DNA from: an uncultured Gemmatimonadota bacterium
GTDB taxonomy: Bacteria; Gemmatimonadota; Gemmatimonadetes; Gemmatimonadales; Gemmatimonadaceae
Direction of reading: 5' to 3'
DNA: 48,770 bases
NCBI GenBank assembly: GCA_903882745.1
Contig: CAIRYG010000009.1
Coordinates: forward strand, 1 to 48,770
Shown here: positions 1 to 48,770 of the stretch, piece by piece
How the letters are laid out: each line of letters begins with the position of its first letter
Position numbering within the stretch: the stretch's first letter is position 1
The notes under the pieces: generated by a model
The model's database searches: none
What the model saw: the letters and a program-made list of their open reading frames with translations, nothing else
Told to the model about the DNA's origin: nothing
Position numbers and translations under genes: made by a program

Positions 1-3
1 ACA

Positions 4-145
4 GGCGACTGGTCGGGCGACTGGTCGGGCGACTGGTCGGGCGACTGGTCGGGCGACTGGTCGGGCGACTGGTCGGGCGACTGGTCGGGCGACTGGTCGG
101 GCGACTGGTCGGGCGACTGGTCGGGCGACTGGTCGGGCGACTGGT
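4..145. repeat. 12-bp tandem repeat, about 11.5 copies
   Basis: The unit GGTCGGGCGACT is repeated head to tail without visible variation: eleven exact copies from 11 to 142 plus partial copies on each side. The period is a multiple of three. On the plus strand one frame reads Gly-Asp-Trp-Ser over and over and stays open from the window edge, so it could be the tail of a plus-strand gene that begins outside the window. It could equally be a non-coding minisatellite just past the 3' end of the DCC-family gene. Perfect copies suggest recent expansion by slippage. Confidence 0.95.
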
Positions 146-156
146 GCGGCGAGGAG

Positions 157-579
157 TCATCGGAGGTCGAGAAAGCGGGGTCGGTCGTGGGGCGGCGGGA
201 GCACGCACGAGCGGGACGGTCCGAGCCACTGCATACGGCGACGGGCTATGGCGTTATACCCCAGATCGCGCCAATCGTGTGGGAGGAGTCGGGCGAGCTG
301 CGCGACCGTGGCCCACCCTCCAAGATAGTGCGCGAGGGCGAGGACTGCGTCGGAGCGGATCAGGTATTGGGGCGAGGCCCCTGGCTCAACCCAGACGAGG
401 GAGTCGGCGGTCCTGACCTCGACGGGGGCGTGGGCGAGCAGCGCGGTGGCGGCCGGTCCGTGGAGGGCGGCGAACTGCAGGGTGCCCCGTCGGTCCCAGC
501 GGAGGGCGGTGCGGACCGCACGGCTGCAGAGGGCGCAGTCGCCGTCATAGAGCAGGACCGGGGGTGCGGGGGGCATCAT
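157..579 (-). CDS. DCC-family (DUF393) thiol-disulfide oxidoreductase-like protein
   Basis: A 140-residue protein with the family signature near the N-terminus: Tyr-Asp-Gly-Asp-Cys-Ala-Leu-Cys at about residues 11-18, giving the CxxC pair expected of the thioredoxin-like DCC family. The rest, including the YLGGW and LPHDWRDLGYNAIARRR stretches, also fits the family, as does the length. Two ATG codons stand in tandem at the start (579 and 576). The substrate of such proteins is mostly unknown; a redox role is inferred from the CxxC only. A decayed partial copy lies at 1371-1600. The gene is outside the polysaccharide operon and is separated from it by gene fragments. Confidence 0.8.
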   Translation of the reverse strand: MMPPAPPVLLYDGDCALCSRAVRTALRWDRRGTLQFAALHGPAATALLAHAPVEVRTADSLVWVEPGASPQYLIRSDAVLALAHYLGGWATVAQLARLLPHDWRDLGYNAIARRRMQWLGPSRSCVLPPPHDRPRFLDLR

Positions 580-689
580 CTATAATAACTTTCGGTGCGC
601 AGTCCCCCCATTCTGGAGCCGCCGATGTTCATCCGTAGCGGTCCAGCGCAACATTCAAGCGACCATTCAGTCCTTTCTGCATGATTCCC

Positions 690-770
690 ATTGATCCACA
701 CACCGGCGAAGAGGACGAGCGGTGCGCCGTCTGCGTGCTTGAGGAAGTACGGGTTACCCTCGCTCAGATG
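690..770 (-). pseudogene. fragment resembling SRAP/YedK (HMCES-type) protein
   Basis: One minus-strand frame reads NPYFLKHADGAPLVLFAGVW (about 755 down to 696). It resembles the conserved SRAP-family stretch 'QPYF-I-..DG.P..FAGLW', which lies in the middle of that abasic-site protein. The normal N-terminal MCGRY start with its catalytic Cys2 and the flanking family regions are absent, and the frame ends without further similarity. I read it as a leftover internal piece of a SRAP gene. The similarity is short and found by eye, so confidence is modest. Confidence 0.45.
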
Positions 771-777
771 CCCCTTC

Positions 778-1329
778 ACTGAAGAGGTGGTGGTAATACA
801 CAACAACGCCGTCGGCAACACCAAGCGGGAGGTCGCCAAGACAAGGGCACGGCTCGTCGAAGAGAAGGAGCACCAGGGCTACTGGTTTGCTATGATGCGC
901 GGGCTGCGCGAGGCCACGGGCGATCTCGTGATCACTTGTGAGGGCGACGGGACATTCCTCCCGAGCGACCTCCTCAAGTTCGTCGCCTACACCGACGAGT
1001 TCGAGGTCATCTAAGGTACGCGGACCTCTCGCGCGGTAATATGGTCGGGCGCGTTTATGCCCTTCCCTGTTCGCTTCGGCAACTGGGCGGTCGCCAAGAT
1101 CCTCGAGGTCGTACACAACGGTCCATCGATGACGGACGTGAGCTGCTCATACAGGCTCTTCTCGCGCGAGGTACTCGAGAGCATCTTCGACCTCTTCCCG
1201 CTCTCTGACGGCAAGTCGGCATTCTCTATCGAGGCGATGATCTGGGTGATGCGCCGCGGGTGGCGACCGATAGAGATTCCTTTAAATTAAAATGAGCGGG
1301 TGGGTCGCTCGATGTGCACGGGCGGTCGG
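778..1329 (+). pseudogene. broken family 2 glycosyltransferase (DPM1/polyprenol-phosphate type)
   Basis: One plus-strand frame gives a recognisable GT2 protein: EEVVVIHNN (the VVVIDNN-like strand), then MRGLREATGDLVITCEGDGT (the GDLV..DGD/DXD-like metal region), then VRFGNWAVAKILEVV, TDVSCSYRLFSREVLESIF and WRPIEIPLN. It is interrupted by two in-frame TAA codons, at 1012-1014 and 1288-1290, and the usual N-terminal 'IPAYNEE' segment is missing. Both stops sit where relatives typically have Tyr (VI-Y-GTRTSR and PLN-Y-..RVG), as if TAY changed to TAA twice. The frame resumes perfectly after each stop. Probably dead; sequencing error or readthrough is less likely. Confidence 0.75.
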
Positions 1330-1370
1330 GTTCTCCTTGAACCCCGCGAGCGACGAATGGGCGGTGATGA

Positions 1371-1600
1371 TTACGGCGACGGGCTATGGCGTTATACCCC
1401 AACTTCGCGCCAGTCGTGTGGCAGGAGTCGCGCGAGCTGCACGACCCTGGCCGACCCTCCAAGATAGTACGCGAGGCCGAGGACTGCGTCGGATGGGATG
1501 CGGTATTCGGGCGTCGCCCCCGGTTCCACCCATACCAGGGAGTCGGCGGTCCTGACCTCGAAGTGGGCGCGGGCGAGTAGTCGGGTAGTGCATGCAGCCC
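1371..1600 (-). pseudogene. decayed partial second copy of the DCC-family gene
   Basis: This stretch closely matches 228-450, the 3' half of the intact DCC gene. The shared protein segment is HFEVRTADSLVWVEPGATPE here against PVEVRTADSLVWVEPGASPQ in the intact gene, continuing to LARLLPHDWRE. Near 1402 an extra base shifts the frame, so the GYNAIARRR end falls into another frame. The N-terminal part with the CxxC signature is absent. The copy lies just after the broken GT2 gene, so that gene and the SRAP fragment sit between two direct copies of the same sequence. Confidence 0.8.
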
Positions 1601-1903
1601 GAGCGCCGCTTGGACCTCTTCCTTGGACTTGCTCATCACGAGGGTTCCTCAAATACGTGTACACCCTGTTGATATGCCGCGTTGCTTGCCCTCCTCTTCA
1701 AGAGCCAGCAGCTCGTCAACCATGATGGGATGTTTGGTCCTCAACTGCTGCTGCTTTCAAATCGACGCTCATGCGCGGGACCGGGTGCTCTTTTGGCTCA
1801 TTCTACGGGGCACGCAAGCGGGGAGCTGGCGACCCAGCCCGGGAGCAGCGTCGCCGATCCGCATTGGTTCGCCGGGGTACCCGCCGGCGGATGGCACCAA
1901 ACG
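1601..1903. other. gene-poor spacer
   Basis: I find no convincing gene here. Short frames exist on both strands, for example about 26 codons on the minus strand beginning with ATG near 1724, but none resembles a known family. The stretch separates the fragment mosaic at the window edge from the polysaccharide operon, whose probable terminator follows. Confidence 0.5.
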
Positions 1904-1938
1904 CCCGCGGCCCGCACCGAATGGGTGCGGGCCGCGGG
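1904..1938 (-). terminator. strong hairpin, probable end of the polysaccharide operon
   Basis: A perfect 15-bp inverted repeat (CCCGCGGCCCGCACC at 1904-1918 and its complement at 1924-1938) with a 5-base loop, all G+C rich. It lies about 55 bases past the stop codon of the last operon gene (ydcF-like, stop at 1993). The strand downstream has only a weak T run (GCGTTTGG), so it may be Rho-aided or bidirectional rather than a textbook intrinsic terminator. Confidence 0.6.
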
Positions 1939-1992
1939 ATCGATTGCTTGTGCAGCTATCGCTGGCCGACGAACCGGGCGACGCCGTGTACC

Positions 1993-2760
1993 CTACCTCA
2001 CCACAAAATAGAACAACCGCCCGTACCCCTCTCGCATTGCCATCTCCGTCTGTCGCAGCGCCGCACCGGTCGGCAGAAAATCCAAACCGGACAGAGCTCC
2101 GCCGGCCGACACCTTGAAATCCACAGGGAACGGAATCACTGACACCCCGGCTCGTTCGAAGAGCCGACGCGCGCGTGGCATGTGGAACGCCGAAGTGACG
2201 AGCAGCACCCGCGGAGGACCCCCTCGCCAAGCTGGGCCGGAAAGTCGCGAGCGGAGGAGCGTCGCGACAGCTTGGGCTTCCTCCGCCGTGTTCATCACCG
2301 GAGGAGTTTTCACGATTTGCCCTTCGGGCACTCCCATTGCCTTCGCGTACCCGGCGAGAACGTCACCTTCCGGCTCGGCGCTGGGCTCCCACGGCGACGC
2401 CCCGCCGGTGAAGACGAGCAACGGCGACTTCACCGCTTTGAACAGCTCCACACCGCCGAAGAACCGGTCGGCGTCATTCCATTCGCTGACCGCAGCCTTG
2501 CCAGGAGCAACAGCTCGCCCTTCGCTCAGCACTACAATGGCGTCGGCCTCAGAGGCGTCTGCGGCCAATCCTCGCTCGGCCCGCCCTTCTGTAGCTCGAA
2601 TGGCCAGATTGCTGATGAGAGGTGTGCTGCTCAGCCAGAGGACGGCGAGGCCACTCCAGATGAGTGGACGACGGCGGAAACAGATGCCGGCAAGCACCAG
2701 AATGATCGTGACGCCGACGGGGAGCAGAAATAAAGGGAGGATCTTGTGTAGGTAGATCAC
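1993..2760 (-). CDS. YdcF/ElyC-like (DUF218) membrane protein
   Basis: A 255-residue protein with two hydrophobic segments at the N-terminus (about residues 8-28 and 33-50) and then a DUF218 domain: DAIVVLSEGRAV, a central LLVFTGGASP, and the typical VLLVTSAFHMPRARRLFERAG. Relatives of this family act in envelope or polyprenyl-phosphate metabolism (ElyC), but the exact reaction is not established. The start is GTG at 2760 with an AGGAG-like site about 11 bases upstream. It is the last gene of the operon, 63 bases after wecB, and a strong hairpin follows it. A role in the lipid-carrier side of glycan assembly is inference. Confidence 0.75.
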   Translation of the reverse strand: MIYLHKILPLFLLPVGVTIILVLAGICFRRRPLIWSGLAVLWLSSTPLISNLAIRATEGRAERGLAADASEADAIVVLSEGRAVAPGKAAVSEWNDADRFFGGVELFKAVKSPLLVFTGGASPWEPSAEPEGDVLAGYAKAMGVPEGQIVKTPPVMNTAEEAQAVATLLRSRLSGPAWRGGPPRVLLVTSAFHMPRARRLFERAGVSVIPFPVDFKVSAGGALSGLDFLPTGAALRQTEMAMREGYGRLFYFVVR

Positions 2761-2823
2761 CCGGTGGATGTCTCCTGACGTGGCGTTCTAATTCGGCGGC
2801 CAACACACGGCCGGCAAATGATA

Positions 2824-3927
2824 CTAGTCTATCGAGTTCTTGAGTATTTGTACGATTCGTTCGGCAGTTCGGCCATCCCAACCTTCCGGCCGCCGAGGGG
2901 AGCGCACTTTCGAAATAGCGCGACCGAACGCGTTGACGATTTGTTGTGTATTTCTGACCGGAACGAGCTCATTCGTGCCTTCCGTGACCGTTACCGGTCT
3001 TTCGGTGCTGTCCCTCAGAGTGACGCAGGGAACGCCGAGAACTGTCGTTTCTTCCTGAAGCCCACCGGAGTCCGTGATTACTACAGCGGCGCCGTCCTGC
3101 AGGTGTAGACTTTCTACGTAGCCGATCGGCTCCATCACACGGATTGACCCTGTTTCCAATCCGAAGCCCGTGACGCGCTCCCTGGTCCGCGGGTGCATTG
3201 GGAGAATGACCGGATGGCTGTTCGAAATCACTCGCAAGGCCCCGAGAATCTCCTCGAGCTGCGCGCGATCATCAACATTTGACGGCCGGTGAATGGTCGC
3301 CAATACATATTCCCCGCGCACGAGCCCGAGATCAGTCGCCAGTGACAGCGTTCTGGCGTGTTTGATCACGACCAGAAGTGAATCAATCATGATGTTTCCG
3401 ACAAAAAATATCCGTTCGCGTAGAATGCCTTCCCGCAGGAGATTCGCATCGGCATCGCGGCTTGGCGTCAGGCAGAAATCGGCGAGCTGATCGGTCAGGA
3501 GGCGATTCAATTCTTCTGGCATTGAACGATCGTGGCTTCGAAGGCCTGCTTCGACATGCGCCACTTTAACACCCAGCTTCGCCGCAGCAAGTGCGGCGGC
3601 GAGCGTCGAGTTCACATCCCCAACGACGACCACCAGGTCCGCCTTCCGCTCGAGAATGACTCGCTCCATCTCGACCATGACCCGCGCGGTCTGATTCGCG
3701 TGAGATCCCGATCCAACACCAAGTGACTCGTCGGGAGCCCGAATGCCGAGGTCCCTGAAAAACGCGGAGGACATTCCCTCGTCGTAGTGCTGCCCTGTAT
3801 GGATCAGGACATTGTCCCAGCCGGGCTCAGCGTCCGCGACGCGAAGAATGGGAGCGATCTTCATGAAGTTGGGGCGAGCGCCAACAACATGGAGCACAAC
3901 CTTCATGGAACCGCGTTCGGTACTCAT
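2824..3927 (-). CDS. wecB: UDP-N-acetylglucosamine 2-epimerase, non-hydrolysing
   Basis: Interconverts UDP-GlcNAc and UDP-ManNAc in the cytoplasm. The 367-residue length is normal for WecB. The N-terminal GARPNFMK motif (about residues 16-23) and the catalytic candidates Asp104 (VVGDVNST), Glu126 (HVEAGLRS) and His213 (TIHRPSNVDD) are all present, as is the DSGGLQEE nucleotide-binding stretch. The start overlaps the previous stop by four bases (ATGA); a second ATG at residue 8 is possible. No UDP-ManNAc dehydrogenase (WecC) is present, so the product is either used as ManNAc or oxidised by an enzyme encoded elsewhere. Confidence 0.93.
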   Translation of the reverse strand: MSTERGSMKVVLHVVGARPNFMKIAPILRVADAEPGWDNVLIHTGQHYDEGMSSAFFRDLGIRAPDESLGVGSGSHANQTARVMVEMERVILERKADLVVVVGDVNSTLAAALAAAKLGVKVAHVEAGLRSHDRSMPEELNRLLTDQLADFCLTPSRDADANLLREGILRERIFFVGNIMIDSLLVVIKHARTLSLATDLGLVRGEYVLATIHRPSNVDDRAQLEEILGALRVISNSHPVILPMHPRTRERVTGFGLETGSIRVMEPIGYVESLHLQDGAAVVITDSGGLQEETTVLGVPCVTLRDSTERPVTVTEGTNELVPVRNTQQIVNAFGRAISKVRSPRRPEGWDGRTAERIVQILKNSID

Positions 3928-5099
3928 CGTAGTTTGCGTGTGGATTCGTGGACGCTCTTCACCATGTCGATCACCCGCTGGCGTTCTCCATCAGCGAGGC
4001 TGGAGCCTGATGGCAGGCAGAGGCCGCGCTCGAACAAATCATCGGAAACCGATCCACCAACCGCCTCGTAGGCCGCGAAAATTGGCTGCCGGTGCATTGG
4101 CTTCCAGAGGGGGCGCGACTCGATGTTGTCCTTCTCAAGCGCCAGGCGGATCGCCTCTCGATCGGCCCCGAACTGCTCCGGATCGACCAGCAGGCAGGTG
4201 AGCCAGCGGGTGTGGCGACCCCAGCTCGCCTCGGGTTGAAAGGTCAGGCCTGGAACGGAGCTGAGCGCTGCCTCGTAGACGTCGAAGTTGCGGCGCCTCG
4301 CGGCAACGCGCTCTTCCAGCACCATGAGCTGCCCCCGGCCGATTGCCGCCAGCACGTTCGACATGCGGTAGTTGTACCCGATCTCCGAATGCTGATAGTG
4401 TGGCGCCATATCGCGAGCCTGGGAGGCCAGCTTGTGCGCATGCCGCGACAACGCCTCATCATCCGTTACGAGCATGCCGCCGCCCGATGTCGTGATGATC
4501 TTGTTGCCGTTGAACGAAAAAATCCCGGTTCGGCCGAGTACGCCGGGATGACGGTCCCGATACCGCGCGCCAAGGGCCTCAGCCGCATCCTCGATCAGCG
4601 TGACGCCGTACTTGTCACAGAGCTGAATCAACGGCTCAAGATCGGCCGTCTGGCCGTACAGATGAACCACCAACAGTGCCTTCGGCACTTTCCCGGCTGC
4701 CGCTTTGCGACGCAGTGTGTCTTCGACAAGGCCCGGATCGAGATTCCATGACTGGGTTTCGCTGTCGATGAAGACCGGCCGGGCGCCAACGTACAAGATG
4801 GGGTTGACGGTCGCTGAAAACGTCAGCGAACTCACCAGGACCTCGTCGGCTGGGCCAACGCCGGCGAGCATCAGCGACAGATGAATGGCCGCAGTTCCGG
4901 AACTCAACGCGACCGCGTGCGGGGAGCCAACGGCGCGGGCAAACTCCGATTCGAACGCGTTGACGTGGGGTCCAAGCGGTGCGATCCAATTGCTGGCGAA
5001 CGCCTCGTGTACGAGCTGTGCTTCCAGGACCCCGATATGGGGCGGCGAAAGAAAAACCCTGGGCGGCGTGCTCGCCGCCGATGAAACGCCACTATTCAA
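3924..5099 (-). CDS. DegT/DnrJ/EryC1-type sugar aminotransferase, PglE-like
   Basis: A PLP-dependent aminotransferase that puts an amino group on a nucleotide-keto sugar. It begins with RVFLSPPHIG and has the ALSSGTAAIHL, TLIEDAAEALGARY and FSFNGNKIITTSGGGM motifs; the Lys in NGNKIITT should hold PLP. It lies directly after a PglD-like acetyltransferase and a PglC-like sugar transferase, so PglE (4-amino sugar formation for bacillosamine-type sugars) is the best model. I place the start at TTG 5099, preceded by GGGTGG and overlapping the end of the PglD-like gene; starting at 5144 would add 15 residues without similarity. No PglF-type 4,6-dehydratase is seen in the window. Confidence 0.88.
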   Translation of the reverse strand: MNSGVSSAASTPPRVFLSPPHIGVLEAQLVHEAFASNWIAPLGPHVNAFESEFARAVGSPHAVALSSGTAAIHLSLMLAGVGPADEVLVSSLTFSATVNPILYVGARPVFIDSETQSWNLDPGLVEDTLRRKAAAGKVPKALLVVHLYGQTADLEPLIQLCDKYGVTLIEDAAEALGARYRDRHPGVLGRTGIFSFNGNKIITTSGGGMLVTDDEALSRHAHKLASQARDMAPHYQHSEIGYNYRMSNVLAAIGRGQLMVLEERVAARRRNFDVYEAALSSVPGLTFQPEASWGRHTRWLTCLLVDPEQFGADREAIRLALEKDNIESRPLWKPMHRQPIFAAYEAVGGSVSDDLFERGLCLPSGSSLADGERQRVIDMVKSVHESTRKLR

Positions 5100-5757
5100 G
5101 ATGCCACCCTGGTTTTCTGGTCTTGATGATGCACGCTGGAACACCTCCCACGACCGCGTTTGCCGGAACGTCAGCTGTCACTGCGGCACCAGCCGCGATG
5201 ATGCTCCACTCGCCGATAGCGATACCCTGTTTGACAGAGGCGCCAATACCCACGAACGCACCCTCACCGATCGACACGTTGCCGCCGATGTGAACGCCGG
5301 GCGAGAGCGTGGCCAGCCGGGCCACCGAGACGTCGTGGTTGACGGTGGCACCGCAATTGATGGTGACAAACTCCGCGATCTGAATATCACACGTCAGGAT
5401 ACAACCAGCCTGAACGAAGGAGCCGCGGCCGATCGAGACACGGTCGCCAATCGACGCGTGGGGATGGATCAGAATGGGCCACTCGACGACGTCGTCCGCA
5501 ATGCGGCGAAAGAGCAGTGACTTGACCTCAGGATAGCCAACGCCAAGCAACGCCCGTAACCGCCGGTGCGAAGCTTCGCGGGTCGTCCCGACCACTTGCA
5601 GCGTGCCGATCGTCGTGCCGAGCAAATCGGGCGCGTCGTCAAGAAATCCGCTGACGGATCCCCACGCCAAATCGGCGGCGGCGACCATGCGAGCCGCCGC
5701 CGCGACTTCCCGCCCATGGCCCGACGCCCCCACGATGACCAAGGGTATCGACGTCAC
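5092..5757 (-). CDS. PglD/NeuD-like sugar O/N-acetyltransferase
   Basis: A 221-residue protein. It has an N-terminal small nucleotide-binding-like part (PLVIVGASGHGREVA at about residues 5-19) and a C-terminal left-handed beta helix of hexapeptide repeats (HASIGDRVSIGRGSFVQAG to GVHIGGNVSIGEGAFVGIGA). Conserved His in NHDVSV matches the catalytic base position of PglD. It probably acetylates the 4-amino group made by the neighbouring aminotransferase, using acetyl-CoA. It starts with GTG in a GTGA overlap with the sugar transferase. It could also be an O-acetyltransferase of the NeuD kind. Confidence 0.85.
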   Translation of the reverse strand: MTSIPLVIVGASGHGREVAAAARMVAAADLAWGSVSGFLDDAPDLLGTTIGTLQVVGTTREASHRRLRALLGVGYPEVKSLLFRRIADDVVEWPILIHPHASIGDRVSIGRGSFVQAGCILTCDIQIAEFVTINCGATVNHDVSVARLATLSPGVHIGGNVSIGEGAFVGIGASVKQGIAIGEWSIIAAGAAVTADVPANAVVGGVPACIIKTRKPGWHLE

Positions 5758-6350
5758 TTCCCGCCCGAACCCTCGAACGGCTGAACAGTCGCGTGCCCTT
5801 GCTGCACAATTCCCTCGCGCCGAACGACTCTCACCACCGTCGTCGCCAGGATTCGCAGGTCAAGCCAGAAACTGTGATGGTCGACGTACCACACATCGAG
5901 AGCAAATTTGTCATCCCAACTAATGGCGTTTCTCCCGCAGATCTGAGCCCACCCGGTGATACCGGGCCGCACTTCGTGCCGCCGGGCCTGCGTGGCGGTA
6001 TACAGGGGAAGATACTGCATCAACAAGGGCCGGGGGCCAACCAGGCTCATTTCGCCCCGCAGAACATTCCAAAGCTCGGGCAGTTCATCGAGACTCGACG
6101 CCCGCAGAAATTTGCCAAGTCGCGTAAGTCGCTGTGCGTCGGGAAGGGGCTGATTGTGAGCGCCGTCCAGCTCGCGCATCGTCCGAAACTTGACCAGTTG
6201 AAACGAAATACCGCGAAGGCCGGGGCGCTGTTGTCGAAAGAATACGGGAGACCCTATGGACGCGCGCACCAACACCGCGATGACAAGCATCACCGGCGAG
6301 ACTACGACGAGGCCAACAAGCGCCGCTGTGAAATCGAAGAGGCGTTTCAA
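5754..6350 (-). CDS. initiating sugar-phosphate transferase, PglC-like
   Basis: Transfers a sugar-1-phosphate from a UDP-sugar to the undecaprenyl-phosphate carrier at the inner membrane and so starts the repeat unit. At 198 residues it is the small PglC/WecP-like form. The opening KRLFDF, the single N-terminal hydrophobic segment (about residues 8-30), [16 protein letters not shown] and [20 protein letters not shown] with its catalytic Asp-Glu pair are all intact, as is RPGITGWAQ. The start is TTG at 6350, one base after the heparinase stop, so translation is likely coupled. With the PglD- and PglE-like neighbours it suggests that the first sugar is a bacillosamine-type diamino sugar. Confidence 0.92.
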
Positions 6351-6351
6351 G

Positions 6352-8223
6352 CTATGGCTTCATTTTCGCAGAGGATAAGATAATCGACGTGCAAACCTCG
6401 AGCGTTTCGCCCTCGCTCTTTCCGCGGCGCGCGCGAATGGCGCGAGTGGGTACGCGCAGGAGATAAGATGGGGAGAACCACGCATCAACAGCGTCGCCGG
6501 CTGGGCGCAGGTCGCTCGCACCATTGGCATGTACGATGTCCAGATCGGCCACTTCGGAACTCAGCAACCAGGTCACCTGGACAGACTGCACCCGCGCATC
6601 GAGGACGGTATCCGTCACAGTCACCTCGTCCCGGCGGATCAGCAAGTCCCGCCTCACCCGGCCCGGTATCTCGGCAACCGCGAGCACGCCGTCGGCGCTC
6701 GTCTCGACGCCGACAATCCGGCTTGAAGGCCAATCGCTCCACAGAAAACGATGCACGTTGGAGGCAGGCTCCTGGTCGTCGAGCACCGGGCCGTTGTGCA
6801 CTCGCCCGACTGCGAGCCCGTTCTTCCACGGCGTCGGAGCATTGTAGGCATACGAGCCTGGGTCAACAATAATCTCCCGGCCATCGACGCTCACGTTCAG
6901 GTGCAAAAGGTCGAGGTGGGATGGTCGGTGATGAAACTCCCCTGCTCGAAGAAACGCGACGACCCCGCGGTGACGGATCGTTAACCATCCACCTTCCGTC
7001 CCGCGGTATACGCCGTCGGCGCGAGGCGAGGTACGTGGCGGCAGCTTCCCTCCCACCCAAGCGAGCACCTCGGAATCGGCAGGAATATCTGCCGGCAGGG
7101 AACTTCCCAGCACGAGGGAAGCGAGTGTAAGCAGCGGTCGGAAGTCCCGATACGCGGACGACGAGATTGGCGACACGCGGGAACCGTCGTTTGCACCAAA
7201 GTTGGGGACTTCCCCACTTTCGGCGTCCACGAGCATGGCGAGCAGTTGGAACGCGGCTTCAAGCCGGATGATGGAGGGTTTGGCAAGACTCTGGCCCGCT
7301 TGCTCCAGGGCGCGCTGAGCCAGGAGCGCCTGGTCTAACGCGACCCGCATATAGTAGAACGAATGCTGCGCGTACCAGCCGTCTCCGAGAAACTGGTCCT
7401 GGATCTGCTCATCCAGCAGGCGGCGTCCGCGGGTCACCCACTCCGCCGCGCGGGGATGAGAACTGCGTAGCCGCAGGCCGATGTGCACGAGGCCCGCCGA
7501 CTCCGAAATGCCGTGATTATTGCGTTGCGACAGGCCGTACACGATCGCATCCTCGATACGCTCGCCCGACCATGCCAGTGCACGGACGACGCCCATCCGG
7601 TCGCCGTCAATCTGGGGCAGCGCCGCCTCTGCATGCAAGAGAGCAATCGCGCGAATGGCGGTCTCCTGACCGCACGACCAGTGAACGCCATAGAAGGGAG
7701 GTGATGACTCGGTCCACTCCTCGAACCTTTGATAGAACGTCGCTGCGAGCGCCGGATCGCCCGAAAGCTTGTACGCGCGAATCAGGTCGTAGGCCCATCC
7801 AAACCGCGCCGGCTCCCACACTTCCTTTATGTCGGCTTGCGGTGGTAGGTGCGGAACTGTCCACCACGGCCCGTCGGGAAAACTGAATGATCCGGAATCT
7901 GTGGTGCTCCATCCCCGAGTCGTCGAGGGAAAGCTTCGCCAGCGGTGGCCAAACGCCTCGTACGAGCCGCTGACCACCCGTTCGCCGCGCTCGAGAATGC
8001 GCGTCTGAATGTCGGAGCTGAGCCTGTCGAAAGAGCCACGGCCGGCGTAGACGCTCCCCGCCGGTGCCGAGGTGCCGCGGTCGATCGCCTGGTGCGGTTC
8101 ACGATGAAATCCGCCGGCCGCCCGGCGCAGCTCATGCACGGCGCGGCGGCGCAGTCCGCGCGCGCCGTACGTCCGCCACACGGTTCTCCACAGCCGCACG
8201 ATCTGGCCGAGCGTGAACTTCAT
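6352..8223 (-). CDS. heparinase II/III family protein (polysaccharide lyase-like)
   Basis: A 623-residue protein with the two-part family layout. An N-terminal alpha toroid contains EVWEPARFGWAYDL, RNNHGISESAGL and QHSFYYMRVALDQA, which carry the conserved Asn/His and Tyr. A C-terminal beta-sandwich contains HRPSHLDLLHLNVSVDG and IVDPGSYAYN. There is no convincing signal peptide. Such proteins are common inside EPS loci, where they are thought to trim or edit uronic-acid polymers; that role here is inference, supported by the UDP-glucuronate epimerase in the same operon. ATG at 8223 overlaps the preceding stop by four bases. Confidence 0.9.
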   Translation of the reverse strand: MKFTLGQIVRLWRTVWRTYGARGLRRRAVHELRRAAGGFHREPHQAIDRGTSAPAGSVYAGRGSFDRLSSDIQTRILERGERVVSGSYEAFGHRWRSFPSTTRGWSTTDSGSFSFPDGPWWTVPHLPPQADIKEVWEPARFGWAYDLIRAYKLSGDPALAATFYQRFEEWTESSPPFYGVHWSCGQETAIRAIALLHAEAALPQIDGDRMGVVRALAWSGERIEDAIVYGLSQRNNHGISESAGLVHIGLRLRSSHPRAAEWVTRGRRLLDEQIQDQFLGDGWYAQHSFYYMRVALDQALLAQRALEQAGQSLAKPSIIRLEAAFQLLAMLVDAESGEVPNFGANDGSRVSPISSSAYRDFRPLLTLASLVLGSSLPADIPADSEVLAWVGGKLPPRTSPRADGVYRGTEGGWLTIRHRGVVAFLRAGEFHHRPSHLDLLHLNVSVDGREIIVDPGSYAYNAPTPWKNGLAVGRVHNGPVLDDQEPASNVHRFLWSDWPSSRIVGVETSADGVLAVAEIPGRVRRDLLIRRDEVTVTDTVLDARVQSVQVTWLLSSEVADLDIVHANGASDLRPAGDAVDAWFSPSYLLRVPTRAIRARRGKSEGETLEVCTSIILSSAKMKP

Positions 8224-9503
8224 GGCGCGGCGACGATAATGTCGCGAAGCACCTTGTCCAAGAGTGTGCCGAGCACCTCGCGGCTGTGGTGCTGTTCGAC
8301 CCAACGCCGCCCGTCTCGGCCCATGCGCTGGCGATCCGCCGGCGTCAGAGCGCGGAGGCGATGGATAGCATCGACTAGCGCTTTCGCGCCGGTATTGCGG
8401 GTCTGGACACCGCCCTCACTGGCCGCAAGCAGACCGGCTACTTCGCCTGGAACATTGCAAACGACCGGAATGCCCGCGGACAAATAGTCGAACAACTTGT
8501 TCGGACTCACGGCGAACGCAAACAGCGCCGCATCGCGCAACAGCAGGAGGCCGGCATCCGCGCTCACCAGCATTTTCACCAACTCGCTCTTTGGCACGGG
8601 AGCCCGGAACTCGACGTTCGTGAGTCCCCTCAACGCGGCAACCTCCATCAGACTCGACTTTGAGGGTCCGTCACCGATGAGCACGAACCGCACGGGCGTA
8701 CTTGACGCCGCGAGCATAGCCGCCGCTTCAAGCACGACTTCAAGTCCATTCGCTGGACCGTGGGCACCCGCATAAATGAGTGTGGTTGGTGCCGCGAGCG
8801 GTGGTGCGCCCAGCGCCTCGGGTTGCGCCGCACCTGGCTGCACGAGGTTCACATCGACGCCGTTCGGCACAAGGACGATTCGCCGGGGATCGATACCTTG
8901 CTTGGCCAGGTAGGTCCCGGTGCCGGCCGCCAGAACCATGATACGGCTTGCGTCCCGATACAGCCCCGCCGCAACGCGCGCCAACGCGTGGTACGCGATG
9001 CCCTTGCGACCGCCAGCGGCGACGAGACTCTCCGGCCACAGGTCTCGAACCTCGAATACGAACGGCACCTTAACGCGATGAGCCAGTCGACGCGCGGCCG
9101 TTGCTGCAAACAGCTGCGGAGACGACCCGATGACGATGTCAGGCGCGCTCGGCATCGCTCGCATCGCCGCGACGGATCGGTGGAAGGACAACCAGTTGAT
9201 GGCGCGACGCCAATCGTTTCCCTTGTACGCCGCTGCCCACAACCACCGAAAGCGCACGCCGTCGATGGATTCGTCGATGGCGTCGTGATTGCTTGCATCC
9301 GTCCGCCGCGTGTATGCTCGCCGTTGCGGGTGGTAGTCGGACGCCACAACCGTCACGTCCCAGCCGCGACGCACTAGTTCGCGCCCAAGCTCAAAATGGC
9401 GCGTGGCGCCTCCGTCACTGGGGAGGACGGCGAACTGATTGATCCAGAGCAACGACGGACCACGTCGCGGATCCGCCGACGTGCGGGGCTCCGGCGCCGT
9501 CAC
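8220..9503 (-). CDS. glycosyltransferase family 4, WbuB-like
   Basis: A 427-residue GT-B enzyme. The N-terminus has the WbuB-like INQFAVLPSDGGATRHFELG and RGWDVTVVASDYHP, then a central FEVRDLWPESL. The C-terminal nucleotide-sugar domain has LIYAGAHGPANGLEVVLEAA and the FAVSPNKLFDYLSAGIPVVC motif. It probably adds one sugar of the repeat unit from a nucleotide sugar on the cytoplasmic face. I use the GTG at 9503 because it forms a GTGA overlap with the dehydrogenase stop; the longer upstream frame is low-complexity (a Gly run) and overlaps that gene. The sugar specificity cannot be read from sequence. Confidence 0.9.
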   Translation of the reverse strand: MTAPEPRTSADPRRGPSLLWINQFAVLPSDGGATRHFELGRELVRRGWDVTVVASDYHPQRRAYTRRTDASNHDAIDESIDGVRFRWLWAAAYKGNDWRRAINWLSFHRSVAAMRAMPSAPDIVIGSSPQLFAATAARRLAHRVKVPFVFEVRDLWPESLVAAGGRKGIAYHALARVAAGLYRDASRIMVLAAGTGTYLAKQGIDPRRIVLVPNGVDVNLVQPGAAQPEALGAPPLAAPTTLIYAGAHGPANGLEVVLEAAAMLAASSTPVRFVLIGDGPSKSSLMEVAALRGLTNVEFRAPVPKSELVKMLVSADAGLLLLRDAALFAFAVSPNKLFDYLSAGIPVVCNVPGEVAGLLAASEGGVQTRNTGAKALVDAIHRLRALTPADRQRMGRDGRRWVEQHHSREVLGTLLDKVLRDIIVAAP

Positions 9504-11653
9504 GCCGATCCGCTCGCCGCCGCCGCCGCCACCTGAATCGTTACCCGCGTCACTTCGAGAAGCTCGTGAAGTGGAATCGGCGCCGGGCCAGACGACTCGA
9601 TGGCCGCGACGAACGCTGCGGCGCAGCCACGCTGGCCTTTGTCCTGGCGCCACAAGTTCATGCGCCGAAACGTTGGCCATCCGAATCCGGTCAGTCTGCG
9701 AAAATTGTCCAACTGGAGTATGCGACCACCGGCGAATACCTCCAGCCGCTCTTTTGGAAACGATCGGTGTCCGTTGGCGAGATACTGAATGGTTCCGATT
9801 GACCCATCCCTAAACCGCAGGTTGATGATCGCCTTGTCGTCGCCGCCAGCGACGCCCACCGCCCCGGCCATCGATATCACACTGAAATCGGCGATCGGGG
9901 AATCAGCAAGAAAGCGGAGCAGGTCGATGAAGTGACACCCTTCCCCGTTGATTCTCCCGCCGCCGACGTCCGCGTCAACCGCCCAATGAGCACCAGGCAA
10001 CGCCCCGGCGTTCACCGTCATGATGAACGCCTTCGGTTCGCGCACGCCTGCGAGCAGCTCCCGAATCTTCAAGACCTGTGGCGCAAAACGGCGGTTGAAG
10101 CCCACCATGAGAATTCGCGATGAGCCCGAGTCGATCTCCGTCAGCACCTGTTCGAGTTCCGCCAACTCCGCCAGGTCGATTGCCAGCGGCTTCTCCACGA
10201 AAACGTGCTTACCTGCGCGAAGTGCGTCGCACACCAGGCGCGCGTGACTGTCGTGGCGTGTAGCGATAGCCACGGCGTTGACCGCCGGATCGGCTAGGAG
10301 CGAGGGCGTATCGGTCGTCGTCAGCTCTATTCCGAATTTTCTCGCGGCATGCAGTCCACTGACACCGCCGTTTGATGCGACGGAGCGCAGCCGCGCGCCG
10401 GCCGCCTTGAATGCGGGAATCAGGATCGCAGTTGCATAGTTACCGGCACCAATAAAACCGATGCCGGCGCGCTGCGTTCCGGTGGTCTCGTGCTGACGCA
10501 GTCGCACCGTCCGCTCGCGGAGCGTGGCATCGGGGCGCTCCGCAGCCGTCGGATACTCAAGCAGGATTCCCAGTGACGGCGTCGAACCGGTCACGACGTC
10601 GTACGCGTGGGCGGAATCGCCTATGGAAAACCGGTGGGAAATCAGCGGCTGCACATCCAACCGCCGGTCGGACATCATCTCAAGGACCGCTTCGAAGTTG
10701 CGCTGTTCCGTCCAACGCACGAACCCCAGCGGATAGTCGACGCCCTGCTCCTCGTAGCTTGGATCGTACCGCCCCGGTCCATAGGAGCAGGAGACCTGGA
10801 AGGTCAGCTCCTTCTCGTAGAAATCGGCCCGCGACAACTCGAGTCCTGTCACGCCAACGAGCACGATACGGCCGCGTTTGCGGCTCATCAATGCGGCCTG
10901 GCGCACCGGTTCGCTGCTAGCGGTCGATGCCGTGATGATCACTGCATCGACGCCCCGGCCCCGGGAGAACGCCAGCGCGGCGGCAACCGGGTCTTCGCCC
11001 GCGGACAGGTCAACACCGTGAGCGCCGAACCCGCGAGCCAACGCGAGCTTCGCCGGATCGGGATCGATTCCGAGCACCTGGCATCCCTGCGCGCGGAGCA
11101 GCTGCACCGTCATCAGGCCAATGAGGCCGAGTCCCGTCACGACCACGCATTCGCCAAGCGTCGGTTGCGCCAGCCGCACGCCCTGCAGGCCGATCGCCCC
11201 AATCACGGTGAACGCCGCCTCGTCGTCTGAAACGTTGTCCGGAATCTTCGCGCACAGATTCATCGGCACGCTCACCACTTCCGCGTGCTTGCCGTTTGAT
11301 GCAACGCGGTCACCGATCACGATCCCGGATACTCCGATACCGGTTTCCAGCGCGACGCCCACATTGCAATAGCCGAGTGGCAGCGGCTGGTCGAGCTTAT
11401 TGAACACCGCTTCGATGGTCGGAAGCACCCCGTCGGTACTCATCTTGGTGAGCACGGCGCGGACTCTTTCTGGCTCCTTCCGGGCCTTGTCTATCCAGCT
11501 GGCCTGGCCGAATTCCACCAGCATGCGCTCCGTTCCCGCCGACACGAGGGTGCGGCTGGTGCGGATCAACACTTGTCGTTTCTGGACCGCGGGCGCCGGG
11601 ACTTCGGCCACATCGGTGGCCCCGGTACGAAGACTCTGCAGGATCTGGCGCAT
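9500..11653 (-). CDS. two-domain oxidoreductase: zinc-type alcohol dehydrogenase plus Gfo/Idh/MocA
   Basis: A 717-residue fusion. Residues about 1-360 form a medium-chain dehydrogenase (YCNVGVALETG, VVTGLGLIGLMTVQLLRAQG as the Rossmann motif). Residues about 390-717 form a Gfo/Idh/MocA oxidoreductase (IGFIGAGNYATAILIPAF, then HVFVEKPLAIDLAEL with the EKP motif). This fusion is a known family of EPS loci, often next to asparagine-synthase-like and heparinase genes as here. It probably oxidises or epimerises a uronic-acid-type sugar using NAD(P), but no substrate has been fixed for it here. It starts 32 bases after the asparagine synthase stop. Confidence 0.92.
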   Translation of the reverse strand: MRQILQSLRTGATDVAEVPAPAVQKRQVLIRTSRTLVSAGTERMLVEFGQASWIDKARKEPERVRAVLTKMSTDGVLPTIEAVFNKLDQPLPLGYCNVGVALETGIGVSGIVIGDRVASNGKHAEVVSVPMNLCAKIPDNVSDDEAAFTVIGAIGLQGVRLAQPTLGECVVVTGLGLIGLMTVQLLRAQGCQVLGIDPDPAKLALARGFGAHGVDLSAGEDPVAAALAFSRGRGVDAVIITASTASSEPVRQAALMSRKRGRIVLVGVTGLELSRADFYEKELTFQVSCSYGPGRYDPSYEEQGVDYPLGFVRWTEQRNFEAVLEMMSDRRLDVQPLISHRFSIGDSAHAYDVVTGSTPSLGILLEYPTAAERPDATLRERTVRLRQHETTGTQRAGIGFIGAGNYATAILIPAFKAAGARLRSVASNGGVSGLHAARKFGIELTTTDTPSLLADPAVNAVAIATRHDSHARLVCDALRAGKHVFVEKPLAIDLAELAELEQVLTEIDSGSSRILMVGFNRRFAPQVLKIRELLAGVREPKAFIMTVNAGALPGAHWAVDADVGGGRINGEGCHFIDLLRFLADSPIADFSVISMAGAVGVAGGDDKAIINLRFRDGSIGTIQYLANGHRSFPKERLEVFAGGRILQLDNFRRLTGFGWPTFRRMNLWRQDKGQRGCAAAFVAAIESSGPAPIPLHELLEVTRVTIQVAAAAASGSA

Positions 11654-11685
11654 GGACTAAACGCCGTCCCGGAATTTCAGGATGT

Positions 11686-13686
11686 TCATGAGGAAGTCGA
11701 AGATGCGTATACTGGTGGAGCAACATCGAGAAAGGAGCGGCACCAGAGCTCGAAGCTCAGCAGCGCGAAAATCGTGTAGGTCCCGTCAACCATTCCGCGA
11801 CGATCCTGCTCGATCAGTTTCGCGACCGCAACCGGGTTGAAGAATCCCCGGCTCCGGATGGCCGCGGGAGACAGCGTGTCGCCCACGAGGTCGCGCAGTT
11901 CGGTACGGATCCAGCGTCGTAACGGGGCGCCGAACCCCGTCTTAGGACGATAGATAACATCATGGGGCAAGTACGGCTCCATCGCCTTCTTGAACAGCGG
12001 CTTGCCAATCCGACCCGCCTGCTTCATCGACGAAGGAACAGTGGCCGCGAACTTCACCAGGTCCAGGTCGAGCAGCGGAACCCGCACTTCGACGCCGACG
12101 GCCATGCCGGCGCGATCAGTATAGTTCAGATTGTGGTCTGCCAGGAAATGGACGGTTTCCAGAAAGAGCATTCGCTGGAGCCTGTCATGCTCTTTTGGGA
12201 TGCGCTGAAGGCTCTTCAGTAACGGATCGGCCACGTCCATGAGCGCGGTTTCGCGGGCGAACTCCGGCGTGTACAAGCCACGGCGGAGTTTGTCCGTGCT
12301 CCAGAGGAAATACGAAACGAGGCGGCGATCGGGTTCCTCGCCAGCATACGAGAACATTTTCGCCATGCGACGCACGGCCGGAATGGATTGCCCACGTCCA
12401 TTGCCGGTCGCCGCCCACTGCGCGGCGCCCTGCATTGCGGCTCGCAGTCCCCTGGGCATCCACGTCCAATTTCGCTCAAACTTCAGCGCCCAGTGCCGGC
12501 GATACCCGCCAAAAATGTCGTCGCCTCCCGCCCCTGACAGCAGCACCGGAATCCCCATCGCGCGCGACGCTTCGGCGATCATCAGCGCGTTGATCGGCGC
12601 CGGATCCGCCTGTGGCTCGTCCAACAGCCGGATCATTTCCTCCAGCCGATGAATGGCGGACGACGGAAGCGTGATCTCCTGCAGTGAAACGTCGAGATGC
12701 TTCGCCACGCTCCGCGCGAACGGAAGGTCTGGGGGATTGCCGTCAGTGTCTGCGTCGTCCTCGAACCCGATCGTAAAGGCCGTGATCGGTTCGGCCGGCC
12801 GCGCGCGCCGCATCATGGCGACAATCGAACTGGAGTCGAGCCCGCCGGACAGGAAGGCGCCAACGGGCACGTCAGATACCAACTGTCGATCGACCGCCGT
12901 ATAGAGTCGTTCGGCCAGCTCCTTGGCGAGTTCCGCCTCCGGCGCCCGTGATACCTGGCCAGTATACGGGGGAGTGTAGTACGACCATCGCCTGCGAATG
13001 CGTCCCTGACTGACGATCATCGCCGACCCGGGCTCCAGCTTCCGCACTGAGCGCAGAATCGTGCGCGGCGCCGGCGTCCAGAGGTAAGCGAGCGTCTGGT
13101 GCAATGCCGCCGCGTCAATCGTCCGGTCCACGCTCGGCTCCATCAACACCGCCTTGATCTCCGAACCAAACAGGAATCCGCGAGGCGATTCGACGAAGTA
13201 GAGGGGCTTGACTCCCATAGGGTCGCGCGCGACGAACAATGCGCCGCGTTCCACCTCATCGGGACGTCCATTTTCTCGGGCATCGTGAATGGCAAAAGCG
13301 AAGATGCCATTCAGGCGACCCAACATCGCGGGTCCGTGCGCCTGATACAGATGCAGCAACACTTCTGAATCAGAGGCGGAAACGAACCGATGGCCACGCG
13401 CGGCCAGTTCGGCCCGAAGCTCCCGGTAGTTGTAGATCTCGCCATTGAAGACCAGCGTCAGTCCGCCCTGCGTCGTTTCACCGCAGGGGAGCGTCATCGG
13501 CTGCAGTCCGGCGTCGGACAGGTCGATAATCGCGAGGCGGCGGTGTCCGAGCCCGGTCGGTGGTTGTCCGTCAGCGGTGAGAATCACCCCGCCCTCGCCA
13601 TCGGGGCCTCGATGCGCGACAGCAAGGGTCATCCTCGCAAGGAGATCCCGCGAAAACTCGCCCTGGAATCCGACGATGCCGCACAT
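11686..13686 (-). CDS. asnB: asparagine synthase (glutamine-hydrolysing) type amidotransferase, copy 1
   Basis: A 666-residue class II amidotransferase. The glutaminase half starts at MCGIVGFQG with catalytic Cys2 and has AHRGPDGEG, GHRRLAIIDLS and LVFNGEIYNYRELR. The synthetase half has the ATP-pyrophosphatase loop FLSGGLDSSSIVAMM and LSGAGGDDIFGGYRRHW. In polysaccharide operons, members of this family (for example WbpS) turn a uronic acid carboxylate into an amide, which I think likelier here than making free asparagine. ATG at 13686 has an AGAGGAG ribosome site about 7 bases upstream. A second paralogue lies two genes upstream. Confidence 0.92.
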   Translation of the reverse strand: MCGIVGFQGEFSRDLLARMTLAVAHRGPDGEGGVILTADGQPPTGLGHRRLAIIDLSDAGLQPMTLPCGETTQGGLTLVFNGEIYNYRELRAELAARGHRFVSASDSEVLLHLYQAHGPAMLGRLNGIFAFAIHDARENGRPDEVERGALFVARDPMGVKPLYFVESPRGFLFGSEIKAVLMEPSVDRTIDAAALHQTLAYLWTPAPRTILRSVRKLEPGSAMIVSQGRIRRRWSYYTPPYTGQVSRAPEAELAKELAERLYTAVDRQLVSDVPVGAFLSGGLDSSSIVAMMRRARPAEPITAFTIGFEDDADTDGNPPDLPFARSVAKHLDVSLQEITLPSSAIHRLEEMIRLLDEPQADPAPINALMIAEASRAMGIPVLLSGAGGDDIFGGYRRHWALKFERNWTWMPRGLRAAMQGAAQWAATGNGRGQSIPAVRRMAKMFSYAGEEPDRRLVSYFLWSTDKLRRGLYTPEFARETALMDVADPLLKSLQRIPKEHDRLQRMLFLETVHFLADHNLNYTDRAGMAVGVEVRVPLLDLDLVKFAATVPSSMKQAGRIGKPLFKKAMEPYLPHDVIYRPKTGFGAPLRRWIRTELRDLVGDTLSPAAIRSRGFFNPVAVAKLIEQDRRGMVDGTYTIFALLSFELWCRSFLDVAPPVYASSTSS

Positions 13687-13698
13687 AGTCGTCTCCTC

Positions 13699-13824
13699 TT
13701 ACTTTCGGGCTTCGAGCAGCATGAACAGCCCGAGCGACGGAGCGAACGCCCCAAGCAAATCACGGAAGAGGCTGCGCGCCGCGTTGTTCCAGCAACCGAC
13801 AACTTGCTGCTTCAAATCCTTCAT
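13699..13824 (-). pseudogene. 41-codon frame, probable internally deleted methyltransferase relic
   Basis: A small frame with ATG at 13824, a GGAG site 8 bases upstream, and a stop 12 bases before asnB copy 1. Its beginning (MKDLKQQVVGCWNNAA) looks like the start of class I SAM methyltransferases found in glycan loci (about MxLKxQVxxFWNxxAC). Its end (LGLFMLLEARK) looks like their usual last strand (LGWFMLVEARK). Everything between, including the SAM-binding motif, is missing, as if about 200 codons were lost in frame. It may still be translated. The alternative is a genuine small hydrophobic-tailed protein. Confidence 0.45.
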
Positions 13825-13855
13825 GATTCGGCTCCGGTGTCGCGCATGCGGGCGG

Positions 13856-15001
13856 CTAGCTCGCGGCGGGGAACGTGGAGAGACGATGGTTCATGGCCGC
13901 CTCCAGTCCGTTGACGAGTTTCACGACCGCGGCATCGATTCCGAACTTGCGTTCGGCCGTCGCGAACCCTGCGTTGGCCACTTCCATCCGCAGTTGATCG
14001 TCGGCCATGATGCGCGCAAGCGCACGGCACAGTTCGTCGACATTCCGCGACGGGACGAGGAGTGCATTGACGCCATCGTGTGCAACATCGGGGATGCCGC
14101 CGACCGTCGTGACAACGACGGCCAGCTTGGCAGCAAACGCTTCGATCATCGCGTTCGGCAACCCTTCTTCCCAAGAGGGGAGAACAAAAATGTCAGACTC
14201 TGCGAATGCCTCCCGGAGGGATGCGCCAGTGAGCCAGCCGCGAAATCGCACGTGCCCGCGGAGTGCGCCCTCTCCAGCGAGTGTTGCCGCTTCCGCGGCC
14301 AGTGCACCGTCTCCGACGAAATCAATCGAATATGGCCGGTCGATGTTCAGCCTGCGCAACGCTTCGAGCAGGTCCAGAACTCCCTTCGGCGTCTCGAGCC
14401 ATCCGACAAAAAGCAGACGCAGTGGTCCTTCGGCGCGCGGGTGCCGTGCACGGCCGATCGCGAGCAGTTCGGCGGTCGCCGTCCAGTTGAGGATGACCGG
14501 TGCCTCTTCAGCCCTGAAGCCGAGCGCATCGATGGCAAACGTCTGCACTGCCTTACTTTGGCAGAACACCATCTTTCCCCCGCCGAACGCGATCCGCAAG
14601 AACCGACGGTAGGTCGGCGAGCGCTTGGCGCTGTCGAGCAGACCGCCGCCACGCGGAAAAAGCACCGCGGGGACACCTCGCAATCGTGCGTACCAGGCCA
14701 TCGCGCACTTCTCAACCACGCTGGCACCGATCGCCAGAAAGAGAAGGACTACATCGGGGCGCCGCCGCTCGAATCGCCACAAGAACTGGCAGAATCGCCG
14801 CGCGGCGATGAAGAGCCGGGTAACCAGTCCCGGCGGCGGATTACTGATTTGCGTGCTGTCAATCAGGTCGAGCTCGAAGTGCCGCGGAAAAGATGACTCG
14901 AGCAATGCCCGGCATGCCGTCACGTGGCCGCCGAAAATCTGGCGACCGGGTTCTGGAAATGCGCCAACAAATAGCAGTCGTGGGCGCGCGAGTTCCGTCA
15001 C
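13856..15001 (-). CDS. glycosyltransferase family 4
   Basis: A 381-residue GT-B protein. The N-terminal RPRLLFVGAFPEPGRQIFGGH carries the glycine-rich acceptor-side loop. The C-terminal domain has RLLFVGWLETPKGVLDLLEAL, the FVGDG strand and SDIFVLPSWEEGLPNAMIEAFA with the E-x7-E motif. It probably transfers a sugar of the repeat unit. The start is GTG at 15001, in a GTGA overlap with the asparagine synthase stop at 14998; upstream in-frame codons belong to that gene. Donor and acceptor are unknown. Confidence 0.9.
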   Translation of the reverse strand: MTELARPRLLFVGAFPEPGRQIFGGHVTACRALLESSFPRHFELDLIDSTQISNPPPGLVTRLFIAARRFCQFLWRFERRRPDVVLLFLAIGASVVEKCAMAWYARLRGVPAVLFPRGGGLLDSAKRSPTYRRFLRIAFGGGKMVFCQSKAVQTFAIDALGFRAEEAPVILNWTATAELLAIGRARHPRAEGPLRLLFVGWLETPKGVLDLLEALRRLNIDRPYSIDFVGDGALAAEAATLAGEGALRGHVRFRGWLTGASLREAFAESDIFVLPSWEEGLPNAMIEAFAAKLAVVVTTVGGIPDVAHDGVNALLVPSRNVDELCRALARIMADDQLRMEVANAGFATAERKFGIDAAVVKLVNGLEAAMNHRLSTFPAAS

Positions 15002-16872
15002 GCCGCCACCTGCGTCCAGAGCCCAAGCTGCAGGTACTTCCAGAGCACGAAACCGTGGTCCCGTGTCCCTGCACGATGCTCGGCCAGTGCGCGCGTGAGC
15101 CGCGATCGGTCGAGGCCAAATCGGGTGCACACACTTTCATCGAGAATGACGTCGCGGGCAAAGTCATGCAGGCCGCCACGCAGCCAGTGCTGGTAGGGGA
15201 CCCCGAATCCTGTTTTGGGACCATCGAGCACGTCATCCGGAAGCGCGCCGCGCATTGCCTCGCGAAGCACGACCTTCCCTCTCCCACCTCGCACTTTCCA
15301 TGCGGACGGCAGTCCGACCGCCAGCTCCCCAATGCGTTCGTCGAGCAGCGGCACCCGCGCCTCGATGCCATTCGCCATCGTTGCACGATCGACCTTTGCG
15401 AGAAACTGGGACGGAAGCTGAAGCATGAGGTCGGTGAGCAACATGCGCTGCACCGGCTCGTATGCGTTGAATCGTTCGTCGCAGCGCTTGAACGCCAGGA
15501 ACGGGTCCGTCTGCCGTGCGAGTCGATCCTGCATTTCAGGAACAAGAAACGACGTGGGCGGATGGGCCGTCGTCTCGACGGTCAGCAGCGATGCCATGCG
15601 CATGGCCGGGTCCGCGCGCATCGCGTCCGCCATTCGGGCGGCCCGCCGGCCGGCGTGTCCTGGCAGGGCGCGCAACGCTGCGCTGAGCCATCCCGGCCAC
15701 CCCTTCCACCGCGCCGCGTGCTGTAGCATCAGCGACCGCCGATACCCGGCAAACATCTCGTCACCACCGTCACCCTGAAGCACCACCTTGATCTGCCCGG
15801 TTAGTGCTCGCGACATCAGGTAGAGAGGGATATTGGCCGCGTCGGCGAATGGTTCGCCATGCGCGCGAGCGAGCGCGAGCAGGACGTCACCGAGATCGTT
15901 TGCCGTGACACGGAGTTCGTGGTGCTCGAGGCCGAGCACATCCGCCACCCGTCGGGCCTTGGCAAGTTCGTCGATGCCGCCCTCGAAATCGAACCCAGCG
16001 GAGAAGCTGGTCAACCGCTGTCCGGCATCCCGCACCGCGGAGCAGGCGATGGCCGACGAATCGAGACCTCCGCTGAGGAAAATCCCGACGGGAACGTCGC
16101 TGATGAGCTGGCGGCGGACAGCGGTTGAAAGCGCGTGCCTCACTCGCTCAGTTGCTTCAAGTTCCGTCGCGGGACGATCCTGCGGCGACAGCCAGGCCTC
16201 AACCTTCCACCACGCTTCCACTCGCACGTTTCCGTCTTCGACAACCAGCCAATGCCCCGGCGGCAACGATCGCACGCCGCGGTACATGGTCCGGTCCTCA
16301 AACGTGTTTCCATACCAGAGATATTCAGAAAGCGCCTGCTCGTCGATGGCCGTGTCGACGCCACCGGCAACCATGAGCGCGTTGATTTCGGAACCGAACG
16401 TCAATCGACCATCGGCCCAGCTATAGAAGAGCGGCTTCACGCCCAGCCGGTCGCGCATCAGCACGAGGCGTTTGCGCCGCGAATCCCAGAGCGCAAAGGC
16501 AAAGATCCCTTCCAAACGTTTGAGCCCATCCATGCCCCAGCTCTCATAGGCCTGGAGCATCACCTCCGTGTCCGACCGGCCGCGGAAGGTGCACCCAATC
16601 CGCGTCAGCTGCTCGCGAAGGTCGAGGAAATTGTAGACCTCTCCATTGTACGAGATGGTCGGACCGGATGCTCCCTGCGTCATCGGCTGCGCACCCGTGG
16701 CCGACAGGTCAATGATGCTCAGGCGACGATGGCCGAGCGCGATTCCGTCCTCGGCGAACATGCCGCAACCGTCCGGTCCACGATGCCGTAGCGCGTCGGT
16801 CATTGTCTGAACCGTGCGACCAAGGCTCGCAGCCCCTTCACTTGCATGCAGAATGCCGCAAAAACCGCAGAT
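14998..16872 (-). CDS. asnB: asparagine synthase type amidotransferase, copy 2, with ATC in place of the start codon
   Basis: From the first ATG (16803) the protein would lack Cys2. The frame upstream reads (ATC)-Cys-Gly-Phe-Cys-Gly-Ile-Leu-His, which matches the family N-terminus MCGxxGIL exactly, followed by TMTDALRHRGPDGCG. GAGGAA lies 7 bases before that ATC (16872-16870), where the ribosome site should be. So either a rare AUC start is used or the start was lost by ATG to ATC. The rest is intact: GHRRLSIIDLS, YNGEVYNFLDLR, FLSGGLDSSAIACSA, LQGDGGDEMFAGYRR. Full length would be 624 residues. Started at 16803 the enzyme would have no glutaminase nucleophile and would depend on ammonia. Confidence 0.85.
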   Translation of the reverse strand: MCGFCGILHASEGAASLGRTVQTMTDALRHRGPDGCGMFAEDGIALGHRRLSIIDLSATGAQPMTQGASGPTISYNGEVYNFLDLREQLTRIGCTFRGRSDTEVMLQAYESWGMDGLKRLEGIFAFALWDSRRKRLVLMRDRLGVKPLFYSWADGRLTFGSEINALMVAGGVDTAIDEQALSEYLWYGNTFEDRTMYRGVRSLPPGHWLVVEDGNVRVEAWWKVEAWLSPQDRPATELEATERVRHALSTAVRRQLISDVPVGIFLSGGLDSSAIACSAVRDAGQRLTSFSAGFDFEGGIDELAKARRVADVLGLEHHELRVTANDLGDVLLALARAHGEPFADAANIPLYLMSRALTGQIKVVLQGDGGDEMFAGYRRSLMLQHAARWKGWPGWLSAALRALPGHAGRRAARMADAMRADPAMRMASLLTVETTAHPPTSFLVPEMQDRLARQTDPFLAFKRCDERFNAYEPVQRMLLTDLMLQLPSQFLAKVDRATMANGIEARVPLLDERIGELAVGLPSAWKVRGGRGKVVLREAMRGALPDDVLDGPKTGFGVPYQHWLRGGLHDFARDVILDESVCTRFGLDRSRLTRALAEHRAGTRDHGFVLWKYLQLGLWTQVAA

Positions 16873-16973
16873 GGTTCAGTTCCTCGGGTGAGATAGATCG
16901 CGCCGCGCACCATCGGGCCAGCGCAACGAAATATAGCATGCCGACATTCAGCCCGGACGCTGCTGACGTACCC

Positions 16974-18143
16974 TCAAAAAATGCCTGCCTGGGCATCCTG
17001 AAAGAGCCGCAGCATCTCGTCAACTCGGCGGTCGGCGCGAAACGCCTCGGCACGCGCGATGCCCAACCGCTCCGCTCGCAGCTGGTCCTCTCGTGGCCTG
17101 GCAAGAGTGACCTCGACCGCCTCGCGAAGCGCAATGGCATCGCCGGGCCGCACCATCATCGATTCGGTGCCCGCAAGAACCTCCGGAATGCCTTCGACAT
17201 CGCTCGAGACAATGGGCACTCCCGCCGCCAACGCTTCCACCAGCACCAAGCCAAATGATTCGACGGACGTGGGATGGACGAGCACATCCGCGCTTCTCAG
17301 TATCTGGTTGACGTCGGTGCGGTGGCCGAGCCAACGGACCCGTTTGCTTAGGCCCGCGCGCTCAACCGTGGCCTTCAGCGCCCGGACTTCCTCGGCGCTG
17401 CCAGGAACGTCCGAGTCCACCTCACCGGCATAGCAGAGCACCAAGTTCCGCTCCTTGAGGATCGGCAGCAACGCCTCAAGAATCGTGGCGATGCCTTTGT
17501 ATTTGGCGAGCCGACCCACATACAACGCCATTCTCGCGTTGGGCGGAATGCCGAGGCTTTCGCGCATCCGGTCGCGATCTGTGGTCGCGCCGAAGAACTG
17601 GTCCGCGACGCCATTGTACACGACGAGAATGCGGCGAGCGGCGACGTTAGCGAACCCGGTCCATCCATCCGCGGCCGCACGAGACACGGCATAGTACCGC
17701 GAGCGCCAGTCGAGCCGCGCGATGTGCCGCAACGCACGCAGGTTCGAGTTCCGGTCGCGGTCCGTCCGGAATACCTGATGGATTCCGGCCACGTGGCGCG
17801 CCTTCGTCCCCTGCAACGCGAGAATCGCCAGCGCCGTCGGCGTTGGGCCCGACGTCTCCACGATGTCGTAGCCCTCACGGGCCACCAGACGCCTCAGCCG
17901 CCAGGCAGCCATAAGCAGGCTTGGCATGGAGGGATGCGGAACGAGTCCGAGAAACCCGATCCGCGGCACGCCTCGGATCTTCAGGGCCTCCGTAGCCTCC
18001 GGCACTCCCGGAAGATCGTGCCGATAAAGGCTCAAGACGTCGACGCGGATATCGCGAGCGTTGAGCCGCTGCGCTAGATCGAGTTGAAGGCCTTCCGCGC
18101 TGCCCAGTCGATAGAACTGGGTTGTGAAAACCAGCACCTTCAT
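16974..18143 (-). CDS. glycosyltransferase family 4
   Basis: A 389-residue GT-B enzyme. The N-terminus is MKVLVFTTQFYRLGSAEGLQ. Middle and C-terminal motifs are YYAVSRAAADGW, VVYNGVADQFF, ALYVGRLAKYKGIATILEAL and VLVHPTSVESFGLVLVEALA, with the E-x7-E pair of the donor site. It probably adds a repeat-unit sugar at the cytoplasmic face. ATG 18143 forms an ATGA overlap with the stop of the Wzy-like gene; the long frame upstream of that start is a shadow of the Wzy-like gene. About 100 non-coding bases separate it from asnB copy 2. Confidence 0.92.
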   Translation of the reverse strand: MKVLVFTTQFYRLGSAEGLQLDLAQRLNARDIRVDVLSLYRHDLPGVPEATEALKIRGVPRIGFLGLVPHPSMPSLLMAAWRLRRLVAREGYDIVETSGPTPTALAILALQGTKARHVAGIHQVFRTDRDRNSNLRALRHIARLDWRSRYYAVSRAAADGWTGFANVAARRILVVYNGVADQFFGATTDRDRMRESLGIPPNARMALYVGRLAKYKGIATILEALLPILKERNLVLCYAGEVDSDVPGSAEEVRALKATVERAGLSKRVRWLGHRTDVNQILRSADVLVHPTSVESFGLVLVEALAAGVPIVSSDVEGIPEVLAGTESMMVRPGDAIALREAVEVTLARPREDQLRAERLGIARAEAFRADRRVDEMLRLFQDAQAGIF

Positions 18144-19582
18144 CCGACGAACTTCAGCATCGCCCAGGCCACGTGCACCGCGATGATCGCCGCGAGGAAC
18201 AGGCGGGCCCAGCCACGGTAGGCGACCAGGTCCTCTCGCACCGCGAAATCGGGAATGGAAGCAAGGATCTGGAACGAAACAAGAAATGCTCCGAAGTGCC
18301 GGGTTTCGAGTGATGTCGCGCCGACCGCCAGGGGGAATCCGACCGAAAGCAACACGAGAAACATTGTTCCCGGAGTACGCCGGTCCTTGTTGCGAAGGAT
18401 CCCTGACATCGCCACGATGACCCGCGGCACAACGACGTAGAAGTAGATCGCCGTGAGCGAAGTAAACAGGTGGTAGGCTGACTTGAGCTGAAAACCGACC
18501 CACACCGGAATCGGAAAGACATACAGGTAGATGGATCCCAATACAATGCGAATGGGAAATGGCGCCGCCCTGATGATAGCGTTGCCGAGCGATCCGGCAC
18601 CGCTCTCGGCCGCCGACATCGCGGCATAATTCTTCTGCCCCGAAGTCAACAGAAACCCAATCGCGTCCTGATACTGGATCAGGAGCTTCGCCAGAACGAT
18701 AATGCCAATGCCCACAACGGCGATGATAAACCCGCGTCGGCCGGTTCGGACGGGATCGAAGATGAGAATGGCGGCGATACCGGCCAAAGTCATCGCAATC
18801 GGCACGAAGAAGAACTCGGTCCGAAGCAGCGGAAGCACGATGGCCGCGAGGATCGTCGCGGCGATCACGATAAGCGCGTTTCCGAAGCCCGACCGACTGA
18901 GGTACCTGACCCAGGCATACGTCAGCGTGGTGATGCTCAGCAAAACGAGTGCGTCGCGGAGATGAATGGACGCAAAGAGGCCGTAGAGGCCGCACGTCGC
19001 CAGCAAAACGGTAAGCCGCCGCATTCGCCGACGGTCATTCCCAAAGAGTTCGCGGGTGATCTTGACCGCGACGACTCCATTCAGCGCGACGGCGAGCGAG
19101 TTGACCGTGATCCCGATGTAGCGCCCGCGCCCGAGGCCGAGCCATGAAAAGAAATCGTAGAACTGTTGCCACAACACAATCGCGCCGGCGCCGCTCGTCA
19201 GTGCTTGCAAGCCGGAGATACTGAGCACCGACGCGACGGGATCGGACGCCAGGACGTAGAAATCCTCGGCGTCGTCCAGCTGCACCGGATCGAGCATGAA
19301 ATGCAAGTAGAGTGCCGCCACCCCCGCCATGCACCAAGCGGTCGCGAAGCATGCGTTGAATGTCCTCCGCTCCTCGGTTCCCCCGAGCGGCGTGCAGCGG
19401 AGCACGAGATACGCGGTTCCATAAAGCAACGCGGCCACCAGAAGGGGCTGCCACGACTGGTACGCCAGGACGTTGAACATCGTACCGACAACGCCGACGC
19501 ACGACCAAACCGATGCCGTGGATCCGAGGGCGGCCCTGATCCGCGGCGCACCCACCGCGGACAACGCTGAATTGGCCTTCAT
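18140..19582 (-). CDS. multi-spanning membrane protein, candidate Wzy-type polymerase
   Basis: A 480-residue protein with about ten or more hydrophobic segments spread over its length (for example near residues 25-60, 80-105, 225-275, 285-310, 350-400 and 455-475) and a larger hydrophilic part around residues 320-345. Topology and position among glycosyltransferases fit an O-antigen/EPS polymerase, which joins lipid-linked repeat units in the periplasm. Wzy proteins have little sequence conservation and I see no diagnostic motif, so this is assignment by context. ATG 19582 overlaps the acyltransferase stop by four bases. Confidence 0.6.
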   Translation of the reverse strand: MKANSALSAVGAPRIRAALGSTASVWSCVGVVGTMFNVLAYQSWQPLLVAALLYGTAYLVLRCTPLGGTEERRTFNACFATAWCMAGVAALYLHFMLDPVQLDDAEDFYVLASDPVASVLSISGLQALTSGAGAIVLWQQFYDFFSWLGLGRGRYIGITVNSLAVALNGVVAVKITRELFGNDRRRMRRLTVLLATCGLYGLFASIHLRDALVLLSITTLTYAWVRYLSRSGFGNALIVIAATILAAIVLPLLRTEFFFVPIAMTLAGIAAILIFDPVRTGRRGFIIAVVGIGIIVLAKLLIQYQDAIGFLLTSGQKNYAAMSAAESGAGSLGNAIIRAAPFPIRIVLGSIYLYVFPIPVWVGFQLKSAYHLFTSLTAIYFYVVVPRVIVAMSGILRNKDRRTPGTMFLVLLSVGFPLAVGATSLETRHFGAFLVSFQILASIPDFAVREDLVAYRGWARLFLAAIIAVHVAWAMLKFVG

Positions 19583-20514
19583 CCCGTGGCGGCCAAACGA
19601 ATTTCCGTCCCGCCCCGCGAACCCGCCGGTTGCCGCGATGAATGCCGTTTCATTCGAAGCGCGGGTTGTTCAATGAGGTGCCACGACAAGAAAGCGCAGA
19701 TAGACGCGCTGACAACCAACGCGCCGTAGGCGACACCGCCGGTCAGCCGCAGGATGAGAAGCAGGTTGATCAACGGCACATGATACAGGTAGATGCCATA
19801 TGAAATGTCCTGCGCCGGCAGCAACCGGCTGGCGAGTGATGGTACGGTGAACGCGGTGGCGACCGTAAGACCGCCGAGCAGCAACGCCGTTGTCATACCC
19901 AACTGATTGCCGCCCCAGCCGCCGAGGTTTACTGAACTCTCGATGGCCATCCAGGCGAGATAGAGAATTCCCCAGTGCAACAGTTTTCCCCGAAACACCC
20001 AAGGGGCGCGACGAAAAACCTGCAGCGCCAGCACCCCGACAAGGAAATAGAACAGGTATGGGAGTACGGAGACGCCGAGCAACTTGGCGCCGATCGTCAA
20101 CGGCGCACTGATCCATGGTTGAGCGATCATCATCCCCGCGGCGGCGGCGACGCCGAAGCCGGTCCATGCCTTCCATCGATCCCTGGCGAAGAACGCGAGT
20201 ACTGGCAGCACGGCGTAGAACTGCAATTCGACTGGGATGGTCCAAAGACTCCCGTTCAATCCACCCGTTGGGAGCGTGCGAAGGAAATCCGCGTTGTAAA
20301 ACTGGAAAACGGTGACCTGGGCGGCCAGCCACGAAACGACTTCTCCTGTCGACGACGGTCGTGCTCCGCACGCCAACGCGATGAAGATGGACACCGCCAC
20401 ACAGGCCCACAGCGCCCGAAAAAACTTCAGGATGCTCGTTGACAGGCGAAGCGCCGTGATTCCGAATAACTCGACCGCGGGCGGAAGCGGCGCGTCATGC
20501 CGCGTGCAGGCCAA
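19579..20514 (-). pseudogene. 5'-truncated acyltransferase 3 (OafA-like)
   Basis: An acyltransferase-3 membrane protein that O-acylates glycans, but missing its first about 80-100 residues. Present are ACVAVSIFIAL, the family core GGLNGSLWTIPVELQFYAVLPVLAF, LPYLFYFLVGVLALQVF and the C-terminal SYGIYLYHVPLIN and SWHLIEQPAL. Absent are the start region with its catalytic His (about LDGLRGIAILLVVLFH) and part of the 'RxLRIxPALW' segment, reduced to FFRALWACV. No ATG opens the frame; TTG 20514 is the first usable codon and overlaps the remains of the GT39 gene. Probably inactive. The stop still overlaps the Wzy-like start (ATGA). Confidence 0.75.
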
Positions 20515-21350
20515 TCCCCCGCCAGCAGGCTGAGATCAAGGAAGCGTCGGCATCTTGAATCGGGCGGATGATACAGCACCTGGCAGTACGAGATAGTACG
20601 CGATGGGAGGAAGGAGTATCGCCAATGCATACCACGCCCGCTCCCGAACCAGAGTGGCGACGCCTGCAATCGCAAGGACATACCTGGCCATGAGCAGCAC
20701 CACGAGCGACAGGATTAGCCAGATGCACGCCGTTTGGCCCTGGAAAAATGCTCGACTGCCGCGCCGACGGCATCTCGTTCGAGCACGGCGAGTGTGGCCT
20801 TGCTGCGGGTGGTCACACCAATGATCTCGCCTGAGGTCGCCACATCGGGGACGAGCCCGCGCAGGTGCGCTTCGACTGTTGCCGCGTCAAAGTACAGAAG
20901 ATCAATCGCGGAGATTGTCGACACGGTACTCATGCCGACGCTGCGGGCATTGTGCCACATCCACGGACTCACTACCAGTGCGACCGTCGCGGCGAACAGG
21001 AGAATCTGCCGGGCGACAGAAAACCCTCGGATGCGGCGGCACAAACAGTGTCGCCCCGAGGAGAAATGGAAAGAAGACCGCAATGGGACGACAGAGAATC
21101 GCCAAGGCCATCAGAATCGCGGCGAGCACCAGCAGCAAGAGCCGCTCAGACGTCCAGAATCGCACCGAGCACCACACGGTCAGCAACAACAAAAAAGTGA
21201 ACGTCGTCTCGCTTGATGCAGCAGCTAGGACGCCACGTTGAGGTACGCTGCGGTGTCCGGCCTGAATGCCCTCTCGGGGTGCTGCCACGAAATCGTCCAG
21301 AGGGCTAGGCGCGGAAATGACGCGAATCCCACAAGGAAAAGGAGAGCCTG
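20515..21350 (-). pseudogene. multiply broken GT39/ArnT-like membrane glycosyltransferase
   Basis: Pieces of one membrane glycosyltransferase lie in order but in different frames. The N-terminal part (LLFLVGFASFPRLALW, then FRPDTAAYLNVA, the Asp-containing loop of this family) is at about 21340-21230. An apparent deletion joins it to SSETTFTFLLLLTVWCSVRF (about 21210). RPIAVFFPFLLGATLF shifts frame near 21030 to VARQILLFAATVALVVSPW. After SRAKRRASG it shifts again to CIWLILSLVVLLMARY and ends at ARFKMPTLP and a TGA (20536), near the usual 'ARFRxPxxP' end. At least two frameshifts and one large deletion make it non-functional. Confidence 0.75.
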
Positions 21351-21370
21351 CGGTCGCCGGTTAGCGCCGG

Positions 21371-22213
21371 CTACGCGCTGGCACGGGGGGTGGGAGCTGC
21401 CCCGCCCGGCCGCGCGAGCAGCTGCTTCTCCCAGTTTTCACTCCACGGCTCGTTGAAGAAATAAATCGTGAGCGCGTAGCGGTTTCCGGCGCGCGTTGGC
21501 ATTCCGCGGTGAACGCCGGACGAATTGAAGAGCACCAAATCGCCGGCGTTTCCGGTCACGGTCATCAAATCGGCCTGCGGCAGCTTTGCCACGTGCTCGT
21601 CGGAGTAGCGAACGATGTCGGCAAACCCCTGTGACAGGTCGGCGATGTAGTTCCGGATCTTGTAAAACCGCTTGTGGCTGCCGCGGAAATACTGGAATGG
21701 TCCGTTGTCCGTCGTCACATCGGAGAGATACAGCATGGCCTTGAACTGAAAGCCCAGGCTATCGCGATGCCAGCCCTGTCCTGAGCCCTTGCCGCCTTCT
21801 TTGTGCTCCAGCCGCGCCGCGAGCGTGAACCGGGGAAGCGTCTCGCGATGGCTCAGCGCCCGCGCGATGTCGACAATGAATGGGTCATCGCAGAACAAAG
21901 CGACTTCGGGCGAGACCCGCTCCGCTGCGTTGACACGGTGATCGCTCTTTTCTTCGTCTACCCACGCGGCGCCCCGGGCTCCCTCGATAATTGAGTCGAT
22001 CTTTGCGCGCAGGTCGGTGCACTGCGCCGTCGAGTAGTAGCCCGGAATGACTTGAATTCCTTCCCGGTCGAGCGTATCCAGCGAGGTGCGCTGTTTTTCC
22101 GTCAGCTCCAGTGCAGTCCTGAGTGGCTCGCCGCCCTTTGAGTTGTCGTAACGACCGAACAGGACGAGTGCGGTCGCAGCAACGAGTTTCTTCAAGTAGT
22201 CGTTTTCTTTCAT
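21371..22213 (-). CDS. phytanoyl-CoA dioxygenase (PhyH) family, Fe(II)/2-oxoglutarate dioxygenase
   Basis: A 280-residue protein with the non-haem iron facial triad His149-x-Asp151 (QGWHRDSLGFQF) and His235 (FNSSGVHRGMPTR); the nearby Arg should hold 2-oxoglutarate. FQYFRGSHKRF is the typical GSH loop. Members hydroxylate or oxidise small molecules. In a glycan operon a hydroxylation or oxidation of a sugar, lipid or acyl substituent is likely, with the substrate unknown. A GAGG site lies 6 bases before ATG 22213. It stands just upstream of the broken GT39 gene. Confidence 0.85.
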   Translation of the reverse strand: MKENDYLKKLVAATALVLFGRYDNSKGGEPLRTALELTEKQRTSLDTLDREGIQVIPGYYSTAQCTDLRAKIDSIIEGARGAAWVDEEKSDHRVNAAERVSPEVALFCDDPFIVDIARALSHRETLPRFTLAARLEHKEGGKGSGQGWHRDSLGFQFKAMLYLSDVTTDNGPFQYFRGSHKRFYKIRNYIADLSQGFADIVRYSDEHVAKLPQADLMTVTGNAGDLVLFNSSGVHRGMPTRAGNRYALTIYFFNEPWSENWEKQLLARPGGAAPTPRASA

Positions 22214-22255
22214 CTTGCCCTCATCTCGTTCTAGGGAATATTGCGTGCCTAAGTG

Positions 22256-23476
22256 CTAAGTCCCGAAAAGGTCCGGGAGCTTCCTTCGAATGTAGCGTCG
22301 AATCTGGTCTTCGCTGTTTGGCACAAACTCGGCGATCCCCGCCGCCCGCTCCGATTCATAATAGTGTTGCAACCACTCCGTGGGACGGGGATCCGGCACG
22401 ACCAATCCGGTCGGAATTCCGAAGACGGCCGCCTCTGACGTCACCGTGCTTCCGACTGTGAGATGGAGATCGGTGGACTGCAAGAGGGCGGGCAACGGGA
22501 CGGACGCCACTTCCGTGCAAAATACGTTGGGCACCTGGCCCACACTGTCATGCAAATAACGCAACAGGTCGGTTCGTTCCTCGCCGTGCATCTGCACAGG
22601 ATGGGGGCGTATGTACCATGTCGCCGTGCCCGCCGTATCACGAATGATGTTCAGGAGCGGCGTTGGAAACGACAGGTAGTTTGGCATACCCTCCACAACT
22701 AGATCCCGCCAGCCCCAACCGAGCGTGACCAGTATCCTGTTGCGCGGTGGAAGCGAACGCAGCCACGCACAGTCGGCCGTGGCCTCGCGCACAAGCACAT
22801 CCGACGGGTCGGGATTGTTGAATCGCCGGGTCCACGGATTGCCGATCACGCGAACGACAATACCCTTCTGCTCCGCCCATGTCTTGATCACGCCAGCCGA
22901 CTCGCTTTCCCAGCAAAGGAACGCAGTGGGAAGCCCGTCCACATCATAGTCCCGCCGCGAGGACGTACTGTACCACGGGTGATTGTTGTTGATAACGCCA
23001 TGCTGAAAATCGGAAACGTCGATCCCAAGCTCGCGACAGGCGCTGCAAAGCGCCTGGCTCGGTTGAATCGCGACCACCTCTTTCGGGAGGCACCTTGAGA
23101 GGATTCTCAGCCACACATCCCGGATGTAACGCGTTCCGAAAAGTTTTTCGTCAGCCGCGAATGGATTCATCACGACTCGACGAATCGCCGCTCGAGCGAA
23201 ACTCCCGTTGAAGTCCACCACATGCCCGAAGGCTCGTTCACCCACGATCTGGCTGAAAGGTTCAGCGATCGTGAGACAGCGTTTACCCTGGGCGAGGTAC
23301 GACTCCTGAAGGGAGTCAATCAGCGGAGCGTATTGTTTGTCGTTGAAGCGATGTGAGCGATGACCGTCGTGGTCCACGAACAGGACATCGACCGGTTTCA
23401 GAGCGTTCCAGTCATCGGATTTGAAAACGCTGCGGAGAAGCGGCTTGAGTCCGTAGACCTTGTAGTTGCTCAGCAT
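22256..23476 (-). CDS. GT-B-like protein, possible glycosyl/glycerophosphate transferase
   Basis: A 406-residue protein without a clear family match. The middle has SDFQHGVINNNHPWYS, resembling the QHG motif of CDP-glycerol transferase- and capsule-type GT-B proteins. Later come RILVTLGWGWRD, WYIRPHPVQMHGEERTDLL (the RPHP stretch of such enzymes) and LHLTVGSTVTSEAAVFGIPT (GSTVTSEA, a C-terminal nucleotide-site pattern). I read it as a transferase using a nucleotide-activated donor. ATG 23476 overlaps the end of the DUF4910 gene (ATGCTGA). Base composition looks somewhat less G+C rich than in the asnB region, by eye only. Confidence 0.6.
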   Translation of the reverse strand: MLSNYKVYGLKPLLRSVFKSDDWNALKPVDVLFVDHDGHRSHRFNDKQYAPLIDSLQESYLAQGKRCLTIAEPFSQIVGERAFGHVVDFNGSFARAAIRRVVMNPFAADEKLFGTRYIRDVWLRILSRCLPKEVVAIQPSQALCSACRELGIDVSDFQHGVINNNHPWYSTSSRRDYDVDGLPTAFLCWESESAGVIKTWAEQKGIVVRVIGNPWTRRFNNPDPSDVLVREATADCAWLRSLPPRNRILVTLGWGWRDLVVEGMPNYLSFPTPLLNIIRDTAGTATWYIRPHPVQMHGEERTDLLRYLHDSVGQVPNVFCTEVASVPLPALLQSTDLHLTVGSTVTSEAAVFGIPTGLVVPDPRPTEWLQHYYESERAAGIAEFVPNSEDQIRRYIRRKLPDLFGT

Positions 23477-24819
23477 TCCCGCGGTGTGGCAGGCAACGGC
23501 CGGGGGCTCGTTTCCTCAAGCAGTCCTGCTTCAATCAATCGCGCCGCGATCGGCACAAGCTCCCCGACGGGCGTACCGATGATGCTGCTGATATCAACCA
23601 GGTCATTGGTCCCATCGGCATACGCGATGAAATTCATCATCGTGTCCACCGAAGCGCCTGAGGTCCTCGTGCTCAAGGTCGGATAGAGCCCCCGCTTCCC
23701 CAGCTGAGGCTCGCCGTAACAGGTCATGCGATACGTGCGGTTGTTTTCCACCGCTTCAATGCACTCGCGCACCATTTCGTAGCCGCCACGCAAGCCTGCC
23801 GGGGTCACCAACTCCAGATTGTCGAGGGACGTGTGGTACTCCGGATACATGCCAAACTTGCTGCGGCAGAGTGTGACGAGCGGAAGGTCCACGCCCGGGC
23901 TGCAATACTGGCGTTCATCGCTTCCGCGGAACAGAAATGAGTATTTCTTGAAATCCGGTGCCCGCAATTTCAGGACATTGGACGCTATTTTGTCCGCCAG
24001 CGTATTGCCGTACCGGGAAGCGACATAGGAATAGGCCCGCTCATCCCCGATGCAGGACAGGTTAAAGCCCACGACGACCTTCTCCAGCAGGTGGGACCGG
24101 TGCCTGCTGAGATACGTGATTGCCCCGATCGTCTCCGGAATAAAAATGATGCGGTAGGTATATCGACGGGGCTGAGACAAGAGCCACTGTGCGATAAACG
24201 ACGATACCACCGGCCCGGACAGTTCATTGTTTGCCATGGACGGATGGCAAATGTACGTGGACAGAAAAACTTCCCGGTCTTCCCTGCCGGGAATGATGCA
24301 TTCCCCATACGTGAGATGGCCGTCCTTCAGGTCACTGTCGACGCGCACCCGGTATTTCCCTTCGCGGAGCTGGAGCCGCTTGTTGTGCGCCATACAAAAG
24401 CCCCAGCGCTCCTGGTAGTACGATGTGACATAGGGGATTGCATCTGGCTGCCCCTCCAGGCTGTACACGTGCTCCTGCAATTCAGCGAGGGTCACCCAGC
24501 GATCCACGGGGACCGAATATCCAACGACGTGCAGATTATTGCTTCTGAAATCAATGACGCGGTTTCCCTCCTCGTCCTCAACGTAGGCATCGCGGATGTT
24601 CCATTCCCGCGGAACGGTCCAGTCGAGAACCTGGGTACCTGTTGGCACCTCGTGCATCCGCAGCGGAAACTGCTCCTGCAGAATCGCCAGCGTCTCGCGC
24701 ACGCCGTTTCCACTCAAGCTTCGGCAAATGGGAAACAAGCGGGCTGCCAACTGATGAATCCGCTCGCCGATATCAGGGCTGGAATCGATCGGGGTCGCCG
24801 GCGGATTCAATTCTGCCAT
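23470..24819 (-). CDS. DUF4910-type aminopeptidase-like protein with C-terminal winged helix
   Basis: A 449-residue protein of the M28-like 'aminopeptidase' group found in polysaccharide loci. It opens IHQLAARLFPICRSLSGNGV. Probable zinc ligands lie in STYICHPSMANNELSGP (His and the following acids), IIFIPETIGAITYL (Glu), RGSDERQYCSPGV (Asp/Glu) and YPEYHTSLDNLE (His). The last about 70 residues (DLVDISSIIGTPVGELVPI) look like a winged-helix module. No substrate is known for this family; a deacylase or amidohydrolase acting on a glycan or its aminoacyl substituent is inference. ATG 24819 has AGAGGA directly upstream, 4 bases after the methyltransferase stop. Confidence 0.75.
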   Translation of the reverse strand: MAELNPPATPIDSSPDIGERIHQLAARLFPICRSLSGNGVRETLAILQEQFPLRMHEVPTGTQVLDWTVPREWNIRDAYVEDEEGNRVIDFRSNNLHVVGYSVPVDRWVTLAELQEHVYSLEGQPDAIPYVTSYYQERWGFCMAHNKRLQLREGKYRVRVDSDLKDGHLTYGECIIPGREDREVFLSTYICHPSMANNELSGPVVSSFIAQWLLSQPRRYTYRIIFIPETIGAITYLSRHRSHLLEKVVVGFNLSCIGDERAYSYVASRYGNTLADKIASNVLKLRAPDFKKYSFLFRGSDERQYCSPGVDLPLVTLCRSKFGMYPEYHTSLDNLELVTPAGLRGGYEMVRECIEAVENNRTYRMTCYGEPQLGKRGLYPTLSTRTSGASVDTMMNFIAYADGTNDLVDISSIIGTPVGELVPIAARLIEAGLLEETSPRPLPATPREC

Positions 24820-24823
24820 TCCT

Positions 24824-25735
24824 CTATCTCCCTTTCTTGACCGCTTCCACCACGAACGCGGAGGCAAGGAAGTATCCTCGCCAATTCGAAGATTCATGTT
24901 CCAGACGAATTCCCTCTTTCCGAACCAACTCCGGCGACTGATCCGCCACGTAGGGCATGACCGGATGATAGTGATACCACAGGAGCTGGACATCCTCAAA
25001 ACCATGCTGCCTGAATGACTCCACAACTTCAAATGGATTGTGGAACTTGGAGGGAATGGCGTCATAGCCAGGCGCATCCGATCCGTCGATGGTCTCGCGA
25101 CGCGGGGGCATGTCGACACGCAAACGGGAGTTCAGGTCTTTCGCGACCAGCGCCTTGAGTTCGGGGTGCACGTCACGCAAGAGATCGTTGAGAACAAACT
25201 CCACCGTGTAGCGATTGAACGTGCTCAGCGCGAACAGCTTGTTCCTGAACTCGACAAACACGCTGCCGCCGGGCCGGACCATGCTGGCCATGTTCTTGAT
25301 CACCATGTCGTCGTTGTGCACGTGCGGCATCACTCCCATCGCCATCAAGCCATCAAACAATCCATCCTTCAGCGCGTGCACGTACGTGTTCGGGTCCTGG
25401 ACATCTCCCCAGAAGATATGATCCGGGTTCATGCCCTGTGCCTGCATGGTTCCCTTCGATTTTTTCACCATTTCGTGGGCGATGTCGAACCCCCAGACGT
25501 CAATCCCGGCCTTCCCTAGGGTGGCGAGCGGCGTGCCTTCGCCGACGCCAATCTCCATCACACGCTTGATTCCCTTGGTCAGGAACGAATTGATGAGCAA
25601 CTGGAGCCGGAAATAATTGGCTGGATATTCCCTTGCCAGGTCGTAGAGCTTTTCGCGCTGATACTGCTCGTGATACTGGTCCGCCGCCGCGTCGTAGTGG
25701 CTGCTTACGGATCCTTCGATCTTGGAATCGGCCAT
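24824..25735 (-). CDS. class I SAM-dependent methyltransferase
   Basis: A 303-residue protein with SAM motif I RVMEIGVGEGTPLATLGKAG (about residues 55-74), the acidic end of strand 2 (VWGFDIA), DGLMAMGVMPHVHND as motif II and MVRPGGSVFVEFRN as the post-II loop. The target atom is unknown; in this setting it could be a sugar hydroxyl, amine or carbon. I choose ATG 25735 because AGAGGAG lies 8 bases upstream and the sequence before it does not look coding. A 37-base gap to the GH57-like gene is one of the few non-overlapping junctions here. Confidence 0.85.
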   Translation of the reverse strand: MADSKIEGSVSSHYDAAADQYHEQYQREKLYDLAREYPANYFRLQLLINSFLTKGIKRVMEIGVGEGTPLATLGKAGIDVWGFDIAHEMVKKSKGTMQAQGMNPDHIFWGDVQDPNTYVHALKDGLFDGLMAMGVMPHVHNDDMVIKNMASMVRPGGSVFVEFRNKLFALSTFNRYTVEFVLNDLLRDVHPELKALVAKDLNSRLRVDMPPRRETIDGSDAPGYDAIPSKFHNPFEVVESFRQHGFEDVQLLWYHYHPVMPYVADQSPELVRKEGIRLEHESSNWRGYFLASAFVVEAVKKGR

Positions 25736-25772
25736 GGTTACACTCCTCTTATGCTGGCAATTGACGGACATG

Positions 25773-27743
25773 TCACGCGGTGCGCCGTGCGCTGAGCCGC
25801 ATGCGAACGACGAGCGTCCGCTGACTCTGCATCGGGTCGAGCTTCCGGGTGTCATCGATTTCTTCTGCGGAGAACATCGATTGACAAAAAACCTGCCGGC
25901 CCAGCGGATAGTGCGAAATCATGCCGACGAGCGCGGATGCGGTCTTGTCGATCTCGATCGTTAACGTCTTCTCGCGATCACCGAACTCCAGAACGCCGTT
26001 CGTCACCCCTAATGCGTGACTTGCCGACACAAGCGCTGACACCGGCGCACCGTGCTCCACGACCCTGCCAGCCAGTGGAAACGTCTCGGCATCGCGGCCA
26101 CCGTTGTGGGTCCGGTAGAACAGCGATGCGTCGTCGAAGGCGCCGGGCAGGAGGGTAACGAAGCCGAGGCGCAATGAGCCGATGGGTTTCGTTTGCCACT
26201 CGAGTTCGAAGGACAGTCCGACTCCTCCGCGTTCGCCGCCAATCCGCAGTTCCTTCTTCACCGGGCCAAGCGCCGTGGGTACCGTACCATGCACGATCAC
26301 CCCGCCCGCGCCGTCATCCTCCCACGTCACGTCGACCGCTGCGCCGAGGTCAGTCACCTTGTGCTGCGCCGGCGCTTCGAACACCAGGTTGCCGGTATAC
26401 CAGTCGGGACTGAATCGAATGCTGTCAAACGTGCCGTGTGGCACCGTGCCGCACAGCGCATGTGTCGCGACATCCGGGAACCGAAGCGCCTCAATCGCGA
26501 GACCGCGACGACGATTGAGCGTCACCTCAACCCCGGCGGCGCCGACGACCAGATGGTGGCCCATTTCGACCACGCGCGTGCGGAAGGCATCTGCACCCGG
26601 CACCGACGGCGGCGGCGCCTCCACCGTGGCGGGCGGACGGGAAACGCAGTCGCCAAGCCGCTTCCGGAATCCGGTCCAGCGACGCTCTGTGATGTGGGTT
26701 CGGAAGTCACTGCTCCACAGGTAACACAGCTCGCGCCAGTGTTCTGCTGTGGTGCTCGGGTTGGCGCGCAATGACTCATACACGGCCCAGCATCGGGTGT
26801 TTACGTCAACGTCATCACGTCCGGTGACCGCCCATCGTAGAAGATTGTACTTGTCTTGTTTCTTCACGGGGACAGGCTGTGCCGCGCTCTCCAGCTGCAG
26901 CGCCTGCGCGGCATACGGATGCGACATCAGGTCGAGCACCTGGCTGGGCTTGACGAACATCGTTCCCGGTTCGGCGACGAGCGCCGCGAACAAATCGTTG
27001 ATACGCGCCCACTCGCCGTCCACGTGCAGCGGTGCCTCCGTCATAAAGCGGCCGGGCCGAAAATCGAATACTTCAACGTCGTTGCCGTACACCGGGAACG
27101 CGCGGTCGTCCGCCGACATGTGCCCTCGGACATACCTCAGATACTCGGCCAGTTCGATGTCGCCATGCACATATCGCTGAAACTTCTGAAACGCAACAGA
27201 TTCGTTCCAGATCACGGGAATGATTTCGCCGGCCGGACTGCTGGCGCGCTGCGGGTAGTATCGCCATTCCGGATTCCATTCCGGGTGCGTCCGAAACGGA
27301 TTGTTCCATTCCATGATCACGGCGTCATACCCGGCCTCCAGATATAAAGGCACGAGTCCGCTCGCGTACGCCTGTTCGTTGACGAGCGCCAGCCGCGGTC
27401 GAATCCCGAGCAGGCTCTCGTACACAGCCATGCCGCACCGAAGGTTCGCGACATTGACCTCCGCCGGCACTAGGGGGCCAATCAGCTGCGCGTAGCCCGA
27501 CCCGATGAACTCACACGGACCGCTCGTCACCAGGCGGCGGAGTTCGGCCAGGCATTCCGGGTCTATCTTTGCGATGCACTCGAGCGTATACCCGGACGCC
27601 TCGATGCCGAGCGGCAAGTCGAATCGTTTCGCCAACCGCAGCAACGGCCAGTAGCAGCGTTCGATGACGGTCGGCCGCTGCTCCTCCTCGATGGAGGAAA
27701 AGGCGAGATTGAGATGGACGAACGCGAAGAGCTGCAGCGTCAC
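25773..27743 (-). CDS. GH57/GH38-like glycoside hydrolase family protein
   Basis: A 656-residue protein. The N-terminal about 330 residues look like the GH57-type (beta/alpha)7 barrel: FVHLNLAFSSIEEE at the start, SGPCEFIGSGYAQLIGPLVP, RPRLALVNEQAYASGLVP with Glu as candidate nucleophile, YDAVIMEWNNP, and GNDVEVFDFRPGRF with a candidate Asp. A beta-rich C-terminal part follows (RTRVVEMGHHLVVGAAGVEV onward). There is no signal peptide, so it probably acts in the cytoplasm. Such proteins may hydrolyse or transfer alpha-linked sugars; the substrate is unknown. It starts with GTG in a GTGA overlap with the ATP-grasp gene. Confidence 0.75.
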   Translation of the reverse strand: MTLQLFAFVHLNLAFSSIEEEQRPTVIERCYWPLLRLAKRFDLPLGIEASGYTLECIAKIDPECLAELRRLVTSGPCEFIGSGYAQLIGPLVPAEVNVANLRCGMAVYESLLGIRPRLALVNEQAYASGLVPLYLEAGYDAVIMEWNNPFRTHPEWNPEWRYYPQRASSPAGEIIPVIWNESVAFQKFQRYVHGDIELAEYLRYVRGHMSADDRAFPVYGNDVEVFDFRPGRFMTEAPLHVDGEWARINDLFAALVAEPGTMFVKPSQVLDLMSHPYAAQALQLESAAQPVPVKKQDKYNLLRWAVTGRDDVDVNTRCWAVYESLRANPSTTAEHWRELCYLWSSDFRTHITERRWTGFRKRLGDCVSRPPATVEAPPPSVPGADAFRTRVVEMGHHLVVGAAGVEVTLNRRRGLAIEALRFPDVATHALCGTVPHGTFDSIRFSPDWYTGNLVFEAPAQHKVTDLGAAVDVTWEDDGAGGVIVHGTVPTALGPVKKELRIGGERGGVGLSFELEWQTKPIGSLRLGFVTLLPGAFDDASLFYRTHNGGRDAETFPLAGRVVEHGAPVSALVSASHALGVTNGVLEFGDREKTLTIEIDKTASALVGMISHYPLGRQVFCQSMFSAEEIDDTRKLDPMQSQRTLVVRMRLSARRTA

Positions 27744-29005
27744 CCGGAACCCAGCGTCTCGATGCGTATCGAGCGTACCACCTCTTCGGCGAGCGCGATG
27801 GCCGATGCCCGATCGTCGCCGGTGGTCATCACGACGCCTGCGCGCGTGGGATGGCTGTCGATCGGCCGCACGAGATCACCGACCTGAACCCGAACTTCCA
27901 GGTAGACGACGTTCGGATGGCCCGCGTATTTCTCCACCCCCTCGACCGCCGTGACCGTGCCCGGATTCGGGAAAAAATAACGTTGAATGATGGGTCGGTC
28001 ATATCGGGGCCGCAGCGAGTCGCTGTCGACCCGGTCACCGAGCGCCAGCCGAATGGCATTGCCGACGAGGTCCACACCGGTGTTGAACGGAATTTCGTGC
28101 GTGCAGAAGTAGCCGCCACTCAACCGCGTGGCCAGTTCGATAACGTGGGGCACGCCGTCGCTGACGACAATGTCACCCTTGATCACCCCATCCAGGACGC
28201 CCATGCTATTGGTCGCGCGTTGCACCAGGTCGCATACAGCCGCTCGCGTGGAGTCGGGCAAGCTGCTGGGAAGGTTGCCCCCATTTTCAATGATGTGCGG
28301 AGCGAAACGCTCCAGGAATTCATAGTTCCGGTCCGCAAACCCCGGGGTATAGGCGACTCCGTCGAGGATGAGCGATTCGGTGCTGACCTGAGGTCCCGCC
28401 AGAAAACTCTCGACCATGACCCGGCCCGTCGGCGAGTTGCGGCGCGATTCGGCATACGCCCAGTCAAGACTCACGTCCTTCCGTAGCAGCAACACGCCGC
28501 GCGCTCCGCGACTGTCGACCGGCTTGAGCACGAGCGGGAAGCCGCGCTCGGCAACCAGCGCCCGGAGATGGTCGGCCGACTCCACTTCGCTGAACCACGG
28601 AATCGGGATCCCCGTGGCCGCAAACCGTTCCTTCATCGCCATCTTGTCGGTGCTCAGGCGTGCCGACGCGATCGGTATGCCGGGCAGCCCCAACTCGTGG
28701 GCGACCGTGGCGACGGTTAGCGGCACGTCGGTCGCGAGACACATCACTCCATCGAGCGGTCGTCGGTTGCGGTGAAAGTCTCCGGCCGCAATGACCGTCG
28801 CCTCGATGTCATACGTGCTCGCGACGATCCCGGCGTGAGCGAAGGCAATCGCCGGCGCGGTGGGGTTTGCGTCACTGACCACAACGTACAGGCCCATCGC
28901 CTTCGCTTGCTTCACTCCGGCGATCGTTTCCACGCCGCCGCCGACGAACAGAATGGTTCTCGTCAGCGCTTCTTCCTCATGATTCCCGTCCCGAACCTGG
29001 GTCAC
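27740..29005 (-). CDS. ATP-grasp ligase (carboxylate-amine/thiol ligase type)
   Basis: A 421-residue protein. The N-terminal pre-ATP-grasp fold has RTILFVGGGVETIAGVKQA (Gly-rich loop) and VVVSDANPTAPA. ATP-binding parts are FPLVLKPVDSRGARGVLLL (Lys and Gly-rich loop) and RVMVESFLAGPQVSTESL. Metal ligands lie in GVPHVIELATRLSGGYF (E-x-A-x-R). This family activates a carboxylate as acyl phosphate and joins it to an amine, such as an amino acid or amino sugar. In this operon it could attach an acyl or aminoacyl group to an amino sugar; that is inference. GTG 29005 overlaps the ThDP enzyme stop (GTGA). Confidence 0.85.
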   Translation of the reverse strand: MTQVRDGNHEEEALTRTILFVGGGVETIAGVKQAKAMGLYVVVSDANPTAPAIAFAHAGIVASTYDIEATVIAAGDFHRNRRPLDGVMCLATDVPLTVATVAHELGLPGIPIASARLSTDKMAMKERFAATGIPIPWFSEVESADHLRALVAERGFPLVLKPVDSRGARGVLLLRKDVSLDWAYAESRRNSPTGRVMVESFLAGPQVSTESLILDGVAYTPGFADRNYEFLERFAPHIIENGGNLPSSLPDSTRAAVCDLVQRATNSMGVLDGVIKGDIVVSDGVPHVIELATRLSGGYFCTHEIPFNTGVDLVGNAIRLALGDRVDSDSLRPRYDRPIIQRYFFPNPGTVTAVEGVEKYAGHPNVVYLEVRVQVGDLVRPIDSHPTRAGVVMTTGDDRASAIALAEEVVRSIRIETLGSG

Positions 29006-30732
29006 TCACGAACCCACATCATGTCGAGGGTCTGCCCGGCCAGCAGCATCGGGGAAATATCTTCGTTCGGGTCGACTTCACAGTGGAGAAGCGCCGGGCC
29101 CGCCTGCTGCAATAACCGGGCAACCCCGCCTTCGAGCTCCGCAACCGACCGCACCGTTTCGGCCCACAATCCATAAGCTCGCGCGATGGCCGCGAAGTCC
29201 GGGTTCCACTTGTCGCCGCAGGTCGGATCGCGATTCCAGTTGAGTTTCTGGAACTGTGAAACGATCCCGAGGCGATGGTTGTCGATCACGACAATTTTCA
29301 CCGGAAGTTCGAACGCCACGATGGTGGCCAGCTCCTGAATATTCATCTGGATCGACCCGTCACCGACGAGGCAAACGACGAGCGTTCCGGGCGCGCTCTG
29401 CTGCGCGCCAAGGGCGACCGGTACGTCGTAACCCATCGCGCCGTGTCCGCCGGACGTGAGCCAGCGACGGCGGGGGAAGTCGAAATCGAAATGACGAGCC
29501 GCCCACTGCTGGTGCGACCCAACACCGGACACGCAAATGACGTCGCGGCCAGCTGTCGCGCGATTCACCGCACTTACGACTGCCTGCGGCTTGAGCGGAT
29601 CGCCCTGCTCGACGTCGAGACGGTGGACCTTGCGCCAGGCATCAATGGTTTCCAGCCACGGCGACCGGTCGGGATGCGCGACATTTGACAGGGAGCCGGC
29701 GAGGCGCTCGAGCACAGGCGCCGCACGACCATGCAGCAGACAATGCGACACAATTCGCGGGTGCGACAGTTCGCCCGGATCGATCTCGATTCGAATGATC
29801 CGCGCTTTCGGCGCAAACTGGTCGGTGCGACTCCCGGTTTGCCGAAGATCCAGGCGCGATCCGACCACGAGGAGCACATCGGCTTCCTGAATCGCCAGGC
29901 CAGCAACCTGATTGCCGGTATGTCCGTGAAAGCCGAGCGTCAGGCGATGCGTCGTCGGCATCGCGCCAAGTGCGAGCAAGCTCATGGTGACGGGAATTTC
30001 ACCACCCTCGGCGATCTGGCGCAGAAACGTGTGAGCACCATCTGCCAACGATCCATGCCCAGCCAGAATGAGAGGCCGCTCCGCGACCATGAGCCAGGAG
30101 ACGGCTTCCGCCAAGGAAGAGTCCGAGGGCCAAGGATCCACGGCGGCGCTATCATCGGCGCGCGCCGCCGCTGGCGTCTCTGGTAGTTTGCCTCGCTGAA
30201 CGTCCATCGGCAGATCGACGAGTACCGGCCCCGGCCGGCCTTCCGACGCGATCCGAAAGGCGCGCTCCACGGCGTCGTGCACGTCGCCTGGCGTCCTCGG
30301 CTGGAACTGCGCCTTGGTGATCGGCGCCATCAACGCGACGGTGTCGACCTCCTGAAAGCCGCGCTGTCGTACCGGGCGATCGCCACGCATGTCCCCCGTC
30401 CCCACCTGGCCCGTGAAGACAATCATCGGTGCGGCATCAAAGTAGGCATCGGCGACGGCGGTCACGACGTTTGTCACGCCCGGTCCGGACGAAACCAGCA
30501 CCACCTGCGCAGTGCCAAAAATGCGCGCCGCCGCCAGTGCGGCGTATCCGGCGCCCTGCTCGTGACGCGTACAGATCGTTACGATCCCGGCGCCTTCGAG
30601 CAGTTCAATGACCGGTGCAATCGTGCCGCCGGGAAACACGAACGCCGTCTTGATTCCGTGACGACTCATGGCATCCACCACGACCGCCGCGCCCGTCTGT
30701 TCGATCAAATTACCCAAGGTACGCGCCTCCAT
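29002..30732 (-). CDS. thiamine-diphosphate enzyme, acetolactate synthase/YerE type
   Basis: A 576-residue protein with the full three-domain ThDP layout. The activating Glu is in TICTRHEQGAGYAALAAARI (about residue 59). A middle domain with RPLILAGHG and GSRLDLRQTG follows. The C-terminal domain has SHQQWAARHFDF, LTSGGHGAMGYDVPVALGA and the ThDP motif LVGDGSIQMNIQEL to VVIDNHRLG. It therefore makes a carbanion from a 2-oxoacid such as pyruvate. In glycan loci relatives (YerE) add a two-carbon unit to a keto sugar. No small regulatory subunit (IlvN) is present, arguing against plain branched-chain amino-acid synthesis. The start is ambiguous: ATG 30732 overlaps the SDR by 23 bases, while TTG 30717 has GGAGG 8 bases upstream. 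Confidence 0.88.
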   Translation of the reverse strand: MEARTLGNLIEQTGAAVVVDAMSRHGIKTAFVFPGGTIAPVIELLEGAGIVTICTRHEQGAGYAALAAARIFGTAQVVLVSSGPGVTNVVTAVADAYFDAAPMIVFTGQVGTGDMRGDRPVRQRGFQEVDTVALMAPITKAQFQPRTPGDVHDAVERAFRIASEGRPGPVLVDLPMDVQRGKLPETPAAARADDSAAVDPWPSDSSLAEAVSWLMVAERPLILAGHGSLADGAHTFLRQIAEGGEIPVTMSLLALGAMPTTHRLTLGFHGHTGNQVAGLAIQEADVLLVVGSRLDLRQTGSRTDQFAPKARIIRIEIDPGELSHPRIVSHCLLHGRAAPVLERLAGSLSNVAHPDRSPWLETIDAWRKVHRLDVEQGDPLKPQAVVSAVNRATAGRDVICVSGVGSHQQWAARHFDFDFPRRRWLTSGGHGAMGYDVPVALGAQQSAPGTLVVCLVGDGSIQMNIQELATIVAFELPVKIVVIDNHRLGIVSQFQKLNWNRDPTCGDKWNPDFAAIARAYGLWAETVRSVAELEGGVARLLQQAGPALLHCEVDPNEDISPMLLAGQTLDMMWVRE

Positions 30733-31441
30733 TTACTCCAATGATCTGACCCGTGATGTACGCGGCCGCTGGTGATGCGAGAAAGACAATGGTGTCCGCA
30801 ACCTCTTCAGGAGTGCCGACACGGCCTGCCAAAATCTGTTGAAGCTTGGCTTGCGCACCCTCGCTGGCCCTTTCGCCAGCAGTCATCTCGGTCTCGATGA
30901 GGCCAGGCGCGATCGCATTGACCCGAATCCTTGGGGCGCCGGCCCGCGCCAGCGATCGCGTCAGGCTGATGATCGCTGCTTTGCTCGCTGCATAGTGCAT
31001 GGCCAGTGTTCCGCCAGTCTGCCCGCCGACCGAGCTCACGTTCACAATGGTGCCAGCGGATTGCTCAAGCAGCGGGAAGGCCTCCTGGCACAGCTGAAAG
31101 ACTCCGCGGAGATTCACCGCCAGCGTCTCATCCCACTCATCGTCGGTGATCGTGCGCCAGGGCTTCTGAACAAGCATTCCTGCGTTGTTGACCAACAGAT
31201 CGAGCCCGCCCAGCGCATCCTGAACCTCACCGACGGCCGTTCGCGCCGATTCGCGGACGCCGAGTGCCAGTCGCACCGACATGGCCGCGCGACCGGTCGC
31301 CTGGATTCTCCGCACCACCTCACTGGCTTCGCCCTCGCGGCCATGCCACGTGATGGCGACGTCCCAGCCGGCATTCGCGAGCGCCAACGCGGTCGCACGG
31401 CCGATTCCGCGGCCACCGCCGGTTACAAGCGCGCGCGGCAT
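30710..31441 (-). CDS. short-chain dehydrogenase/reductase (FabG-like)
   Basis: A 243-residue classical SDR: nucleotide loop TGGGRGIGRATAL (about residues 6-18), LLVNNAGML, active-site Ser in VSSVGGQTGG, the Tyr-x-x-x-Lys pair in HYAASKAAI, and the C-terminal ASPAAAYITGQIIGVNGGAYLG. It reduces or oxidises a carbonyl with NAD(P)H. It lies just before the ThDP enzyme and overlaps it, so it may reduce the keto product of that enzyme, as YerF-like reductases do. ATG 31441 is the start; sequence upstream of it belongs to the methyltransferase end. Confidence 0.9.
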   Translation of the reverse strand: MPRALVTGGGRGIGRATALALANAGWDVAITWHGREGEASEVVRRIQATGRAAMSVRLALGVRESARTAVGEVQDALGGLDLLVNNAGMLVQKPWRTITDDEWDETLAVNLRGVFQLCQEAFPLLEQSAGTIVNVSSVGGQTGGTLAMHYAASKAAIISLTRSLARAGAPRIRVNAIAPGLIETEMTAGERASEGAQAKLQQILAGRVGTPEEVADTIVFLASPAAAYITGQIIGVNGGAYLG

Positions 31442-31463
31442 GGTCGCAGGATTGTGATCAGGA

Positions 31464-32669
31464 CTAGGAGACTCGCTGACATACGACCACGGAGTTCGCG
31501 CCTCGCGGGTCGCCGGGAATGACGATTCGGCCAGCCTTGATACCAAGGACTTCGATCACGCTTCCGTACCGTTCGCACAGTGCCAGGAGCTGTTCAAGGC
31601 TGTACTCGTGAACGTGAAACGGGGTCACCGGTATGTCGCCCGTGCTGTTCTGTGGGGTGCTGAGCATGAGGCGCCCGCCCGGCTTGAGCACGCGCATCAG
31701 CTCGCGAAAGAATGCGTCGCCGTCCACGTGTTCCAGCGTTTCGAAGGACGTGACCATGTCGAACGTGTTGTCGGGCATGTCGAGGGCAGTCACATCGCCC
31801 ACCTCGCAGGTCACGTTCGGAAAATCGACATTCTTCGTGCGCGCAATCTCGATCTTGGCCTCGTCGATGTCGGCGCCCACGACACGGGCGACGCGACCCG
31901 CAAGGTATGTCAGGCCAAATCCATCACCGCAGGCGATATCGAGCAAAACATCCGTCGGCTTCACCCGCTGCGACGCGAGCTCGTAATGAAACGAGAGTTG
32001 ATCGCCGGTCCAGATGCGTGATGGCGTTATCTCGATCTGGTCGACATGGTACATGCGCTTCGAAAACGCGCGATCAGCCTCGAATCGGCTGGGCGGGTAG
32101 GGCTTCGGCTGGTGATACGCCGTGCGGAAGAGCTCCTTCCTGCTGGCAAAGAAGAATTTTGGATGGATGCGAAACGGAAGGAGCTCACCTACCAGCGCGG
32201 ACGCTGCCTTCCGCAGCGCCCCAATCCGATAGACCTCGCATTGGTAGGTCGACGGGAAATCATCGGGGAACTTTACGCAATCGAGGTCGTCAACGCGCGC
32301 CTGCTCGAGCATGGCACGGCCGGCATCCACGTCGCAGCAAAAATGAGGGCCGTCGAACCGCAGCAAGTGCGCCTCGTCGGGAAGGTGGGACGCCGCTGCC
32401 AGCAGTCGGTCGAGCGGACTGTCGTCAAATGCATACACCGCCCTGCCGGGGCGACCGCCGAGCGCGCGCCGGAGCACCGCGTCCATCTCCCCGCCGGCGT
32501 CAAAGGCCGGCGCCACGAGACACAGGTCGGCGTCAGGAAACGCGTCCGCGACGCGCCGAAGCGTTACCGCGATGACGGGTTCACCCTCCACGACGCTCAT
32601 CCCAACGTCTGCCCCACCACCCCAGGCTCGACTGCTCCCTTGTACCACCACCAATTGTCGGTTTGTCAT
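31464..32669 (-). CDS. fusion: degenerate nucleotidyltransferase domain plus SAM methyltransferase
   Basis: A 401-residue protein of two parts. Residues about 1-170 have the outline of an SpsF-like cytidylyltransferase: an opening strand RQLVVVQGSSRAW, LRRVADAFPDADLCLVAP, HLLRFDGPHFCCDVDAGRAM in place of 'R.tgD.P..d', and STYQCEVYRIGALRKA. The nucleotide-binding signature (RxxSxRLPGK) is not there, so catalysis is doubtful. Residues about 215-400 are a class I methyltransferase: VLLDIACGDGFGLTYLAGRV, VTSFETLEHVDGD and LKPGGRLMLSTPQN. The N-terminal part may now only bind a CMP-sugar and present it to the methyltransferase. ATG 32669 is 11 bases after the previous stop. Confidence 0.75.
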   Translation of the reverse strand: MTNRQLVVVQGSSRAWGGGADVGMSVVEGEPVIAVTLRRVADAFPDADLCLVAPAFDAGGEMDAVLRRALGGRPGRAVYAFDDSPLDRLLAAASHLPDEAHLLRFDGPHFCCDVDAGRAMLEQARVDDLDCVKFPDDFPSTYQCEVYRIGALRKAASALVGELLPFRIHPKFFFASRKELFRTAYHQPKPYPPSRFEADRAFSKRMYHVDQIEITPSRIWTGDQLSFHYELASQRVKPTDVLLDIACGDGFGLTYLAGRVARVVGADIDEAKIEIARTKNVDFPNVTCEVGDVTALDMPDNTFDMVTSFETLEHVDGDAFFRELMRVLKPGGRLMLSTPQNSTGDIPVTPFHVHEYSLEQLLALCERYGSVIEVLGIKAGRIVIPGDPRGANSVVVCQRVS

Positions 32670-32680
32670 TCGTTACCGCG

Positions 32681-33631
32681 TCATGTGATCGGACCCTGGA
32701 GCTGCCCGCTCGGTTTGCACCCATAAATGCAGGCATCCCGCCCAAGGCCCATGTCGGCGAGTCGCCGGTACAGGTCCCGTTTCAATCCAGTCTTGCCGCC
32801 CTTTGCCAGCTCGATCTCGAATCGCTTGCGCTGGGCGTGGACGGCCCGCCCCAAATGGTCGTTCCCGACATAGTTCTCGCCCATCAACAGGAACATGTCG
32901 ATTGGGAACGTCGCTTCCTTCAGGATGACCTCAAATCCGCAACGCTGCTGCAGCGCGGCAAGCGTCTCGAAGGTGAAGTAGTTGATATGATGCGGGGGGC
33001 CCACCCACCAGGGCGCATATCCCATCGACTCGCGCAGCACGTGCTGAAACGGATTGTAGTCGTTCGGGACCTCGACGTAGATCAAGCCACCCGGATTCAA
33101 CAAGTCAAATGCGAGGCGCAACAACGCCGCAGGATCCGGAATGTGCTCAAGAACCTCGCTCATGTGGATGACGTCGAACGTTCCGAGGCGAGGCGCACTG
33201 GCGGGCGAGAGGAAATCCTCGACGATCTCGAGCCCAAGGCCCCTTGCGTGGGCCGCCGCTTTCGCCGACGGCTCGATACCGAGCGTCGTCCATCCCCGAT
33301 CCTTCCCGTGTTTCAGAAAAATGCCGGGACCGGACCCCACATCGAGGATTCTCCGACGTTCCGGCGGAAGCGCGCCCTCAAAGACATCGAAGCGGCCGGA
33401 AAACACAATGTTCCACCACTCGAGATCGTCCCGGGCACGTTCGAGATAGAGCGGCTTGTCAGTGGTGTAGTACTCATGACGATACACCTGATCCAGCTCT
33501 TCCGGCGTCGGGATCGGGGTGATGTGCTTGAATCCACACGACACGCACTCGATGACGTCGAAACCATTGACGGAATCCAGCACGACACCAGTGTGGCCGA
33601 TTTCAGTTGTCTCGGATGCTGCCAAGTGCAT
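32681..33631 (-). CDS. class I SAM-dependent methyltransferase
   Basis: A 316-residue protein with a short N-terminal module (DVIECVSCGFKHITPIPTPE, one CxxC) typical of methyltransferases in sugar loci. The SAM fold follows: RRILDVGSGPGIFLKHGKDR (motif I), TLGIEPS, FDVIHMSEVLEHIPDPA and LLNPGGLIYVEVPND. Target unknown. ATG 33631 has GGAGA immediately upstream; TTG 33646 is an alternative adding five residues. The 160 bases before it, back to the disrupted C-methyltransferase, hold no gene but do hold a hairpin. Confidence 0.85.
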   Translation of the reverse strand: MHLAASETTEIGHTGVVLDSVNGFDVIECVSCGFKHITPIPTPEELDQVYRHEYYTTDKPLYLERARDDLEWWNIVFSGRFDVFEGALPPERRRILDVGSGPGIFLKHGKDRGWTTLGIEPSAKAAAHARGLGLEIVEDFLSPASAPRLGTFDVIHMSEVLEHIPDPAALLRLAFDLLNPGGLIYVEVPNDYNPFQHVLRESMGYAPWWVGPPHHINYFTFETLAALQQRCGFEVILKEATFPIDMFLLMGENYVGNDHLGRAVHAQRKRFEIELAKGGKTGLKRDLYRRLADMGLGRDACIYGCKPSGQLQGPIT

Positions 33632-33773
33632 TCTCCAGGGATTCAAACGGTCGTGGGTTGCAGAGCTGCGTCACACCCTGCGCGGAGGGATGTGCACGGC
33701 CAAGCCGCAGGACGCTCGCGGCGCCAGGCGGGCGACAAAAGATCGCGGGCCCGCGGGCCTATGGTATTCCATC

Positions 33774-33795
33774 CCGAACGACGCTTGTCGTTCGG
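33774..33795 (-). terminator. hairpin in mid-operon gap, possible terminator or attenuator
   Basis: CCGAACGAC and its exact complement flank a GCTT loop: 9 base pairs, 14 bases past the stop of the disrupted C-methyltransferase gene. No T tract follows on the transcribed strand, so it is not a clear intrinsic terminator. It is the most obvious structured element in the largest gap (about 175 bases) of the central operon, and may mark an old cassette border or protect an mRNA end. Confidence 0.35.
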
Positions 33796-33808
33796 CGTTG
33801 TGCGAAGT

Positions 33809-35032
33809 CTAATGAATCGACACGTGGTCGTACAGTAGGACTGTGCGGGCCGGCGGCGCACCATGGGAAATCGCCCGCCCCGCGATTTCGTCCTGCCCTC
33901 CGTAGGACGAAACAACCAGTTTCGCCGTCGCCCAGTCGATTTCCGGCAACCTGCTGGGAGGGATGATTGAAATCCCGCGCCACGATCGGCCCTGCTTCAT
34001 GGGATCGCTGTCGACGATCACGAATTCGCGCTCCGGGACACGGAAAAGCTCTGTGAGGTGATACAGAAATTCGGTGTGCAGACCGCCGCCCCAGATCACC
34101 ACTCGGCCAGTTAACATCGCCTCATCGAGGCGTGCCGAGACCGCGGCGACAGCGGACTTCCAGTGAGCGAGATATCGAGCGAGGGAGACCTCATCCTCCT
34201 GGGCGCCAAACACGCCATCAGTCGCCGGACCGGCAACGGCCAGGACCCGGCAGCCATTGTAATCCGCCTGTTCGAACCGCTCCTCAATCACCCAGCCAGC
34301 CCGGTTCAGGCTGTTCGCGAGGCTTTGACGACTGAAATGCGTCATGTGGAGGGCCGAGAAAAATCCGTTGACATCATTCGTCATCCCGTTCTCGAGAATG
34401 GGGACCTCGACCACGAGGTGGGTTCCCGCACGCGACACCGCCCTCAGGTTCCTGAGCGTGGCCACCGGGTCGGGGAGGTGCTCGAGAACATGAAACATCG
34501 TGATGACGTCCGGGATCCAGGACATCTCAAATCGATTGAAATCTCCAAAAATAAATTCAATACCGCTCTTGCCATGCGTCTCGATGCCGCGGGTGATTGC
34601 CGTCTGGTCGATGTCGACACCTATCCGCCGCACAGACTCAGGCACATGAGAGAGGAAATCACCGTCGTAACAGCCGACGTCCAGCAGACAGCTTCCGGGA
34701 GCGACCAGTTTTCAATCTTCGAGCCAGCCCAGCGTTTCCATGGAACGTCCCGCGCTGGCGCCGTAGGAGCATCCCGCTTCGGCAGCCAGCACCCGAAACC
34801 CGTCATCGGTCAGCACAGGATTCCTGTACACCGCATGACAGGCGTCACATACCACGTCGCGGATGTGTATTCGCTTCGATAACCTGGCGTCGTCCGTGAA
34901 GTACTGAAAACCGGGGAACGACACCGCCTCGCGCGATGCTGGGCGCGAGCACACGGGGCACGCCCGCATGACGGTCGCCTTAGGGTCCGAGCTATTCCAC
35001 CGGAAACTGTCGACTGCCTTCCATTCAATCAC
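33809..35032 (-). pseudogene. C-methyltransferase-like gene interrupted by an in-frame TGA
   Basis: One frame encodes a complete methyltransferase apart from a TGA at 34712-34714. Before it come a zinc-ribbon-like part (RACPVCSRPA, VVCDACHAVYRNP) and ETLGWLED. Straight after the stop comes KLVAPGSCLLDVGCYDGDFL, the SAM motif I, then MFHVLEHLPDPVA and a C-terminal nucleotide-like domain (VVIWGGGLHTEFL) as in TylC3/NovU-type C-methyltransferases. Removing the stop gives about 407 residues from GTG 35032, or 386 from ATG 34969. A CGA to TGA change is the simplest cause. Restart at ATG 34645 would make a protein without SAM motif I. Most likely inactive. Confidence 0.8.
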
Positions 35033-36089
35033 TTGCACGCTCCAATCGTTGGGTAATCGTACGTGCGACGCATTCCGCACCGAGTCCGTCGAGGATGGCG
35101 ACGGCCTGACGGCGCATCGCGCGCCGACGTCCCTCGTCCGACAACAGCGAGCGGATTGCTCCGGCGATTTCTGCATCCCTGACGTGCGCGTGCACGCCAA
35201 GGCTAATGCCGACGCCAGCCTTCTGCAGGGCGCCCGCGGACGCCGCATGATCGTCCGTCAATGAGAGCGTGATTGCCGGCACGCCAAGAACCGCCAACTC
35301 GTACGCGGTGCTGCCGAAGGCTGCGACGGCCACCTGCGACCGGGCCATCAGTTCGCCCATGTTTTGAATGTCGCGCTCGACACGATACGTTCGGCGCGCC
35401 ACCGCGAGAAACGCGTAAAGCGCGTCCGCATTCACATGGGCGGGGCCGACCACCACAGTCGTATCGAAATCTTCAGCCAACGTGTCGATAACCGTCAGCA
35501 CGCGAAGCGTGAGCCCGGCCGGGTCGCTGCCGCCCATCGTAACCAGCACCGACGCGCGCGGCGGCTCACGGCCTGGCGAATCACCACGATTGGCCAGGAG
35601 ATCACTTCGTAGGATGATCCATTCCCAGCCGACATGGAGTTCGCCCATAAAGCCGGACCAATCCATCGACAGGACTTGTGGAACAGGCGGATAGAACGCG
35701 AGATCCGCGACGAGACGCCGTTCGGTTGGATCATCAATTGTCGCAATCAGCACACCGTCTCCCTTCCACCGGCGAAGGGCGTCCACCGGAAGCTCATCAC
35801 GAACGTCGAGCACCAACGCCGCCGCCTGCTCGTGGAGAATGGCGTGCTCCAGCCACTCGCCATTGGCGACCGGTGGAAGCTCCGCGTGGCCGAGGTGGAC
35901 ATCGTATCCCCGCGCCTCAACCGCCGGCGCGGCAGATGCCTCCGTCATCGCAAACACGACGCGAATATCATGATCTGACCTGAGCGCGTCGGCGAGCGCG
36001 AGGCAACGCACCAGGTGACCGTAGCCGATCGACGGAGAAGCATCACACCGTACGACGACCGTCCTCGTCTGAGCTATAAGGCCGGCCAT
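35025..36089 (-). CDS. pseG: PseG-like UDP-2,4-diacetamido-2,4,6-trideoxy-altropyranose hydrolase
   Basis: Releases the hexose from UDP in the pseudaminic-type pathway. A 354-residue GT-B-fold protein with the catalytic His in DASPSIGYGHLVRCLALADAL (about residue 25), VLVTMGGSDPAGLTLRVL, SQVAVAAFGSTAYELAVLGVP and LADDH-like ITLSLTDDHAASA. It lies next to pseB, pseC, the synthase and the cytidylyltransferase. ATG 36089 overlaps the aldo/keto reductase end by 16 bases. The true substrate acyl groups could differ, because no PseH acetyltransferase is seen. Confidence 0.88.
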   Translation of the reverse strand: MAGLIAQTRTVVVRCDASPSIGYGHLVRCLALADALRSDHDIRVVFAMTEASAAPAVEARGYDVHLGHAELPPVANGEWLEHAILHEQAAALVLDVRDELPVDALRRWKGDGVLIATIDDPTERRLVADLAFYPPVPQVLSMDWSGFMGELHVGWEWIILRSDLLANRGDSPGREPPRASVLVTMGGSDPAGLTLRVLTVIDTLAEDFDTTVVVGPAHVNADALYAFLAVARRTYRVERDIQNMGELMARSQVAVAAFGSTAYELAVLGVPAITLSLTDDHAASAGALQKAGVGISLGVHAHVRDAEIAGAIRSLLSDEGRRRAMRRQAVAILDGLGAECVARTITQRLERASD

Positions 36090-37018
36090 CGGCGCGGATC
36101 GATCAGGGTTTCGTCACCCAACGCGAGCCCTGCCGCAGCGGCGAACTCGGATGTGGGAAGTGGACCGGCCGCCACGGCATCGAGCGCCTGATCGAGTTCG
36201 CTCCGGGTGCTGGCCCCCGTCAGCACGCTTGCGACTCGCTCCTCTGAGAGGCAATACCGCAACGCGGTTTCCGGTAGCTGCCGCCACGAGGCGCCAAGCG
36301 TCCGGCGAGCCCGATCGGCACCGTCGCGAAGCCCGTGGAGTGCGGGAGGCAGCCACTGCGAACGCTCGGTGAGCGCGCCCTTGAGAAATGCCGACCGGGT
36401 CAGCACGCCGACATCCGCCCGTATTGCCGCCGCAAAGACCTGCGGGCGCATCCGTTGATCGAGGACACTGAAAGCGACCTGCAACACATCGATCCAGCCG
36501 CTGGCAATCGCGGCCATTGCCTCGTCAGCCGTGTACACCGAGGCCCCGAGAAACCGGATTGCTCCCTTCGCCCGATTCTCAGTTAACACATCGACCACTG
36601 GCGTCGTCGCGAGTATTTCCGGGGTCGCATTGTGAATCTGGACGATATCCAGTGTCTCGCGGCGCAACATGCGACGACTGGCTGCCAAGGAATCTTCCAA
36701 TGCTGCGCGGAGCCCGGAACTCGTCATTCCCGACCGATCCTCGGCCGGGGGGACAGTCACCTTGGTCGCAATCACGCAATCGGTTCGATCACCGAGCGCG
36801 AGCCCGGCCAGCCGTTCGGCGTCGCCGTAGGCGGGCGCCGTGTCGAACAACGTTACGCCCTGGTCAGCCGCGTACCGCAGGAGGGCAATCGCGTCTGTTT
36901 CCTGCGGACGTCCGGCGCCGGCGGAACCGGCGATACCATAGCTAGTTCCAAGTGCGACCGTTCCCAGGGCCAAGCCCGAGACCTGCAGGTCGGTCCGCCC
37001 AAACCGCCGATAGATCAT
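36074..37018 (-). CDS. aldo/keto reductase
   Basis: A 314-residue NADPH-type reductase with the usual catalytic set: Asp in GVTLFDTAPAYGDAERLAG with the following Tyr, Lys in CVIATKV, and His in LDIVQIHNATPE. The C-terminal SVLTGASTRSELDQALDAV is the nucleotide-phosphate region. It starts with YRRFGRTDLQVSGLALGT, normal for the family. Reductases like this appear beside class III aminotransferases in nonulosonic-acid loci, and the two may together modify the side chain. That pairing is remembered context, not proof. Confidence 0.9.
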   Translation of the reverse strand: MIYRRFGRTDLQVSGLALGTVALGTSYGIAGSAGAGRPQETDAIALLRYAADQGVTLFDTAPAYGDAERLAGLALGDRTDCVIATKVTVPPAEDRSGMTSSGLRAALEDSLAASRRMLRRETLDIVQIHNATPEILATTPVVDVLTENRAKGAIRFLGASVYTADEAMAAIASGWIDVLQVAFSVLDQRMRPQVFAAAIRADVGVLTRSAFLKGALTERSQWLPPALHGLRDGADRARRTLGASWRQLPETALRYCLSEERVASVLTGASTRSELDQALDAVAAGPLPTSEFAAAAGLALGDETLIDPRRWPAL

Positions 37019-37036
37019 CGGCGTCGCGACTGGGCC

Positions 37037-38341
37037 TTACTCACGCGTCAGGCGCGCGAACCCCGTGTGCGCCGCGGGACTCGACAACAGCGTGGCCGGA
37101 TCCCGCGTCGCCAGCTCACCAAATACTTCGGTGACGGCCGTGCCATAGCGCTTCACGTCGTCTAATGTGTGCGCGTACGCCGGCTTGAACTGCCGGAATC
37201 CCAGAAATCCATGGCGCAACATTTCCAGCACGTAGAATGTCTGCATTGCCTGGTTATGCTTTGAATCGAAGGCGAAGGCCGCGAGGGTGGGCAGTCCCGA
37301 CACCTTGATCGGCACGCCGGTGGCTCGCGATGCTTCGTTCCAGACCTTCTTGACCTGGTCGCCGATGGCAATGATATGATCCTGCACATTGTTCGCCCGA
37401 TACTTCCGGATCGTCGCAAGCGCCGCGGTGGGGCCGACGCGCTCCGTCCAGTTGGTGCTCGAAATGAAGCTGCCTTGCGCCGCCTCCATCACCCGCTCGC
37501 GGCCGATGATCGCGGCCATGGCGTAGCCATTAGCCATCGACTTCGCGAATACCGCGATATCGGGGTTCACGCCATATCGAAGGTGAATGCCGCCAGCATT
37601 CATTCGGAACGCGGACGTGATCTCGTCGAAAATTAGGACGGCGCCAATCTCCGCCGCATAGGCCGCAAGCTGTTTGAGGTAGTCGACCGGTGCCTCTTCG
37701 CCCCGGGCCGGCTCGATCACGATAGCCGCCACTTCCTTCTCTCGGCCACTCACCAGTGAGCGGAGCGCCGCGATGTCGTTGACCGGAAACCCGATGGCCG
37801 AACCGCGCAGGCCGCGCGGGACGCCGGTCGGCTGGAGCCCCGGCATGAGGTGGCCATCGAGCGCGTCTGTTTCGCCGAGGTTTGCCGCGAGGTACCAGTC
37901 GGTCCAGCCGTGATATCCGCTAAAGAGCACCAGATCCCTGTGTGTGGACGCGCGCGCAATGCGCACCGCCACCGACATCGCCTCACCGCCGCTTCTGGTG
38001 TACCGAACCATCTCGGCCCATGGGTGCAGTTCTATCAGCAACTCGGCGAGTTCCACCTCTTCGGGGCAGTTCAGCGAGGACGCCACGCCATTGCGGATCG
38101 CGCCGATGACGGCGTTGTCCACGTCGTCGTCCGCGTAGCCGAGGATGCAGGCACCGATTCCCATGATGCTCATGTCGGTGTAGGCGGTCGTGCCCTCGAG
38201 ATCCCAGACTTTGACGCCCTTCGCCTTGCTGTAGTACGAAGGCCACCGGTCGGGGGCGAACATCTCCGGACGCTTCGACAGCAACTGGGTCCCGCCGGGA
38301 ATGACTTGCCGGCCTCGTTTGTAGAGTTCCTCGCCCTTCAC
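37037..38341 (-). CDS. class III PLP aminotransferase, glutamate-1-semialdehyde aminomutase-like
   Basis: A 434-residue PLP enzyme beginning GRQVIPGGTQLLSKRPEMF. It has RYTRSGGEAMSVAVRIARA, LFSGYHGWTDWYL, VLIFDEITSAFRM (the Asp that pairs with the PLP nitrogen) and IAVFAKSMANGYAMAAIIG with the Schiff-base Lys. Sequence type is GSA aminomutase, but its place between the CMP-sugar synthetase and the aldo/keto reductase argues for an amino-sugar or side-chain role instead of haem synthesis. GTG 38341 overlaps the preceding stop (GTGA). Confidence 0.88.
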   Translation of the reverse strand: MKGEELYKRGRQVIPGGTQLLSKRPEMFAPDRWPSYYSKAKGVKVWDLEGTTAYTDMSIMGIGACILGYADDDVDNAVIGAIRNGVASSLNCPEEVELAELLIELHPWAEMVRYTRSGGEAMSVAVRIARASTHRDLVLFSGYHGWTDWYLAANLGETDALDGHLMPGLQPTGVPRGLRGSAIGFPVNDIAALRSLVSGREKEVAAIVIEPARGEEAPVDYLKQLAAYAAEIGAVLIFDEITSAFRMNAGGIHLRYGVNPDIAVFAKSMANGYAMAAIIGRERVMEAAQGSFISSTNWTERVGPTAALATIRKYRANNVQDHIIAIGDQVKKVWNEASRATGVPIKVSGLPTLAAFAFDSKHNQAMQTFYVLEMLRHGFLGFRQFKPAYAHTLDDVKRYGTAVTEVFGELATRDPATLLSSPAAHTGFARLTRE

Positions 38342-39153
38342 GATCGCTCCTCCGGTTTTTCCGGGTTGGGCGGGCTGAGTGATTCAACCTGCCAGAGTTC
38401 CTTGTAACCTTCCTTTCCAATGGCCGACTGATTGAGCTCGGTCAGGTCCGGATGTTTCGCCAGGTATTGCAGCACGTCGTGCATGCCGAACATCCGCTTC
38501 TCATCATACAGCGCGTCGTAGATCTGCTCTGCAAACTGAAAGTCGGCCGCGTTGTCGACCGTCCAGCGCAATGTGGAATAGTCCGCGTCGGGCCTCAGCC
38601 CGGCGAGTCGGAATCGACCGGCCTCGCGCCAGATAAAAGGCGTCACATGCTCGCGATCGGACGGTGCGGTTGCCTCGCGCCAGGCCCGCTCCACTGCTGC
38701 AAACGAGAAACACTCCGCATCGAGCCCATCGGGAAAGCGACCCTGTCTCTCGAACGCGGCGCCCGCTCCCGTCGCCACACCCACGTGGTCGAAGTTCCCG
38801 GTGGCGTACATCGCCAGCACCTGCTCAATCACGCCGGGGTCCACCATGGGGCAGTCGGCTGTGATGCGCACGATCGGGTCCGCGTGGTGACGAACGGCCG
38901 CCTGGTAGAACCGGTCGAGCACATCGTTTTCGCTGCCGCTGAAACAGGCGATGCCTGCGCCGGCGCAAAACGTGCGAACTGGTTCATCGCGCTCTTCGGT
39001 GGTCGTCGCCACCACAACTTCGCTGATCGATGGCGTGGCCCGCACGCGGGTGACAACGTGCCAGAGCATCGGGTGCCCGCGCAGGGGCATGAGGATCTTT
39101 CCGGGGAGCCGCGTGGACCCGATGCGTGCCTGAATGATCGCGACCGGGCGCAT
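38338..39153 (-). CDS. SpsF/PseF-type cytidylyltransferase (CMP-nonulosonate synthetase candidate)
   Basis: A 271-residue nucleotidyltransferase with the signature AIIQARIGSTRLPGKILMPL at residues 5-24, EVVVATTTEERDEPV, VLDRFYQAAVRHHADPIVRI and ITADCPMVDPGVI (the metal-binding Asp). It should activate the nonulosonic acid with CTP. By type it is closer to SpsF than to the classical PseF/NeuA. ATG 39153 is one base past the synthase stop. The N-terminal half of the fusion protein at 31464-32669 resembles this enzyme in outline but lacks the signature. Confidence 0.87.
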   Translation of the reverse strand: MRPVAIIQARIGSTRLPGKILMPLRGHPMLWHVVTRVRATPSISEVVVATTTEERDEPVRTFCAGAGIACFSGSENDVLDRFYQAAVRHHADPIVRITADCPMVDPGVIEQVLAMYATGNFDHVGVATGAGAAFERQGRFPDGLDAECFSFAAVERAWREATAPSDREHVTPFIWREAGRFRLAGLRPDADYSTLRWTVDNAADFQFAEQIYDALYDEKRMFGMHDVLQYLAKHPDLTELNQSAIGKEGYKELWQVESLSPPNPEKPEERS

Positions 39154-39154
39154 G

Positions 39155-40012
39155 TCAGGCTCCCAGTTGACCGCGCTTCGACCGAATCGGTCGCAGGCCG
39201 TCCGCCGGGTCGGCGCGCCACTCGCGATCGGGCAGTTCACTCGGTGCCGGCACCTTGACTCCCGTCCCGTCGGCCTGGAAGGCCAGCCGGACGTCGCTGA
39301 TGACTGCCGCCATGGGATCCGGCATCCAGCAGTGGCCGGTCTTGAACTCGTCGCCCTGACCGTCCAGATCCAGATGAAATTCGACGAAGCTCGCATTCCA
39401 TCGATGAACCGCCCGGTAGATGACGTCCGGACGAACACTGTGATCGGACCAGCCGACCGCGCAGCCAAACCGGCTTCGGAGCGTCTCGATCGCCGCGAGG
39501 TTGCACTCATCGACCGGCGTCGGATAGCCCGAGACGCAATGGAGCAACGTCAGGTCGCTGCATCCTGCCTTTCGGGCGACGTCTACGGCATGACCGATTT
39601 CTTCCATAGTCGCCATGCCAGTCGATACGACGAGTGGTTTCCCCGTTTGCGCGCAGCGGACAAGCAGATCGTCCCACATCATTTCGTACGACGCGACCTT
39701 ATAGAAGGCAACGAACGGGACCAGTTGCGCCACCGCATCGAGATAAAACGGCGTGCAGGAGAACTCGATCTTCCGTTCAGCGCATCGCTCGGAAAGCGGT
39801 TTCAGGAACTCGACCGGAAGCTCCCAGGCTTCGCGGGCCCTCAGGTGCGGGTGGTGAGTCAGCGCTTCGGGAGAGAAGAGCTCGCGCACCCTAAACAGCT
39901 GGAACTTCACCGCATCGCAGCCGATGTCGGCGGCCCGGTCGACGAACGCGAGCGCGCGGGGCAGGTCCCGGCTGTGGTTGCTGGAAACTTCGGCGACGAA
40001 CTTGGGTGTCAT
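39155..40012 (-). CDS. pseI: NeuB/PseI-type nonulosonic acid synthase, short form without SAF domain
   Basis: Condenses a six-carbon sugar with phosphoenolpyruvate to a nine-carbon acid. 285 residues: FVAEVSSNHSRDL (the AEIxxNH-like motif), DAVKFQLF, FSCTPFYLDAV, VASYEMMWDDLL, VVSTGMATMEEI, LLHCVSGYPTP and VGWSDHSV, all conserved barrel motifs. Usual NeuB/PseI proteins have about 345 residues and a C-terminal antifreeze-like (SAF) domain; this one ends after EWRADPADGLRP. ATG 40012 is 14 bases past the pseC stop. Pse, Leg or Neu specificity cannot be read, so the symbol follows the neighbouring pseB/pseC/pseG. Confidence 0.82.
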   Translation of the reverse strand: MTPKFVAEVSSNHSRDLPRALAFVDRAADIGCDAVKFQLFRVRELFSPEALTHHPHLRAREAWELPVEFLKPLSERCAERKIEFSCTPFYLDAVAQLVPFVAFYKVASYEMMWDDLLVRCAQTGKPLVVSTGMATMEEIGHAVDVARKAGCSDLTLLHCVSGYPTPVDECNLAAIETLRSRFGCAVGWSDHSVRPDVIYRAVHRWNASFVEFHLDLDGQGDEFKTGHCWMPDPMAAVISDVRLAFQADGTGVKVPAPSELPDREWRADPADGLRPIRSKRGQLGA

Positions 40013-40026
40013 GGTCTCGTCGCGAC

Positions 40027-41193
40027 TCAGGCAGCGCCGGCGGTACGAGGACTCGGCGCGTGTTTCCGCACGGCGTCGATCACCTTGTCGAACTGTTCGT
40101 CGGTCATGCCGTGCCACATTGGGAGCGACAGCAACCCATCGTACGCCGCCTCGGCCACAGGACAGAGTCCGCGGGCGTAGCCAAGCCCCTGGTAGTAGGA
40201 GTGCAGGTAGACCGGCAGGTAGTGCACGTTGACCCCGATTCCATCGGCGCGAAGCGCCGAATACATCGCCTGCCGTGCCGCTGCGACGTCGTCGGCCACT
40301 ACGCGAACCGGATACAGATGCCATGCGTGCCGGCGATCGTCCGGCTCGATCGGCACACGGATGCCAGGCACCGCGTCGAGTTCGGCGCGATAGCGCGCGG
40401 CGAGCGCGCGGCGTCGCGCGAGCCAGGTGGGAAGCTTCTTCAGCTGCGAGAGCCCAAGGGCGCAAAGCAAGTCGGGTAGCCGATAGTTGAACCCGAGCTC
40501 GAGCATGTCGTAGCTCCACGTGCCGGCGAGTTCGCGCTGGCGGTGATCGCTACTGATGCCATGGTTGCGCAACAGTCGAACCCGTCCGGCCAGTTCGGCG
40601 TTGGCTGACGTCACCATGCCGCCCTCACCTGTCGTCATGTGCTTGACGGGGTGAAAGCTGAACACCGACAGATGGGCAATGGACCCGACGCGGCGCTCAT
40701 GGTACTCAGCGCCTGGTGCATGACACGCATCTTCAACGAGAATCAGACCATGCGTGTTGCACAAATCAAGCAGCGGCGCGAGGTCGGCGGGCAGACCGGC
40801 GTAGTCGACGGCAACGATCGCCTTCGTCCTCGCGGTGATGAGCGACGCCACGTGGGCAGGATCGACCGTCAGCGTATCGTCGCGCACGTCGGCGAACACC
40901 ACCGTGCCACCAGCATATCGCACACTGTTGGCGCTAGCGGCGAAGGTCAGCGCGGGGACGATCACCTCGTCACCCGGCTTGATGCCAATGGCGAGCATCG
41001 CCAAATGCAATGCGGCCGTTCCGTTGCTCACCGCCACTGCATGCGGCGCTCCAACGTACTGGGCGAACCCCTCTTCGAATCGCGCGACGGCTGGTCCGGT
41101 CGTGAGCCAATCGCCACGCAGCACTTCGGTGACTGCGGCTAGGTCGTCGGCATCGATCACATGCCGACCATAGGGAATGAGTGCCTCAGACAT
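40027..41193 (-). CDS. pseC: PseC-like UDP-4-amino-4,6-dideoxy-altrosamine transaminase
   Basis: A 388-residue DegT-family PLP aminotransferase: IPYGRHVIDADDLAAVTEVL at the start, AVSNGTAALHLAMLAI, LVEDACHAPGAEYHERRVG, and FSFHPVKHMTTGEGGMV with the PLP Lys. It aminates C4 of the keto sugar made by PseB. ATG 41193 is preceded by GGAG 6 bases upstream and overlaps the pseB stop by 8 bases; an ATG at 41208 is less well placed. Together with pseB it defines the entry of the nonulosonic-acid branch. Confidence 0.9.
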   Translation of the reverse strand: MSEALIPYGRHVIDADDLAAVTEVLRGDWLTTGPAVARFEEGFAQYVGAPHAVAVSNGTAALHLAMLAIGIKPGDEVIVPALTFAASANSVRYAGGTVVFADVRDDTLTVDPAHVASLITARTKAIVAVDYAGLPADLAPLLDLCNTHGLILVEDACHAPGAEYHERRVGSIAHLSVFSFHPVKHMTTGEGGMVTSANAELAGRVRLLRNHGISSDHRQRELAGTWSYDMLELGFNYRLPDLLCALGLSQLKKLPTWLARRRALAARYRAELDAVPGIRVPIEPDDRRHAWHLYPVRVVADDVAAARQAMYSALRADGIGVNVHYLPVYLHSYYQGLGYARGLCPVAEAAYDGLLSLPMWHGMTDEQFDKVIDAVRKHAPSPRTAGAA

Positions 41194-42208
41194 TAATCTC
41201 CGTCGCAATCAGGTGTTTCAGTTCTTCGACGGTGAGAAAGCGCTCGTTGGTCCCGCTGTTGTAGCTAAATCCGTACTCCAGCAACTTCCCGGGAAGCCTG
41301 TGGCTTTCGCGCCGAAAGCGGTCGACGTCCCACAAGGCCATGGAGGGCAGGATGACGAAGTAGTTGTCGAACTCAATCGTGCCCATTGCGTCGGTCGTGG
41401 TAATCATCTCCTCGTGCAGTTTCTCCCCTGGTCGAATACCCACCGTCTCGAGCCGGGAATCCGGCGCAATGGCCGTCGCCACATCGAGAATGCGGTAGGA
41501 CGGGATTCGTGGCACAAAGAGCTCGCCGCCCCACATTCGGCCGAGACAGGTGAGAACAAAATCGACGCCTTCCTGCAGGGTGATGTTGAACCGTGTCATA
41601 CGCGGGTCGGTGATGGGCAGGACGCCGAGCCCGCGCCGTTCGAGAAAGAAGGGAATCACCGAGCCGCGGCTCCCCATCACGTTCCCGTAGCGGACCGCCG
41701 CGAACCGCACGTCGCGTTCGCCTTTGTGATTGTTCGCCGCGACGAACAACTTGTCCGACGCGAGCTTTGTGGCGCCGTACAGGTTTATGGGCGCCGCCGC
41801 CTTGTCGGTGCTGAGCGCGACCACATGCGTGACACCCGTGGCCATCGCGCCGTTGATGACGTTTTCCGCGCCGAGGATGTTCGTCTTGACCGCCTCGAAC
41901 GGATTGTACTCGGCGGCGGTCACCTGCTTGAGCGCGGCCGCGTGAATGACGATGTCTATCCCTTCCATCGCCTTGCGCAGGCGCGCCGCGTCCCGCACGT
42001 CGCCGATGAAGAAACGCATGACGTCCTGGCGACTGCGGAATGGCTCCGCATTCTGCATGTCGAACTGCTTCAGCTCGTCGCGGCTGTAAATGGCGATCCG
42101 TTTGAGCGAATACCGGCTGAGTACGGTCCGGACGAACCGTTGACCGAATGAGCCGGTGCCGCCCGTGATGAGGACACTCTTTCCATCAAGCGAAAACGAA
42201 GAATTCAT
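41186..42208 (-). CDS. pseB: PseB-like UDP-GlcNAc 4,6-dehydratase (5-inverting)
   Basis: A 340-residue soluble SDR dehydratase of the PseB type, not the large membrane PglF/CapD type. Motifs are VLITGGTGSFGQRFVRTVL (NAD loop), IAIYSRDELKQFDMQ (typical of PseB), LSTDKAAAPINLYGATKLAS with the Asp-Lys/Tyr-x-x-x-Lys catalytic set, and RYGNVMGSRGSVIPFF. It converts UDP-GlcNAc to the 4-keto-6-deoxy-altro sugar. ATG 42208 overlaps by four bases (ATGA) the stop of a 29-codon relic frame that lies between it and fkbM. Confidence 0.93.
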   Translation of the reverse strand: MNSSFSLDGKSVLITGGTGSFGQRFVRTVLSRYSLKRIAIYSRDELKQFDMQNAEPFRSRQDVMRFFIGDVRDAARLRKAMEGIDIVIHAAALKQVTAAEYNPFEAVKTNILGAENVINGAMATGVTHVVALSTDKAAAPINLYGATKLASDKLFVAANNHKGERDVRFAAVRYGNVMGSRGSVIPFFLERRGLGVLPITDPRMTRFNITLQEGVDFVLTCLGRMWGGELFVPRIPSYRILDVATAIAPDSRLETVGIRPGEKLHEEMITTTDAMGTIEFDNYFVILPSMALWDVDRFRRESHRLPGKLLEYGFSYNSGTNERFLTVEELKHLIATEINV

Positions 42209-42294
42209 AATTGGCGGGCGATGGGATGGAACCCATGTTCGGCGGGCGCATGTCGCCCGACGTACCGTCGAAAAATATCAGAGTGACTGAGCAT
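42205..42294 (-). pseudogene. 29-codon relic of an ABC transporter C-terminus between fkbM and pseB
   Basis: The frame from ATG 42294 reads MLSHSDIFRRYVGRHAPAEH and then GFHPIARQL. It matches the last residues of the intact ABC transporter of this operon ([20 protein letters not shown], then ESDTFAR); the DNA at 42228-42290 also resembles about 43300-43360. It is what remains of the 3' end of a second, related ABC gene. Its start overlaps the fkbM stop (TGATG) and its stop overlaps the pseB start (ATGA), so it may still carry ribosomes from one gene to the next. Confidence 0.75.
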
Positions 42295-43256
42295 CACGGC
42301 GGAAATGTCGTCGCGACTTTGGAAATAAGTCTCATACCCAGCCGTTTGATATTCGTGCGCGAAAAAACAAGCTTTTTCCGGCGGAGCCTTTCGATATCCC
42401 GGAGCGCTGTTTCCACTTCGGCCTGAAACAGCTTAGAAAACACTCCGGCCCCATGAAAAACACGGCTCAGCTGAATGGCATATCCCGTGTACCTGAACAG
42501 ATCCGCACACGCGATCGCAATCAGGGCCATCCGTGCGGATACGGGCGGGCCCGAGGAAAAGTCACGGAAAAAGAGCGATTCAGAGCCAACGACCTGGCTT
42601 TCATCATACATGAACTCCTGGCCGTCGACCGCGCGTTTCCAGGACATAACGTGACTCATATTGAAAAGATGGAATCCCTGACGATTGAGGTACGCTTCAA
42701 CTTCCCCGTGCAGGTGCTGCCCCTTGTGAATGGGGGAGTGCCAGCTCTCCACCATGACCCCCACGCAGTCGCTTAGGGATTTCTCCGCTCCTCTCAATGC
42801 TTCGTACTCAGCAGAGTGGATGTCCAGTTTGATGAAGTCCGGCGTGCCGCAGAGGTTGGCTTCGACCGCGGAATCGACCGATGTGCACGAAACACGCAGC
42901 ACCTTTTCCGTTCGCCGAACAGGAAATCCTATATAGTCCGGAAAACACTTGAGCAAGCGCTCGTTTGGCGGATACACGGACGATGTTGACGGGTCGTGCG
43001 CCAGATGCACGTCGACCTGCCCCGCCGAATCCCAGAGCGCGCTGTTGACAAACTGAACCGTTCCCTTCGAGATGTCATACTGCGCCTCATTCGGGTCGGG
43101 ATCAAATGCAAGAATGTCTATCCCTTGCCGAATGGCGGAGAACGGCTCAAAGAGGCTCCCCCTGGACCCGCCATCCAGCACCAGGACGTTGGGTTTGTCA
43201 AGGTTGGACCTGAAGTGGCCTGAATCGAAATAGAGGGGAAGAAAGGGTCGGTACAT
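42294..43256 (-). CDS. FkbM-family methyltransferase
   Basis: A 320-residue SAM methyltransferase of the FkbM type. NVLVLDGGSRGSLFEPFSA is the SAM loop, ILAFDPDPNEA the acidic strand end, VSCTSVDSAVEANLCGTPDF a typical FkbM connector, and FIKLDIHSAEYEALRGAEKS the hallmark 'KxDxxGxExxxLxGA' segment. It probably O-methylates a sugar hydroxyl. The C-terminal about 80 residues (from SARMALIAIACADLFRY) are an extension beyond the usual domain. G+C looks lower than in neighbours by eye. The start lies 17 bases past the ABC transporter stop. Confidence 0.85.
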   Translation of the reverse strand: MYRPFLPLYFDSGHFRSNLDKPNVLVLDGGSRGSLFEPFSAIRQGIDILAFDPDPNEAQYDISKGTVQFVNSALWDSAGQVDVHLAHDPSTSSVYPPNERLLKCFPDYIGFPVRRTEKVLRVSCTSVDSAVEANLCGTPDFIKLDIHSAEYEALRGAEKSLSDCVGVMVESWHSPIHKGQHLHGEVEAYLNRQGFHLFNMSHVMSWKRAVDGQEFMYDESQVVGSESLFFRDFSSGPPVSARMALIAIACADLFRYTGYAIQLSRVFHGAGVFSKLFQAEVETALRDIERLRRKKLVFSRTNIKRLGMRLISKVATTFPP

Positions 43257-43273
43257 GGCGAATGTAGCTCCGA

Positions 43274-45133
43274 CTAACGGGCGAAGGTATCGGACTCGTG
43301 TCCGGAGGGCGTATGACGTCCGACGAACCGTCGAAAGGAATCGGATGTGCCGAGCAGTTCGTCATACGAGCCCACCGCGAGTACGCGCCCCTGGTCCAGC
43401 ATGACAATCTGGTCGCACAGTTCAATCGAGCGAAGCCGGTGGGCAATGAGGATCACGGTTCGCTCGCCAACGAGCGATCCGATGGCTTCGATGACGGCGT
43501 CCTCCGTCAACCCATCCAGCGCACTGGTCGCCTCGTCGAACACCAACACGTCTGGCTCGTGGTATAGTGCGCGGGCGATTCCGAGTCGTTGCCGTTGTCC
43601 GCCCGACAGTCGAACGCCCCGTTCGCCGACCACCGTGTTGTACCCGTTCGGCATCGCGAGAATAAATTCTTCCGCCTGGGCCAAGCGAGCCGCGCGGCGG
43701 ACCGCCGTCTGGTCGATCGCATCGGCCGGCAGGCCAAAGGCAATATTTTCGGCCACCGTCGCATTCGACAGAAACACGCCTTGCGGCACATAGCCCACGC
43801 TCCGCTGCCACGCGCGAACGGAATCCCCGACCAACGGAATACCATCAACCGTCACGGTACCGCTGGTCGGTGGGTAGAGGCCGAGTATGACGTCGACCAG
43901 CGTGGTTTTACCGGCTCCGGTTCGCCCGATCAGCCCGATACTTTGGTTACAACGGATATCCAAAGTCACGTTGCTCAACGAGGGCGTTTCCGTAGCTTCG
44001 TGCGTGAACGATACATTCTCCAGCCGCAGCACCTGTTTGAGGTGCAGTGTGGGGAGCGGTCCGGCTGTCGGAGCAGTTTCACCGGCGGCGGATCTTACGC
44101 GCATGAGGTCGTCGTGCAGGCTCCGGAGCGCTGGCAGCGTGAAGCGGATGCTCACGGCCGCCCCGAAGACCTGCTGCAACGCCGGCAACAGTCGATAGCC
44201 GGCGAACGCATACAGAGCGAGGAGGGGGACGATACTCTGAGCGCCCTCCGCTTTGCTCGCCGTTAGCACTAGGCTCGCGATCACGATTCCGCCGAAGGCC
44301 ACGGTCTCGAGCACAAATCCGGGAATCCGGGCGACGAGCGTATGCACCACCCCCGCATGTGCCACCAGCCCTGCCGCGCTCGTGAAACCGCGAACCGACT
44401 CGGCTTCCCGGCCAAGGACCTGAAGTTCCTTGATCCCGCCAAGACCCTCTTGGGCGATTCGCGCGCGCACTTCAGTGCCACGATGCGCGCTCGCGGCCAA
44501 CTTGACCTGCGCCGCACGCGTTCGCCGAAAGGTTCCCAAATACGAAATCAGCAGAACACCCGCCACAATGATCACGACCCTGGGATCCCGCAGCACGAGC
44601 AGGAGCAGGATTCCGGTCGCCATGAGCAGCTTGGATACCCCGACAAACGACGGCACAATAATGCCGTTGATGACCAGGTTGACGTCGGAGTTCAAGACCT
44701 TGAGCAGGGAGGGCGCGTCGCGCCGGATGTGAAAAGCGTATGGCTGCCGCAGGTATCCGGCAAAAAGCGTTGACGAGAACCGAACATCGGTGCGCGCTCT
44801 GAATCGCTGCTGCACATAGATGTCGGTGGCCGCAGCGAAATTGCCGCAGGCCACAATGAGCGCGGTTGCCACCCCAATGAAAAGGAGACCTCCCGCCTGC
44901 GTGGTGACGCCGGCGAACACCATGGCCCGCTGCAGCACCGCCGACCGCTGCAAACCAGTTGGATCGAGCACGAGCGCCATGAACGGCAGGATCGACGCGA
45001 CGCCCGCCGTTTCAAAAATGGCGGCCACAAAACTCACCGAAAAGACAACGACCAGTAGCAGGCGTTCACGGCCCGGGAACAGATTCGCGATGATGCGTGG
45101 CAGCGATGGCTTGACCCCTGCTACATCCGTCAT
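43274..45133 (-). CDS. PglK-like ABC transporter, lipid-linked oligosaccharide flippase
   Basis: A 619-residue half transporter. The N-terminal membrane domain has about six hydrophobic segments (for example [51 protein letters not shown]). The ATPase domain has Walker [20 protein letters not shown], signature [20 protein letters not shown], Walker [16 protein letters not shown] and the switch His in ILIAHRLRS. PglK-type proteins flip undecaprenyl-linked glycans across the inner membrane. No Wzx flippase is seen, so this is probably the exporter for the whole repeat unit. ATG 45133 overlaps the epimerase stop (ATGA). Confidence 0.88.
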
Positions 45134-46173
45134 CCACCGGTGCCCACGGGCTGCGCGGCATCGGCAACTTGATAAAAATCCCGATACCACTCCACGAACC
45201 GTCTTACGCCGACCTCAATCGTCGTGGATGGACGATACCCGACCGCCTTGTCGAGCGCGTCGGCGTTCGCCCACGTCGCGGGCACATCACCCGGCTGCAT
45301 TGGCAATAGCTGGCGCTCGGCCTTCCGGCCGAGGCACGTCTCCAGCACTTCTATATAGTCTGTTAACTGCGTGGGTCGGCTGTTGCCAATATTGAAGATG
45401 CGCCAGGGAGCGTCACTGGTCGATGGATCCGGATCGTCGCTTTTCCATTCCGGGTTCCCGGTGGGCGGTCGATCGGCGGCGCGAATCACACCTTCCACGA
45501 TGTCATCGACGAAGGTGAAGTCCCGCATCATGTTGCCGCCGTTGAACACCGAAATCGGCTTGCCTTCCAGAATCGCCTTGGCGAAAAGAAAGAGGGCCAT
45601 GTCCGGACGGCCCCATGGCCCATATACCGTGAAGAACCGCAAGCCTGTGGTCGGTATTCGGAACAAATGGCTGTACGAGTGGGCCATGAGCTCATTCGCC
45701 TTCTTCGTCGCGGCGTAGAGCGTCAGCGGATGGTTCGCACTCTCGTTCTCCGCGAACGGCATATGGGTATTCGCGCCGTAGACACTGCTCGTGGAGGCAT
45801 ACACCAAGTGCCGCACGGTGGTGTGGCGGCATCCTTCGAGCACATGCAGAAAGCCGGTGACGTTTGCGCTCGTGTATGAATGTGGGTTCGTGAGCGAGTA
45901 GCGCACGCCCGCCTGGGCAGCCAGATGGATCACGACCTCGGGCCGGGTCTCCGCGAAGAGATTCTCCATCGCGGCGCGGTCCGACAGGTCGATCTTGTGA
46001 AACGAAAACCCAGCCGAAGCCTGCAGTATCGACAGCCGGGCATGTTTCAGCCGAATATCGTAGTACTCGTTCAGGTTATCCAGACCAATAACTTCATCGC
46101 CGCGATCAAGAAGACGTCTGGCCGTATGAAACCCGATGAAACCGGCAGCGCCTGTAACGAGAAAACGCGACAT
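45130..46173 (-). CDS. UDP-glucuronate 4-epimerase (NAD-dependent epimerase family)
   Basis: A 347-residue SDR epimerase: [39 protein letters not shown] (typical of UDP-glucuronate 4-epimerases), [35 protein letters not shown], and the catalytic Tyr/Lys in [12 protein letters not shown]. It makes UDP-galacturonate from UDP-glucuronate and so provides an acidic sugar that the two asparagine-synthase-type enzymes could amidate. ATG 46173 overlaps the Wzz-like stop by one base (TGATG). No UDP-glucose dehydrogenase is in the window. Confidence 0.9.
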
Positions 46174-47318
46174 CAACTGCTCCCGGTCCCGGGCGATCGG
46201 CCCAGCACAAAACGTCGAATGCCGGCGGTCGCGTCACCAAACGCCTCGAAAAATGCCAAAGTGTCGGGGTCCCCTTCGGCCCGCCGATGCCTGATGCCGT
46301 CACCCAGAAAAATTATCAGCACGCCAAACAGGGCGCCGAGGAACATCCCAAGCAGGCCGCGCTTCGTCCAGCCGCGGGAGTTCGCTTCCGTCGGCATGGA
46401 CGGGTCTTCGATGATCGTAATTACCGGAGTATCCCGCACCTCGCGCATGCGAGCTTCCTCAAACGATTGCTCGAGTGCGTTCACCACGGTCAACTGCAGC
46501 TGGACCTGGCGCTGAAGGCGCGTGTGTTCCACGCTGAGTTCCGCTGAACTCTCAAACGAGCGGTTCCGCTGGACGAAGGCAAGCAACCGGTCTTCCGCCG
46601 CGTTCAATGAGGCCGACGCCTGCTTCAATCGATCTTCAGTGAAACGCCGCTCTTCACTCGCCTGATGCTGACGTGTGTGAAGGTTGAAGTCGTTCAGTCG
46701 CGTCAGAACGCGCTGCAAAATGTCCTGGGAGAGACTCGGCCAATCGGTCGTAGTCGAGATCGTCATGATCCCTGTCTTGTCCGAAATGTTCACGCCGACA
46801 AGGCGATTGAGCGCCGTCACCCCCTTTGCCGTTCGACTTGCTGGAGTGTCGCCCTTGATGTCGAGGACGTCCAGCAGCGTCTGGGGCTTTCTGCCGGACT
46901 CGGCGATCGCGAATGTATCGGCGAGCACCGGTGCCAGGATCGCACTCGAACTGAGCAACTGCGCGTAAAACTGCGGCGATTGACCCGGCGTTGCGTTGCC
47001 CAGTTGAATACCGAATCGGCCGGCGATGCCGGCGATCCCCGAATTCGCCGCATTTTGACCTCCCTCCGAGACGAAGGAGGCGGTCGACGTATAGGACGTT
47101 TTCTGAAAAAGAACGGGGAGAATGGCAAGCGCTCCGCCAATCACAATCCACCGAAAAACCTGCCAGCGGTTCCGAAGCAACATGCTTCCAAGCGCAAACA
47201 AGGATAGAAAACCGTCGCCAGAGTTCTCGCCGTCTGACTGGCGGAGCTCTGGCTCGCTTGTCGCCGGATTCGTCAACTCACCCCTTTTCACGATTAACCC
47301 CTTAACGGCATCGAACAT
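46173..47318 (-). CDS. Wzz-like chain-length/co-polymerase protein
   Basis: A protein of about 381 residues with one N-terminal membrane segment ([20 protein letters not shown]), a long, partly coiled-coil periplasmic part ([20 protein letters not shown] to [13 protein letters not shown]), and a second membrane segment ([20 protein letters not shown]), then a short cytoplasmic tail. No tyrosine-kinase domain follows. This layout is that of Wzz/PCP proteins that set polymer length with Wzy. The start is uncertain: ATG 47318 overlaps the nusG-like end by 17 bases, but TTG 47276 has a better AGGGGTGAG site. Confidence 0.82.
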
Positions 47319-47898
47319 CCACCAGCAGATTCCTATATCCTGATCTTTCACATTCGTCGTTCGGCTCGGCCGCTTTGACCAGTGCCGACCCAATGGTGAA
47401 CGCGACACCTCGCCCAATCTCGGCCACCCAAATCACCAACTGGCGCCCGCTCCTCCGCTCGCGAACAATCCCGCGAACCCCGCGGAGTGCACCTTCCTGC
47501 ACGATCACTTCGTCACCCGATCTGTAGTCGACACTTTCAGTCAGCGCTTCTAGCTCGACGCCCTCGTGTCCGACCACATCACGCAGAGTGGTAACAAAAC
47601 GGTCTGTTAGAAGCGCCGGCTTCCCGCCCTCTGTGATCACAGTCAGAACCCCGGGAGTCCGAAGAATCCGATGCCAGTCGGCAATGGCAGCCCTGGCGAA
47701 CAGATAGCCCGGAAAAAGCGGACACTCAACGATCCGCCAGCGATCACTCCAGCGATGACGTTCCTTCACAATGGGAAGCCAAGGGGACAGGCCGAGCGCT
47801 GCGAGCCGCTTCTCTACCTTTTTCTCGGCGCGCGATTCCGCCCACACTACGAACCATTGGCCGGAGTCTGTTTCTGGAATTTCAGCCCGCTGAATCAT
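47302..47898 (-). CDS. NusG/RfaH-type transcription antiterminator
   Basis: A 198-residue specialised NusG paralogue. The N-terminal NGN domain has QWFVVWAESRAEKKVEKRLA, PWLPIVKERHRWSDR, VECPLFPGYLFAR and ILRTPGVLTVI; the C-terminal KOW domain has SGDEVIVQEGALRGVRGIV. It should bind RNA polymerase near the start of this operon and suppress polarity and Rho termination over the following 45 kb. ATG 47898 is the first good start; the sequence upstream of it in frame is not NusG-like. Its ops-like recognition element was not identified. Confidence 0.9.
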   Translation of the reverse strand: MIQRAEIPETDSGQWFVVWAESRAEKKVEKRLAALGLSPWLPIVKERHRWSDRWRIVECPLFPGYLFARAAIADWHRILRTPGVLTVITEGGKPALLTDRFVTTLRDVVGHEGVELEALTESVDYRSGDEVIVQEGALRGVRGIVRERRSGRQLVIWVAEIGRGVAFTIGSALVKAAEPNDECERSGYRNLLVDVRCR

Positions 47899-47919
47899 GG
47901 GTACCAAAGTGCATGGTGA

Positions 47920-47934
47920 GTCACAAAACGTGAC
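47920..47934 (-). promoter_or_regulatory. small hairpin in the leader between the regulator and nusG-like genes
   Basis: GTCAC and GTGAC flank an AAAAC loop, 22 bases before the nusG-like ATG, in a 77-base gap. A short hairpin exposed just before the antiterminator gene could be a pause or recruitment element, as hairpin-presented ops elements are for RfaH, but five base pairs can occur by chance. No exact ops sequence is seen. Confidence 0.25.
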
Positions 47935-47975
47935 GAACCGGATGGCGCAGAACGACGGAATCAACAACCTACTTT

Positions 47976-48308
47976 CTAGCTTCCCTCGGCCGCACCCTCA
48001 CTCTCTCCCCTCAATATCTCAATCTCGAGACGGAGGGCGTCGAACTCCTCGATCTTTCGTGCCAAAAACCGTCGAGTGAGCTCAGCCTTGGCTGCGACTC
48101 CCTCCGGGGTAAGGAGATAGGCGTAGCCACGTTTATTTGAGCTGTTCCGGAAGTTTTTGACCTTTATGAACCCCTTGTCGAGCAACGAATTTAGCAGATA
48201 ATTCGCTTTGCCCAAGCTCATTCCAAGTTCCCGCGCCATCTCACGTTGCGTGCGGCTGGGGCTCGCACTGAGAAGACGAAGTATACCAAACAGCAAGGAA
48301 TCTGTCAT
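47976..48308 (-). CDS. MarR-type EPS-associated winged-helix regulator
   Basis: A 110-residue DNA-binding protein of the small MarR/EPS-associated group that heads exopolysaccharide operons. The helix-turn-helix is LSASPSRTQREMARELGMSL and GKANYLLNSLLDKGFI; the wing is KNFRNSSNKRGYAYLLTPEG. A C-terminal helix (AELTRRFLARKIEEFDALRL) with leucine spacing probably makes the dimer. It is the first gene of the operon and its own promoter carries a perfect palindrome over the -10 box, so autoregulation is likely. No strong ribosome site is seen before ATG 48308. Confidence 0.88.
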   Translation of the reverse strand: MTDSLLFGILRLLSASPSRTQREMARELGMSLGKANYLLNSLLDKGFIKVKNFRNSSNKRGYAYLLTPEGVAAKAELTRRFLARKIEEFDALRLEIEILRGESEGAAEGS

Positions 48309-48334
48309 GGGCGAAGGCGAGAGCCGGCGAATGC

Positions 48335-48353
48335 ATGTTCAACAGTTGAACAT
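48335..48353. promoter_or_regulatory. 19-bp perfect palindrome, probable operator
   Basis: ATGTTCAACAGTTGAACAT reads the same on both strands around a central base. It overlaps the -10 element (48349-48354) and the expected transcription start of the minus-strand promoter. That is where a dimeric MarR-type repressor would block RNA polymerase. The regulator encoded 27 bases downstream is the natural ligand. Confidence 0.75.
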
Positions 48354-48377
48354 ACAACTTATAATCAAACCTGTCAA
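48349..48377 (-). promoter_or_regulatory. sigma-70-type promoter of the polysaccharide operon
   Basis: On the minus strand a perfect TTGACA (48377-48372) is followed after exactly 17 bases by TATGTT (48354-48349), four of six matches to TATAAT. The spacer is A+T rich in an otherwise G+C-rich region. Transcription would start near 48342, giving a leader of about 34 bases before the regulator gene. Confidence 0.75.
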
Positions 48378-48480
48378 CATTGGCGGCGCGCTGCAGTTTT
48401 CGCCCCGCTGCAACCGCCAACCGGATTCCGCGGCCGGGCTTTTCACTCGGTTTAGGGCTTGGGGTCGCCGACCTCCGCGC

Positions 48481-48770
48481 TCATCCGCCGATCTGCACGG
48501 CCTTACCCACCCAGGCGTCCGAGTCCGCCGCGGTGACTAGGAAATCCGCCACGTCCGCCTGGGAGATAGAGCCGGGGACGGGAGCGATCTCTGCCCGCGT
48601 GACGTAGCGGCCGCGCGCGGGCCCCTTCATGAGGCGACCGGGGCGCGCGATGACCCACTCCAGGTCGGACGCCCGCGTCAGGGCCTCCTTCCGCTCGTGA
48701 TCCTGCGACGGCAGCTTGAGGAGACAGTCCTTCATCACGGTCCGGATGAACCAACCGAGCAGCACGCGGC
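48481..48770 (-). CDS. NAD(P)-binding (NmrA/SDR-like) protein, C-terminal part only
   Basis: The frame is open to the window edge, so only the last about 96 residues are seen. LTRASDLEWVIARPGRLMKG and ISQADVADFLVTAADSDAWV match the C-terminal half of atypical SDRs of the 'NAD(P)H-binding' group (SDLxWTIVRPGxL, then SRxDVAxFLL..). The N-terminal Gly-rich loop is outside the window. Its function cannot be given; it is probably unrelated to the glycan operon, which starts about 130 bases after its stop from its own promoter. Confidence 0.8.
   Translation of the reverse strand, partial: RVLLGWFIRTVMKDCLLKLPSQDHERKEALTRASDLEWVIARPGRLMKGPARGRYVTRAEIAPVPGSISQADVADFLVTAADSDAWVGKAVQIGG

Follow-up and report, generated by a model that had tools for sequence, protein, structure and literature searches.

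The question raised by this locus was whether the perfect palindrome located just upstream of a small regulator gene acts as an operator and, if so, for which protein and for which genes. The window, i.e., the whole analysed stretch of 48,770 nucleotides, contained this palindrome at 48335..48353, where two nine-base arms surrounded a single central base (ATGTTCAAC-A-GTTGAACAT, or ATGTTCAAC-T-GTTGAACAT when 48353-48335 was read on the minus strand); this palindrome is the predicted operator. An earlier note on this DNA had described a perfect 19-bp palindrome over the -10 box of a promoter with TTGACA and 17-bp spacing, and both elements were found again in our analysis. No other palindrome in the whole window had arms of at least 9 bases with a gap of 0-1. 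When the window was described by a first-order Markov model, 0.9 palindromes of such quality were predicted in it. Since about one was expected by chance, the perfection of the repeat proved nothing by itself, and therefore the case had to rest on comparison, namely on its position and conservation.

With respect to position, the promoter was read on the minus strand from the -35 hexamer TTGACA (48372..48377) to the -10 hexamer TATGTT (48349..48354). This TTGACA-17-TATGTT arrangement (48377-48349) matched 10 of the 12 consensus positions and can be considered a near-consensus promoter; in the region 30000-48770 there was a single other 10/12 match, within the regulator gene (48308-48280). The -10 hexamer shared its final five bases with the palindrome, which also covered the expected transcription start and was separated from the regulator gene by 26 bp. 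In other words, a dyad overlapped the promoter of the adjacent regulator gene, as is typical for autoregulated switches of the MarR type.

The regulator gene (47976..48308, minus strand) encoded a 110-aa protein that scored 134.6 bits with the TIGR04176 MarR_EPS model, compared to its curated cut-off of 88. It was also located in a polysaccharide (EPS) gene cluster, and in these respects it was a member of the TIGR04176 family without any difference from it; the operator is what the present analysis adds. The Pfam MarR_2 and MarR models matched barely above their cut-offs and HTH_24 matched more strongly. The closest solved chain by profile was LrpA (E 4e-6), and no close solved relative was found by the structure and profile searches: Foldseek with the regulator model gave no match at E <0.001, and the structure searches returned generic winged helices alone. 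In the AlphaFold2 monomer model (mean pLDDT 81.7), helices at 2-15, 21-28, 32-44, and 68-109 formed a winged helix followed by a single long C-terminal helix of 42 residues, although the wing was poorly predicted (pLDDT <50 at 51-53 and 58-62). The length of the C-terminal helix in this model suggests a coiled-coil dimer. The classical MarR fold dimerizes via N- and C-terminal helices around the winged helix and has a ligand pocket. In contrast, the regulator described here was only about 110 aa long, had the single long C-terminal helix, and lacked an evident ligand pocket in its monomer model.

Conservation was assessed at two levels, starting with the phylum. Among 395 genomes of the phylum, 14 carried a MarR_EPS gene with a TIGR04176 score above the cut-off, and in all 14 of them the GTTCA-N5-TGAAC sequence was located ahead of this gene. 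In the window, this conserved core of the predicted operator corresponded to 48337..48351. The promoter geometry was alike in most of the carriers, where the final bases of the -10 box (TATGTT, TACGTT, or GATGTT), which followed TTGACA or TTGACT, belonged to the site; the TTGACA hexamer preceded the site in nine carriers as well. The phylum also contained 16 TIGR04176 matches below the cut-off, and the site was found only with the best-scoring one (L016). The L016 protein was a larger winged-helix protein with a Rossmann-like C-terminal part, and its operator was located about 149 bp ahead of the winged-helix match, behind TTGACA-18-TAGAAT; a search for relatives of this larger protein returned L016 itself alone. 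Another of the 16 weaker matches, L019, looked like a truncated true member of the family.

The second level was a set of 80 relative loci that were gathered from bacterial and archaeal genomes by protein patterns only; it included several of the 14 phylum carriers, that is, the two sets partly overlapped. All 48 members of alignment A2 matched TIGR04176, and two scans of viral contigs revealed no relative. The loci were titled Gemmatimonadota and Pseudomonadota, and single ones had been assigned to Chloroflexota, Acidobacteriota, and other phyla. The latter came from metagenome bins and may be mis-binned, since some of their proteins hardly differed from those of proteobacteria (L037 with L043, L046 with L039). 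At least 250 bp of upstream sequence was available for 79 of the 80 loci, which were considered testable. The exact GTTCA-N5-TGAAC site was present in 60 of them and the N4 version with the same GTTCA half-sites in another 7 (L048, L052, L055, L062, L072, L085, and L096), which gave 67 of 79 in total; spacings of 0-3 and 6-10 yielded no exact site among the 79 loci. The counts did not change with a 300-bp upstream limit, and base composition predicted 0.015 loci. Random windows of the same loci contained 0.55 N5 sites on average. When only proteins with less than 70% identity to each other were considered (n=47), the exact N5 site was retained in 33 and the exact N4 site in 5. The sites were spread over the protein tree, where the spacing changed about four times, including at least two changes on well-supported branches.

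Thus, the operator was conserved together with the regulator, as expected from a MarR-type switch, in all of the phylum carriers and in most of the wider relatives; the earlier note had named relatives without the motif as the outcome that would speak against its proposal, and the proposal clearly withstood this check. The number of chance palindromes expected in the window spoke for a functionless repeat, and we rejected this reading because of the conservation in 67 of 79 relatives, where less than one was expected by chance. Its remaining probability was practically negligible. The exact proximal site was missing in 12 of the 79 loci. In seven of these, an exact site was located farther upstream, at a distance of up to 3.2 kb, although chance may account for some of them; L075, L082, L105, and L110 had no exact site within this distance. 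In L098, there was an imperfect N4 site.

The aligned sites also revealed which part of the palindrome was conserved. The G-T-T-C-A half-site was invariant among the aligned N5 sites; this invariance was partly due to selection, as sites were picked at 9 or more matches out of 10, yet 60 of the 61 picked sites were perfect. The flanking base was mostly C or T, and the N5 spacer was near random with a weak bias to A...T. The longer search string proposed in the earlier note (TGTTCAAC-N-GTTGAACA) did not hold up, with upstream matches in 0 of the 80 relatives. Accordingly, the conserved form of the predicted operator is yGTTCA-N5-TGAACr, or N4 in some lineages, and the full arms of the palindrome were not conserved. 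The same data addressed the idea that this perfect inverted repeat might fold into an RNA hairpin in the leader. The repeat overlapped the -10 box, which left about half of it upstream of the transcription start. Moreover, the conserved property was the GTTCA sequence rather than pairing, since spacer positions N1 and N5 were complementary in only 23 of 67 sites, and the distance from the site to the gene varied from about 12 to more than 200 bp across the loci. A leader hairpin was therefore highly improbable.

Because the core preceded the gene of the same regulator in many distant bacteria, it is very probable that the palindrome is where the MarR_EPS regulator encoded downstream binds DNA. 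However, GTTC/GAAC half-sites are also similar to some LexA boxes, which in some phyla resemble TGTTC-N4-GAACA, so the site could in principle belong to another, global regulator, such as a LexA-like SOS repressor, and precede the gene by coincidence. In this case, many sites would be expected in the genome, with several of them in front of SOS genes. Pattern searches, on which our statements about the own genome are based, found only two exact cores: the site itself and one within the coding region of the dnaG primase gene. A search with up to 3 mismatches returned the site alone, which was below the rough expectation and carried no weight for uniqueness. The spacing was different too, as the GTTC-to-GAAC distance was N7 here and N4 in a LexA-like box. 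Finally, the site tracked the MarR_EPS gene across distant bacteria. A pattern that was blind to the protein (TTGACA-N12-22-yGTTCA-N5-TGAACr) matched 11 of the 395 phylum genomes, 9 of them carriers, and its reversed control matched 0. The association with carriers was strong (Fisher p ~2e-13), and the site with this promoter geometry was rare in non-carriers (2 of 381). The two non-carrier matches, in L128 and L136, preceded genes for a TetR-type and a MerR/B12-type regulator and were probably due to chance. Thus, the LexA-like or global-regulator reading was largely refuted, and we consider it very unlikely.

Promoters around the sites were then scored with a sigma-70 matrix, with shuffled flanks as a control. 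The best promoter near a site had a mean score of 8.4, compared to 4.1 with the flanks shuffled. In the relatives of the window the -10 box overlapped the site, and in most proteobacterial loci it was located a few bases before the site, which would place the transcription start within the site. Since both placements would fit a block of RNA polymerase, they argue for a repressor site. Some MarR and other winged-helix proteins are known to activate transcription, and the MarR_EPS regulator might likewise activate or modulate transcription from this site instead of simply repressing it. On the other hand, the site covered the -10 box and the start, and a near-consensus promoter should need no activator; we consider activation unlikely, though less so than the alternatives discussed above. 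Two loci, L037 and L043, had a special arrangement with two tandem exact operators located about 280 and 247 bp upstream of the regulator match, 32 bp apart from start to start, and flanking a predicted -10 box.

Taken together, the conservation upstream of the gene and the predicted overlap with the promoter supported the operator and the autoregulatory logic that the earlier note had proposed. We consider it highly likely that the palindrome is a MarR_EPS operator through which the regulator would repress its own gene, the antiterminator gene, and, at a minimum, the proximal genes of the polysaccharide cluster. In the proposed mechanism, a regulator dimer, probably joined via the long C-terminal helix, would contact each GTTCA half-site with one of its two winged helices and cover the -10 box and the start site, blocking RNA polymerase. 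This block would keep all of these genes repressed. Once a signal relieves the repression, the near-consensus promoter would fire, and the UpxY/RfaH-type protein encoded by the second gene could help transcription through the long cluster. Such a switch is of a well-known kind. The classical MarR repressors, such as E. coli MarR, SlyA, and OhrR, have operators over their own promoters and autoregulate by steric block; the winged helix, the dyad over the -10 box and start, and the putative mode of autoregulation were similar here.

The second gene (47302..47967, minus strand, start codon uncertain) matched Pfam NusG and scored 97.4 bits with the UpxY model, just below its cut-off of 100; it was therefore of the same NusG-paralogue type as the UpxY, RfaH, and LoaP antiterminators of polysaccharide operons. 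The genes from 47967 to 1993 were located on the strand of the regulator and were read as a polysaccharide biosynthesis and export cluster (1993..47417, minus strand). It encoded Wzz-like, ABC exporter, and PseB/PseC/PseG-like proteins, glycosyltransferases, a bacterial sugar transferase, and UDP-GlcNAc 2-epimerase. There were ten intergenic gaps of 32-287 bp, and because of these gaps the single 46-kb operon of the earlier note can be considered no more than a plausible prediction.

Sites in the relatives were also found beyond the regulator's own gene. In four loci without a proximal site (L078, L079, L093, and L100), the operator was located in front of an upstream RfaH-like gene; on its other side, the operator of L079 and L093 was flanked by a divergent gene for a UDP-sugar dehydrogenase, and in L100 a ugd-like gene was preceded by another site. 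Additional sites were located ahead of genes for a UDP-sugar dehydrogenase (L055), a hexapeptide acyltransferase (L061), a phosphomannomutase-like protein (L084), and a second copy of the regulator (L072). UpxY-like genes were present in 28 of the 80 loci. The names of the genes at the extra sites were read by eye from translations, and the UpxY/RfaH-like ones were assigned by tblastn. Because sites also fronted RfaH-like, sugar-nucleotide, and second-regulator genes, the MarR_EPS regulator seems to control the polysaccharide cluster and not itself alone.

In Acidithiobacillus caldus, a gene of the MarR_EPS type changed its expression under salt (PMC10599003). No published operator for the MarR_EPS family was found in the literature searched, which covered few of the subscription papers. 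We know of no report in which UpxY, RfaH, or LoaP antiterminators were combined with a dyad operator dedicated to a MarR_EPS protein. What is added to the known mechanism is the predicted family-wide operator. We judged the chances about even for a wider and, to our knowledge, undescribed reading: one code of GTTCA half-sites with a 4- or 5-bp spacer and repeated switches between them would serve the whole MarR_EPS family across phyla and mark a portable module, in which the regulator gates itself and an RfaH/UpxY-type antiterminator, so that a single dyad decides on transcription of a polysaccharide cluster of tens of kb. With the operator, a family known mainly by its automatic name gains a predicted and testable DNA code, yGTTCA-N4/5-TGAACr, which can be used to predict the polysaccharide promoters under MarR_EPS control in many bacteria, including uncultured ones. 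A search by eye found no residue in the MarR_EPS proteins that strictly tracked the N4 or N5 spacing. As the N4 and N5 sites share their half-site, they can be considered a natural experiment on the adaptation of a small winged-helix dimer to a one-base shift.

One more observation concerned the cluster itself. At 20536-21288 (minus strand) of the window, fragments of a PMT_2-type glycosyltransferase were distributed over several frames with no single long ORF, a pattern that suggested either a frameshift in this gene or an error in the sequence.
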